The notes below the pieces were generated by a model. It had not been told where the DNA came from and searched no databases. It saw nothing but the letters and a program-made list of their open reading frames with translations. The position numbers were made by a program, and so were the translations under genes. From Zopfochytrium polystomum (Eukaryota > Chytridiomycota > Chytridiomycetes > Chytridiales > Chytridiaceae), in NCBI GenBank assembly GCA_025765615.1, contig JAIVFJ010000063.1, positions 1-64,000 on the forward strand: 64,000 nucleotides of DNA, given 5' to 3'. Of this stretch, positions 1-64,000 are shown in pieces (positions within the stretch are counted from its first letter, which is position 1; each line of letters starts with the position of its first letter).

Positions 1-1087
1 AGCAACTCGACACAACCACAGGAAGGTGTCAGGATAGACAAGTGAGGAGTCTCTCTCTCTATCTCACTTGATCGATTGAGCAGGTGTGGAGGGGGGCGGG
101 GAGCCCCCTGACTGAAAAAACAACCCTGCTTCTCTCTCCCTCCCTCTCTCCCTCCTGACCTCTCTCTCTCACTCTCTCTCTTTTGCATTTCAATCATGCT
201 CTAAAAACTAAAAATGGAATTAAGTCAACGGGCTGTCTGTCTATAAGAGTGGCAGTCAACGGGTTGTCTGTCTATCTCCCTATCTCTGTCTCTGGGAGTG
301 CCAGTCAATGGGCTGTGTGTCTCAATATCTATCTCTCTGTCTCTTTGCAGTCTGTGCCTTAACAGGCGCTGTAGGGTACTACTTCAAAACACTCCCTCCG
401 TCTGTCTCCTTCCGAAGCAAGCTGCTCTACTCAAGGGACCAAAGTGTGCATCAGTGTCTCCAACTTTGTGTGAATGTTGCTTTTCCCCTTCTTTGAAGAT
501 TTGCAACCAACCCAAAAGGAGAAGCAAGGGGTGGATGGGAGGCTGCAGCCCCTCTTCCTTGGGGTCACTGGGAGGAGGAGCCAACTGAAATGAAATATAT
601 TGGTTAATGATTTTGCAAAGTCAATGGGCTGTTGTCTATCTATCAATCAATGACTGGCTTAGAACGTCGTATCACGTCGTCTTTGTGCCGGTGGGAGAGC
701 TCAAAGTGTGGGTGGTCACTGTGGACTTTGTTTTTTTGGCCCTGGTGGAAAACAATAACAAAATGAAAAAATTGACAAAAAAAACAATTAGACTTGGCCT
801 CATATGAGTCCATATTGAGTCCATATTGAGTCCATATTGAGTCCATATTGAGTCCATATGTGTGGACTCAATAGTGAATGAAAACCATAACAAAAACAAT
901 AAAATTGACAAAAAAAAACAATTAAGGAGACACAAAATGGACTCATTAATAGGACTTGATAGTGTGGACTTGATAGTGGCCCCACTTTCACTAAGTGGCC
1001 CACTTTCACTAAGTAGGGCCCGGATTGATATGTCTAGGGCCCAGATCCCAGGGTCAAAGGAGTGAGCATAGTCTCACATCCTCGCGA
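1..1087. other. Non-coding left flank, C/T-rich low complexity
   Basis: No convincing gene is seen here. The first 350 bases are rich in CT dinucleotide runs and contain several diverged copies of a motif like agtcaacgggctgtctgtct (about 223, 253, 303 and 620). The short open frames are simple-sequence artefacts. Similarity to the 3' flanks of the other NLR copies begins only at about 1088. Confidence 0.6.
803..860. repeat. 11-bp minisatellite
   Basis: About five tandem copies of an 11-bp unit (ttgagtccata) run almost without change. The array lies just downstream of the NLR-A 3' end and matches no other repeat in the window. Confidence 0.85.
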
Positions 1088-1168
1088 CCCTGTGACGCTG
1101 TAAGGCCTCACAACCACAACCTCCAAAGTCTTATAAACGAAACCACACCTTCCATAACAAAAACAAAA

Positions 1169-4100
1169 TCAAAACTGAATGACTGAAGAAAAGCCACTGC
1201 CAAGAAGAAGAATTGAATGTTTGGTGAGGAGTTGCTGGTCAACTCGAAATTCAGGAGAGAGCCAGCAAAGGACTTTGGTGGTGGTGGGGGAGAACCAAAC
1301 ACCATTATTCATAACAGACGCAGAAGCAGTTTGGCCATCCTGCAGTTTCTTCCCTGACACATAGCGAACACAAAAACTCGATTTCTGGTGGCAGGAAACG
1401 GTTTCAGAAAGCTCAGCATTCTCTTGTACTTGGAGTCCAGTTGCAAGATCGATGCACTTTGCTTTTCCATTCTGGTCCCTCAAAACAACAGAATGCCCAT
1501 CAGCGCTGAATCCATCAGATAATCTGAAAGAGAAACCATCAAGCTTGTACATCAACTGCCAGTGGGCTTTGGTTAACTTCTTAAACCAGCTTAAATAAGC
1601 TCTGCCAGTGGAAACATTCCAAATCCTGACTGTCTTGTCATCACTTCCAGACACAACAAACTGCCCATCAGGACTGAATGCTGCAGTTCTGACCCAATTA
1701 GTGTGTCCCACCAGATTGTGCATCTCCTGGCCAGTGGTCGCATTCCAGATCCTGACTGTCCAGTCATCACTTCCAGACACAACAAACTGCCCATCAGGAC
1801 TGAATGCTGCAGTTCTGACATAATCACTGTGCCCCTCCAGCTTGTGCATCTCCTGGCCAGTGGATGCATTCCAAATCCTGAGTGTCTTGTCATCACTTCC
1901 AGACACAACAAACAGCCCATCAGGACTGAATGCTGCCGAGTTGATCCAATCAGTGTGTCCCACCAACTTGTGCATCTCCTGGCCAGTGGATGCATTCCAA
2001 ATCCTGACTGTCCTGTCTGCACTTCCAGACACAACAAACTGTCCATCAGGACTGAATGCTGCAGAGAGGACAAAATCAGAGTGTCCCTCAAGAACATTCA
2101 TGCAAGCAGGCCAATCTGTTGGCTGCCCCTTCACAACTCGTGGGCATGGCACACCATGTGGCACCTTCTCCACAAATTTCTTGTGAAATTCAGAACCACT
2201 TGGAGAGAATGGAACAGCAGTGAAATAAACCTGCAATGCTGATGCCTTGAGTGGAATGAGAAACTTTTGCAAAACTCTTTTCATGTCTGACAGCAATGTG
2301 ACCAAATCTTTCTTTCCAGAACCATTCAGCAAAGTCTGAAGTTTCGTCATGGCAGGGATCACCAGATTGAGTGAATCCAACAAGCTGCAGGCCTCCAGGA
2401 AGTGATGTCCATGATTTTCAAGAAAATCTTGCAACTCCTCCAAAAAACTGTTTGAGGTTGTCTGATTCTCCACTGAACAGGTCTTTGGGGAGAGTTCCCT
2501 TGAGGCGTCAAAGCAGTGCTCCCAGAAGTGCTTCACTGCATATCTGACATGCTCTGGGACGCCTTTTGCAACTTTTTCATTGAATTCAGGGATCTCAGTG
2601 TGAAACTCGTCAAATGGCAGATCGCACATGTTGAACTTCAGGTTCTTGTTCAGTGCACTGATGCACAGACTCGCAAATTGTGCGTGTCCACCATTCAACT
2701 CAATCCTGACAGACAGTGCACATCGGGATGGATCTGTCAGGTAATCTTTCACAGACTTGTGGAAAAGCCTGATCTTCTTTGAGGAGCCATCAAGCACAAG
2801 GATGGGATCAAGCATGCGGATGGATCTCTTCACGTTTCCAGGGCTTTTGCCATCCAGGAGCGACACCATGGCTGCTGCAGTCAGTGGTTCATAGGCAAGG
2901 ACAATGATGGACAGCACGGTATGAAGCAAGGACTCCAACTGGCTCAACTTGGCTGAGTCCAAAATGCCAGCAAAGATCCTGTCATACATCTTATCAATGC
3001 GGCCATTCAGTTTGTCCCCCTCTGGCAGAGCATTGATTTCATCAAGAGTGATGACCTCTGTGTGGGAATCCCTCAGGTAGGTGCAAGCAGTCACAAGCCA
3101 GACAAAAATCCCAGACGACTTTGACACAAGAATCTTGGACCCATCATCCACCACAGATTGCTCAGCATTCAATGTAATCAGGAAACTCCGCGTGTACTCA
3201 ATCTGATCCTTGATGTTGTCTTCATCAGTCGGCTCAATTTCAGTGACAGGAATTGTCTCAAAGGCCTTTGAAATGTCTTCTTCAGGGCGTCCAGTCACCA
3301 GCAACTTCACATTGGGAGGAAGCAGCCTGTTCAACTCCTGAAACACTGCCAGGATTTCAACTCGCTTTCCAATGGCACCGCACTCATCCAGGGCATCCAC
3401 AACCAGTACCACAGGGTCATTCAGCTTCTTGGCATCAACAACACTCTTCAATGGCTCAACAAGCAGCAGTTTCATCATCTCAAACACAGATCTGGACAGA
3501 ATATCTGGATTGTCTTGCTTGACTTGAAGAAGAATCTTTCCAAAGTGAATACTGAACTTTGCAAGGCTGTAAGCAAGGGTCAGCACCAGATTGCGTGCAC
3601 TGTTTCGACGCTCGTCATCATGCTTGCAGAAGAACAAGCCGCCAAGCATGCCAGAAGCCTCAAGCTCTCTGGAAACCATGGCAGCCATCACAGACTTGCC
3701 CACTCCAGCCACCCCTTTCAACCACATCACCCTGTTGGTGCTGGCTGCGGATAGATCTGATGGAGACAGGAAGTCAAATACTTTTCTGAGAAGCCACTGC
3801 CTGGATCCAGTAAGCACATCCTTCAGGAGAGCCTGCCTCTCATCATCCATGAGCTCAGACAGGGGAGTCAGCCACTTTTCCAATCCATTCAATTCAGATC
3901 TGGAGAGTGAAATTTCTCTACTTGGGTCGGGTGTCTTCTGCTCAGCCTTCCTGCGACTGTACACTTCTCTTGCAGCTGTGACAATCCTGTAGTGATACAA
4001 GCTTAGTGTGGGAGAAGCGCTGATGAAAGGTGCATACTTTGGAACATCACTGTCTGGATAGGCAAAGCAACCATTCAGTTCCAGGACCATCCTCACAGTA

Positions 4101-5229
4101 TCAGACACATTGTGGCGGCGAGGGCTCAGAGGATGTGCATGAGGCAAGTCAGGTAACTTGGCATCAAAAGCGCTGAACTTTTTTATCAACAACTCCTTAG
4201 TCCCATCTTCCAGAGTGGCAGTCACCTGCCCTGCAAGAAGAACAGGCAGAATGTCAACACTTCTCTCTTCCTTCATCTGGAGTGCAAGTTCCCACTAATA
4301 ATCACTTTTAGCATCTCAAAGTCAAGTCAAAGAAATCACCTCCAACAAGCAATTGTCAGGCTTTGTGTGAGCCTCATGCATCCGCTTCATGCTTGCATCA
4401 GAGCAAAGCAGGATTATGACTGAAGAATGGAACAGGCCAGACATGAAATTGATATCCCACTTCTGGCCATAAGCAAGGCACTTTGCGTCCCAAAAAGCAT
4501 GTCGACCAGCCATTTTGGTTTCTTCCGGAAGAATGGTGCCAGTGTAAGAGTTTGCCAAAGCTGAAGCAATTTCATGGAAGAGAAATCCTGCAAAAACTTT
4601 CTCTGACGCCTGCCGGTAGCTGTTCAAGCGTCAGATTCTGTGGTAACACAATCACCCAACACAGACCTAATAAAGAAAGGGTGCTTTTGAACACTGGTCT
4701 CACATTTCCAATCAGCTGGAATCAACCGCATCCACTTATCTGATGGAGAATTTGAAACAGCAAGGGTAAGTCGCTAATGATCATTCCTAAACTTCACAAC
4801 TCACCCTTGTTGGGCACCAGGCTCTCATCAAAGCTATCACCGTTAGCTGCAGCAGTAGTGGTTGTGCCAGCTCCAGATGATGCAGCTGGAACAGTTTGGG
4901 TTGCTCCAGAAGGGTTCGAAACTGGCACAGCAAGCACCTTCAAAATTTTCAGAAAGAAATATAAAAGCAGAACAACTGATGAGAAGCAAACTTACATTCC
5001 ACTTGAAGTTCTGAGAAAGAAGGCTTGCCAGGTCGTCTTTCACATCAAGGATCATTTTACGACCAGTTGCAGAGTCCAGGTACACCAATTCAATAGGACC
5101 AGCAATATTCCAGCGTGAAGCCACAAGCTGGTGCAGATCGTCGAAGCCGGTGCTGGCAGGAACTTCAATCTTCCTTCCAGTATCGCCAAGCTCAAAAACC
5201 ACAGTCCAAGAAATCACTCGGCTCGCCAT
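1169..5229 (-). CDS. NLR-A: beta-grasp-TIR-NACHT-WD40 receptor (5 exons)
   Basis: Predicted intracellular NLR-type immune or allorecognition receptor of 1281 residues. Exons on the minus strand: 5229-4996, 4937-4805, 4739-4667, 4619-4340, 4294-1169. The introns are 58, 65, 47 and 45 nt, all GT-AG, and the summed length is a multiple of three. Residues 1-78 resemble a PB1/ubiquitin-like fold. Residues 79-122 are an Ala/Thr/Ser linker. The TIR domain runs from about 144 to 270, with box 1 FFISYRQASEK, the mid motif FWDAKCL and a C-terminal LLEWELAL. The NACHT P-loop GVAGVGKS is at 434-441 and Walker B LVVDALDECG at 537-546. Four WD40 repeats occupy 975-1137 and a conserved tail 1138-1281. The TIR class can act as an NADase or scaffold, and NACHT drives NTP-dependent oligomerisation (family knowledge). 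The start is the first Met of the exon that encodes the beta-grasp domain. All five exons are open, so the gene looks intact. Naming the first domain is the weakest part. Confidence 0.85.
1604..2092 (-). repeat. WD40-coding 126-bp repeat array, 4 units (NLR-A)
   Basis: Four near-identical 126-bp units each encode one 42-residue WD40 repeat with a fixed frame (SAAFSPDG, FVVSGS, TVRIWNAS). Variation is concentrated just after the GH dipeptide and around the SGS-x-D-x-T positions. Repeat 3 begins LEGHSDYVRT, a signature also found in repeat 8 of NLR-C. Confidence 0.9.
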
Positions 5230-7901
5230 AATTCTTCAAAAGCACAATCAATCGCAGGTTCTGTGAAAAGGAAATGACAGTTAGATTGGGGGCAACCAGA
5301 GAAGAGAGAGATTTGGAAAACGGGGCATTAGGAGGGTGAGACAGTTTAAAGGAGAGTATTTGCGTTAGCTTTAGCAACGGAACAGCTAATATTCAGAAGT
5401 TTCTTTGAAGCATGTTGAAATTGAACATAGTTAGCAGCATGGACACTGTTGCCAGAGTCTCCTTCCTGAAGCAGATGTAGAGCATTGCTGATGATCCTGG
5501 CACAAACACTCTGTCCATATTGTCAGAGGGGAACTCATCACCACAGTCTCTGCCCCGCTAACAGAAACAAGATATCTTACAAATCACTGTGGTAAAACGG
5601 ACAACTGTTGACGTCGACGAGAGGCTTTGCAGATCTGTTGACGAGGTCAGGTGGGGCTGTCCGTACTGGAGCAGCTGACGATGTCGTTGTTGCTGCAGTC
5701 GGAACGGTCTCTGACGCCGAAAAATGCCAGACAGAGCCACCGCCGGATGGGCGATTGCCCGCCAATATGAGCGAGGAAACGGCCGCAGCGGCGGCGGTTT
5801 TGATGAAGGTGGATGGGTGACGGGAACGATGGTGGGACCTGGATCTCGTGCGTGTGAGGCAGCTGCGGCTGGGGGTTGCGGCGGCTGCGGCTTCGGTGTC
5901 GGGTTCCGCCTCTTGTTCAAGCGAAAATGCAATATGCGATCTCCAAGGTTCGTTGCTCGACATATCGCTGCCGACACCACGCTCAAGCTGAGGCGAATCC
6001 GCCGTAAACAAGACGCCGAGGGTGGCCCGCCCTGCCCCGTGCGCGCGCCGACCTGGCCTGCGTGGGAGGCAGCTGCGACTGGGTTGCGATGCGACGTCCA
6101 CAGCTTCGGCCGGGTTCCTCCTCAAATTCATCCGAACCTGCAAAAATGAGATCTGCTAGGTCCGCCGCTCGACATATCACTGCCGACACCGCGCTGAAGC
6201 TGAGGCCAATCCGCCGTCAACCAGACGCTGAGGGTGGCCCACCCCACAGCTTGCGGAGAGGGAGGCGGCTGGGCGGATGCTGAAGCTGGCGTCGCCTTGT
6301 ACTCGACATTTCTACGAGGTTGCGCCGTGGGTGCAACCGTTTGGGTTAGACCGTCGAGCTCGCTCACTCCGTATCAACGTCCAATTTAAGGCCTCTTCAT
6401 GCTCCTGTTCCGCCTCTCCGCTTGCTCGTCGCTAGTCCGCTCCGTCTCGCGCCCGATCGCTACCTCGTCGATTGACAGCGCCGCAGCGCTGGAAAACTGC
6501 CGGAGAGACGCCTTGTGATTTACGGTGATCCTCATCAGGGCAAGGAACTTCGCAAGAAAAGTGGCTGCAGCCACTCGCAACACTCACCCAACAGCCTGCC
6601 GGCTTCAATCGTTCGTACGACCCATTAAGACGGCGACAAACGAAGGAACCGGTTGGAGGGCCAAGAGAGCTTGCAAAAGCCCGCGTCGAGTGCGTTGCTC
6701 AGAGAGCTGGCGAGGGTCTGGCAGCAAACGTGAGGAGAAGAGCGAGCGGATTGGATTTTTGGCCTACTGCATTCCTTTTGATTCGCTTGCTCGACAGAAG
6801 GAAGTAATTCTTAGATCCGTTGAGAAGAATCGTCCCTTGTCCTGGCCGATGTTGGATCCATCCGGTAGCCTTGGCGGATCCGTGGAAAGCGCCTGCTTTG
6901 GGGGCGGGGGGCCGGGGGGGGCCAGGGGGGCGGGGAGGAAGGCGGTCGGGCATGGGTCGATCGGCGCTCACCTCTTCGGTTCGTTTTCGTTTTTCCTTTG
7001 GTTTTTTTTTTTTTTTCACTCTTTGCCTGTCTCCTTGTCTGTCTGTCTGACTGTCTGCCTGTCTCTCTGTCTCTCCCGTCCCTCAATCGCCCTCCGCTCC
7101 CCTTATTGGTTGGTATTGATATAATATTGCAGTACCGGATACCACCATGGCTACCCCCACTTCGCCACGGTACGCATCCCTCCCTCCTCCTCCCCCTCCT
7201 CCTCCTCTTCTTCGCCCTGTCTCTATGCCCCGAGGTTCTCGTACAGCAAACCAACTTTTTTTTCTTCTTCTTCTTCCCCCTCTCCTCAACCCCCCCTCTC
7301 AATCGCCTCGTTCATTCTATCCATCCCGCCACCGTCCACCGTCCAACTCTGCTCGAGTCTATCAAATCAAATCAATCCATCAATGAAAAAATCCACGGAA
7401 TCATCGAAATCGTGCGAAATGAGAGCGGGGTGGGACAGAGAAGGGGGTGGTGCGGGGGAAAAAGGGGGGCGGGGTTGGGCGGTTGGGGGGGGACGGGGCA
7501 AAGCAACAACGCGGACAGTTACGACGCGAGGAGTTGGGGGGAGAGAGGGGAGGAAAGGAAAACAACCGACGGGTAGGGGAAAAAAAAAGGGAAAAAGAAG
7601 GGTCAAGGGTGCATATGGGAAGGGAGGGACAGACGAAAACGACGCATCAGAGGGGAGAGGTAGAAAAAAAAAAGAAAAACAAAAATATAGAGGAGGCGGG
7701 GAGAATAGAGAGCGAGATAGAGAGCGAGCGTGAGGAGGGAAATGAAAAAACGATGTTGCGGTGAAAAAAAAAAAAAGGAAAAAAAAAAAAGAAGAAAAGA
7801 GTTATAGAAACACAAGGGTCATAGGCGGTAAGCAGGGGGTAACACAAGAGAGAGAAATCGAGATCGAGAGACGGAAAAAACAGACAGAACTAATCACCGC
7901 G
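5230..7901. other. Intergenic GC-rich region, 5' flank of NLR-A
   Basis: The first 150-200 bases upstream of NLR-A resemble the upstream region of NLR-B at 32224-32380, so they probably hold the shared promoter. The rest is GC-rich, with C/T and A/G simple sequence at 7000-7800. A stretch near 6826-6990 resembles 32620-32770 upstream of NLR-B. Long open frames on both strands are of low complexity and I recognise no protein in them. One short minus-strand frame near 6386-6583 looks faintly like a mitochondrial presequence, but nothing supports a gene there. Confidence 0.5.
5955..6240. repeat. Diverged tandem duplication, period about 212 bp
   Basis: A 74-bp segment at 5955-6028 recurs at 6167-6240 with a modest number of mismatches; both begin gctcgacatatc and end gagggtggccc. 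Weaker similarity extends on either side, which suggests an old tandem duplication upstream of NLR-A. Confidence 0.75.
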
Positions 7902-9888
7902 TCACGTCACGTACGACGACATGGTCCCCTGCGACTCGGCGTACACCGTCCCGCGGTTATTATCGTACCCTCCGTTGTAGCCCCCACCTTCGCGCACGAG
8001 GCTGCTCGTCCGCCGCCCGACCGTGCCCCCCGAATACTCTGTCGTCGCGCTGCCCGCAGAGTACATCGTGTTCCTCCCCACCGCTCCCCCCGGCACCCCC
8101 AAAAACCCGGCCCCGGCGCCGCCCGCGGCCGCCGCGACCACCTCGTCTCCCCAACTCCCCGCCCCTCCACCAGAGGGAGCGCCCACCGGCCCCAGACACG
8201 ACATTGGGAACGCGCCCTCGGCTCTCGTGGTCGTGTTGACGCCGTAGCCCCAGCCGTCGTCAAACTGAGCGCGCACTTGCACAACGTCGCCAGGGTACAG
8301 GTGGATCTCATCCGACATGGTCGGGATGTACGTGAACACGGCCTGCAGCGTCTCGCTCGGGATACTGCTACCGCCGGACGGTGCTGATGCAGCGACCGGC
8401 GGTGGCAGACCGGACTTGACGTCCGTCGCGCCCTTGCCCGCAAACACGCCGGCCGCCGCCGCCGACGCCATTTGCTGCTGCTGCTGCTGTTGCTGCCCGG
8501 CAGGCACCGGCGGCAGCCTCCTCGCACCCCCACCGCCGCCGCCACCAGGAGACGTGACGGCGGCCGCCGCCGCCGACGCCGCCGACGGGAACGGGTTCCT
8601 CAGCGCCGGGCCCGCCAAATCCGCCGACGCGCTACCTGCGACGCGGAACCCCTGCTGTTGCTGCTGCTGCATCTGCATCTGCTGCTGTTGCATCGACTGC
8701 ATCTGCTGCAGTTGCGTCTGCTTGAGGTACCCCGCGGCCGCGGTGTTGTACGCCTTTTGCTCCTCCAGCTGGCGGCGAGCGGCCGCCGCAGCGCTCGAGC
8801 GCCGGCGGAGGCAAATGACCAGGACAAAGACGAGCAGCAGCAAAATGACGGCGGCCGCGACCACGACGCCGATAAACACGGGAAGAGAGAGGCCCAGAAT
8901 GCGCCCGGTGTTGTTGTTATTGTTATTGCCGCCGCCTCCGCCGTCCGGGGCCGGCCCGTTTGTCGCCGTGCCCATTCCGTTAGCGGTGGTGGTGGTGGTC
9001 GCCGTACCGCCACCTGTTCCTGTCGTCACGGTGGCGGTCGTGGCGGTGCCGGACGTCGTGCCCGCTCCGCCCGTCGTCGTCGACGCCGTCGTTGTCGCAG
9101 TGCCGACGCCAGCGACTTTTGCACAGCACGCGGTGGTAGGGTTCGCGGCGCAGAACGCGACCGCGGGCGCGTTCCTTGTAAAGCCGCAATTCAGATCCTC
9201 CATCGACCCGGGGTCGGCCACGACGCACGCGGGCGGGCCCGCCGCGGCCGGCATAGCGTTCAACCTCGCCAAAAAAGTCGTCGACTGCACCACAATATCG
9301 CTCCTCCTGGCCTTGGCCGCTGCATCCAAACCCCCGCCCCCATCCTGCGTGCACACATTCGGATCTCTAAACGTGGCGACCAACGAATTCAAAAACGCAT
9401 TCGCGGACGTCACACACGTCGTCGCGGTGACCGTTGCGCCGTTGTTGTTGCATCCGTAGTCGCGGGACGAGACGTCAACGACAGTGCCGCAGAGGGCGGT
9501 CATGTGGTACTGGAGGGAAGTGCCGGCGTAGTTGGGGCAGGCGAAAGTGGCGGCGAAGGAGGCGGCGGCGGCGGGGACGGTGTCGTTTTGCGAGGCGATG
9601 TAGGCGTCGAAGGAGGCGAGGTCGGTGAAGAGGCCGAGCGCGGTCGACGCGCTGTATGCTGTGTGGGAGTGTGATTTTGTGGGTGGTCGTTGTATCGATA
9701 AGCGGATGCGTGGCACACAACACACAACACACACACCTCGCTCCCCCATCGCTATCGCTCACTCACTCACCGGCCCACGAGCGACACTGCGTAGTTCCCG
9801 CCAGCGGGATGCACGTCGTGCCCGTCGTTGTTTGCGCCATCGTCATCGCGGCCGGTGATGCCAGCATCACCACCGCGCCCGCGACCAT
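7902..9888 (-). CDS. Single-pass membrane protein with cytoplasmic SH3 domain
   Basis: Two exons (9888-9771 and 9658-7902), with a 112-nt intron that has a gtgagtg donor and a cacag acceptor, give 624 residues. Residues 1-19 form a signal peptide (MVAGAVVMLASPAAMTMAQ). A Cys-rich ectodomain follows to about residue 228, then a Thr/Gly/Asn-rich linker. A hydrophobic segment lies at about 296-323, followed by RRR, so the C-terminus should be cytoplasmic. Gln- and Ala-rich low complexity precedes an SH3 domain at about 478-532 (EIHLYPGDVVQVR, DDGWGYG). Proteins of this layout are common in chytrid fungi. By analogy with fungal SH3 membrane sensors it may link the cell surface to cytoplasmic Pro-rich partners; that role is inferred. 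The start was chosen because it gives a clean signal peptide; the open frame continues upstream through low complexity. Codon use is far more GC-rich than in the NLR genes. Confidence 0.85.
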
Positions 9889-10975
9889 CGCCGCTAAGCG
9901 CCGCCGAGGAGCACGAACCTGCCGCAAACATGGATGCGCGTCGGGACCCGCCGCGACGCACTGCTGCTGCTGATAATGATTATGATGATGAATATGATGT
10001 TGCAGATCCTGCTGCTGCTGGCGGTGATGAACTACTTCTTCTTTTCCCCCCGCTCTCCGGCGGCGGCGGCGCTCTAGTTCGGACGGTGGTCGCACAGAGA
10101 TGGTGGAGGACGACGACAAGCGGCCACGGCGGCGCGATTTCATCGACGCTGGTGGGTATGGCGCACGGATGCGCAGAAGGAGGAATCGGGTGCGACGGCC
10201 GCCGAGCGAGCGCGCGGTGCCGCAGCAGTAGTTGCAGCGGAGCGGCGTGTGGCGGAAGCGGGTGGGTGCTGTTGCTGAGGATGCTGGTGCTGCTGGTGAT
10301 TCCTGCACGCGGCGGCGGCGGCGGCGGCGGCGGTGGGGAAGGCAGATGGGGCGGCGAGACGATGGCGTGAGAAGGGCAGGGTTGCTGCGACAGCGGGTTC
10401 GTTGACGGCTGTGGCTGCGAAGGGATACGTTGGCCGTCGTGGGGGGGAGCGATGGGGTTGTCGTCCTGTGTTCAGGTTGTTGAGGTTGCTCAGGCTGATG
10501 AGGTTGAAGTTGAGGTTGAGGTTGGAGTGGCGGTTGTTGCAGCAGCAGTTGTTGGTGTTGTTGCTGTATTAGGGGGTGGGGGTGCGGGTGCGGCTGCGAT
10601 GGACGATGACAATGGCGGCGATCTGTTTGCGCATGGGCGTGCGAGTGCGGCGGCGGTGAGTCTGCCGCCATTACCGCAAAGTTGAGCTGGAACAGACGGA
10701 GTGTCTCTTTGGGGTGGTATGAGGGGTTGTTGCGCTCAGAGCGTCGCTGATTTGGTATGCAGGTATTGTGTGCAGGGGAGGTAGGTAGGTAGGTAGGTAG
10801 GTAGGTAGGTATGTGGCAAGGGGTAGGTAGGCAGTAAGAAGGGTGGGCGGGCGGGATGGTAAGTTGTTTTGGGGAAGGGAGTCGTTGTTCTACGACTGAA
10901 GGTTGGGTATTTGTTGTTGCCAAGGCGTGTTTTGCGTGGGGGGGTGCAGGACAGAGACAGAGACAGACACAGAGA

Positions 10976-11044
<69 letters not shown>

Positions 11045-11251
11045 GCCGCCGCGCGCCAGAATTGACACAGGGATACAGTGGTGGACAGACAGACAGACAA
11101 ACAAAGGAAAAAAGTCTATATGAACCTATTCGACCAAAGACAAAGCGGCAAGCGCCGCGCCGGGCGAAGGGCGAAGCACACACTTGTTTTGGGCGGCACA
11201 GGTTTTCTCTCTCGCATCGGTCATCCCCAAAACGGGAATCTGTGACCACCT

Positions 11252-11294
<43 letters not shown>

Positions 11295-11553
11295 GCACTA
11301 TCAAGCCAAGCAGCTTTGGAACAGCTTCCGCCGCCCGCCGTCTCCGCGCCCTCCAAAAAAAAAAAAAAAAAAAAAAAAAACACAATGAAATAAACTAGGG
11401 TTGTTGGGTTCTGTCACCAAAGTCAATCTGGACAGTCCATATTTGACAACTCATTGTTGAGGTTGGGTGCAGCGGGTTGAACAAGCAAAAAATAATAAAA
11501 TAATAAGAATGTTCTCATGAAATGGATAATAATCCAGCAACCCTTAAACTGGA
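9889..11553. other. Upstream region of the SH3 gene, simple-sequence rich
   Basis: GC-rich triplet runs lie up to about 10680, followed by microsatellites. The long minus-strand open frame here is His/Gln/Ser/Pro low complexity that extends the SH3 gene frame and is probably untranslated. No other gene is recognised. Confidence 0.6.
10779..11380. repeat. Cluster of four simple repeats
   Basis: This stretch contains an AGGT tetranucleotide run at 10779-10811, a perfect GA dinucleotide run at about 10981-11038, a GACA tetranucleotide run at 11252-11294, and an A26 run at 11355-11380. Open frames across them are artefacts. Confidence 0.95.
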
Positions 11554-11557
11554 TTAA

Positions 11558-14135
11558 CCCTTTAAGGGTCGGTGCCACCGTGCCACATGCGGCACAATGA
11601 CCCTCAAAGTTGTCCCATACCTAACTTCTGCACCGATGAGACTTTCGTGATGAAACTAGAACCAGCACGTTCAGAATTGAAAGGGCTTTCTGTTCGTACC
11701 TTTGCACCTTGTTTTACCCAATCTAGACAAATAGTAATTGCAACAAGACTGCAGCTGTGCCGATGGCGGCACGCCTTTTCCCCTATTAGTGGACTGATGT
11801 AAAAATTGCACCAAAGTCTTTCAAAATTTGCGTACTACTCCGAAAATGGACATGAAATAAAATGGCTTAAGTGACTATGACTCCAATTTTTTTTTTCTAT
11901 GATGATTCTGTTGAGCAAAAGTTGGAAAAACGAAGAAAAAAGGCCAGTGATAACTGAATTTCGAAATGTGGACACATTTGGATGTTTTGCAACTTGCACC
12001 ACACTTGCAAAAACAAAGATACACAACTACTTACTTAGTAACAAAGACTGTTTTGGATAAGGGCTCTCTGATGATGCTGGCTGTTTGCTCCTTTAATTGA
12101 GTTTTGATGAAGATTTGGTTCATTAAGTAGGGGGCACTTTTGAATGGTCATGGAGCCACTTACTGTCGTTTTAGCAATCCCAGCATTCTCCAAATGAGAC
12201 CAAACTTACATAGCACATAGCGAAATGACTAAGCTTCAAAATCTTACTTTTTGTTTGAATTTTTTATTGATAAATCTGACCACAAAAAAATTTGAAAGAA
12301 TTAAATGATTTTAGGGGGTCATAGACAGTATCCATGATGGATGCAAAATCCACTACGAAGATACCCTTTGCTTTCCTTTTTTGACAGCTTGCCCCTCAGC
12401 ATTGTCAAACGCCTTCCTTTTGATCATATCAAACGTTCTGCTGGCAAAAATATGATCAGAGAAACACTTCCAACACAAATTCCAATGCAGCATTGTGCAC
12501 AGATAGTCGAAGTCCTTTGTCCTGGATTTGCAGGGCAACCTTGGCATCGAACATGCTCCAACAATGGTCCAGGAGGTGCATCCTCCAATGTAAATGCATA
12601 AAATTTGAACTGGAATGTGATAGCCCAGGGTGATTTTGCCTGCTTGAGCCTGTGTGGTACAAGGGGCCAGTGCACCAGTACCACCAGTAGCTACTTGAGC
12701 ATTCACAGCACATGCTCCATCACCACCTTCAGCAGCTTCAGAGCCTGCTTCTTCATCAGTCTCACGATTTAGTTCTTCTGCAGACAGTTGAGCACAATCC
12801 AATCAAGCCAGCTCCACCTCTTTCTCTTCAGACATTCCATTCTTTGGGTGATGCAGTTCATGATTGTATGAAGCACAATCAAATTCTGAACTTCTTCGTT
12901 CCAAACAAGATCAAATGCATCCTTTGGAGTGAACCGTGCAGCTTGTTTGGCTGAGATCTGAACAGTTTTTGACAGTGTTCCAGTCTCATGTGGATGACGG
13001 CATGGATGCAATGTCCGTGCTTTTGTCACCGATTCAACCAACTCACCTGGGTTGGTTGTACACTGCTCACCCTCTGCAAGGAGCACACCTATGTCTCTTT
13101 CAAACTGCTCAGCGTTGACAATCACAATGTCATCAATCATCTCAAGAGGACAAGGTCCATCAGAGCTCTCATCAGCCAAGAGAGCACTTCCAGAGCAAGA
13201 AGCACCAGTGGAGCCAACTTGTGCCTCAGAATTTGCCAGATGAATCAATGCTGAAGAAATCTGTCCACTTTCAGCAGAACCCATCACCCCCCAACAGCAG
13301 ATTCCAATGGAAAAGCAACCACTTGTCCACACATCAAAGTTCTGTTTTCAGCACTTGCAGCAGATCCAGAAGCATCCAAAATTTCTATGAGCACCAGGCA
13401 GTGTAGAGGGCTCCAAACTTCCATGTCCAACCAAAGGTTTGTGTGGGCTCTCTGCGTATGTTATAAATATCTGTTCCTGCTTGACGGCGCATAAGAGAGC
13501 CACTTTGGGCTGCACGATCACATAGATTTTGTAAGTTGCGAGTTTTTGGATAAGAACAGATATCACCAGCCCGAGATTTCAATTCTTTCAAAGTAGACCA
13601 GCCAGCGATTTCTTGGAGTGTCCAGAGTTGATTAAATGGATCTCCCAATATGCCTTTGTGTTTCTCCCGGGCTTCTTTGGCAGTTTTGGTGTAGCTGGGG
13701 GTGTCTTTTCATTGGCCATCGTTTTCCGAAGTTTTGTTCCACGGCAGATTGGCGTTAGCTGATCAGCAAACGGATTCAAACAAATGAGGTGTCCACAGAT
13801 GCGCGCATGCTGGATCTACCTCTATGCTAAAAAACGCGATTGGGAATCACGGCGATGTTGCTGGATCACTCTTTTTGTGGCACATGGACGTGGTGAGCAG
13901 GCAGGTTGTGATCAGTGGCACTGTGCCGTATATGGCACGCTGTTTCGTTAGTTTGACGAAATTTTTTTTCACTAACAAAACGAGGAAGCTAATTTAGACC
14001 GCATTTGCAGAATTGGTAGGACTACAACATATTAAAGTTTCACGAGGATTCGTTTCGTTTTGGTGAAGTTCTTCTAATTGTAATGGCGGAAAAGTCAGTC
14101 ATCGTGCCGCTGGCGGTACGATGACCGTTAAAGGG
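11558..14135 (-). mobile_element. piggyBac-like DNA transposon, decayed
   Basis: The element is bounded by TTAA at 11554-11557 and 14136-14139, the target duplication specific to piggyBac. The ends are inverted repeats: ccctttaagggtc on the left and, reading inward from the right, ccctttaacggtc (12 of 13 match). Each end also carries a subterminal palindrome around a gtgcc/ggcac core. The interior is AT-rich, about 2.6 kb, with only broken coding sequence on the minus strand. No intact catalytic domain is seen, so it is probably non-autonomous. Confidence 0.7.
12424..12802 (-). pseudogene. piggyBac-like transposase C-terminal Cys-rich relic
   Basis: Cysteine pairs resembling the C-terminal zinc-binding domain of piggyBac transposases are spread over two overlapping minus-strand frames. 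One frame carries RCQGCP and CAQC, the other LCWKCFSDHIF, so a frameshift splits the domain. A further minus-strand frame at 12769-13332 lies upstream and may be earlier transposase sequence, but no DDE motifs are recognised in it. Confidence 0.45.
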
Positions 14136-14188
14136 TTAAGTGGAAAACACAGACACCAGCCAAACATAGAAAATATGTTGACTTGAAT

Positions 14189-14427
14189 TTATTGGTCCAC
14201 TATTTGGTCCAACGGGCTTTCAACATGAGGCTGCTGATGTGCTGCATCTGAGAGAGCGCAACAAAAGGGATTCCTGGCGAGAGTTTGTGCTTTCCAATGT
14301 CTACAAAAGGCCAAGTCCAATGGCTGGCCCTGATTTTGTGTATGGTCATGGCATAAGCCAAACCAAGAGGGAGCTGAGTGCAGGACATGTTTCCAAAACA
14401 CACAGAAATGAGGCTATAGTGAACCAC
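14189..14427 (-). pseudogene. PIF1-like helicase C-terminal fragment (Helitron-type)
   Basis: The minus-strand frame starting near 14427 reads LPLGLAYAMTIHKIRASH, then VDIGKHKLSPGIPFVALS. This matches the end of PIF1-family helicases, whose usual motifs are LAxAxTIHKSQG and the FxxGxxYVALSR block. The Ser-Gln-Gly of the TIHKSQG motif and the Arg of the ALSR motif are altered. It is an isolated remnant, most likely of a Helitron or a PIF1 gene captured by a transposon, lying immediately outside the piggyBac-like right end. Confidence 0.55.
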
Positions 14428-14749
14428 TGTGGGCCATGGCTGGTCACATAGCTACCATTTTGCATCAGAAACGGATCTGTAGCTACCAATTTAAGCAAAA
14501 TGGTAGCTCTGGGACCAGATTGTCTCTGGAGGGAGTGGGGATTGAAACAAGAGACAAGGAAAATTGGTGGTGGGAGCTCCCATTTTCCGAGAATGGGAGC
14601 TAGCTCAAAGCCTTGTCAGAGGAAACGAGCACGTATGTCAATGTGTTTTGTGCGAGCATATGTGAGAGGGTTGAGCGCTAGTGCAATTGCAGATTGACCT
14701 CGAGGATTGGTAGTGGCTGCTGTGTGGGGAGTTGCAACCCTGATAATAC

Positions 14750-14965
14750 ATCTAGGAGCCATTGTGCTTCTTGGAAGGATTCAGAAAGTGAGTAGTATTC
14801 TGCTTCCGTGGAGGATAGCAATACTCAATGTTGTTTGCGTGAGACCCAAGAGATGGCGGCGCCCACGAGGAAGAAGACATATCTGGTGCGTGATGTGCGG
14901 TCTCCAGGTTCGCCCCCATAGGATGCATCAGCGTATGCAGCTGGTTCAAGGGTGTTGTTTGTGAA
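14750..14965 (-). pseudogene. Ty1/copia RNase H fragment
   Basis: The minus-strand translation contains AYADASYGG, then FFLVGAAISWVSRKQ, an in-frame stop, and LLSSTEAEYYSLSES. This is the diagnostic order of Ty1/copia RNase H (catalytic D in YADA, then E in the STEAEY motif). It is a short relic without flanking RT or LTRs. Confidence 0.7.
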
Positions 14966-15049
14966 GAGCCATAGCGGTTTGTGGCTTTGCCTGTAGAATA
15001 ATTTGTAGTCCCAGGTGCCTCAGAGGTAACAAAGCAGGTGGTGGAGTGC

Positions 15050-15800
15050 ATTGCGACCCCTGCTGCCACCTCCCCACTTCAAAAGAAACTGGACCAAGTC
15101 GCCTCTGAAGTGATTGTGAAGGCACTTGCAAATGGAAATGATGTCGTTTCGAAGAGACACTCTCACAGAGTCAGCCAGTCCAGACAGATCAGTGGGCAGT
15201 TGGTCATACATAGCTGAATGATCTCGACCTTTTTGATCCCTGTCTTTACTTTTGACAGGCTTGACCGGTCTGGCAAATCAATCGTTCCACCCCGCTTCCG
15301 CTTACCACACCAACCAAAGGTGGAACTCTTTTGAGTGGTTGCATACCAGCAGCAGCAACAGAAGAATAAGCACCTGTGTGTGGAGCCAGGGTTCGCGAAA
15401 TGCTTGAGGATTGCTCCTGAGTAGTCACTGGGATAGGGATCGTTGGAGCTAATGAGCAGACAGCCTCTTGCAAGCAGCTTTCGCCATGACTGAGTGGAAC
15501 AACTTCCTGCCCCTTCCCCTCTTCCTTTTCACCGAGAACGCTCCTTTCAGGGTTGCTTTCAACTGTAGTGTCTCACAATGCACTTCGGGCTTGAAGGATG
15601 GTCTACTGAAGCAGCGCCGCAAGCTTTCTCACTGTTTCTGGGGCAACGTTTTGTAATTCTCTTGCAATCTCATCATCAGTAGAAACTGGCTGCTTAAAAC
15701 ACATTGCAGTGTCCAAACAGTAAATCACGCTACAATGTGGGTTGTCCAAGCTAATGTTGCACAGTTCAACGAAGAAATAGAGGGCAGCTGCATGGAGATC
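15050..15800 (-). repeat. Anonymous gene-like segment, copy 1 of 2
   Basis: This segment is a direct repeat, estimated at about 90% identity, of 50410-51150. On the minus strand both copies keep matching coding-like stretches in shifting frames, for example DNPHCSVIYCLDTAMCFKQP and SVRVSLRNDIISICKCL. The protein is not recognised. It may be a captured host gene fragment or the body of an unidentified transposon. Confidence 0.6.
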
Positions 15801-16204
15801 TTGGTCAAACAGCCGACAGACATTTGCATGAGAGACTCGATGATAGTCATTTCGGTTTGAATGCCATGCAGTGACAAGTGAGCTGATGTTTTCCCCCGAC
15901 TGACGTGAAAGCTCAAGAAGGAAAGCTGCATCTTGCTAGTACTTCTTTGCATCAGCATACGTCTTGTGGCAAGCGGAGTGCATAATCTCAGCCTCATTAC
16001 CTCCACCCCATATAGCAAGAACGTAACCAGTCTTCCTGATTGAGTGGCTGTCGAACTTCCCATCACGTTTAATGACAGTCTCACATTGATTTTGAAAATA
16101 CTGCTGGAACAAGCCATAAAAAAAAAAACCTTGTCAAGAGACACTCAAGACTGCACCCTCCACCACCACCACCCCCCACCACCTTGCCACTGCCCTCCAC
16201 CGCC

Positions 16205-16665
16205 TTCCCACTGCCAGATCAACGTCAGATCAACATCAGATTGTTGTCAGATCGTCAGATCGTCATCAGATCGACTTCAGATTGACTCCAGAACCCTCCA
16301 CCACCACCCCCCCACCGCTTTGCCACTGCCAGATTGACGTCAGATCTTCATCAGATCGTCAGACCATCGTCAGGTCAACGTCAGATTGACTCCAGATCAT
16401 CAGATTGACATCAGATCTTCATCAGATTGACTCCAGATCGTCAGATTGACGTCAGATCTTCGTCAGTTTGTCACATCATCGTCAGGTCAACGTCAGATTT
16501 TCGTCAGATTGCCTCCAGATCATCATATCATCATCAGATTGTCGCCAGATTGACTCCAGATTATTACCAGAACGCCCAATTCTTGTCAGATTGCCAGATA
16601 ATCATCCGATTGTCATCAGATCATCGTCAGATTGACTTCAGATTGCTGCCAGATTGCCTCCAGCA
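16205..16665 (+). repeat. LINE 5' leader of degenerate CAGATTGA-type repeats
   Basis: About 460 bp are built from short, irregular monomers of the type gtcagattgacgtcagatc, mixed with ccaccacc tracts. Because the monomers lack stops, an open frame runs through into ORF1, but the encoded peptide is repetitive and unlike the rest of ORF1. Confidence 0.8.
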
Positions 16666-16750
16666 ATCACTTTCCTCCTTCACCACCACAACCACATTGC
16701 AACCACATCACAACCTTTGTGCTGAATTGGGATTGGCACCCCCCTATTTC

Positions 16751-18391
16751 ATGAGCAGCCCACCTCCCTCCACGTTCTTCGGCACCCACGCTGATCAACA
16801 CATATTGACAATCACCACTCAGCCAGACCCCACTATTGCCCCACTCACTGAACTTGACATCCTACGCTTTATCTCCACTTGCGACCTCACCATCCGACAG
16901 CGGCCCTTGCTCTCAAAGGACCAGACTTCTTACTCGCTCCGCCTCCTGCATCCTTTGTCGGACAAACAGGCTGCCTGTCTTCAGACCACATCCCCACACA
17001 TTAAATTTTCTTACACCTGTCGACTACCAGCTGCTGCCACAGAATTCACCAACGAACCTACCAACCAACTCGTACTCCAACACCTGGCTCCTGGAACTAC
17101 TAGAAAGAACTTTGATGAGCAAAAGGACTCCCTGCGTCATGCAATCACCTCTGCTTTATCCTCGTGCGGCTCCATAATGGCTATTCATTTTGCACACCAC
17201 CAGCTTTCCGCCTCTGCATCTGCCACAGTTCTTTTTGACGGCCCTCCTCACAATCCCCCTCAGTTCATAACTATTATGGGTGCAGGTGTCACAATTCGAC
17301 CACTGGAACCTTCTGCAGAAAACCAGCAGCGAATCAGCGATGAAAAGCAACGCACAGCTGTCCTTTATAACATTCTTCGCTCCACAAGTATCTATGACCT
17401 TGAGGCCATCCAATATGAGTTTGGGTGCACGTCAGTTCGCATTCCAGGATTCTTCAACTCAGCAAAGGGCACTGCTGGCCTTTCGTCGTCTGCCCATTTT
17501 GTTTTTACAACCCGCGCATTGATGTTGCAAAAAACTAACCAATCAGTTGTCTTCAATGGCCGTGCACTCCCATTTCACCCACTCCAAAAGGAAGATTTCA
17601 CTCCCTTCCCCTGCTGTCGCCATTGTGGAAACTCCAACCATACCTCTCAATCTTGCAAAACTGGCTGCCCCTCTGGCTCCCTCCTTAACCAAGCCACTTC
17701 AGCAGATTCCAAAGAAAACAGCCAGACAGCTCAGGACCCTCCTGACACCACAACTCCCCCACCTGTCCTGCCTGCTCCCCCTCCTGTCCCTCCTCCACAG
17801 CTGCAGTCAATTTTGAAGGTCCTTGAAAACATCCAGCAACAGCTTCTCGCACAACAGACCTCCTTGCGCACAGAGCTGAAAGAGCATCAGACAACAGTAC
17901 GCACTGACATCCAAAAACTCACCACTCAGCTTTCCCAACTTGAGCCAATCCCAGCAGCACTGGAACAGGGCTTAGCAAAGGTGGACCACGACATTCAGAG
18001 ACTTGCAGCTGCTGCAGCCAACGTGGACACTTCACTCAAAAACCATGCTGGCGCCATCCACAACCATAATCAGCAAGTCACCACACTGGAGCCACTCACT
18101 GCACAATTGGACAGCCGCCTCACCACAGTGGACACAACCACCCAGCTCCTCAGCTCTCGCCTCCGGACAATTGAAGAATGGTTGAAATACAATGACACGA
18201 TTGATGAGGGCCTTGACGACCGTTCCTCCGCTGAACCTTCTTCTACTACTACTGTCCCAGCTCGATCAGCTGTCACCACACACTCAAGCTCCAGTTCCTC
18301 TTCAACTCCTCCCAACAGAACTGCCCCCAAACCTTCCCCCAAACCTGCCCCAAAAACTGCCTCAAAAACCAGGAACACTGCCTCAACTTGA
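16751..18391 (+). CDS. LINE ORF1 protein with CCHC zinc knuckle
   Basis: A 546-residue open frame encodes the presumed RNA-binding nucleocapsid-like protein that packages LINE RNA. A single zinc knuckle (CRHCGNSNHTSQSC, CX2CX4HX4C) lies at about residues 295-308, after a central domain, as in Tad-type ORF1. Downstream is a Pro-rich stretch, a long heptad-like region rich in Gln and Leu (probable coiled coil), and a Ser/Thr/Pro/Lys-rich tail. I chose the ATG at 16751 over the in-frame start at 16427, because the upstream 108 residues are translations of the leader repeats. The frame is intact, in contrast to ORF2. Confidence 0.8.
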   Translation: MSSPPPSTFFGTHADQHILTITTQPDPTIAPLTELDILRFISTCDLTIRQRPLLSKDQTSYSLRLLHPLSDKQAACLQTTSPHIKFSYTCRLPAAATEFTNEPTNQLVLQHLAPGTTRKNFDEQKDSLRHAITSALSSCGSIMAIHFAHHQLSASASATVLFDGPPHNPPQFITIMGAGVTIRPLEPSAENQQRISDEKQRTAVLYNILRSTSIYDLEAIQYEFGCTSVRIPGFFNSAKGTAGLSSSAHFVFTTRALMLQKTNQSVVFNGRALPFHPLQKEDFTPFPCCRHCGNSNHTSQSCKTGCPSGSLLNQATSADSKENSQTAQDPPDTTTPPPVLPAPPPVPPPQLQSILKVLENIQQQLLAQQTSLRTELKEHQTTVRTDIQKLTTQLSQLEPIPAALEQGLAKVDHDIQRLAAAAANVDTSLKNHAGAIHNHNQQVTTLEPLTAQLDSRLTTVDTTTQLLSSRLRTIEEWLKYNDTIDEGLDDRSSAEPSSTTTVPARSAVTTHSSSSSSSTPPNRTAPKPSPKPAPKTASKTRNTAST

Positions 18392-18456
18392 CAATATTCT
18401 TATTCATTTTTTTTTTGTGAAAGCCCCATTGCTATTGATATCACTCTTATTTCTCC

Positions 18457-18473
18457 AAAAAAAAAAAAAAAAA
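18457..18473 (+). repeat. A17 tract between LINE ORF1 and ORF2
   Basis: A pure A17 run lies in the 125-bp spacer between the ORF1 stop and the ORF2 ATG at 18517. It could reflect an older composite element or a function in ORF2 translation; the sequence alone does not decide. Confidence 0.8.
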
Positions 18474-18516
18474 CAGAGACATTATTAGCAGGACTTCCTG
18501 CACCCCTTAGTCAACT

Positions 18517-21500
18517 ATGTCAACTAGCCCTGTGTCTAGCACACCACCCCCAACACCACCACCCCTCCCTCGCTTTGCGACTTGGAACATCCGTCGTGCC
18601 TTCCCCACCAAGGCTGCATCTATCTTCCACTGGCTCAATCACACCAAAACCACCATCCTTGCCATTCAAGAAAATGGCTGCTCTGACACAGAGGCCACCC
18701 ACTCCATTCGTCACATCACTAGGAATTACAAAGGTTTCTTCATATCCTCCACCCCCTCCCGTCACGCTGGCGTTGGTTTCATCATTTCATCTTCCCTGGC
18801 ACCACACATCACTGACATCTCCCACTTTGGAACTCGTGCCATTGCCCTCACCTTATCTTTTGCTCGACGCTCCATCCTCCTGTGAAATATTTACTGGCCT
18901 GCTGACCCCCAATCTGAGGAACTCCCTGACTTGCAAAAATGGTGCAACTCTCTTGCCTCATCTGACTCCACCTCACCCCACCAAGCCTACTGGTTTGGTG
19001 ACTGGAATGCCATCACTGACCCCCTTGACCACTCCACCAGAGCCCCCACACCTACTTCCCACCATGGGTTCCTCCCCACCCTCTCCCTGAAAGGCTTTGT
19101 TGATTCCTTTAGACACCTGCACCCAGACTTACCCTCTTACACACACACTGCTGGCTCCTACTCCTCTCGTTTGGACAGCATTTGGCTCTCACCCCCTGCT
19201 CTTGACTACGTCACTGAAGCTAACATTTCTTCTCCACTTGAAGAGCCCCATCTCACTGACACTTCAGACCACCTCCCCTTCAACATAATTCTTGCTTCCT
19301 CCCCCTTCCACACTTTTCCCTTCTCCCCTCTGCGCCGGCAGGTCATCAAACCCCTGGAAGCTTCAGAGGAGCAACTCGACAATTACACTTCAGCCGTCTC
19401 AGTTGAGCTTGCCCCCCTCTCAGCAGCCCTTGCAGCCTTGGACAGCATTCTTCTCCCCTCCGAGCTTGATTTCCCCTGTTCTCCATCCCTACCCTTTCAA
19501 TACCCCTCCCCAGAACGTGCATCACTCCTCATCAGCCACCTTGACACACTCTCCACATCATTTCACGAGTTGCTGCTTCGGCTTGGCAAAAAGTTCCTTC
19601 CTCACAAGGGAACCTCCTCAGTAGCGCCAAAGATAGATTGCCGTGCCAAACCATTCCTTGTTGCACGTTGGAAAGTAGAGAAACTGTGGGCACTTGCCAA
19701 AGACCTGGCCCATGATCTGGCTAACATCTTCCCTTCCATTCCTTTGACCCCATCTGAGTGGGGCGCAGATCAGTCTTACTCCTTCTTGTCCCACATCCAC
19801 TCTCAGTACAAAGCCCGCTTCTTTGACACAACTGACTATCGTGATGTTTTACTCCCCGCCCTCAACCGCCATCGCCAGGCCATCTACCATGCCCAATGCC
19901 AGGCAGCAGAAAAGCACAAAATGGAGGACATTGCCGCAGCTCTCACACATAGACACAACCTGTTCTCTTCTGGCAAGATAAAGACTGCCCTCAACAACAT
20001 CCCCAACCGCACGCGCAGCAACTCTAGCATCGACCACATTCGCTATACTACTGCCGAAGGTCCCTCAATCACCCACGATCCTGACCTTGTCCCTGGAATC
20101 TGCCAACAACAGGTTGAACACTGGTTTCGCCCTCGTACCCTCACTCCCTTCCCACCATCCTCTCCATTTCACTCTGAGATGCAACCCCGTCCCCACATCA
20201 CCCCATATCTTTTCTCCAAGGTTATGCTGCCCCCTTCTGCCAACGACGTCAAAAACGCTCTCACATCTCTTGCCTCAAACAAAGCCCCTGGCCCCTCCCA
20301 AATCTCCAGAGAGCTTCTCCTCGCAGCTGGTCCTGATGCTCTTGCATTCTTCTTCTCCCTCATCATTCGCTCTTTTCTCTTCCTTGACATCCCAGACTCT
20401 TGGGCATCTTCCTCCATCTTCCCCATACCCAAGAAAGCTGCGTGGGGTGGTGACATCACTAACCTCTGTCCAATCAGCCTCTGCGAACTTGCTGCCAAAG
20501 TTGTTCAATCCATCCGTCTTTCTCGTATCTCTTCCATCCTCTCTTCTCACAATGTACTCCTTGGTCGCAACTTCTCTGCCCTACCTGGCTCTTCTCCTGA
20601 CCCGCCTCTCCACCTGGTACGCTACGCCCTTGACCTTGCCCATTCCACTAAACAGCCCTTATACCTTCTCCTCAACGACATTAAGAAAGCTTTTGACAGT
20701 GCCCCTGTTGCTGGCCTCATTGCCTCCTGGGAACGTATTCACCTCCCCTCTTCTTATGTTCGCATGCGTGTCAATTCCCAACGTCGTTTTCGTTCCTCTG
20801 TCATCACAGCTTTTGGCCCATCCCCTTCCTTCCCCATTGGCACTATGATTCAGCAAGGCTCCCTTGAGGGACCCCTTGATTGGCGTATCTTTTGGGACCC
20901 TGTTCTTTGCGTTCTTGATCGGTGTACCACCAGTTTCATTTTCTCAGTTCCCACCCCTCGTAACTTCCCTGTCCAATTCTTCAACCCCCCACCCCCTGTC
21001 TCTGTTACTGGCTTTGCCCTTGTCGACGACACCAACACCCTCTCCAGCACCCTGGAGGATCTGCAGCTTCAGGCCAACCTCCTCTTTGAGTACCAGTCAC
21101 ATAACGACATCGAGTCTAACACCAAGAAAATCTTCATCTCCGCCGTCAACACCCTGCGATCAGCACCTACCACCATCAACTGGGGCACCACAGTCCTTCC
21201 CATCCACCCCCCAAACACCACCTTTCGACACCTAGGCAACTACTTCACAGCAGATGGTATGAGCTCAGCAGCACGGCAGCAAATCCTTTCCACCACCACC
21301 AATTTCCTTGACATTTTCAAATACATAAAGATGGGTGACAAAATTGCTTCTTACCTCATCCGTAACGTTCTCCTCCCACGTGTCCGCTTTCTGTGGAAAA
21401 CTGCCATTCTCCCCCGTACTTTCCTCAACAACCTCACCACACTCTGTCGCAAAACCTTCAAACGCCTGGTTGGTTACTGCACCTCTTTTCCCAATGCCCT

Positions 21501-24174
21501 CCTCCATCACCCCATGACCCATAACTTCCCTGACTTTTACAATGAATACTGCTCTGACATGATTGTTGACCTCAACTCTCGCTTGAACTCCCCCTCTCTC
21601 ATTGGCCACATAAGCCGTATCATGATGCACCGCCTCCAACTTGACCTGGCCTCTGGAGCTCCAGTTTTCTCACATCCCTTACCCTTGTCCCAGCCAAAAA
21701 AAACACTTCACCAAGTCTCTCATTCCCATCCTTTTTAACCAACAAACATCCTTCCAATACTCTGGTCCACCCCTATTTTCTGATCATGCTCACTCCATCA
21801 ACTCATTAGTTCCTTGGCATATTTTTCTCAAAGTGCTTCCCACTCTCCGTTCACACTCAGTCTTCTTTTTTGAACAACTTTTTGACCTCCGCCTCACCAG
21901 TCCTTCTTACAAAGACAGCTCTCTCCCTGACAAACTCTGTGAAGTGTACCACATCATTAAGACCTTTATTTTTGCTGCTCCCACCTTTGGCTCTCCAGTC
22001 TTTTACCACAGCCCTCCTGATGGTCCTCTTTACAATCCCTTTTACCCATCTTCTTTGGATCCACTTCACCATCCCCCCCTTGCTTGTGGCAGTTTTTTCC
22101 GTCTGATGACCCCACCACAAGTGGAATTCTTCCGCATTGTTAACTGGACTCACACACTCCCAAACCCCCAACTCCTTTCTCATCACTACTCCAGGCTCCC
22201 TGAACGCCTTCACCCTTCCTACCACAATTTCCACTTGGTCCAATGCCTTGGCTGCCCCACTGGCTCCCCCCCATTCTCTTACCCCTGCAGCAAGCACATC
22301 TCTCCCTACAATCCAACTTCCCTTGCACACTCCACCTACACAGTCCCCATCAGCAGCCGCACAACTGCTACTGCAACTCGACCCTCCCAGCCCATCTTCT
22401 TTGTTAACTCACCTTCCCCCACCACCGTTTTCACACACACACCTTTCCCACTCCTCACCTCCTGCCACTCCACTTTCAATCCAGCTCCCTTCACAAATCC
22501 CTGCTTTCAACCAATGGACGTGCCCCTTCTCCCTGCTGACCTTGCTCATACCCACCCTCCTTGACCTTTGACACCGATGGCCCCCTTCGCGAGGAGGGAT
22601 TCATGGCTGGCTCTGTTGTTTGCCTTGAGCTTAACTTTGAATTTTCTTTTGCCCTCCCTCCACTCTCTGCCTCTTCCACAACTGCTGAAATTGCTGCTCT
22701 CCTTGCTGCCCTCACCATCACTGCAAAGCTTTCCCTGCCCCTCACTTTTTGACTTGACAATCTTGGAGTGGTTCACACCTTTGAGAAACTCTTTCCCTCA
22801 AACTCCTTTAGTCCCCATCCACACAGCGAGCTCAACACACCTCCTCTCTCTGATTCCCTCCATCGTCTTTTGCACACCACTTCCCACCCCACCCTTTGGG
22901 CATGTGTTGCAGCCACTCTACAGTCTTGGATTGGCCCCCCTCCACAAGTTTCCTGGGTTCGTGGACACAACGGCAACGCTGGCAACGAACAAGCAGACAA
23001 GCTGGCATCATCTGTACCCTCGACTTCCGACCCAACTTTGTTACCAATCCTCTCACAACAGATCCTCCCAGCCACTGCCTTCATCTCAAATACCCCCATC
23101 TTGGGCCAACTTCGACGACAACTGCGACTCCTCACAGGTCTCTCTCACCATTTTGCACTTCTGAACACCTCAGCCTTTGCCCACATCACCCACAACCCTG
23201 AACTAGTTCATTGGGAAGCCACATTTCTTGTTCTCCACTCTGGAATTAAACCCTCTTCCCTCTTTGGCACCCTCCCTGGCTCTGCTCGTCGCAAGTATCG
23301 ACTTCAAATCCTCAGCAACACTTTGCCCACCCAAAAAGTTCTACACCAACGACACCCTCAAGTCTACCCTGATGGGCTCTGCCGTCGATGCCACCACGCT
23401 CTGGAAACCACAGAGCATGTCTGGCAATGCCCTGCAGCTGCCGACGCCATTGTCATGATTCGCAACACCTTTGCTGAAACTCTTTCCTCCTCTGTTCCTC
23501 CTGCACCTCATGGTCGCTCCCCTCCTCAAGCCCATCCCATTTACTGGCTCTCCCGCCCTGAATTTCTCTTTGATGATCAATCTTGTATCAATTTTTCCTC
23601 CCTCCTTCGTGGCTTCATCCCTCAATCCTTTTATGACACCTTATTCTCACGTGATAACCCTGCTGCCTCTGTCCTTAAAACCCTTGTCACCGCTTTCCAT
23701 CAGCTCCTTCTTGACGCCCATCGACTTATTTGGATCCCCTGTTGTGACGACACTATCTCTTGGGAGAAGTCAAAGTCCATCAAGCCCTCTGACAAGCGCA
23801 CCAAGCCCCGCAGATCCCCTCCACCAAATTCCCAGGCCTCTCACCCTCGTTCCACGGCCTCTCACCCACTGTCTTCTCCAAACATCAACTCTTCCCTCCC
23901 TCCCACTCCATCATCCCACAGAACTCGTAACAGCTCCTCACAACCCTCTCAACCTCGCTGCACCACATGTTGTCGCCGGCACTCCACTGACACTTGCCCA
24001 GGCATCTGGCTTTTGCGCACCAAGGCTTCTTCCAGATGGATTGACCACTACCTCGGCCGCATAAAACTTGTTGCAGGCATTATCTGGCTTCACCACACAA
24101 TACAACTCCCCTCACGCCAACAAGCAAGAGCCACTCGTCACCCATCTCCTGCTGAGCCCCCTGACGTTCACTGA
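18517..24174 (+). pseudogene. LINE ORF2: APE endonuclease-RT-RNase H-zf-RVT, broken
   Basis: The endonuclease is at about 18570-19290 (TWNIRR, WFGDWNAI, SRLDSIW, TSDHLPF). The RT spans about 20260-21260 (LNDIKKAFDS, QQGSLEGPLDW, and FALVDDTNTLSS as the catalytic DD box). RNase H is at 22561-23030 (TFDTDG, TTAEIAAL, LDNLGVV, VRGHNGNAGNEQADKLAS). A C-terminal finger follows (CRRCHHALETTEHVWQCP, about 23382-23435), and a further CCRRH motif near 23970. Lesions are an in-frame TGA at 18883, loss of frame at an A8 run (21696-21703), a second shift before the RNase H at about 22560, and a TGA inside RNase H at 22750. The product would make and integrate LINE cDNA by target-primed reverse transcription; this copy cannot. 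Confidence 0.85.
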
Positions 24175-24344
24175 GCCACTGTTGCCCTTCTCGATCTTGA
24201 CATGGGCTGTTGCCTAATCTGACTTATCCCAACCCTCCGATCTTTCACAGATGCTCCCCTCTCTTACACTGACATCCTTCAGACTCACTTCTCTATTTTC
24301 TTGATTCTGTGTTTTCCCCTTCTCCTTTGATCATTGTGGCTTTA

Positions 24345-24506
24345 TGTGCGGTGGAGATGCCTGACGACCCTGTAAGTCCGTAGCGCATGGGGTGGGTTTG
24401 CTGAGGTGATACCTGGACGTAGTCCATTACGGTTCACCGTTGATGGCTCTTTCTCTTCCCGCCAGCCCCTCTGGGGCTGGAACAATAAAAAAAAAAAAAA
24501 AAAAAA
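24345..24506 (+). repeat. LINE 3' tail shared with 52030-52190
   Basis: The last 160 bases (gcggtggagatgcctgacg ... ggctggaacaat, then poly-A) recur with moderate divergence at 52030-52190, although the sequences further upstream do not match. A conserved 3' end is what the RT recognises in many LINEs. Confidence 0.8.
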
Positions 24507-24639
24507 TCTCATTGGCATTTGTGAATCTTCTTGTTCAAGGAAGAAAGTTGGCTCTGATTCAGAAAGAATGTAATCAGTTACTTCACCTACTACAGGCACC
24601 ATCCTGATGTCTGCCATACACAACCAACACCTCCTCCAA

Positions 24640-25878
24640 ATAACTATGCCCTTGGCATATCAACGTGGAATGTGAATAGGATTCGATCTTGGGCCTGACA
24701 TTTGAGACCAACTGAAGACAACACTCCTGCTCTCAAAATCTTCGAGAAATACCTTGACTTCCAACCCTGTTCCATTGTATGTCTACAAGAAACAAGAATC
24801 GGCTCCAAAGCTGAAGCACTTTACATTGGTCTTCATAACCTCACCAACTGGAACCGCATCATTCATGACCCCAGAACTGGAAAAAATGGTGTTGCAGTCT
24901 TTTGGGAAAAAGAACTCAATGGAATAGAGCATAAAACATCCCCTTTTTCTCACCATCCTGACATTGAAGGAAGGATGATAACCGTCCAGTTTAGTGAAAT
25001 TGCAGTTGTTACTGTTTATGTACCTAGTGCATTTCACGTTTCTGAAAGGGAAAAAGTAAATAAAAGCATTTCTTGAGAATTTAAGAAATCACTGCAGACA
25101 CTTGAGAAATCAAGGCTTTGTTGTGATTGTAGCTGGTGACTTCAATGTCGCTCATAACGAAATTGACATTCATCCTGCTATTGAAACTTATCTTGAAATA
25201 AAGAATGCCTCCTTCTCTAGCTACTTGGCCTGGGAGCGTGGCTGGCTCACTGCTTTTCTGAAAGATGGTTTTATGGACACATATAGACAAAATCATTCAC
25301 TGATAAATGGATATACTTGGTTACCACCGCAAAGAACAATACGCAGCAGAACTGTTGATTATCCTGCTCTCCGCGTTAACTACATCTTTGTTGATAACAG
25401 AATGTACAGCTCTGAAGTACAGACATCACTCTCCCCAACACTTCACCCACCTAGCGATCATCTTCGAGTTGACTGCTACCTGCCTCTGTCTTCAATCCCC
25501 ACATTTAACAAGCCCGTTTCTGAGCTGCTAAAACAACAGGAATTACACTCCCTGTCCATATGGAAGACACCTGAGTGCCCACCCAAATCCAAAAGGTTTG
25601 ATAATAACAGAACTTCTCAGGCCTATGGAGCTCTATGCCCTCCTCCGATTAAAACCTTTTCTTTCACTCCTTCCCTCCTGAAGAGGCCTAAGCAACCCCT
25701 TCAAACCATGCTTAACGAACCTATTCCCAATCACTATGAATCCTTTGCCTTTGAAAAGCTAGGCATCTTTGCTGAAACTGACAAAGTCAGAAAGCTTCAA
25801 CTTGCTGATCCCTTCTTCGGACCCATAACAGGTGCTACACCCATGGCCATCGTGCAGGGGGGTGTTAGGCGGAACTGA
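24640..25878 (+). pseudogene. ExoIII/APE-family endonuclease pseudogene (APN2-like)
   Basis: The translation follows the exonuclease III/AP endonuclease fold: STWNVNRIRSW, IVCLQETRIGS, GKNGVAVFWEK, then EGRMITVQF, VVIVAGDFNVAHNEIDIH, GFMDTYRQNH, ALRVNYIFVDNRM and PSDHLRVDCYL. The metal and catalytic residues N, E, D/N and DH are present. The tail contains KRPKQPLQTMLN, which resembles a PCNA-interacting motif like those of APN2-type enzymes. An in-frame TGA follows the first motif (24697-24699), and the frame shifts between about 25050 and 25070. It begins 130 bp after the LINE poly-A. It resembles a cellular repair enzyme more than the LINE endonuclease of the same window, but an unusual retroelement endonuclease is not excluded. 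Confidence 0.6.
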
Positions 25879-26240
25879 CTGGTTAGCAGCAGGAGGCACA
25901 AGACAGACCCGAACCTATTGTGACTGTCAGTTATCGTTCTCACATTGCCCATGGGAGAGCGAGCCACCACCAATGCAGACCTGGGCGCTGGCTTGCACTG
26001 ATGACAAATACTGTGAGTATTAAGTGGAACAGAAACCTGGCGTGAACAGTTTTCCTCCTCCTCTGCCAAGCAGATAATATAGGAGAGGTTTTTACCCTGT
26101 GCCAGTCACGCTTGCCTAGCAACTATTACAGCGTGTATATCATCATCATTATCAATAATTCATAACAGAGTTTTTTCTCTTTCTCTCCAAGTTGGGGAGA
26201 AGGACCACCCACGAACACACATCTCCACTTCATTCACTCC
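25855..26240 (+). repeat. Dispersed repeat, plus-strand copy
   Basis: This stretch matches the reverse complement of about 37432-37826 over nearly 400 bp (from ggtgttaggcggaactgactgg to the cacatctccacttcattcact region). Both copies keep similar coding-like text (CDCQLSFS, CPWESEP), which may be the 3' part of the endonuclease-like gene or of a mobile element carrying it. Confidence 0.7.
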
Positions 26241-27332
26241 TTCCACTCACTCACTCAGAGTAGACTGTTTACACCTCTTTGAAGGAAGTGTGTGTGGGTC
26301 TCTCCAACTAGCTGTCACAAGCTTGATACTGAATCACACAAGTTACCCCCGGAGTGTGAAAGGCTCAGGGAGAACTCTGATCGTGCGAAATGCACGTTGA
26401 CTGAGCACGCTGCTGTCACCCTGCAACAACAGGTCGTGAATAGAACACCGTCGTTGCTGACAATGGTGGAAGATGGAACCCTGTCACACCGACAGAGGCA
26501 AGATTGAGTGTCGATGTCGCGTGGTGACATCCATTGTCAGAATACAATAGAAGGAGATACTGATGAATTAGAATTGACTGTAGAGCTGAGGTTGAGTAAG
26601 GCTGAGATGCCACATTCCCTTTCTATCAGTGAGTACCACCACCATGCTGATAGGTCATGGTCATGATGTGTGAGTCTGATAGTTTGACCAATCCTGTAGT
26701 TTCCCTGCCGCTCGACGCTATAGCTAGATTTGACGAAAGGTCTCATACAATGGTTAATCCTTGTGTACAACAATGAGAGCGACTGTGGTTTGATTCAATG
26801 TAAAGCAATTCCTTTCCTCCTTAATGGTGGTCACTGCAGCGCAATGTCTGATGATGAATGCCAATTTGCCGAAGAAATCCATTTTTTGCTGATGAAGTCA
26901 AACTAGACTCAAATAAAGAATGGAAATCTCAAATGATGCAAACAAGTCGAGCTCCATTGCTCAAATCGAAATGAAAATGGTTCTGAAGCCTGACTCAATT
27001 TGATGGCTGCCGAACACTAAAAGGACTCCACTCAGTATCGGCTTTCTGCTGCAACTTTTCATGTTTCCAGCACACAAGCAACAAGGAACAACAAATCAAA
27101 AAGAAAAAGCCTGGAAAGACACTAAAAGTCTCTATACAAGAGGCTGTGAAAGAACTCAAGGCAAATTGTCTTGCATGAAAATCCCAACACACTAAGAGCA
27201 CCTTTGGAACCAGTTTCACATTACAACCAGCTCTTCAAGTGATCTAAGTTACCCTGTGACGCTGAAAGCCATCACAACCACAACCTCGAAAGTCCCACAA
27301 ACAAAACCACCCTTTCTGTAATAAAAACAATA
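26241..27332. other. Intergenic; includes 3' flank shared by NLR-B and NLR-C
   Basis: 26241-26950 is AT-rich with no gene seen. From about 26950 to 27332 the sequence matches 60075-60455 downstream of NLR-C, so the NLR duplication unit includes about 380 bp of 3' flank. Confidence 0.7.
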
Positions 27333-30300
27333 TCAAAACTGAATGACTGAAGAAAAGCCACTGCCAAGAAGAAGAATTGAACGTTTGCTGAGGAGTTGCA
27401 TGCCACCTCGAAATTCAGGAGGAAGCCAGCAAAAGACTTTGGTGCTGGTGGGGGAGAACCAAACACCATTATTCATAACTGACAAAGAAGCAGTTTGGCC
27501 ATTGTGCAGTGTCTTCCCTGACACATCACGAACACAAAAACAGGATTTCGGGGTTAAGGAAATGATTTCAGAAAGTCCCGCATTCTCTTGTACTTGGAGT
27601 CCAGTTGCAAGGTCAATGCAAGTTGTTTTTCTGTTCTGGTCGCTCAAAATAACAGACTGCCCATAAGTACCGAATCCAACAGATGAACTGACAGAGAAAC
27701 CATCAAGCTTGTGGATCAACTGCCAGTGGGCTTTAGATGACTTCTTAAACCAGATTAAATTAGCACTGCGAGTGGATGCATTCCAAATCCTGACTGTCAT
27801 GTCTTTACTTCCAGACACAATAAACTGCCCATCAGGACTGAATGCTGCAGAGAAGACAGAATCAGAGTGTCCCACCAGCTTGTTCATCTCCTGGCCAGTA
27901 GATGCATTCCAAATCCTGACTGTCTTGTCCCAACCTCCAGACACAACAAACTGCCCATCAGAACTGAATGCTGCAGAGTTGACCTTACCAGTGTGCCCCA
28001 CCAGCTTGTGCATCTCCTGGCCAGTGGATGCATTCCAAATCCTGACTGTCTCATCTCCACTTCCAGACACAACAAAATGCCCATCAGGACTGAATGCTGC
28101 AGAGGTGACCCCATCGGTGTGTCCCACCAGCTTGAGCATCTCCTGGCCAGTGGATGCATTCCAAATCCTGACTGTCTTGTCCAAACCTCCAGACACAACA
28201 AAATGCCTATCAGGACTGAAAGCTGCAGAGTACACCCTATCAGTGGGTCCCACCAGCTTGAGCATCTCCTGGCCAGTGGATGCATTCCAAATCCTGACTG
28301 TCTTGTCCAAACCTCCAGACACAACACTCTGCCCATCAGGACTGAATGCTGCAGAAGTCACATGATAAGTGTGTCCCACCAGCTTGTGCATCTCCTGGCA
28401 AGTGGATGCATTCCAAATCCTGACTGTCCGGTCTCCACCTCCAGACACAACAAACTGCCCATCAGGACTGAATGCTGCAGAAGTCACATGTACGGTGTGT
28501 CCCACCAGCTTGTGCATCTCCTGGCCAGTAGATGCATTCCAAATCCTGATTGTGCTGTCCCAACCTCCAGACACAACAAAATGCCCATCAGGACTGAATG
28601 CTGCAGAGGTGACCCCACTCGTGTGTCCCACCAGCTTGTGCATCTCCTGGCCAGTGGATGCATTCCAAATCCTGACTGTCCTGTCTGAACTTCCAGACAC
28701 AACAAACTGCCCATCAGAACTGAATGCTGCAGAGTTGACATTACCAGTGTGTCCCACCAGCTTGTGCATCTCCTGTCCAGTGGTTGCATTCCAAATCCTT
28801 GCTGTCTCATCTCCACTTCCAGACACAACAAACAGCCCATCAGGGCTGAATGCTGCAGAGTCGACATGATAAGTGTGCCCCACCAGCTTGTGCATCTCCT
28901 GGCCAGTGGATGCATTCCAAATCCGGACTGTCTTGTCTTCACTTCCAGACACAACAAACTGCCCATCAGGACTGAATGCTGCAGAGTAGACCCTATCAGT
29001 GTGTCCCACCAGCTTGTGCATCTCCTGGCCAGTGGATGCATTCCAAATCCTGACTGTCCTGTCCCAACTTCCAGACACAACAAACTGCCCATCAGGACTG
29101 AATGCTGCAGATGAGACAGAATTAGAGTGTCCCTCAAGAACACTCATGCAAGCAGGCCAATGTGCTGGCTGCCCCTTCACAACTCGTGGGCATTGCAAAC
29201 CAGGTGGCACCTTCTCAACAAATTTCTTGTGAAATTCAGAACCACTTGGAGAGAATGGAACAGCAGTGAAATAAACCTGCAATGCTGATGCCTTGAGTGG
29301 AATGAAAAACTTTTGCAAGACTCTTTTCATGTCTGACAGCAATGTGACCAAATCTTTCTTTCCAGAACCATTCAGCAAAGTCTGAAGTTTCGTCATGGCA
29401 GGGATCACCAGATTGAGTGAATCCAACAAGCTGCAGGCCTCCAGGAAGTGATGTCCGTGATTCTCAAGAAAATCTTGCAACTCCGCCAAGAGACTGTTTG
29501 AGGTTCTCTGATTCTCTACCGAAAATATCTTTGGGGAGTGTTCTGTTGAGGCGTCGAAGCAGTGTTCCCAGAAGTGCTTCACTGAGTATCTGACATGCTG
29601 AGGGACCCCTTTTGCAACTTTTACATTGAAATCAGGGACCTCAGTGTGAAACTCATCAAATGGCAGATCGCACAAGTTGAACTTTAGATTCTTGTTCAGT
29701 GCACTGATGCATAGTCTTGCAAATTGTGCGTGTCCATCATTCAACTCAATCCTGACAGACAGCCCACATCGGGATGGGTTGGTCAGGTAATCCTTCACAG
29801 ACTTGTGGAAAATCCTGATCTTCTTTGAGGAGCCATCAAGCACAAGGATGGGATCAAGCATGCGGATGCATCTCTTCACGTTCCCAGGGCTTTTGCCATC
29901 CAGGAGCGACACCATGGCTGCTGCAGTCAGTGGTTCGTAGGCAAGGACAATGATTGACAGCACAGTGTGAAGCAAGGTTTCCAACTGCTTTGACTTGGCT
30001 GAGTCCAAAATGCCAGCAAAGATCCTGTCATACATCTTATCAATGCGGCCATTCATCTTGTCTCCCTCTGGCAGAGCATTGATTTCATCAAGAGTAATGA
30101 CCTCAGCATGGGAATCCCTCAGGTAGGTGCAAGCAGTCACAAGCCAGACAAAAATCCCAGACGACTTTGACACGAGAATCTCGGATCCATCATCCACCAC
30201 AGATTGCTCAGCATTCAATGTTATCAGGAAATTCCGTGTGTACTCAATCTGATCCGTAATGTTCTCCTCAGCAGTCGGCTCAATTTCAGTGACGGGAATC

Positions 30301-32223
30301 GTCTCAAAGGCCTTTGAAATGTCTTCTTCAGGGCGTCCTGTCACCAGCAACTTCACATTGGGAGGAAGCAGCCTGTTCAACTGCTGAAACACTGCCAAAA
30401 TTTCATTCCTCTTGCCAATGGAACCACATTCATCCAAAGCATCCACCACAAGCACCAAAGGCACATTCAGCTTCTTGGCATCAACAACACTCTTCAATGG
30501 CTTAACAAGCAGCTCCTTCATCATCTCAAACACAGGTCTGGACAAAATATCTGCACTGTCTTGCTTGACTTGAAGCAGAATGTCTCCAAATTGAATACTG
30601 AACTTTGCAAGGCTGTAAGCAAGGGTCAGCACCAGATTGCGAGCGCTGTTACGACGTTCATCATCATGCTTGCAAAAAAACATGCCACCAAGCATGCCAT
30701 GTGCTTGCAGCTTCCTGGAGACCATGGCAGCCATCACAGACTTGCCCACTCCAGCCACCCCTTTCAACCACATCACCCTGTTCGGATTGGCTGCAGAGGG
30801 ATCATCAGGAGACAGGAACTGAAACACTCTTTCAACCAGCCACTGCCTGGATTCAGACAGCACATTCTGCAGGAGAGCTTGCCTCTCAACCTCCATCAGC
30901 TCTGACAGTGGAGTCAACCAACTCTCCAATTCAGCCAGGCTGGATCTGGGAAGAAAAATATCTGGACTTGGCCTCGGGGTCTTTGAATCAGCCTTGCGGC
31001 GACTGTATACTTCACATGCCTCAGTCACAACCCTATTGAAGTTGAAAAGAAGGTCAAACAGAATTTCAGAAACAGAAACATTGCAATCAACAACTGCCAG
31101 CACCCACCTCACAACATCAGTTTCAGGATTCACCTTTGGCCCGTTCAGCTCCATCACCATCTTTACAGTTTGTGCCACTGTTTGCTGGCCAGGGCTCAGA
31201 GGGTGCGCATGAGGAAGGTCGGGAAACTTGGTATGATCAAAAGTGCGAAAGTCCACTGATACCAGCTCTTTCCTCCCGTCGCTGAGGGTGGCCATATCTT
31301 TGCTCGAAAGGAGAACAGGAAAGATGTCATGGCCTTTCTCTTTTCTCATTTGAAGAGCCAACTCCCACTGAGGGTTTCAAGGTCAATGCCTGAGGAAGGA
31401 AAAAGTCAGCTCACCTCCAGCAGGCAGTTGTCAGGCTTCTTGTCAGCCTCCACCATCCTCCTCATTCCAGCATCAGAGCACAGTAGAATGATGACTGATG
31501 AGTGAAACAACCCAGACATAAAGTTGATGCCCCATTCTTGGGCAAAGGAAAGGCATTCTGCATCCCAAAAAGCATGTCTTCCATCCATCCTGGACTCCAC
31601 AGTAAGCACAGATCCAGTAAATGCTTCCAAGAGCTGTATCTTCATCTGGTCAAACAGATTCCTTGCAAAAAATTTCTCAGAGGCCTGGCGATAGCTTCGA
31701 CAGGGTCCAGGATGAGACAGTGGATCCAGCAGAATTGCAGGAAAATACCTGATAAAAAAGGGATGCTTCTGGACTTTGGTTTTGCACTCCCAATCTTTCG
31801 GGATCAAGCCAATCCATTTATCTGATAAAACAAGTTCACAAGAGACCATTGGTCAACGTCTACTGCATAACGCACCACAAGACTCACCCTTATCTGGAAC
31901 AAGGTTCTTATCATACGGATCATTATCAGCTGCAACAGCTGGAGCATTTCCACCAGATGTGCTAGCAGCAGAATTGACAACAACAGAAGCGCTGGCTGCT
32001 GGAGTAGTGGCAGGCACAGTTGCACCCAGGAAGGCGGTCGCAGAAGGAAGCACCTTAAAACTGCAGAGTCCACATACACCAACTCAATAGGACCAGGGAG
32101 ATTCCAGGATTCAGCCACCAGCTTGTGCAGATCAGCAAAGCTGGTGCTCTCAGGAACTTCAATCTTCCTTCCAGTATTGCCCAGCTTGAAGATCACCATC
32201 CATGAATTCACTTGGAGGGCCAT
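27333..32223 (-). CDS. NLR-B: TIR-NACHT-WD40 receptor paralogue, exon 1 damaged
   Basis: Exons matching NLR-A one for one are visible: exon 2 32053-31888, exon 3 31821-31749, exon 4 31694-31415, exon 5 31367-27333. Exons 3 and 4 have exactly the same lengths as in NLR-A (73 and 280 nt), and introns 2-4 are 66, 54 and 47 nt. Splicing again yields HPFFIS-YRQASEK, then FWDAECL and LLEWELALQ. NACHT (GVAGVGKS, LVVDALDECG), eleven WD40 repeats and the conserved tail ending GFSSVIQF are all open. The oddity is exon 1 (from 32223): after VYVDSA the last 24 codons of the beta-grasp domain, the splice donor and most of intron 1 are missing, so exon 1 runs out of frame into exon 2. The gene may be a 5'-damaged pseudogene or may be translated from another start. 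Everything downstream looks functional. Confidence 0.8.
27768..29138 (-). repeat. WD40-coding 126-bp repeat array, 11 units (NLR-B)
   Basis: Eleven consecutive 126-bp units each encode a 42-residue WD40 repeat. Units differ at the three residues after GH, at the residue after V, and around SG[S/G]-x-D-x-T. Two units carry GHT-YHV, and neighbouring units are often identical outside the variable sites, which points to recent unit exchange. Confidence 0.92.
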
Positions 32224-33210
32224 TTTTTTTTCCAGAAGCGCAATTGATGGGGTGGATCCTGCTGAAAGGAAGGAAGAGTTAGTATGGGTCCAAAAGAGAC
32301 GAGGAGAAAAGAGATTTGAAAAACAGGGGATTTGGAGAGGCCCATGGATTAAGAGAAGTAGTTATGTTAGCTTTTGAGACAGGAAAGTTGATTCAATCGG
32401 ACAATATCATGGGGTGCATGTGGCCGTCTTGTCACTCACTGGCCACGAGCCCCCACCCACGGTCACAAACTCGAAATCGTGGAACATCGTTCTGGATCAA
32501 CTGGATCGCCGTCTGCTCTTTGCATGGTTTACGGCAGCCACCAAAGGAGTGTGTCCGCGAAAACTCTTGCCACCATCGCCACGTCGTCAAGGATCGTCGA
32601 GGATCGTCGAGGATCGAGACGATCGTTCATTCATTGTCCTGGCCAGTGGATCCATCCATCCAGCCCTGGTCGATCCACAGAAAGCGGCCTGCGGTGGAAG
32701 GAGCAGGGAGGAAGAGGGTGCTGCTCTCACCGGTCGTCCCTCGCTCGTTCGTTTCGCTCTTTTTTCGTTCTTGTCTTCAAGGCGTTTTCCAATGACCTTT
32801 GCTCTGACAAGTCTGCCCCTTCACTCAGTCCCTCCCCACTCCACCAAAAAAAGGGCCTCAAGACTCGTATTCGTTTCGTTGGTTCGACAAACGAAGGTGG
32901 CCGGCTGACCGTCGTAGCAATCAGTCTCCTCGCCCTTGTTCTTTCTGCAGCACACAAATGCGTTGGCCACGCGCTGTGCCAGTCTGGAAAGCCCCCTGGG
33001 AAGCGGTGGTCGTGAGATCACTTGTGCAGGAAAACGGTGATAGGGGGACTGCAAGGTTTGCGTTCCCTGCCCGTCAACGCTGCAGCGATACGTCAACGCG
33101 TCGAACTGGGACGCCGCCGTCGCGGGATGTCAGAGTTCGGGGAAGGTCGTCGTCGAATTGGGTTTGTAAGGCGAACGAGACGAAGGTGGGGAAGCGAGAA
33201 GGGGATGCTT

Positions 33211-33248
<38 letters not shown>

Positions 33249-35424
33249 TGGGGCTCCAACATGTTTCCCCGTTCGGTTCTCCACTCAACCCCGTCGTGTG
33301 TGACAACGAAGAAAAATCCGACCGTCGCAGCGCGCGGGCCGGCACAACTCCAACGCACTCGCGCTCGCCGAGTGGCTGTGGGGCGTCGCACCCGTCCCAC
33401 AAGTTCGAGGGTAAGTACCTCCTGGGCGTGTTTGGCGTCTGGGCAGGCACCGCGCCAACGGACCTAAATTTACAGAAACCCTCCAACGTTGGGCAGCTTG
33501 CGCACCCTCATCATGTCCACCCGTGTTCGACACGCCCATCCTCCTCCGTCTCCTTCCACGGGCGCACGTCCAATCGTTCGAGACGCAGCCCAAAGACGGT
33601 CGAGCAAAATGGCGACCCGCCCGTTGATAGCGTCCTGTGAGCACAAAAGAAAGGACGGCTTAGTTTAAGAATGCGCTTGCATGAGAAGCTCCGAAACCAC
33701 AAACACACAATCGAACGTACCCACAACGCACCTCGCTGCTGTGGGAACCGAAACACGGCGACGTCCTGCTCGTTCGTATTCCACAGGCGCACGTTCTAGT
33801 CCAGCGGCCATTCTCCCCACCTCCCCACTTTGCAGGCATCCTTCGTCAAATTCTTGACGAGGCTTGAAGTGGACCGACAGACAAGCAGTCCGCCAACCGC
33901 TGCTTCGTCGAGTCATCGAGCGCCCTACACGAGAATCGGAGCGGTCGTTGACTCGAACGACCATTATCAATCGAGCGGGGGATGCTGCGGCGGCCAGCGG
34001 TGTCGCTATTGTTACTCTGGGGGTTGCTCATTGGAAAAGTTGCCAGAAGCGGGCTTACGCTTATTGCTGAGGAGGAAACAGGAAGTGCACCGTTACAGGC
34101 GACGCTGCTGTCCTGTCTCCAAAGGCGGGTCGTTCTGCTGCTGCGGCAATGTCAGCCGTTGGGACGGCAGGGACACATCAGGAGGGAAGGAGTGGCCGGG
34201 CGAAACGTTGTTGGAATGGTGCGCGGTGTGCAAACGACGACGGCGACACGGCGATGACCAGCGACGCCGCGACGATGGCGATGACGACGGTGATATCATC
34301 ACGATCGAACATTCACTTTTCGTTGAATTGGAGCTGGGTACTCTCGTCGGTCGTTCGCTCGTCACAAGCAGCTGATGATGTGACGAAGATCATGGCCAAA
34401 AGGGTTTTCTCGTTGCTTGTCGAGTGAAGGAAGGGGTGCGGGCTGGCTCGTGGAAGAAAAAGACTTTGCCGTGAGTGCAATCAACATCACGCGTCCGCCA
34501 CGGTTCCAGGTCTTACTGCCCTCCGCGCTTCGAGAGCGGTGCTTCGGGCTTAACGAGGATGAGCAGAAACGCTCAAGCACAACGGCAGCTAAATCCTTGC
34601 TCAAATCGATAAACATGTTTCATAATTCCGGACTGTCTCGATTTTGACCGGGCCAGAACCAGCGGAAGTCAAGAATAGAGGACGAAATGTCTCGACTTTG
34701 AAGCGAAGATTGAAGATGCCACCAATCCCTATCCGGTTCTCGTCGTGCGTCAGGGAACGCTCGAGTTTGTCGTTGGTCATGGCAATAGTGGGAGGGGGGC
34801 ATAATTCCGTTGACTTTGGGTTCCACACATGTACCGTTGGCAGCTGTGGTGAACAAGCTGATTGCCTTGCCCGAGTTCTTCGCGCGTACAAATCTATCGA
34901 CCAAGCGCCCCTTTGTCCGGATGCTTTCGCGGCGGAGTGAACGAAAACGGGGGATAGTGACGGTGAAGACTGGAAGGCTCTCGTCGCGAGTGGATTTGCA
35001 TGATGTGCATGGCCCCGCAACCGCGTTCTGACTTCGTCGTCGTCCTCCTCCACGCCGCCTGTCCATGCGGTGAAGTCGAGCACGGCCAGCTGGATTCTTA
35101 AACTTTGTCGAGTGAAGGACTGTCCTCGCCGTCATAGCTAACCCCGTTCCTTGTCCCAAGTTTTAGCCGTTTCGTTCTCCACCCACCGTCAACTGTCCAC
35201 AAATGCGTCCCGAGTTGGACCTGCGCCGCCTCCTCACCGTCTTCTCTTTCTGCTTACGGATACGGATCTGCGACGAAGCCGCTGTGGTGGGGCCGGGAAC
35301 GGCGCCTCCTTTCATTATGGAAGTAGCCTTCCAGGAAGGGACGATCACGCGAATCGAATCCATCGACTGCTGCTTGCTGCTGCTGCTGCTCCAGTCCATG
35401 CTCCGCGTCCCGTCCAACAGTCAG
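32224..35424. other. GC-rich region upstream of NLR-B, no confident gene
   Basis: 32224-32380 resembles the NLR-A promoter region. The rest is GC-rich with several coding-like minus-strand fragments that do not join simply: VRLWNTNEQDVAVFRFPQQ near 33780 (WD40-like, preceded by an in-frame stop), LDFTAWTGGVEEDDDE near 35080, and a frame at 34620-35159. They could be exons of a multi-exon gene continuing from 36.4 kb, or relics. No family is recognised. Confidence 0.35.
33212..33245. repeat. A34 homopolymer
   Basis: A pure run of 34 A with no recognisable retrotransposon body adjoining it. Confidence 0.95.
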
Positions 35425-36445
35425 TCAGTCATTCGAGAGCCTTTTTGCGCCGACCACGAACGAAGCTGTTATCGAGTCGAACGATTTATGTAGGAAAACG
35501 AGAAGGAATGCTCTTGCGCGGTCGCTGTTGATTGTGTGTGCGTTGACGGCGGCAAGCGCCCGGAGAGAGCGGTTCGTCTGGCTCTGCGTTCCGCGTTGGC
35601 AGCTCAATTTCATTTTTCTATTCATTTTTTTTTTTTTTACTTTTCTTTTTCTTTCTTCTTTCATTGTTTCCGCTCGAGTGGCCCTCTCCCATTGGTCGAT
35701 TTGATTTCTGTCTGTGGAGGAAGGCCCGTTTCCGTCTTCCACTCTGCGCGTTGACAGGACAGGGGGCGTCCCGGGTCTGTGCGAAGGAGGAGCGCGGCGA
35801 TGGATGCTGGCGCTGCTGCTTACAGGCCCCGCCCCGCCCCCGCACGATCGAAGCGGCCACCTGGGCTTCTGGGAGCGACGCGGCGGCGGACGGCAGGCAG
35901 GCGTGGGCCGACGCCACTCGGTGTGAGCAAGAGGGGCGCGTTCGCCCCCGATCTCCATGAGAATGTGAAATCCGCTGTCGGCGTCGTCGCACCAAGGAAT
36001 GATCGGCGGGTGGCGGCGACGGGGCGTTTGATGGTGGCGAGGTCCAGTGTTGTCAGGCGCTGCGTCGATTTCGGTTGGTGCCGTGTTTTGGTGTTTGTTG
36101 GTGATGCGTCCAGGACCTGCTTGAGGCACTGGCCGCCCGTTGCGGGCCCTGAGAATGGCGATGCAGAGGTTGCCGTCCATGCAGCCGTAAGACCCTGTGA
36201 TCTCTGTGCCTGTGATGACGACCTCGCGGGTGGGCAGTGGAACATACCTGGGTTTCGGTTGACCCGATCAAACAGATGTGAGGAGTTCTCTGTGCGGCTT
36301 TTGCAAAATCTCACATCGTATGCAAGCGCCTCGTCTACGGCTTCATCCCCGTCGAGGCTGGCCACAGGCTTGACCCCGTGGTACGAAGGAACAGAGAGGC
36401 CGCATGTGCAGGATTTTCGGTGCGAGTGGCGGACGACCCGAGTTT
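35425..36445 (-). CDS. Unidentified possible two-exon coding region
   Basis: I do not recognise this protein. A 198-nt minus-strand segment (36445-36248) reads VRHSHRKSCTCGLSV, then KPVASLDGDEAVDEALAYDV and LFDRVNRNPG. It ends at a strong donor (cag-gtatgt) and begins after a caatcag acceptor. A 54-nt intron (36247-36194) joins it in frame to SYGCMDGNLCIAILRARNGR; an alternative acceptor 15 nt upstream is also in frame. The second exon stays open to a stop at 35425 but becomes rich in Arg/Pro/Ser, so its true end is doubtful. An upstream exon should exist beyond 36480. It could be a real host gene of normal GC content or a relic. Confidence 0.35.
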
Positions 36446-36817
36446 CTGATTGCAGAGATAGTCAGTCAGTTTAATTTTTATAGCGTGTACCTTGCTATTA
36501 ACAACGACCACCAACCAAGAACGCACACAAATGTCACAAAAAAGCACACACTCACCCACACGCGCTCACTCTCACTCACACAGCGCTTTTAGCGCATCGT
36601 CGTCATCGAGCGTCGCGACACTTCGTGTCACACGACCCCTGCATTGCCCGCCCGCCCGCCGCCATCTTCAACAATCGACTACGTAAAATTGCATCATGTG
36701 CGAGAAGTGGGATGGGGTGGGGAAAATTTCTTGTTAGCTTGACAAAAGTTTACAACTTCTCTGACCAACCCCAAACACACGGCTGTTGCTTGCGCATTTG
36801 CTGCAAGTGTTTTGTTT

Positions 36818-36819
<2 letters not shown>

Positions 36820-36852
<33 letters not shown>
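36820..36852. repeat. T33 homopolymer
   Basis: A pure run of 33 T. If read as a minus-strand poly-A it could mark the 3' end of a retroposed sequence, but no body is recognised. Confidence 0.95.
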
Positions 36853-36853
<1 letters not shown>

Positions 36854-37089
36854 GAGTTGAATTCAGTTCCATTCAGTTTTTTATCAAAATCAAAAACCTG
36901 AACCCAAATGAAGATTGGGAATTTGGGAATTTCTGTATTACTGTTCCTGGAATATTATGTCATCCAGTGATGAAAGTTCTGTTTCGTTGTGGGTCAAAAG
37001 GCTGTCCACAAAAACTTTTCAAGCAGACACACAAGCAGACATAGTAAATTCACTATTTGTCAAAAGTCTGGACTTTATTTCTATTATAG

Positions 37090-37160
37090 GGCACTTTTTA
37101 GTGCGTGTACGATGCGCGCTAAGTGCTGGGGTTCGAATCCCCGCTGGTGTTATGCTTTCT
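37090..37160 (+). other. tRNA-like T arm / RNA polymerase III B-box (SINE-like?)
   Basis: The sequence tggggttcgaatccccg at 37127-37143 forms a perfect T-arm-like hairpin with a canonical B-box (GGTTCGAATCC). Upstream, an anticodon-like stem with loop gtacgat can be drawn. The flanks do not form an acceptor stem and no D arm is evident, so this is at best a decayed tRNA or tRNA-derived SINE. The 37190-36900 surroundings are AT-rich and otherwise empty. Confidence 0.3.
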
Positions 37161-37431
37161 GGCTTTGAGCTGAGTGCGTGTGCCTTTTGAGCAAGTCTGC
37201 AGAGGTGCCTTAGCTTTCCTACTGTAACAACAAATCACGCATATTTTCTAGTTCATAATTGGGCTCTTATTGTGAAGCCCTGCGCATTGCAAGGCGCGTG
37301 CTGGGTCCAACAACACAGTTGTTCTGTTGTCACAGGGTTGGCTGGTTTGAACACAGAAACAGCAATATTGCTGTTTGCAGGAGAAACAACCCTTTTTTTC
37401 TGTTTCTGTGTTCAAACCTGCAAACAGTCTG

Positions 37432-37826
37432 CTCTGAGTGAGTGAGTGGAAGAAGTGAATGAAGTGGAGATGTGTGTTTTGTGGATGGTCATTCTCCCCG
37501 ACTTGGAGAGAATGAGAAAAACTCTGTTATGAATTATTGATACATGATGATGATATACACGCTGTAATAGTTGCCAGGCAAGGGTGACAGGCACAGGGTA
37601 AAAACCTGTCTGCTTGAGCAGAGGAGGAGGAAAACTGTTGACACCAGGTTTCCGTTCCACAAAGTACTTGGAGTATTTGTCATCAGCGCAAGCCAGTGCC
37701 CAGGTCTGCATTGGCAGTGGCTCGCTCTCCCATGGGCATCGTGAGAATGATAACTGACAGTCACAATAGGTTAGGGTCCGTCTTGTGCCTCTTGCTGCTA
37801 ACCAGTCAGTTCCGCCTAACACCTTT
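37432..37826 (-). repeat. Dispersed repeat, minus-strand copy
   Basis: Inverted counterpart of 25855-26240. The minus-strand frame of 136 residues here is longer than in the other copy and reads WALACADDKYSKYFVERKPG, so this copy preserves the presumed coding frame better. The family is unknown. Confidence 0.7.
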
Positions 37827-38167
37827 TTGGGTCAAAGTTGCCCATTTGACAGGAGAGCCTTCTGAACAGACTGCAGTGCAACCAAAAACTTGGAAAAGTT
37901 AAAGAACACTGTTTTGTCTGACAAACAGTTAAGAAAATCTGGGAAAGAAAACCTGTGAACTGACCACTCATGAAATCAAGGAAAGTGCTGGAAAGATCAT
38001 TGAAATTTCTGCACTCACTAGTTATTGTTGCCAGTGACAAGGGGGGGAAAGAGAGAGTGAGCAGACCATGTAGGGATTGGAAGGCCACCAGCTGGGAACT
38101 TGTGCATGTAAACACAAGCAATCGAGAATGCACCACACCTGTTATAAATCACCCTCTGGAAACCTCT

Positions 38168-38222
38168 GGAACCTTCTAGAACATTCCTTCATGGAACCTT
38201 GTGGAACCTTCTGGAACCTTCT
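38168..38222 (+). promoter_or_regulatory. Heat-shock-element-like array in the LTR
   Basis: GAAccTTC at 38169-38176 is followed exactly 10 bp later by GAAcaTTC at 38179-38186, forming a continuous GAAnnTTCnnGAAnnTTC. Another 10-bp-phased pair lies at 38204-38211 and 38214-38221. This is the binding pattern of trimeric heat-shock factor. It lies 115-170 bp upstream of the TATA box. The minus-strand LTRs carry an additional duplicated block of the same motifs. Confidence 0.7.
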
Positions 38223-38335
38223 TTGCTTTCCTGACTTGTCTTGTTGTCATTGGTATCATTGGTATCATTGCATTACTAATTGCTCTTTCTGGAACTTTCT
38301 TTCTTTGGGTCTTGACAAGGAAGACTCTCAAAAGG

Positions 38336-38381
38336 TATAAAAGGGGGATGGGGGACCTGTCCCATCCCTCAAGTGAATTAT
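38336..38381 (+). promoter_or_regulatory. LTR TATA box and predicted transcript 5' end (self-primer)
   Basis: TATAAAA is at 38336-38342. The 11-mer aagtgaattat at 38371-38381 starts 35 bp after the TATA box, where transcription should begin, and is the exact reverse complement of the PBS at 38454-38464. In Tf1-like retrotransposons the first 11 nt of the mRNA fold back to prime reverse transcription. Confidence 0.65.
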
Positions 38382-38453
38382 TGTTTCCAATACAATCATC
38401 ACTCCTCTCAGTTCCTTGTCTGCCTTGCCCTGTCCTGCCATGTTCCTGACATC

Positions 38454-38464
38454 ATAATTCACTT
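38454..38464 (+). other. Primer-binding site complementary to the transcript 5' end
   Basis: The 11-mer ataattcactt lies two bases after the 5' LTR end. It is complementary to 38371-38381, and the match stops at 11 nt on both sides. It is not recognisably complementary to a tRNA 3' end. The same arrangement is present in the three array copies. Confidence 0.65.
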
Positions 38465-38491
38465 CACCCTCTCCTACTACTCTCTGCCATC

Positions 38492-39415
38492 ATGTCTGAC
38501 CCAAACAACACCTTCCCTGATGCAACTGCCTTCCAAGCCTTGATGGACCAATTACAAGCCCTTTCAAGACAGACACACCAACTTCAAGAACAAGTCCTTC
38601 ACCAGCAGCACCAGCTTCAACAACAGCTTCACCAACAAGAACATCAAGCTCTTCCCCTGCCTCAAGCCAACCAAGCAAGAGAGCCCAAGGTTCCCAGCCC
38701 TGACAAGTTCACTGGGCTGGCCAAAGACCTTAGGAACTTTATGGCCACTGTGGAGAATGTCATCCTTCTCCAACCTTCAAGATTTCCCAGTGAGCAAGTC
38801 AAGGTTCTTTTCACAAGCACCCTCCTGTCTGGTCAAGCTCAATCATGGTACCGATCTCTCCCAAGCACACCAATCACCCTGCAAGAGCTCTGGGAGGGGC
38901 TGGAGGCTACCTTTGGTGACCCCTACGCATCTTGGACAGCAAGATCCAAGCTCAAGCATATCAAGCAAGGAAAGCAATCTTGTGTGGCCTACACCAACCA
39001 ATTCAAGCAACTAGCCAGAGACTCTGGATACAATGATGCAGCTCTGATGGAGCTGTACCATGATGGTCTCCATGAGTCTATCCAAGACATGCTCTCCCAG
39101 TCTCTGCACATCCCTGAGACCTTGGAAGAGTACATTCTCCTTGCCATCAAGATTGACAACAGACTCTACTCCAAGAGGCTGAAGCAAAGACAAGTAGGAA
39201 CTGCATCAAGACCAACCCCAGTCCCTCAAGCTCTTACAGTTCCTGAACCCATGCAAGTGGATGCAGTTGAGACACTTCCTAAGGATCCTCTGAGCCAAGA
39301 GGAGAAAACAAGGATGGCCCAGCAGGGACTGTGTTTCTACTGTGGCTCCAAGGAACAGGCTGTCAAGGACTGCCCAAGGAAGAAGCACCCAAACTCCCAG
39401 GTCCAGGCTCACTGA
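38492..39415 (+). CDS. gag: Gag protein, copy 1
   Basis: A 307-residue Ty3/chromovirus-type capsid-nucleocapsid protein. A Gln/His-rich N-terminal coiled stretch precedes the capsid domain (DKFTGLAKDLRNFM, SWYRSLPST, LWEGLEATFGDPY). The C-terminal knuckle is CFYCGSKEQAVKDC: the His of the CX2CX4HX4C motif is Gln here, whereas the array copies have His, so nucleic-acid binding may be impaired. The start ATG lies 27 bp after the PBS. Confidence 0.85.
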   Translation: MSDPNNTFPDATAFQALMDQLQALSRQTHQLQEQVLHQQHQLQQQLHQQEHQALPLPQANQAREPKVPSPDKFTGLAKDLRNFMATVENVILLQPSRFPSEQVKVLFTSTLLSGQAQSWYRSLPSTPITLQELWEGLEATFGDPYASWTARSKLKHIKQGKQSCVAYTNQFKQLARDSGYNDAALMELYHDGLHESIQDMLSQSLHIPETLEEYILLAIKIDNRLYSKRLKQRQVGTASRPTPVPQALTVPEPMQVDAVETLPKDPLSQEEKTRMAQQGLCFYCGSKEQAVKDCPRKKHPNSQVQAH

Positions 39416-39563
39416 GAGGCAATTCCCTGGACCCTCCTCCAAGCTGCCCCTGTTTCATCGCCACCACCAGCACCACAAACACCTCAGATTCCAAGCCCCA
39501 CCAACTCACCATGGATGTCAAGATTCAACTCTCACCCATGTCAACCAACTCTACCTCAGAGAA

Positions 39564-39869
39564 TGTTATGAATCACCCTCTGGAAACCTCTGGAACCTTC
39601 TAGAACATTCCTTCATGGAACCTTGTGGAACCTTCTGGAACCTTCTTTGCTTTCCTGACTTGTCTTGTTGTCATCGGTATCATTGGTACCATTGTATTAC
39701 TAATTGCTCTTTCTGGAACTTTCTTTGGGTCTTGACAAGGAACACTCTCAAAAGGTATAAAAGGGGGATGGGGGACCTGTCCCATCCCTCAAGTGAATTA
39801 TTGTTTCCAATACAATCATCACTCCTCTCAACCTTGTCTGCCTTGTCCTGTCCTGCCATGTTCCTGACA
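39564..39869 (+). repeat. 3' LTR of copy 1 (306 bp)
   Basis: Begins TGTTATGAATCACC and ends TTCCTGACA. It differs from the 5' LTR by several substitutions and small deletions, so it is not a freshly inserted pair. Confidence 0.9.
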
Positions 39870-40055
39870 GAGAACGTCGATCAGGTCAAGACCAAAACAA
39901 TCAAATTGTTGATGGAAACCTACCAGATGAAGACAATGACTCCCTCTGAGGTTGAGGAATGGGTTGGAAATCTGGTAAAGTTTAACCATTGTTATTGCAA
40001 GCATTTTTGCTTCGAGCAGAAGGAGTTTGGTCACGTGCTGGACCAGCAGCATTTT
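39870..40055 (+). pseudogene. Host-like coding fragment interrupted by the LTR array
   Basis: An open frame reads ENVDQVKTKTIKLLMETYQM ... EFGHVLDQQHF up to the target duplication at 40051-40055. If one copy of ATTTT and the whole array are removed, the frame continues at 48915 as AFLSEAVQKIMPRTYKDA and stops at 48969-48971. The protein is not recognised. Its upstream part is cut off by copy 1. Confidence 0.5.
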
Positions 40056-40408
40056 TGTCAGGAACATGGCAGGACAGGGCAAGGCTGACAAGGAACTGAG
40101 AGGAGTGATGATTGTATTGGAAACAATAATTCACTTGAGGGATGGGACAGGTCCCCCATCCCCCTTTTATACCTTTTGAGAGTCTTCCTTGTCAAGACTC
40201 AAAGAAAGTTCCAGAAAGAGCAATTAGTAATACAATGATACCAATGATACCAATGACAACAAGACAAGTCAGGAAAGCAAAGAAGGTTCCAGAAGGTTCC
40301 ACAAGGTTCCATGAAGGAATGTTCTAGAAGGTTCCAGAAGGTTCCAGAAGGTTCCATGAAGGAATGTTCTAGAAGGTTCCAGAGGTTTCCAGAGGGTGAT
40401 TCATAACA
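40056..40408 (-). repeat. LTR 1 of the array (353 bp)
   Basis: Terminal 3' LTR of copy 2 on the minus strand. It contains an extra block of GAAccTTC/GAAcaTTC motifs relative to the plus-strand copy, which explains most of the length difference. Confidence 0.9.
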
Positions 40409-40423
40409 TCATCTCCCCCTTTT
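40409..40423 (-). other. Polypurine tract, copy 2
   Basis: The minus strand reads aaaagggggagatga directly against the 3' LTR, the expected plus-strand primer. It also encodes the last pol residues (KRGR) and its final TGA is the stop codon. The identical tract stands at 43241-43255 and 46077-46091. Confidence 0.8.
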
Positions 40424-42004
40424 AGGCCTCTTCTGCAACTTGGTGGGGTACCTGGTCTTGAACTTGAGCAGAAGGTCTTGGCAGTGAGTGAGGTTTGACT
40501 CAGGTTCCCAGGTGTTGTCAGCATCTGAGTAACCTTTCCACTTAACAAGGAACTTGAGTGTCCTTCCAAACCACTTGGCATCCAAGATTTGTTCAACCTC
40601 AAATTCCTCTTCACCTTCTACCTCAACTGGAGGAGGAGGAGGAACAACTCTGCCTGGAATGGAATTGGCCACAAACTTCTCCAAAAGGCTGACATGGAAA
40701 ACTGGGTGGATCTTCATGGATGCAGGGAGATCCAGCTTGAAGGTGACTGGATTGATTTGCTCCAAGATCTTGAAAGGTCTCAACTTGAGGTTGTCTAGCT
40801 TGGGACTTGGTCTTTTGGACTGCAAGTTCTTCCTCATGCCTGGCCAGTAAAAGTCTCTGGAAGCAAGCTCATATGTCTTGTGCTCTCCTGGGTGTCCAGC
40901 TGTTGCTGCAACATGCCTTGTCTTGAGTATCTCAAGTTTTTCCTCTTCTTGGCTGATTTGAATCTTGTGAGGCTTGGGGTCCTTGGAAATAGCATGGGCC
41001 CACACACTGTCAGGAAGCAGTGAAAGGTGTGTCTTGGATGGTGGGGTGAAACCATCTCCCCCTTCAGGTGCAAGGTCTGTCCTTCTGTGCTCATCAGCAG
41101 TGGGGCTTGAATTGTTGACTGGGAACTGTGATTCTTGAATCTTTGACTGAGGGTTCTGTTCTTGGCAAAGACTGTGAGCTGTGGAGCTTGAATCTTGAAT
41201 TTGGACTGTGAACTGTGGTACTTGAATCTTTGACTGTGGGTTCTGTGAACTACAGACTTGGCCATGACTGTGAGCTCTATGAGCTGTGCTGGAATCTTGA
41301 CTATGAACTGTGAACTGTGAAACTTGAATCTTGGCTGGGATCTGTGAGCTGCAGGCTGATACTGGAGCTGTCATTTGTGGTTGACCTTGGATACTAGGCT
41401 GAGAGCCTTGAATCAGGGACTTGAGAGCATGAGACTTGGAGGCTTGACTTGAGTTTTGGGTGACTGTTCCAATTGGTGGAGGTTGGACTTGACCAGTGAC
41501 CCAATCAATGGCAGGGTTCTGGGCTTGCAGCCATGGTAATCCCAGGATGACAGAGAATGTGGGTGAGCCAAGATCCAATACTTCCAGGTTGACCATGGAT
41601 GGTGGAAAGTCTTGGATGTGGAGGTTTAGCTTGGTTTCATGGCTGATTTCCTTGAACAGAGCATGATTGGCAAAGTGGACCTTGAGGGGTGTGGATTTCT
41701 TGATGGTGGGAATGGCACAAGACTTGGCAAGGGTGGCATCAATGATGTTGCAGGATGATCCAGAGTCGATAAGGGCCTTGGTTGTGATGGTTGACTTGGG
41801 TGAGAGTTGAATCTTGACATCCATGGTGAGTTGGTGGGGCTTGGAATCTGAGGTGTTTGTGGTGCTGGTGGTGGCGATGAAACAGGGGCAGCTTGGAGGA
41901 GGGTCCAGGGAATTGCCCCTCAGTGAGCCTGGACCTCGGAGTTTGGGTGCTTCTTCCTTGGGCAGTCCTTGACAGCATGCTCCTTGGAGCCACAGTAGAA
42001 ACAC
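40409..42004 (-). pseudogene. pol: Deleted pol of copy 2: protease, integrase finger, chromodomain
   Basis: A single open frame of about 530 codons overlaps gag in another frame at its 5' end. In order it carries a protease active site (ALIDSGSSCNIID), a Gln/Ser-rich spacer, the integrase zinc-finger start (GHPGEHKTYEL, FYWPGMRKN), the integrase C-terminal module (LRPFKILEQI, HPVFHVSLLEK), and a chromodomain (VEQILDAKW, FLVKWKGYSDADNTWEP). RT and RNase H are absent between protease and finger, and the DDE core with the finger cysteines is absent after MRKN. The frame is open despite these deletions. A chromodomain normally targets integration to marked chromatin. Confidence 0.85.
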
Positions 42005-42843
42005 AGTCCCTGCTGGGCCCTCCTTGTTTTCTCCTCTTGGCTCAGAGGACCCTTAGGAAGTGTCTCAACTGCATCCACTTGCATGGGTTCAGGAACTGTA
42101 AGAGCTTGAGGGACTGGGGTAGGTCTTGATGTAGTTCCTACTTGTCTTTGCTTCAGCCTCTTGGAGTAGAGTCTGTTGTCAATCTTGATGGCAAGGAGAA
42201 TGTACTCTTCCAAGGTCCCAGGGATGTGCAGAGACTGGGAGAGCATGTCTTGGATAGACTCATGGAGACCATCATGGTACAGCTCCATCAGAGCTGCATC
42301 ATTGTATCCAGAGTCTCTGGCTAGTTGCTTGAATTGGTTGGTGTAGGCCACACAAGATTGCTTTCCTTGCTTGATATGCTTGAGCTTGGATCTTGCTGTC
42401 CAAGATGCGTAGGGGTCACCAAAGGTAGCTTCCAGCCCCTCCCAGAGCTCTTGCAGGGTGGTGGGTGTGCTTGGGAGAGATCTGTACCATGATTGAGCTT
42501 GACCAGACAGGAGGGTGCTTGTGAAAAGAACCTTGACTTGCTCACTGGGAAATCTTGAAGGTTGGAGAAGGATGACATTCTCCACAGTGGCCATAAAGTT
42601 CCTAAGGTCTTTGGCCAGCCCAGTGAACTTGTCAGGGCTGGGAACCTTGGGCTCTCTTGCTTGGTTGGCTTGAGGCAGGGGAAGAGCTTGATGTTCTTGT
42701 TGGTGAAGCTGTTGTTGAAGCTGGTGCTGCTGGTGAAGGACTTGTTCTTGAAGTTGGTGTGTCTGTCTTGAAAGGGCTTGTAATTGGTCCATCAAGGCTT
42801 GGAAGGCAGTTGCATCAGGGAAGGTGTTGTTTGGGTCAGACAT
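41920..42843 (-). CDS. gag: Gag protein, copy 2
   Basis: Intact 307-residue gag with the canonical knuckle CFYCGSKEHAVKDC. It ends SEVQAH, overlapping the pol frame, so pol expression would need frameshifting. It differs from copy 1 at only a few residues. Confidence 0.9.
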   Translation of the reverse strand: MSDPNNTFPDATAFQALMDQLQALSRQTHQLQEQVLHQQHQLQQQLHQQEHQALPLPQANQAREPKVPSPDKFTGLAKDLRNFMATVENVILLQPSRFPSEQVKVLFTSTLLSGQAQSWYRSLPSTPTTLQELWEGLEATFGDPYASWTARSKLKHIKQGKQSCVAYTNQFKQLARDSGYNDAALMELYHDGLHESIQDMLSQSLHIPGTLEEYILLAIKIDNRLYSKRLKQRQVGTTSRPTPVPQALTVPEPMQVDAVETLPKGPLSQEEKTRRAQQGLCFYCGSKEHAVKDCPRKKHPNSEVQAH

Positions 42844-42883
42844 GATGGCAGAGAGTAGTAGGAGAGGGTGAAGTGAATTATGA

Positions 42884-43240
42884 TGTCAGGAACATGGCAG
42901 GACAGGGCAAGGCTGACAAGGAACTGAGAGGAGTGATGATTGTATTGGAAACAATAATTCACTTGAGGGATGGGACAGGTCCCCCATCCCCCTTTTATAC
43001 CTTTTGAGAGTCTTCCTTGTCAAGACCCAAAGAAAGAAAGTTCCAGAAAGAGCAATTAGTAATGCAATGATACCAATGATACCAATGACAACAAGACAAG
43101 TCAGGAAAGCAAAGAAGGTTCCAGAAGGTTCCACAAGGTTCCATGAAGGAATGTTCTAGAAGGTTCCAGAAGGTTCCAGAAGGTTCCATGAAGGAATGTT
43201 CTAGAAGGTTCCAGAGGTTTCCAGAGGGTGATTCATAACA
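42884..43240 (-). repeat. LTR 2 of the array (357 bp), shared by copies 2 and 3
   Basis: Acts as the 5' LTR of copy 2 (PBS and gag follow on the minus strand) and as the 3' LTR of copy 3 (its polypurine tract abuts at 43241). There is no target duplication at either edge. Confidence 0.9.
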
Positions 43241-44554
43241 TCATCTCCCCCTTTTAGGCCTCTTCTGCAACTTGGTGGGGTACCTGGTCTTGAACTTGAG
43301 CAGAAGGTCTTGGCAGTGAGTGAGGTTTGACTCAGGTTCCCAGGTGTTGTCAGCATCTGAGTAACCTTTCCACTTAACAAGGAACTTGAGTGTCCTTCCA
43401 AACCACTTGGCATCCAAGATTTGTTCAACCTCAAATTCCTCTTCACCTTCTACCTCAACTGGAGGAGGAGGAGGAACAACTCTGCCTGGAATGGAATTGG
43501 CCACAAACTTCTCCAAAAGGCTGACATGGAAAACTGGGTGGATCTTCATGGATGCAGGGAGATCCAGCTTGAAGGTGACTGGATTGATTTGCTCCAAGAT
43601 CTTGAAAGGTCTCAACTTGAGGTTGTCTAGCTTGGGACTTGGTCTTTTGGACTGCAAGTTCTTCCTCATGCCTGGCCAGTAAAAGTCTCTGGAAGCAAGC
43701 TCATATGTCTTGTGCTCTCCTGGGTGTCCAGCTGTTGCTGCAACATGCCTTGTCTTGAGTATCTCAAGTTTTTCCTCTTCTTGGCTGATTTGAATCTTGT
43801 GAGGCTTGGGGTCCTTGGAAATAGCATGGGCCCACACACTGTCAGGAAGCAGTGAAAGGTGTGTCTTGGATGGTGGGGTGAAACCATCTCCCCCTTCAGG
43901 TGCAAGGTCTGTCCTTCTGTGCTCATCAGCAGTGGGGCTTGAATTGTTGACTGGGAACTGTGATTCTTGAATCTTTGACTGAGGGTTCTGTTCTTGGCAA
44001 AGACTGTGAGCTGTGGAGCTTGAATCTTGAATTTGGACTGTGAACTGTGGTACTTGAATCTTTGACTGTGGGTTCTGTGAACTACAGACTTGGCCATGAC
44101 TGTGAGCTCTATGAGCTGTGCTGGAATCTTGACTATGAACTGTGAACTGTGAAACTTGAATCTTGGCTGGGATCTGTGAGCTGCAGGCTGATACTGGAGC
44201 TGTCATTTGTGGTTGACCTTGGATACTAGGCTGAGAGCCTTGAATCAGGGACTTGAGAGCATGAGACTTGGAGGCTTGACTTGAGTTTTGGGTGACTGTT
44301 CCAATTGGTGGAGGTTGGACTTGACCAGTGACCCAATCAATGGCAGGGTTCTGGGCTTGCAGCCATGGTAATCCCAGGATGACAGAGAATGTGGGTGAGC
44401 CAAGATCCAATACTTCCAGGTTGACCATGGATGGTGGAAAGTCTTGGATGTGGAGGTTTAGCTTGGTTTCATGGCTGATTTCCTTGAACAGAGCATGATT
44501 GGCAAAGTGGACCTTGAGGGGTGTGGATTTCTTGATCGGTAGGGAATGGCACAA
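43241..44554 (-). pseudogene. pol: Deleted pol of copy 3, 3' part
   Basis: Same spacer, integrase remnants and chromodomain as copy 2, with the same deletion joins. It is separated from the protease part by a 2-nt insertion near 44537 (gatcggtaggg where copy 2 has gatggtggg), so protease and chromodomain are out of frame with each other. Confidence 0.8.
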
Positions 44555-45678
44555 GACTTGGCAAGGGTGGCATCAATGATGTTGCAGGATGATCCAGAGT
44601 CTATAAGGGCCTTGGTTGTGATGGTTGACTTGGGTGAGAGTTGAATCTTGACATCCATGGTGAGTTGGTGGGGCTTGGAATCTGAGGTGTTTGTGGTGCT
44701 GGTGGTGGTGATGAAACAGGGGCAGCTTGGAGGAGGGTCCAGGGAATTGCCCCTCAGTGAGCCTGGACCTCGGGAGTTTGGGTGCTTCTTCCTTGGGCAG
44801 TCCTTGACAGCATGCTCCTTGGAGCCACAGTAGAAACACAGTCCCTGCTGGGCCCTCCTTGTTTTCTCCTCTTGGCTCAGAGGACCCTTAGGAAGTGTCT
44901 CAACTGCATCCACTTGCATGGGTTCAGGAACTGTAAGAGCTTGAGGGACTGGGGTAGGTCTTGATGTAGTTCCTACTTGTCTTTGCTTCAGCCTCTTGGA
45001 GTAGAGTCTGTTGTCAATCTTGATGGCAAGGAGAATGTACTCTTCCAAGGTCTCAGGGATGTGCAGAGACTGGGAGAGCATGTCTTGGATAGACTCATGG
45101 AGACCATCATGGTACAGCTCCATCAGAGCTGCATCATTGTATCCAGAGTCTCTGGCTAGTTGCTTGAATTGGTTGGTGTAGGCCACACAAGATTGCTTTC
45201 CTTGCTTGATATGCTTGAGCTTGGATCTTGCTGTCCAAGATGCGTAGGGGTCACCAAAGGTAGCTTCCAGCCCCTCCCAGAGCTCTTGCAGGGTGGTGGG
45301 TGTGCTTGGGAGAGATCTGTACCATGATTGAGCTTGACCAGACAGGAGGGTGCTTGTGAAAAGAACCTTGACTTGCTCACTGGGAAATCTTGAAGGTTGG
45401 AGAAGGATGACATTCTCCACAGTGGCCATGAAGTTCCTAAGGTCTTTGGCCAGCCCAGTGAACTTGTCAGGGCTGGGAACCTTGGGCTCTCTTGCTTGGT
45501 TGGCTTGAGGCAGGGGAAGAGCTTGATGTTCTTGTTGGTGAAGTTGTTGTTGAAGCTGGTGCTGCTGGTGAAGGACTTGTTCTTGAAGTTGGTGTGTCTG
45601 TCTTGAAAGGGCTTGTAATTGGTCCATCAAGGCTTGGAAGGCAGTTGCATCAGGGAAGGTGTTGTTTGGGTCAGACAT
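44458..45678 (-). pseudogene. gag: Fused gag-protease frame of copy 3
   Basis: The gag ATG is at 45678. One extra base at the gag-pol boundary (cctcgggag near 44772) removes the gag stop, so gag reads straight into the protease (ALIDSGSSCNIID). The frame ends after the 2-nt insertion shared with copy 4. The knuckle CFYCGSKEHAVKDC is intact. Confidence 0.8.
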
Positions 45679-45719
45679 GATGGCAGAGAGTAGTAGGGAG
45701 AGGGTGAAGTGAATTATGA

Positions 45720-46076
45720 TGTCAGGAACAGGGCAGGACAGGGACAAGGCAGACAAGGAACTGAGAGGAGTGATGATTGTATTGGAAACAATAATTCACT
45801 TGAGGGATGGGACAGGTCCCCCATCCCCCTTTTATACCTTTTGAGAGTCTTCCTTGTCAAGACTCCAAGAAGAAAGTTCCAGAAAGAGCAATTAGTAATG
45901 CAATGATACCAATGATACCAATGACAACAAGACAAGTCAGGAAAGCAAAGAAGGTTCCAGAAGGTTCCACAAGGTTCCATGAAGGAATGTTCTAGAAGGT
46001 TCCAGAAGGTTCCAGAAGGTTCCATGAAGGAATGTTCTAGAAGGTTCCAGAGGTTTCCAGAGGGTGATTCATAACA
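45720..46076 (-). repeat. LTR 3 of the array (357 bp), shared by copies 3 and 4
   Basis: Same organisation as LTR 2. It has small differences in the U5-proximal bases (aacagggcagg in place of aacatggcagg) that identify it as a separate copy. Confidence 0.9.
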
Positions 46077-47674
46077 TCATCTCCCCCTTTTAGGCCTCTT
46101 CTGCAACTTGGTGGGGTACCTGGTCTTGAACTTGAGCAGAAGGTCTTGGCAGTGAGTGAGGTTTGACTCAGGTTCCCAGGTGTTGTCAGCATCTGAGTAA
46201 CCTTTCCACTTAACAAGGAACTTGAGTGTCCTTCCAAACCACTTGGCATCCAAGATTTGTTCAACCTCAAATTCCTCTTCACCTTCTACCTCAACTGGAG
46301 GAGGAGGAGGAACAACTCTGCCTGGAATGGAATTGGCCACAAACTTCTCCAAAAGGCTGACATGGAAAACTGGGTGGATCTTCATGGATGCAGGGAGATC
46401 CAGCTTGAAGGTGACTGGATTGATTTGCTCCAAGATCTTGAAAGGTCTCAACTTGAGGTTGTCTAGCTTGGGACTTGGTCTTTTGGACTGCAAGTTCTTC
46501 CTCATGCCTGGCCAGTAAAAGTCTCTGGAAGCAAGCTCATATGTCTTGTGCTCTCCTGGGTGTCCAGCTGTTGCTGCAACATGCCTTGTCTTGAGTATCT
46601 CAAGTTTTTCCTCTTCTTGGCTGATTTGAATCTTGTGAGGCTTGGGGTCCTTGGAAATAGCATGGGCCCACACACTGTCAGGAAGCAGTGAAAGGTGTGT
46701 CTTGGATGGTGGGGTGAAACCATCTCCCCCTTCAGGTGCAAGGTCTGTCCTTCTGTGCTCATCAGCAGTGGGGCTTGAATTGTTGACTGGGAACTGTGAT
46801 TCTTGAATCTTTGACTGAGGGTTCTGTTCTTGGCAAAGACTGTGAGCTGTGGAGCTTGAATCTTGAATTTGGACTGTGAACTGTGGTACTTGAATCTTTG
46901 ACTGTGGGTTCTGTGAACTACAGACTTGGCCATGACTGTGAGCTCTATGAGCTGTGCTGGAATCTTGACTATGAACTGTGAACTGTGAAACTTGAATCTT
47001 GGCTGGGATCTGTGAGCTGCAGGCTGATACTGGAGCTGTCATTTGTGGTTGACCTTGGATACTAGGCTGAGAGCCTTGAATCAGGGACTTGAGAGCATGA
47101 GACTTGGAGGCTTGACTTGAGTTTTGGGTGACTGTTCCAATTGGTGGAGGTTGGACTTGACCAGTGACCCAATCAATGGCAGGGTTCTGGGCTTGCAGCC
47201 ATGGTAATCCCAGGATGACAGAGAATGTGGGTGAGCCAAGATCCAATACTTCCAGGTTGACCATGGATGGTGGAAAGTCTTGGATGTGGAGGTTTAGCTT
47301 GGTTTCATGGCTGATTTCCTTGAACAGAGCATGATTGGCAAAGTGGACCTTGAGGGGTGTGGATTTCTTGATCGGTAGGGAATGGCACAAGACTTGGCAA
47401 GGGTGGCATCAATGATGTTGCAGGATGATCCAGAGTCTATAAGGGCCTTGGTTGTGATGGTTGACTTGGGTGAGAGTTGAATCTTGACATCCATGGTGAG
47501 TTGGTGGGGCTTGGAATCTGAGGTGTTTGTGGTGCTGGTGGTGGTGATGAAACAGGGGCAGCTTGGAGGAGGGTCCAGGGAATTGCCCCTCAGTGAGCCT
47601 GGACCTGGGAGTTTGGGTGCTTCTTCCTTGGGCAGTCCTTGACAGCATGCTCCTTGGAGCCACAGTAGAAACAC
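46077..47674 (-). pseudogene. pol: Deleted pol of copy 4
   Basis: The chromodomain part (46077-47390) and the protease part (47294-47674) are in different frames because of the same 2-nt insertion as in copy 3 (near 47373). The deletion joins match copies 2 and 3. Confidence 0.8.
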
Positions 47675-48513
47675 AGTCCCTGCTGGGCCCTCCTTGTTTT
47701 CTCCTCTTGGCTCAGAGGACCCTTAGGAAGTGTCTCAACTGCATCCACTTGCATGGGTTCAGGAACTGTAAGAGCTTGAGGGACTGGGGTAGGTCTTGAT
47801 GTAGTTCCTACTTGTCTTTGCTTCAGCCTCTTGGAGTAGAGTCTGTTGTCAATCTTGATGGCAAGGAGAATGTACTCTTCCAAGGTCCCAGGGATGTGCA
47901 GAGACTGGGAGAGCATGTCTTGGATAGACTCATGGAGACCATCATGGTACAGCTCCATCAGAGCTGCATCATTGTATCCAGAGTCTCTGGCTAGTTGCTT
48001 GAATTGGTTGGTGTAGGCCACACAAGATTGCTTTCCTTGCTTGATATGCTTGAGCTTGGATCTTGCTGTCCAAGATGCGTAGGGGTCACCAAAGGTAGCT
48101 TCCAGCCCCTCCCAGAGCTCTTGCAGGGTGGTGGGTGTGCTTGGGAGAGATCTGTACCATGATTGAGCTTGACCAGACAGGAGGGTGCTTGTGAAAAGAA
48201 CCTTGACTTGCTCACTGGGAAATCTTGAAGGTTGGAGAAGGATGACATTCTCCACAGTGGCCATAAGTTCCTAAGGTCTTTGGCCAGCCCAGTGAACTTG
48301 TCAGGGCTGGGAACCTTGGGCTCTCTTGCTTGGTTGGCTTGAGGCAGGGGAAGAGCTTGATGTTCTTGTTGGTGAAGCTTGTTGTTGAAGCTGGTGCTGC
48401 TGGTGAAGGACTTGTTCTTGAAGTTGGTGTGTCTGTCTTGAAAGGGCTTGTAATTGGTCCATCAAGGCTTGGAAGGCAGTTGCATCAGGGAAGGTGTTGT
48501 TTGGGTCAGACAT
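47590..48513 (-). pseudogene. gag: Gag of copy 4, frameshifted
   Basis: The gag ATG is at 48513. A 1-nt insertion in the Gln/His-rich stretch (near 48379) and a 1-nt deletion near 48266 (ccataagttcc in place of ccataaagttcc) break the N-terminal third. The rest, including CFYCGSKEHAVKDC, is open. Confidence 0.85.
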
Positions 48514-48554
48514 GATGGCAGAGAGTAGTAGGGAGAGGGTGAAGTGAATTATGA

Positions 48555-48909
48555 TGTCAGGAACATGGCAGGACAGGGACAAGGCATGACAAGGAACTGA
48601 GAGGAGTGATGATTGTATTGGAAACAATAATTCACTTGAGGGATGGGACAGGTCCCCCATCCCCCTTTTATACCTTTTGAGAGTCTTCCTTGTCAAGACT
48701 CAAAGAAAGTTCCAGAAAGAGCAATTAGTAATACAATGATACCAATGATACCAATGACAACAAGACAAGTCAGGAAAGCAAAGAAGGTTCCAGAAGGTTC
48801 CACAAGGTTCCATGAAGGAATGTTCTAGAAGGTTCCAGAAGGTTCCAGAAGGTTCCATGAAGGAATGTTCTAGAAGGTTCCAGAGGTTTCCAGAGGGTGA
48901 TTCATAACA
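48555..48909 (-). repeat. LTR 4 of the array (355 bp)
   Basis: Outer 5' LTR of copy 4. The ATTTT target duplication follows directly at 48910-48914. Confidence 0.9.
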
Positions 48910-48974
48910 ATTTTGCATTCCTGTCAGAAGCAGTGCAGAAGATAATGCCTCGCACATACAAAGATGCGTAGTGA

Positions 48975-49640
48975 TAGTAGTCAGAGTAGGCAAAGCCTGA
49001 GTCAGAGTTCCCAAAAGGAAAGGTTGGAGGAGCACCAAGGGTTATAGTCAGAGGGGCAAAAGCCAGGTAAATGAATAAGTTGTAGTGAGTGAGGTTTCAA
49101 GGGATAGGAAGCAGCAAGTTGAGGGCGTCGAATCAGTGGCCTATAGGGGCAAAGTAATAAAAAAAGTGATAAAGAAGAGGGAAGTGGGAAGATGACTGGG
49201 AGATTTGGTGGTTGAAGAGAAGTAGTAGTTGTACCTGGATAGGTGAAGGAGCAATGTTCTTGAAGAGAGAGTTGAAGAGATAAAGAATTAGTAATATTCG
49301 TTGCAGTAGTAGTCAAAGTAGGCAAAGCCTGAGTCAGAGTCCGAAAAGGGAAGGTTGGAGAAGGCAGCATCAGGGTTTATGGTCAGAGGGGCAAAAGCTG
49401 GGTAAGAAAGTGAGGTCAGTAGGGTTGGAACCAAAAGTGAAGGATAAAAGGACAAGCAAACATTTGGTTGATGAGGAACGCTGATGAAGGGAAATTGATG
49501 GAGCGAAGTGGCAATGCAAATGGCGATGGGTCTTCTGAAGTAGCAAGATGGTTGGTGATGGGGGGCTGCAAGGCTGCTGGGAGGGGTGGCACAGTGGCAA
49601 TGTGGTGGAGGAGATCTGAGGATGACAGTCAGAAGGGCAC
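48975..49640 (-). repeat. Duplicated LINE-UTR-like sequence, inverted relative to 51.4-51.8 kb
   Basis: Two related units (about 48975-49075 and 49310-49410), each starting gtagtca-agtaggcaaagcctgagtcagag, lie in tandem. The second unit, with its continuation to about 49640, matches the reverse complement of 51400-51790. No protein is recognised. 49640-50340 is unassigned but includes irregular gcgatctggcag repeats reminiscent of the LINE leader. Confidence 0.6.
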
Positions 49641-50379
49641 GAGCCAAGGGTAGATCATGTCTAGATGCAGACAGCAAGGAGGTCAAGTTTAAGTGAAGCA
49701 AGAAGTGGCAGTGGAGGTGTTGACGAGGCACAAGTGCTCAACAATGAGAAGTCAGATGGAAGCCAGATGGGTGAGACAGAAATGTTGTGGCAGGAGACGA
49801 CGAAGGTGGGGAGCACGATAGGCCACACGATTAGCAGTGGCCGCCGATCTTCCTCAGTGAGGTGGCTTGGATTCTGGGGATGCGGAGGAGGGACACGAGT
49901 GTGTAGCAATTGCGTGTGGGCGTGGAGTAGCAGCAGATCTGGATCGAGACGACAGCGGTGGCTGATGTAATCAGTCAGCAGCGGTGAACCCGACCCTGGC
50001 GGTGGCAAGTTGACGGAGGGCAGCGGCAGAAGGTCTTGAGTGTCAGTTGGGAGCAAAGAAGTCGGAAATGCGGCGAGACGAAGTCAAGGAGGACGCTGTC
50101 AGGCTGGTCGAGCCAGCCTCAACGGTGTCTTCCCTCGACTAGGGCCAGTGGCTTTGTTTGAGGCAAGAGATTTCTTCCAATCGCCTCCAACAATCGCAAT
50201 CTGGGCAATCGCGATCTGGCAGTGATCAAGTGGCAATTTGGCGGCGATCTGGTGGCGGCAAGGCGGCAGTAAAATGTCTCGAGTGTCAGTTGCGTGATCT
50301 GATCCAAGTAAGCTGGTTGTGGTGGCGAAGAGCGGGATCACAGGGGGGTCAAATTCACTAGGAAGTCTGAGTGTGCAAA

Positions 50380-51150
50380 GCTTGCACCAAAGTCTGACCC
50401 TCCTCCGTTTCCCCTGCTGCTACCTCCCCACTTCAAAAGAAACTGGACCATGTCGCCTCTGAAGTGATTGCGAAGGCACTTGCAAATGGGAATGATGTCG
50501 TTTCGAAGAGACACTCTCACAGAGTCAGCCAGTTCAGACAGATCAGTGGGCAGTTCGTCATACATAGCCTGAATGATCTTGAGCTTTTTGATCCCTGGCT
50601 CTACTTTCGACAGGCTTGACCAGTCCAGCAAATCAATCGTTCCACCCTGCTTCCGCTTACTGCACCAACCAAAGGTGGAACTCTTTCGAGTGGTTGCATA
50701 CCAGCAGCAGCGACAGAAGAATAAGCACCTGTGGGTAGAGCCAGGGTTGGCAAATTGCTTGAGGATTGCTCCTGAGTAGTCACTGGTATGGGGATCTTCG
50801 GAGCTAATGAGCAGACAGCCTCTTGCAAGCTGCTTTCGCCAAGACTGAGTGGAACAACTTCCTGCCCCTTCCCCGCTTCCTTTTCACCGACAACGCTCCT
50901 TTCAGGGTTGCTTTCAACTGAATGCACTTCGGGCTTGAAGGATGGCCCGCTGAAGCAGCGCTGCAAGCTTTCTTGCTGTTTCTGGGGCAACGTTTTGTAA
51001 TTCTCCCTCAATCTCATCATCAATAGAAACTGGCTGCTTAAAACACATTGCAGAGTCCAAACAGTAAATCAAGCTACGATGTGGGTTGTCCAAGCTGATG
51101 TTGCACGGTTCAACAAAGAAATAGAGGGCAGCTGCATGGAGATCTTGGTC
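50380..51150 (-). repeat. Anonymous gene-like segment, copy 2 of 2
   Basis: Homologous to 15050-15800. In this copy the minus-strand frames 50338-50631 and 50601-51023 are longer and read SVRVSLRNDIIPICKCLRNH and VAPETARKLAALLQ-like text in adjacent frames. The family is not recognised. Confidence 0.6.
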
Positions 51151-51359
51151 GAACAGAAGACCACCACAACCAGCTTGTTTGCGACACTGTCACAGCCAAT
51201 GGCCGTGATCTCAACCTCACATTTTGCCGCTATCACAGCCTTCAGCCGCGATCTTGACTTAGATATTTCGGCAGCTCTGCCAGTGCCCTCAACCTTGGCA
51301 GTGAAACTTTTTCCGATTGACCTCCTAGCTGTCAGCATCTAGGACACAACTTACGCTCA

Positions 51360-52225
51360 ACTCATGCCCTTCTGACTGTCATCCTCAGATCTCCTCCACC
51401 TCATTGTCACTGTGCAACCCCTCCCAGCAGCCTCGCAGCCTCCCATCACCATTCATCTTGCCACTTCAGAAGGCTTGTCGCCATTCGTGTTGCCACTTTG
51501 CTCCATCGCAACTTCCCTTCATCAGCGTTCCTCATGGATCCACCTCATCTCTCGTCATTGACACAATCACAAGGGCTCCTGCAAATAGGCCATCTCCAGA
51601 TCATTTACATTCAAGATTTGCCTCTCAGAATGTTTGCTTGATCTGTTATCTTTCACTTTCAGTTCCAACTGTACTATCCTCTTTTTTTCCCCAGCTTTTG
51701 CCCTCTGGCAATAAACCTTGATCCTGCCTTCTCCAACCTTCCCTTTTGGGAACTCTGACTCAGGCTTTGCCTACTTTGCCTACTCTGACTACTATCACAA
51801 CGCATATTTGTTTACCTTTCCTTTTGAACTTCCATTTGGGCTCTCACCCTTCTGACAACAACTCTTGTCCTTGATTTCCCCACTGCCTCTTGCCCCTCTG
51901 ACTATTACACTTTCTTGATCTCTCCAAATCTCTCTTTGAGAACTTTGTCCCTCAACCTTTCCATTTACAACTACAACCTCTTCTCAACCACCAATCCTTC
52001 CTATTCCCTCTTCTTTGTTACTATCTTTTATATGCGGTGGAGATACCTGACGCCCCTGTAAGTCCAAAGTGCATGGGGTGGGTTTGCTGAGGTGATACCT
52101 TGACTTAGTCAACTATGGTTCACCACTGATGGCACTTTCTCTTCCTGCCTGGCCCTCTGGTGCTGGAACAATGAAAAAAAAAAAAAAAAACTTCCTGCAA
52201 GCCCCTTCAGGGTTGGAACAATAAA
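51360..52225 (+). mobile_element. LINE 3' end, truncated
   Basis: A non-coding stretch ends with the same tail as the LINE at 24345-24506 (gcggtggagatacctgacg ... gctggaacaat) and an A-rich end at 52172-52190. A second short tail (gggttggaacaataaat plus A run) follows at about 52200-52238. The sequence upstream of the tail differs from the full-length LINE, so it belongs to a related family or a long 3' UTR variant. Confidence 0.65.
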
Positions 52226-52369
52226 TGAAAAAAAAATATGGAGGGTAATGATCCCTCGGAGTTGTGCTTTAGAAATGAAGAGAAACATACCAAACCTGGA
52301 ACAAAAACTCTCCCATGAGAACCAAACTCGTTCCATTACCTGGACCGGACTTCTCTACTTTAAGTCCTC

Positions 52370-53720
52370 GAGCCCTGTTAGCCCAGCAATGAACATAGCC
52401 ATTCATGCTGCTTCCTTGGTACCCTTGGTTAGGATGTTGGCAACCATGCCTTCCATCCTGCAAATTCCAACTGGATATTCTGCTCCTTGAGCTCCCAACG
52501 TAAGTGTGCCAACTGGAGATTCATATGTTTGACACAACCATGGTGCACCAGATTCAGGATGATTGCAATGGTTGACATGTTATCCTCATGTGCAAGCTGG
52601 ACTGCTTGCTGTTGAGGGCTGACATTCTACTTGCTGCTGAACTGGTGTTGGTGGGAGTAGCTTTGTCACTCGCAGAATCTGCGCTAGGTGAGGCCTTGTC
52701 TGTCCTGTGGTGGGCAGCTCAACCCTCTTGAGCAAGGGCTGCCTACTCCACTTGGACTGAACAGACAGCCAACCAAAGACAGAACAAGAACAACCCCTCA
52801 CCTGTCACAAGGGTGCCTTGTGAGGCCTTCCCTTGTGACACGCAAGTTTCACCAGTGGCAGGAAAGTCTGTTCACACCACACTTGTAGCACTTGAGCTCT
52901 TTTGTCTCTGGGGAATTTGAGCATGCGAGTTTCTTTTTCCATGCCTTGGCTTCCTTGCCCTTTGAGCTAGAGCCTGAAAGAATTCGCTATGATGGCTGAT
53001 TGATGGATTGGGCTGCTGTGGTGTACACTGTAACCAGCTATATCTGTGCAGTTGCAAGAATAGAATTGCCGTTGAGATATTTGAGAACCCAAATAAGGAT
53101 CTTCATGTGTTGCCTGCTGGGATCCTTGCTGAAGGTGCCAAGGTATGAAACTGCTGGGGCAAGGTCTGCTCGCGTTTGTGTTGCAAGGTAGTTGAAGCCG
53201 CCAGGATTGCCTGGTACAGTCTTTGATCAGGAAGGGCAGTTTCTGCAGAGCAGTTGTTGATAATGTTGGCATGGCACTGAAGTAACTCCTTGATATAGGT
53301 TTTCTGGTGTAAGAAGATTCCGTTATGGTGATGTTCCAGCTGCATATCAAGGATGGTTTTTGATTGCTCCCATTTTGCAGAGTTTGTAACAAGATTAGGC
53401 AAGGCAATGGCAGAAGAAGTTTTGCCAGAATCACCAAAAACACAGATTGTTAACTGAGCTTGCAGTGTGGATGATGTGTCAGTCAATCTGACAAAGAAGG
53501 ATGCAGTGGTCTTCCAGAAGATTGTCCTTTCCTGACAACTGTTTGATTTAGGTGGCTGTTCAACTCCAGCAGTCAGTGTGGTGGTAATGAACTGCTTGAT
53601 GCAGATTTGGCACATAAAATATGCTGTTGAGGTATGTGTTGCTGATATCCACTGTGCCAGTATCCCAGTTGATTCAGGCAGCCATTTCAGTGAGTTAACA
53701 AAGACTATTGATTTGGACAA
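52370..53720 (-). pseudogene. Ty1/copia RT-RNase H relic
   Basis: Reading the minus strand, 53720-53103 resembles copia RT (LDMQLEHHHNGIFLHQKTYI for the usual LGIEI...ifLsQ.kYi block). About 53100-53030 carries the HMKILIWVLKYLNGN motif (RT-RH connector). 52590-52400 gives the RNase H end (EDNMSTIAI, VKHMNLQLAHLRWELKEQ, ANILTKGTKE). Frames shift and stops interrupt between blocks, and 52600-52990 is not clearly aligned. The YVDD box is destroyed (position of ICVFGDSG). No LTRs are seen. Confidence 0.65.
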
Positions 53721-55720
53721 TAGGTGAGTATTCTGAATATCAATGCAATGATACTAAGTGGGCCCTTAGCCATGAGCTGTGCATAGAAGCATTCAATGCT
53801 GCTGTCTTCACAAAGTTTGACCTTGTAGACCCTTTGTTCCAGATTGTGTTGACATTGGTGGGTTGTTCAATAACTTCAAAGGCTGCCGACATGGCTTCTG
53901 CCAAGTTTGGGGATCAGGACATGTTGTGTTTGTGAGGTAGGTTTCCCAGAACAGGTATGCTTGGCTGAGTTGTCAGGTGATGGTGAACGTAATGTTGGTG
54001 ATGAGAAGGTGGTTCTGGTGGAGGTGGTTCTTGAGGTTGAGAAGCTTTTGGCGCATCTCTTATTTAGGAGGTCATGTTTGTTTGTGAGAAGGATAAAACC
54101 TTAGTGGTGGGTATGTCTGCCATCGTTTTGTCTTGTGGGACTTTGAAGGAATTAGTTTATAACACTCTCAGATATCCAACACAAAAAAGAAAGCAAGGAT
54201 AAAAAATTCTGCACAGGTGCGCCTTCTGCACAATGCTGTTCCTGGCTCCCCCCAGTACCCTATGAGGCGAGGCGACCACTCCCCCACACACAGCTTGCCC
54301 TCAACGCTATCCCCTGCGTCTTGCCTGGGCACATCAAGAGAATAACTGTCACCTGGTTGGCGCTCCTCACGGAATGGGCTCCCTGCTCAGGACTCCACCT
54401 CCTCTGACACAGGTCTGGGCCATACTAGCCTACAAGCTGAGACTTCAGTGTTTGTGGGCCTTCGGTTGATTTACATTGCCAGTTTGCCACCCTGGTCTGG
54501 CCTTCCTCAGTCATGCCTATAGTGCTCCCAGTAAGGCCCACTGAAGGGGACGTTAATTGCAGTAGCACAGAATCCAACACAAGAGCTGTACACTGTTATC
54601 TGATTCACTTTCACTGTGGATTACCATGTGGTTGATACTTTTTACCAATTCCAGTTTAACTTCTTCCAATTCTGATTGCTGAAGTTGAATGCTGACTGAA
54701 TGGAGGAAGTTGTTGTTTTCTGGAGTGACTCTGCTGTGGGGAATGGTTGATGCATTGTCTGGCGTTGTTGAGACTGCAGAAAACTGAAAGCAATTCCAAT
54801 TCAACTTGTTCAACTGGCAAAATTCAGGTTCAAAGATAGTTCAAGGTGACTGGTGACTGAATGGAGCAAAGTGGTGATGTTGGTGTCGTTTCTGAAGCGG
54901 ATCTGCGGTAATGAATGGTTGAAGGTTTTCCTGGATTTTGCTGAGACTGCTGCAGTTTGAATAGTTTGTTGATGTGGTAATTGCCACTGTTTGACTATAA
55001 GGTGGTTGATTTTTGTTTTTGTTGGTCTAGAGGGGAGAATAAAGATAGAGATGAAGTTAGTGGTAGTAAGCATTAGTGAGAGTTAGGATATCCAGATGTT
55101 TCCACAGAGTTTGATTGCTTGATGATGATTTGCCTTTAGTCTCCAAGTGATGTTGTGGTGAATTAATGCTGGTGGAAGAGTGTTAATGCAAGCAAAGGGA
55201 ACAAAGACTTAGACTTATGTCTTCTACTCTGCCTCGTTAAAGAATCAGCAGAATGTTTTTGTCAAATCTAACATCCAAGCCAAAGCCACTAAGTTTCTGG
55301 TCAGATTACAAAAGTTGTGGGCACTCTGAAGAGTCCAAATACTGGTTATGCTGCATGAATGAATGAGCCATTCAAAGAACATAGCTGTTCTGGAGTGACT
55401 CTATTAAGAGCAGTTTGAAATCAAGAGTCAGTTAGATTTGGTTTAACCAAGGAAGAATCTTAGATGAGAGTTGAACTTCATTAATCTTTGCTGTTTGCTC
55501 TGAAAAAGTGTTAGTGTTGAGTGTCCAATAAAGATGAATGTTGGTACTCCTTGGAATGAGCCAAAGGTTATTTGAAGGAACATTGTGTTTTGTCTTGGGG
55601 AAACGGGGAAATAAAAGTGGCGAGGATTCATTGTCTATAACTGACATGGACAGTCCTCGTCCATCCTCGTCCATCCTCGCCGTTCTTCGCCTCGCCCTCG
55701 CACAGGTTGCTGTTCCCTAA
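53721..55720. other. Unassigned AT-rich region
   Basis: No gene is recognised over 2 kb. Two diverged copies of a stretch (about 54700-54790 and 54850-54960, both with tggttga and gagactgc motifs) suggest an old local duplication. Short frames lack recognisable domains. Confidence 0.5.
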
Positions 55721-58290
55721 TTGGAGTTTGAACCAATGCGTCCGGAAATTATTGGGGCGGGCAGGACCGCTGCAAACAGGACCGCAACATCTCAGGGTAC
55801 TACTGTGTCGAAGGTCGCAAGGGTCTCCAATAGAGCCGCTCACACAGCTGCCACTGTCAACGTGACCTCAGCTCGCCTCGAAATGGATGCTATCGCCGCA
55901 CGGAGCGTCCCTGTCGCTATCGCTGCCACTGCCCCTGTCCCCAACACTGCCTCTGCCGCCGCTGTTGCCCCCGCCGCTGATCTCACCAGTGCTGCTGACG
56001 CCTCTGCCGATGCCGCCACTGCCAAGGCCGCTGCCGAGGTCGCTATCGACGCCACTGTCAACACTACAGTCACAAATGCGGTACCTGACGCCACCGTCAA
56101 TGCCACCACCAACCGTGTTACCACGACAACAACCGCCAACAGAGCTGCTGCTACTGGCGGAGTGCCTGTTACGGAAGGGAATGCAGAAGCTGATGGCGCT
56201 ACGTTAAACATCGCCTTGACCGCCGACAGAGCCACCAATGGAGCTGCTGTCTGCGCGATGACAGCCGCTGTCAGCAGGGCCAAAGTCCACTCGACTGCCA
56301 CAGCAACAACCACTAACAGAGGTTCTGAGGCAAGCGAATTGTCCATTTCGAACGGGCGTGCAGATTCCCTCAGTAGAACCGATGACGCAATCACCGCTGC
56401 TACAACTATTATTGCTACCCACAGCAGTGCAATCAGCACCAACAGAGTTCTGGACGAGGCCGTGACGGATTCACGCAGGGATGCAGACCTTGTACTGAAG
56501 ATGACAGTTGCACACGAGGAAGGATACTCCGATGATGAACCAGAAGACGATTTCGAAGTTGACGGCGAAGTGGATGATGATTATGATTTTCTGGATAATG
56601 ACCTTTTCACAAGTGAAGTTGGTCAGGCAGCCTCTCTACCAGCCACAGCTTCGCCACTTGCTCCGTTTGATACACCATCAGCCTTCAACGAACAACCTGT
56701 TTTTTCTGCTCCGCTGCTGCCGGTTGCACCCACAGAGGAGCAAAGTATTCCTATTCCTCCGTCAGGTTCGGTGCAAGTCTTGCAAACGTCCACCACCAAG
56801 CTCTTCGAGGCCATGACTGCAAGTCTTGGTGGCCGCCAGTCTCTCCGAAACATCATTTCTTCAGCATTGAGCATCCCAAAAACAACAAAAGAAAGGCATC
56901 GCACAGGAAAAAAAGATCCATTTCGCATTCCAGTGAGGTCCGAAACATTTCCAGGAGGAATTGCTGAGGCATTTGCGAGACATCGGCTCAGTGTTGGAAC
57001 GGTGAAGGTCCCGTTTCATGGAACAAAGCAATTGGCAGAAAACACACTACCCTTTTACCAAAAGCATATGCGGGGTGAGTGGATGGATATAGTGCAGGCG
57101 GATTTCAAATAGTTCCCAGCTAACATGAACAATTTTCAAATGCAGGCATTCAGTATTTCTGCGCAATTATAGGCGATTATGACAGCCTTCTCATGCTGTT
57201 GGAGGAACCACCAACTCCTGTTTGCCCATCAATGAAACCATCCACGCTTGCATCATTCATCAGATTCAAGCGATTCCCGCCCGGAACTCTGTTGGTTGAT
57301 GCAGATAATAACCCTGTGAGAGATGTGTTCGGCAACTAAATAACTTGTCAAGGGGGCTGGAACGATCCTGGATCAGCAAACGGGTTTCTCTCTGTGATTG
57401 GAGGCATTCACCGTTCTCGTAATCAGCAGGGACCATATCTGAGCGACTGCCAACGCTGTTATGATTATATAAGAGCCACATGGGATGATGTCGAAGAATG
57501 CTCTGCTCACATCCGGCAGCCAATGCTATATCGAATGGGGAATCCACTTAATTCGTTCACTGTGCATGACACTCTTCAAAATAGTGCGCAAGCAGCTGCA
57601 ACCTACACCCCAAACGGTGACAGTGGATTGACGCCATGGGAGCTACTTGATATTTGACGTAGGCTTTTGAGCGGCAACAGCTTGTGGGAACTTATGATAT
57701 GGGTGATGATCTTGATTGGATCAAAGCTCTTTTGAGAAGCACAGAACTTCTTGATTTGCAGTTCGAGTCAAATGTGGACCAGAACTGCCTCAACTGGGAC
57801 CTGACAGTTATCCAGGATGGATTTATCGAAGGGCTTTGTTTCAAAATTAAGGGAAAGAAGGACAATCAACCTAATCAATTGATACTTTGGGCGGATCACA
57901 AAAACCCAGCATTGTGTCCTGTTCGCCACCTGCTGTTGTATATTCACTTATCTGGCTTGAAAAGCGGCTACCTTTTTGCATCTGCTGAGGTTTGGAAATG
58001 TTCAGATCGTGGTCACCATTGCTCACACGAGGACGCTCTTTCTTATGGCTCGTTCCAGCAGTATTTTCAACATCTATGTGAGACTGTCATTAAACGTGAT
58101 GGGAAGTTCGGCAGCCACTCAATCAGGAAGACTGGTTACGTTCTTATGAGATCTCCTCTTCATCTTCAGGGGCTCATCTATAGTCTAGTGGCAAAAGGAA
58201 TAAGACAAGTCTTTAAGATGGGAAGCTCCTGGTTATTAGCAGAGCCAGTACCCTGGATTCAGCTCAAACTCAACAAAGATGGATGATGTG
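55721..58290 (+). pseudogene. Crypton-like tyrosine recombinase element, decayed
   Basis: The first exon (55721-57073) begins with an Ala/Thr/Asn-rich low-complexity region, then an acidic block (DDEPEDDFEVDGEVDDDYDF) and a conserved-looking stretch (HRTGKKDPFRIPVRSE, LPFYQKHMRG). A 72-nt GT-AG intron (57074-57145) joins it in frame to IQYFCAIIGDYDSLL. A TAA at about 57337 and later frame changes interrupt it. The C-terminal catalytic part is near 57690-58150: LLRSTELLDLQFES (first Arg), FKIKGKKD (Lys), CPVRHLLLYI, and SHSIRKTGYVL (His-x-x-Arg). The final catalytic Tyr is not found. This is the residue order of Crypton-type tyrosine recombinases. Such enzymes move circular DNA by recombination without RT. 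Confidence 0.6.
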
Positions 58291-59214
58291 GTTCAATTCT
58301 GTCTTTATTCAAGGACAGCTAGACCAAGTGGAGTTGCTCAAGTACCCTACAGGCCCCAGGTTCAAGCCCTGACTATCCAACATGGTGACCAACAGGCAGT
58401 AGTTCAACAAAGGAATGCCCTAAGGCAGTATGGCATCTGCCAGTATCACAGAGACAGAGCTCAATGTGAGAACCAACCAGGTAGGGGAAGGAAGAGAAAG
58501 GAAAGGGAAGGAAACCTCACCCCAGCTTGGCATACAACACACTGGCCTGGGAAATCATACCTCTACTAGCTTGGTCTGGTAGCACTGGCCTAAGAGGACT
58601 CCATCCCCAGCTTGGTCTGGTAGCACTGGCCTAGGGAGAAACACCAAAGAGGAAAGAAAAGGATTGGTTGTTACCTAGGTAGGATTTATTGAGAGAGAGT
58701 AGATATATATAGAACAAAGGAGGGGAGAGAGGGAGTATTTATAGGAAAGGGGAGGAGAGAAAAAAGGAAAGAAGGAAGAAAGAAAGAAAAGAGAAAAAGG
58801 GAAAAGACATAACAAAAGGAGAAAATGAAAGAAAGAACAATTTGGAAGGGTGAATCACTCTTTCAGCCACACCCACCCTCCACCCAGTGTCTCTCCTGCC
58901 TCCAAATTTGGGGTGAACATAATTTGAGGCTTTAAGGCCACATCAGTGCAGGGACAGTGGATTGAAAGGTAGGAAAATGAGAGAAAAAGGAAAATGAGTA
59001 AAAATAAGAAGGAATAGGATGAATAAGGGGTGTGCCCCTTGTGCTTAGGCTCATTCTGCACAAGGAACACAGGATGCTCTTTTATAGTGATAAACACTAG
59101 AGCCTGTGAGGGATGTGGTTGAATGGTAATAAAAAATAAATATAGGGGGCCAATAGAATGACATAGTCACAACTGGGGAAGAGCTTTTAGGGAGACCCCA
59201 GCTAAGACCATGAT
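58291..59214. other. Unassigned, purine-rich region
   Basis: A B-box-like ggttcaagccc lies at about 58359. A 40-bp direct repeat (agcttggtctggtagcactggcct) is at about 58569 and 58612. A/G-rich simple sequence fills 58640-58850. No gene is seen. Confidence 0.5.
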
Positions 59215-60050
59215 CAGTGAGATTAGGAATCTCACAAGATAATGCCTGCAACAAGTTTTCTGCGGCGAAGGTAGTGGTCAATCCATCTGGATGAAGCCTT
59301 GGTGTGCAGTGTCAGTGGAGTGCTGGCGACTACATGTGGTGCAGCAAGGTTGAGAGGGATGTGGGAAGGGTTGTGGTGCCCCAGTTGATGGTGGTTGGTG
59401 CTGATTGTGGGGTGTTGATGGCGGAGATGAAGATTTTCTTGGTGTTTGACTCAATGTGACTGGTACTCAAAGTGGAGGTCAGCCTCAAGCTGTAGATCCT
59501 CCAAGGTGCTGGAGAGGGTGTTGGTGTTGTTGACAAGGGCAAAGCCAGTAACAGAGACAGGGGGTGGGGGGTTGAAGAGTTAGACAGGGAAGTTACCAGG
59601 GGTGGGAACTGAGAAAAAGAAACTGGTGGTACAATGATCAAGAACACAACGATCAGGGTTCCAAAAGATACGCCAATCAAGTGGTCCCTCAAGGGAGCCT
59701 TGCTGAATCATAGTGCCAATGGGGAAGGTAGGAGATGGGCCAAAAGCTGTGATGACAGGAGCGAAAACGAGGTTGGGAATTGACGTGCATGCAAACATAA
59801 GAAGAGGGGAGGTGAATACATTTCCAGGAGGCAATGAGGCCAGCAAAAGGGGTGCTGTCAAAAGCTTTCTTAATGTCGTTGAGGAGAAGGTATAAGGGCT
59901 GTTTGGTGAAATGGCAAGGTCAAGGGCATAGCGTACAAGGTGGAGAGGTGGGTCAGGAGAAGAGCCAGGGAGGGCAGAGAAGAAGCGACCAACGAGCACA
60001 TGAGAGGATGAAAGAGACGCAAGGAAGACGGCTGGACTGAACAACTTTGG
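59215..60050 (-). mobile_element. Internally deleted LINE copy, inverted
   Basis: On the minus strand, 60050-59360 matches the RT region of the LINE (about 20500-21210), including NTKKIFIS and TTINWGTT text, in shifted frames. It then jumps directly to sequence matching about 23945-24085 (actccactgacactg ... gcaggcattatct). About 2.7 kb between RT and the ORF2 C-terminus is missing. It lies directly against the 3' flank of NLR-C. Confidence 0.75.
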
Positions 60051-60074
60051 CAGCAGGTTCACAGAGGCTGGTTA

Positions 60075-60455
60075 AGCTCCATTACACAAATCAAAATGAA
60101 AATTGTTCTGAAGCCTGACTCAATTTGAATGCTGCCAAATACAACAAGGGTTCCACTCAGTATCAGCTTTCTGCTGCAACTTTTCATGTTTCCAGCACAC
60201 AAGCAACAAGGGACAACAAAATCAAAAAAAAAGGGTGGAAAGACACTAAAATTCTCTATACAAGAGGCTGCAAGAGAACTCAAGGTAAATTGTCTTGCAT
60301 GAAGATCTCAACGCACAAAGAGCAACTTTGGGACCAGTCTCACATCACAACCAGCTCTCCAAGTGATCTAAGCAACCCTGTGAAGATGCAAGGCATCACA
60401 ACCACAACCTCCAAAGTCTCATAACAAAATCACCCTTTCTGTAACAAAAACAACA
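60075..60455. repeat. NLR-C 3' flank, homologous to 26950-27332
   Basis: The segment ctgaagcctgactcaattt ... caagtgatctaag and the following bases match the NLR-B 3' flank closely, with small indels. Only the last 70 bases are also shared with NLR-A. Confidence 0.8.
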
Positions 60456-63400
60456 TCAAAACTGAATGACTGAAGAAAAGCCAATTCCAAGAAGAAGAAC
60501 CAAATGTTTGGTGAGGAGTTGCTTGTTACCTCGAAATTCAGGAGGAAGCCAACAAAAGACTTTGGTGCTGGTGGGGGAGAACCAAACACCATTATTCATG
60601 ACAGAAAGAGAAGCAGTTTGGCCAAGATCCAGTTTCTTTCCTGCCACATCACGAACACAAAAACAGGATTTCTCCTTCCAAGAAATGGTTTCAGCTAGTA
60701 CAGTATTCTCTTGCATTTGGAGTCCAGTTCCAAGGTCGATGCAATTTGCTTCCCCATTCTCGCCCCTCAAAACAGCAGACTGCCCATCAGCACTGAATCC
60801 GCTAAAAGAGAAACCATCAAGCTTGTGCATCAACTGCCAGTGAGAGTTGGTTGACTTCTTAAACCAGCTTAAATAAGCTCTAACAGTGGATGCATTCCAA
60901 ATCCTGACTGTCTTGTCTTTACTTCCAGGCACAATAAACTGCCCATCAGGACTGAATGCTGCAGAGTTCACATGATGGGTGCGTACCACCAGCTTGTGCA
61001 TCTCCTGGCCAGTGGATGCATTCCAAATCCTGACCGTCTTGTTATTACTTTCAGTCACAACAAACTGCCCATCAGGACTGAATGCTGCAGAGTTGATCCC
61101 TTTAGAGTGTCCAACCAGCTTGTGCATCTCCTGGCCAGTGGATGCATTCCAAATCCTGACAGTCTTGTCAAAACCTCCAGACATAACAAACTGCCCATCA
61201 GGACTAAATGCTGCAGAGGTGACCCCATTGTTGTGTCCCTCCAGCTTGTGAATCTCCTGTCCAGTGGATGCAATCCAAATCCTGACAGTCTTGTCATAAC
61301 TTCCAGACACAACAAACAGCCCATCAGGACTGAAAGCTGCAGAGGTGACTGGATCGGTATGTCCCACCAGCTTGTGCATCTCCTTACCAGCAGATGCATT
61401 CCAAATCCTGACTGTCTTGTCTTCACTTCCAGACACAACAAACTGCCCATCAGGACTGAATGCTGCAGAGTTCACAGGATGGTTGTGTCCCACCAGCTTG
61501 TGCATCTCCTGGCCAGTGAATGCATTCCAAATCCTGACTGTCTTGTCAGTACTTCCAGACACGACAAACTGCCCATTAGGACTGAATGCTGCAGTTCTGA
61601 CATAATCACTGTGCCCCTCCAGCTTGTGCATCTCCTGGCCAGTGGATGCATTCCAAATCCTGACAGTCTTGTCACAACCTCCAGAAAGGACAAACTGCCC
61701 ATCAGGACTGAATGCTGCAGAGCTGACCCCATAGTTGTGTCCCACTAGCATGTGCCTCTCCTTACCAGTGGATCCATTCCACATTCTGACCGTACTGTCC
61801 CAACTTCCAGACACAACAAACTGCCCATCAGGGCTGAATGCTGCAGAGGTGACTGGATCGGTGTGTCCCACCAGCTGGTGGATCTCTTGGCCAGTGGATG
61901 CGTTCCAAATCCTGACTGTACTGTCCCAACTTCCAGACACAACAAACTGCCCATCAGGACTGAATGCTGCTGAGTTCACAAAGGAAGTGTGTCCCACCAG
62001 CTGGTGCATCTCCTGGCCAGTGGATACATTCCAAATCCTGACTGTGCAGTCCCAACTTCCAGACACAACAGACTGTCCATCAGGACTGAATGCTGCAGAG
62101 GTGACCTCATAGTTGTGTCCCACCAGCTCATGCATCTCCTGGCCAGTGGATGCATTCCAAATTCTGGCTGTCCTGTCATTACTTCCAGACACAACCAACT
62201 GCCCATCAGAACTGAATGCTGCAGAGTTGATCCCTTTTGAGTGTCCCACCAGCTTGTGCATCTCCTGGCCAGTGGATGCATTCCAAATCCTGACTGTCTT
62301 GTCTTCACTTCCAGACACAACAAACTGCCCATCAGGACTGAATGCTACGGACTTGACGCTCTTGGTGTGTCCCAGCAGCCTGTGCATCTCCTGGCCAGTC
62401 GATGCATTCCAAATTCTGACTGTCCTGTCTGAACTTCCAGACACAACAAACTGTCCATCAGGACTGAACACTGCAGAAGTGACAGTAGCATAGTGTCCCT
62501 CAAGCACGTTCATGCAAGCAGGCCAATCTGTTGGTTGCCCCTTCACAAATTGCAGGCATGGCAAACCAGGTGGCACCTTCTCAACAAATATTTTGTGAAA
62601 TTCAGAACCACTTGGAGAGAATGGAACAGCAGTGAAATAAACCTGCAATGCTGATGCCTTGAGTGGAATGAGAAACCTTTGCAAAACTCTTTTCATGTCT
62701 GTCATCAATGTTTCCAAGGTTTTCTTTCCAGAACCATTCAGCAAAGTCTGAAGTTTCGTCATGGCCGGAATCACCAGATTCAGTGAGTCCAACAAGCTGC
62801 AGACCTCCAGGAAGTGATGTCCGTGATTTTCAAGAAAATCTTGCAACTCCCCCAAGAGACTGTTTGAGATTGTTTGATTCTCCACAGAAAATATCTTTGG
62901 GGAGTGATCCTTTGAGGCTTCGAAGCAGTGCTCCCAGAAGTGCTTCACTGCATATCTGACATGCTCAGGGACCCCTTTTGCAACTTTTTCATTGAAATCA
63001 GGGACTTCATTGTGAAACTCATCAAATGGCAGATTGCACATGTTGAACTTCAGGTTCTTGTTCAGTGCACTGATGCACAGGCTTGCAAATTGTGTCTGAC
63101 CATCATTCAACTCGATCCCGACAGGCAGTTCACACCGTGTTGGATCTGTCAGGTAATCCTTCACAGACTTGTGGAAAATCCTGATCTCCTTGGTTGATCT
63201 GTCGAGTACCAGGATTGGGTGAAGTATGTGGACGCAACTCATCACATTTTCAGGATTTTCCCAATGCAGCAGCGACACAATGGCGGCTGCAGTGAGGGGC
63301 TCATAGGCAAGAACAATGATGGAAAGCAGAGAATGAAGCAAGGTTTCCAACTGCTTTGACTTGGCGGAGTCCAAAATGCCAGCAAAGATCCTGTCATACA

Positions 63401-64000
63401 TCTTATCAATGCGGCCATTCATCTTGTCTCCCTCTGGCAGAGCATTGATTTCATCAAGAGTAATGAACTCAGTGTGGGAATCCCTCAGGTAGGTGCAAGC
63501 AGTCACAAGCCAGACAAAAATCCCAGACGACTTTGACACGAGAAGCTTGGATCCATCATCCACCACAGATTGCTCAGCATTCAATGTAATCAGGAAATTC
63601 CGTGTGTACTCAATCTGATCCGTAATGTTCTCCTCAGCAGTCGGCTCAATTTCAGTTACAGGAATTGTCTCAAAGGCCTTTGAAATGTCTTCTTCAGGAC
63701 GTCCAGTCACCAGCAACTTCACATTGGGAGGAAGCAGCCTGTTCAACTCCTGAAACACTGCCAGGATTTCAACTCGCTTTCCAATGGCACCGCACTCATC
63801 CAGGGCATCCACAACCAGTACCACAGGGTCATTCAGCTTCTTGGCATCAACAACACTCTTCAATGGCTCAACAAGCAGCAGTTTCATCATCTCAAACACA
63901 GATTTGGACAGAATATCTGGATTGTCTTGCTTGACTTGAAGCAGAATCTTTCCAAAGTGAATACTGAACTTTGCAAGACCACACACCAGGGTCAGCACCA
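60456..64000 (-). CDS. NLR-C: NACHT-WD40 receptor paralogue, truncated by window edge
   Basis: Open through the right edge; the P-loop, TIR and upstream exons lie outside. The visible part begins inside NACHT, just after the stretch NLVLTLAYSLAKF of NLR-A, and includes Walker B LVVDALDECG. It continues through the winged-helix region, thirteen WD40 repeats and the conserved tail ending GFSSVIQF. The first 340 nt are almost identical to NLR-A. From about 63650 the sequence follows NLR-B (TAEENITDQIEYTRN, KMNGR, SKQLETLLH). A short diverged block (LLHWENPENVMSCVHILHP) follows, unlike both. It should act as in NLR-A: ligand-triggered NTP-dependent assembly, with the WD40 propellers as recognition surface (family inference). 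Confidence 0.85.
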   Translation of the reverse strand, partial: VLTLVCGLAKFSIHFGKILLQVKQDNPDILSKSVFEMMKLLLVEPLKSVVDAKKLNDPVVLVVDALDECGAIGKRVEILAVFQELNRLLPPNVKLLVTGRPEEDISKAFETIPVTEIEPTAEENITDQIEYTRNFLITLNAEQSVVDDGSKLLVSKSSGIFVWLVTACTYLRDSHTEFITLDEINALPEGDKMNGRIDKMYDRIFAGILDSAKSKQLETLLHSLLSIIVLAYEPLTAAAIVSLLHWENPENVMSCVHILHPILVLDRSTKEIRIFHKSVKDYLTDPTRCELPVGIELNDGQTQFASLCISALNKNLKFNMCNLPFDEFHNEVPDFNEKVAKGVPEHVRYAVKHFWEHCFEASKDHSPKIFSVENQTISNSLLGELQDFLENHGHHFLEVCSLLDSLNLVIPAMTKLQTLLNGSGKKTLETLMTDMKRVLQRFLIPLKASALQVYFTAVPFSPSGSEFHKIFVEKVPPGLPCLQFVKGQPTDWPACMNVLEGHYATVTSAVFSPDGQFVVSGSSDRTVRIWNASTGQEMHRLLGHTKSVKSVAFSPDGQFVVSGSEDKTVRIWNASTGQEMHKLVGHSKGINSAAFSSDGQLVVSGSNDRTARIWNASTGQEMHELVGHNYEVTSAAFSPDGQSVVSGSWDCTVRIWNVSTGQEMHQLVGHTSFVNSAAFSPDGQFVVSGSWDSTVRIWNASTGQEIHQLVGHTDPVTSAAFSPDGQFVVSGSWDSTVRMWNGSTGKERHMLVGHNYGVSSAAFSPDGQFVLSGGCDKTVRIWNASTGQEMHKLEGHSDYVRTAAFSPNGQFVVSGSTDKTVRIWNAFTGQEMHKLVGHNHPVNSAAFSPDGQFVVSGSEDKTVRIWNASAGKEMHKLVGHTDPVTSAAFSPDGLFVVSGSYDKTVRIWIASTGQEIHKLEGHNNGVTSAAFSPDGQFVMSGGFDKTVRIWNASTGQEMHKLVGHSKGINSAAFSPDGQFVVTESNNKTVRIWNASTGQEMHKLVVRTHHVNSAAFSPDGQFIVPGSKDKTVRIWNASTVRAYLSWFKKSTNSHWQLMHKLDGFSFSGFSADGQSAVLRGENGEANCIDLGTGLQMQENTVLAETISWKEKSCFCVRDVAGKKLDLGQTASLSVMNNGVWFSPTSTKVFCWLPPEFRGNKQLLTKHLVLLLGIGFSSVIQF
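60882..62504 (-). repeat. WD40-coding 126-bp repeat array, 13 units (NLR-C)
   Basis: Thirteen consecutive 126-bp units. Units 3 and 12 share GHSKGINSAAFS, units 6 and 10 share GHTDPVTSAAFS, and unit 8 shares LEGHSDYVRTAAFS with NLR-A unit 3. Unit 12 has lost the usual SGS-x-D motif (TESNNK) and unit 13 has VVRTHH in place of VGH, so the array end is degenerate. Confidence 0.92.

Follow-up and report, generated by a model that had tools for sequence, protein, structure and literature searches.

PB1-TIR-NACHT-WD40 genes form a large candidate NLR family in the chytrid Zopfochytrium polystomum

Background

NOD-like receptor (NLR) immunity in fungi is known mainly from the hyphal Dikarya, where the kinship between the HET domain and TIR rests on remote similarity. 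Which effectors, then, do the NLRs of early-diverging fungi carry? A locus of Zopfochytrium polystomum raises this question. It lies on the minus strand of the window, by which we mean the whole 64,000-nucleotide stretch analysed (C63:1-64000 of the 80.16-Mb assembly). An earlier note, made from the letters of this DNA, had read it as a TIR-effector NLR of an early-diverging fungus, and the species does belong to such a lineage (Chytridiomycota, Chytridiales).

The same note took TIR effectors to be typical of plant and bacterial NLRs and of SARM1, with fungal NACHT-WD40 receptors usually carrying HET or similar domains, a picture that is slightly outdated. In earlier papers, no NLRs had been found in chytrids in 2014 and HET was linked to TIR (PMC4986451), TIRs are reported to occur in fungi (PMC7075850), fungi are assigned a TIR-like HET domain (PMC9153377), one sentence mentions TIR in NLRs of Chytridiomycota (PMC9815663), and TIR-NLRs are noted as a small fungal group (PMC10197012). 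Judged from these one-line statements, the receptors of PMC9815663 and PMC10197012 probably belong to the same broad class as the genes described here. In the open-licence PMC literature we found no account of a PB1 fusion, of the scale of the family or of a hypervariable sensor.

Results and Discussion

A single gene of six exons

The gene had originally been modelled with five exons (4996-5229, 4805-4937, 4667-4739, 4340-4619 and 1169-4294, joined at GT-AG), giving 1281 aa with no internal stop. The order and joining of these exons hold, but one more intron (3987-4037) is needed. Its 51 nt are a multiple of three and free of stops, so it could not be detected from one copy; it was found through the paralogues, which carry an extra intron at residue 326 phase 2. 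The resulting six-exon model, again with GT-AG joins, encodes 1264 aa and a stop, and its features are as follows.

4996..5229, minus strand: exon 1, residues 1-78, beta-grasp / PB1 domain (spliced model, predicted fold)
4805..4937, minus strand: exon 2, Thr/Ala-rich linker (spliced model)
4667..4739, minus strand: exon 3, linker and first TIR strand, FFIS (spliced model)
4340..4619, minus strand: exon 4, TIR core as far as LLE (spliced model; 125 matches in own genome)
4340..4342, minus strand: Glu240, presumed catalytic glutamate (family alignment, pairing with Cat1 Glu)
4038..4294, minus strand: exon 5, remainder of TIR from WELAL on (paralogue comparison and spliced model)
3987..4037, minus strand: intron 5, 51 nt, GT-AG, extra to the five-exon model (position kept in 21 of 22 models)
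1169..3986, minus strand: exon 6, NACHT, winged/helical region, WD40 and stop (spliced model)
3953..4686, minus strand: TIR domain (about residues 141-337), interrupted by introns 3-5 (TIR_2 match; boundaries carried over from residues 170-366 of the P0045 model)
3287..3805, minus strand: NACHT (NPHP3_N; Pfam), P-loop GVAGVGKS at 3692-3715
1580..2083, minus strand: four near-identical 42-residue WD40 repeats
1172..1579, minus strand: divergent C-terminal region (about 136 aa), perhaps with three cryptic blades

After a check on the window gene, we ran a splice-aware aligner on 20 loci and on two window copies. One of the resulting 22 models is the fragment L033, in which no WD40 repeat was detected; it was excluded from the alignment of 46 rows and from the dN/dS analysis of 21 genes. 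With the five-exon query (first 470 residues) in-frame stops appeared in 15 of the 22 models, and with the six-exon query (first 620 residues) in 3. The introns at 147/phase 2 and 240/phase 0 are present in all 22 models, that at 326/phase 2 in 21, that at 123/phase 1 in 20 and that at 78/phase 0, where the linker is variable, in 9; intron lengths are 44-57 nt at junction 240 and 51-82 nt at junction 326. The same-species database model P0045, an independent one, also lacks the 17 residues encoded by intron 5.

It could be argued that PB1-TIR and NACHT-WD40 are two adjacent genes wrongly joined, as the database models P0046, P0047 and P0049 end after the TIR or begin after it. Against this, junction 240 is found in all 22 models and junction 326 in 21 of them, and the parts are united in P0045 as well as in longer proteins from other chytrids; P0045 and P0046 each hold PB1 and TIR in one protein, and P0045 includes the start of the NACHT. 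We therefore reject this explanation, to which we would give next to no probability, on the recurrent junctions and the joined database proteins. The architecture proposed at the outset, with a beta-grasp N-terminus, TIR, NACHT and WD40 in one spliced frame, is thus borne out by Pfam, by paralogue splicing and by predicted folds.

A bacterial contaminant was likewise ruled out by the introns and by the relatives in other chytrids. As a separate observation, the database protein P0048 is encoded with 100% identity at L046 (C19:78000-79700), where the database gene model omits the first TIR strand. This looks like a mis-predicted splice, and chytrid TIRs may thus be under-annotated.

A family on a genomic scale

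The locus had been expected to be one of several copies. Indeed, the TIR exon has 125 matches in its own genome, 105 of them at least 210 nt long, and the PB1 exon has 124. Of the 125 TIR exons, 99 are preceded on their own strand by a PB1 exon at no more than 1.5 kb, where about 0.15 would be expected, and a NACHT lies within 1.5 kb downstream of at least 93 (150 of 231 NACHT candidates were listed). At least 83 TIR exons stand in the order PB1-TIR-NACHT, and 16 have neither neighbour among the NACHTs listed. Viewed from these 150 of 231 NACHTs, 92 have a window-type TIR upstream, 36 a more canonical TIR_2, 7 a PB1 exon only and 15 none of these. The counts are of exon matches rather than curated genes, and some will be pseudogenes. 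For comparison, Sordariales genomes hold a mean of 56 NLRs (range 10-162) according to the available text of PMC12258605.

Three copies fall within the window, the other two being:

27333..32223, minus strand: second family copy, with at least 11 WD40 repeats; its model has one in-frame stop
60456..64000, minus strand: third family copy (L017), which runs off the window end, with at least 13 WD40 repeats

Other features of the window include LINE-like reverse transcriptase and endonuclease-like fragments (18886-25878, plus strand), several Ty3/gypsy-type fragments between receptor copies (38450-47408; gag, protease, integrase zinc-binding and chromodomain matches), and an open frame adjoining the receptor gene (7902-9758, minus strand), in which SH3 matches at or close to its cut-off and one stretch is likely to span the membrane.

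By profile matches, TIRs abound in this genome outside the NLRs as well: there are 85 further TIR_2 matches, 84 of which do not overlap the window family. The 36 listed NACHTs with a canonical TIR_2 form a second TIR-NACHT family (for example C18:430426-431567, C57:327447-328568 and C291:4191-5333), and 48 TIR_2 matches, several scoring 66-86 bits, have no PB1 exon and none of the listed NACHTs nearby (for example C52:276794, C162:33737 and four places in C241). HET has 28 matches in the genome, none within 5 kb on the same strand of the NACHTs listed.

The TIR domain and its glutamate

In the first 330 residues of the window copy, Pfam places TIR_2 just above its cut-off (30.8 bits versus 28). 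The match is also above cut-off in P0045, P0048 and P0005, and below it in P0046, P0004, P0008, P0018 and P0020. A phmmer search of the PDB with the single TIR sequence found no TIR (best E 0.13, an unrelated chain), and a profile search gave weak TIR matches (best E 0.089). The TIR of the paralogue P0045 was modelled (pLDDT mostly 77-92, with dips at 201-210 (46) and 291-300 (57)), and the 50 structural matches listed for it are all to TIR proteins, of which many are NADases (SARM1, plant TNLs, SPARTA). The reading of this region as a TIR thus stands, on the match over cut-off in the window copy and on the flavodoxin-like TIR fold predicted for P0045. A chance match was ruled out by the predicted fold, the conserved glutamate and collinearity with PB1 and NACHT.

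The alpha-C glutamate, Glu240, is found in 44 of 46 family rows (the others have one Q and one gap) and in 17 of 17 database proteins covering the site, and a profile alignment places it opposite the glutamate of the alpha-C motif in Cat1. This conserved glutamate and the TIR fold are compatible with NADase activity. Alternatively, the TIR may be an adaptor rather than an enzyme, which would recruit other TIR proteins through TIR-TIR contacts and leave it to the partner to kill or to signal. Candidate partners are at hand in the 84 TIR_2 matches outside the window family in this TIR-rich genome, IL-1R-family and MAL TIRs are also among the structural matches of the P0045 domain, and NAD+ hydrolysis is not universal to TIRs, as stated in the text of PMC9153377 available to us. 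An adaptor, however, would not need a nearly invariant glutamate, and we regard this alternative as unlikely.

The PB1-like N-terminus and the NACHT

A beta-grasp / PB1 N-terminus had also been proposed, and here the outcome is divided: the fold is predicted and PB1 is recognised by sequence in paralogues, but in the window copy PB1 scores 11.7-13.7 bits, under the Pfam cut-off of 23.6. Across nine family segments, the PB1 profile is above cut-off in two, below it in six, in one of which another family outscored it, and without a match in one (Cladochytrium). The P0045 model is poor over this part (pLDDT under 45), and exon 1 was therefore modelled alone; a beta-grasp fold is predicted, which other beta-grasp folds match nearly as well. 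Our own PB1 profile reaches weakly into database proteins of other chytrid genera (P0004, P0008). In P0004 (Nowakowskiella), residues 1-540 apparently hold several beta-grasp-like repeats before the TIR, with three very weak PB1-profile matches.

The NACHT and WD40 parts were read correctly from the start. In a Pfam search of the whole window-copy protein (best 25 of 58 families), the NACHT-type NTPase NPHP3_N reaches 91.7 bits versus a cut-off of 24.8, together with four WD40 stretches; the NACHT lies between TIR and WD40 and has the GVAGVGKS and LVVDALDE motifs. Median pairwise dN/dS over 21 genes is 0.18 for TIR, 0.18 for NACHT, 0.32 for PB1 and 0.71 for the linker (of 210 gene pairs, 153 were used for PB1, 76 for the linker, 92 for TIR and 172 and 201 for NACHT, the others being too close or saturated). 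These low values for TIR and PB1 indicate that both domains are maintained.

A hypervariable WD40 sensor

Searching by similarity to one window repeat, which misses diverged repeats, we detected at least 227 WD40 repeats, which are spread over 21 genes and mostly spaced by 42 residues. All 227 have Trp29; Phe10 and Asp13 are each present in 224. The most variable positions are 4, 22, 6, 3 and 24 (2.7-3.8 bits), the next reaching 2.25. At these five positions dN/dS is 1.35 (gene bootstrap 5-95% 1.16-1.58; pairs not independent) versus 0.31 in 31 framework codons. PMC1805685 describes, in Podospora NWD genes, positive selection on codons 7, 9, 25 and 27, which flank the conserved 8 and 26 and lie on the propeller's binding face. 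Aligned by hand on the conserved residues, these codons correspond by position to our 4, 6, 22 and 24 around 5 and 23. In P0009 (Entophlyctis), with nine repeats of 72% mean identity, positions 3, 4, 6, 22 and 24 are among the eight most variable; other chytrid proteins compared are more diverged and show the pattern less clearly. By eye, the N-terminus of P0009 resembles the canonical TIR type of P0024.

The repeats are also shuffled between genes: the best match lies in the same gene for 74 of the 227 repeats, and the best match outside the gene lies in the closest relative of that gene for 56. Such free exchange would suit a neutral origin of the variability, in which unequal crossing-over turns the repeats over and loop positions are unconstrained; it would suit it too that pN equals pS at position 22 taken by itself, and that the all-pair selection values are close to saturation. 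Nevertheless, among the 105 pairs with 93% identity or more, the five sites have a pN/pS of 0.163/0.058, versus 0.015/0.052 in the framework (positions 37 and 41, outside the Podospora sites, also show an excess), and the variable sites coincide with those of Podospora, making neutrality, in our judgement, very unlikely. The variable sites are compatible with recognition of a variable partner.

The repeat number of the window copy itself calls for caution. Eleven repeats were detected in 9 of the 21 genes, and functional het-d/het-e alleles usually have 11, modelled as two seven-bladed propellers with three cryptic C-terminal repeats (PMC12222747, available text). The window copy, with its four repeats and a tail of perhaps three blades, would form one propeller; at least three paralogues share the last 305 residues of its ORF at 74-76% identity. 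This copy could be a short or non-functional form, or an assembly error, and since short-read assemblies mis-assemble such arrays (PMC12222747, available text), the count of four is provisional.

A proposed mechanism

Taken together, these genes probably encode intracellular NOD-like immune receptors with an enzymatic TIR. The sequences give the order of the domains, the structure of the gene, the size of the family, the constraint on TIR, PB1 and NACHT and the excess of amino-acid change at the sensor surface; from them we infer a ligand, oligomerisation, PB1 assembly, NADase activity and cell death along the following lines. The WD40 propeller would bind a variable partner, which might be the product of a microbe or virus, a host protein in modified form or a protein of another strain. 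The NACHT would then exchange nucleotide and oligomerise, and the oligomer, aided by front-to-back PB1 contacts, would gather the TIR domains. So assembled, the TIR would cleave NAD+ through Glu240, and the loss of NAD+, or a cyclic ADP-ribose-type product, would kill or arrest the infected or non-self cell. In SARM1 it is SAM that drives assembly, and PB1 may, by analogy, be the assembly partner here. Searches for two readers of TIR products (EDS1_EP and LSDAT_euk) gave no match, and the controls were equally silent, so that absence is not implied.

The earlier note had suggested NADase-based cell death or allorecognition as possible roles. The same machinery might serve allorecognition between strains rather than antimicrobial defence, given that the hypervariable WD40 sites are those of Podospora het-d/het-e and that repeats are shuffled between genes. 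To our knowledge, however, chytrids are not known for hyphal fusion, the basis of heterokaryon incompatibility. Most fungal NLRs are thought to act otherwise (PMC12881547). We consider this role decidedly unlikely.

Comparison with known systems

The immune receptor that we propose can be set beside several known systems. Like the Podospora anserina HNWD/NWD genes (HET-D, HET-E, HET-R), the chytrid family combines a NACHT with high-identity WD40 repeats, inter-gene exchange and the same variable positions. In Podospora the WD40 domain determines the specificity of incompatibility (PMC1805685 and PMC12222747, available text). The N-terminus differs, being HET in HNWD and PB1-TIR here; HET is absent from the first 330 residues of the window copy at E up to 1 (Pfam). 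Plant TNLs (RPP1, ROQ1, RUN1) pair their TIR with NB-ARC and LRR, whereas the chytrid receptor has NACHT and WD40 and a PB1 before the TIR; among the best 25 of 58 families, its best NTPase is NPHP3_N and its repeats are WD40. SARM1, a nerve-death protein, and TIR-1 carry ARM repeats, and the chytrid receptor differs from both in having an NLR switch and a WD40 sensor. A comparable domain order is reported for bacterial TIR-STAND-WD40 proteins (PMC9153377, available text). WD40 proteins from bacteria and other organisms took up part of our database searches; the bacterial rows matched mostly by WD40, with short query cover, and rows without the family TIR were not used.

Conclusions

With at least 83 PB1-TIR-NACHT exon sets, a TIR predicted to fold like those of SARM1 and plants and Podospora-like variable sensor sites, the early-diverging fungus Z. 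polystomum would possess a bona fide repertoire of TIR-NLRs. More tentatively, and in our view less likely than not, TIR-based plant-like NLR immunity might be the main NLR repertoire of chytrids, with PB1 driving TIR assembly as SAM does in SARM1; the plan of TIR, NACHT and hypervariable WD40 might then be old in Chytridiomycota and either ancestral or parallel to the incompatibility genes of Dikarya with HET, NACHT and WD40. The family opens the questions of whether TIR NADase signalling has ancient roots in fungi, whether TIR genes gave rise to the HET-NACHT-WD40 ones, and whether hypervariable WD40 sensors took part in defence before they came to serve allorecognition.
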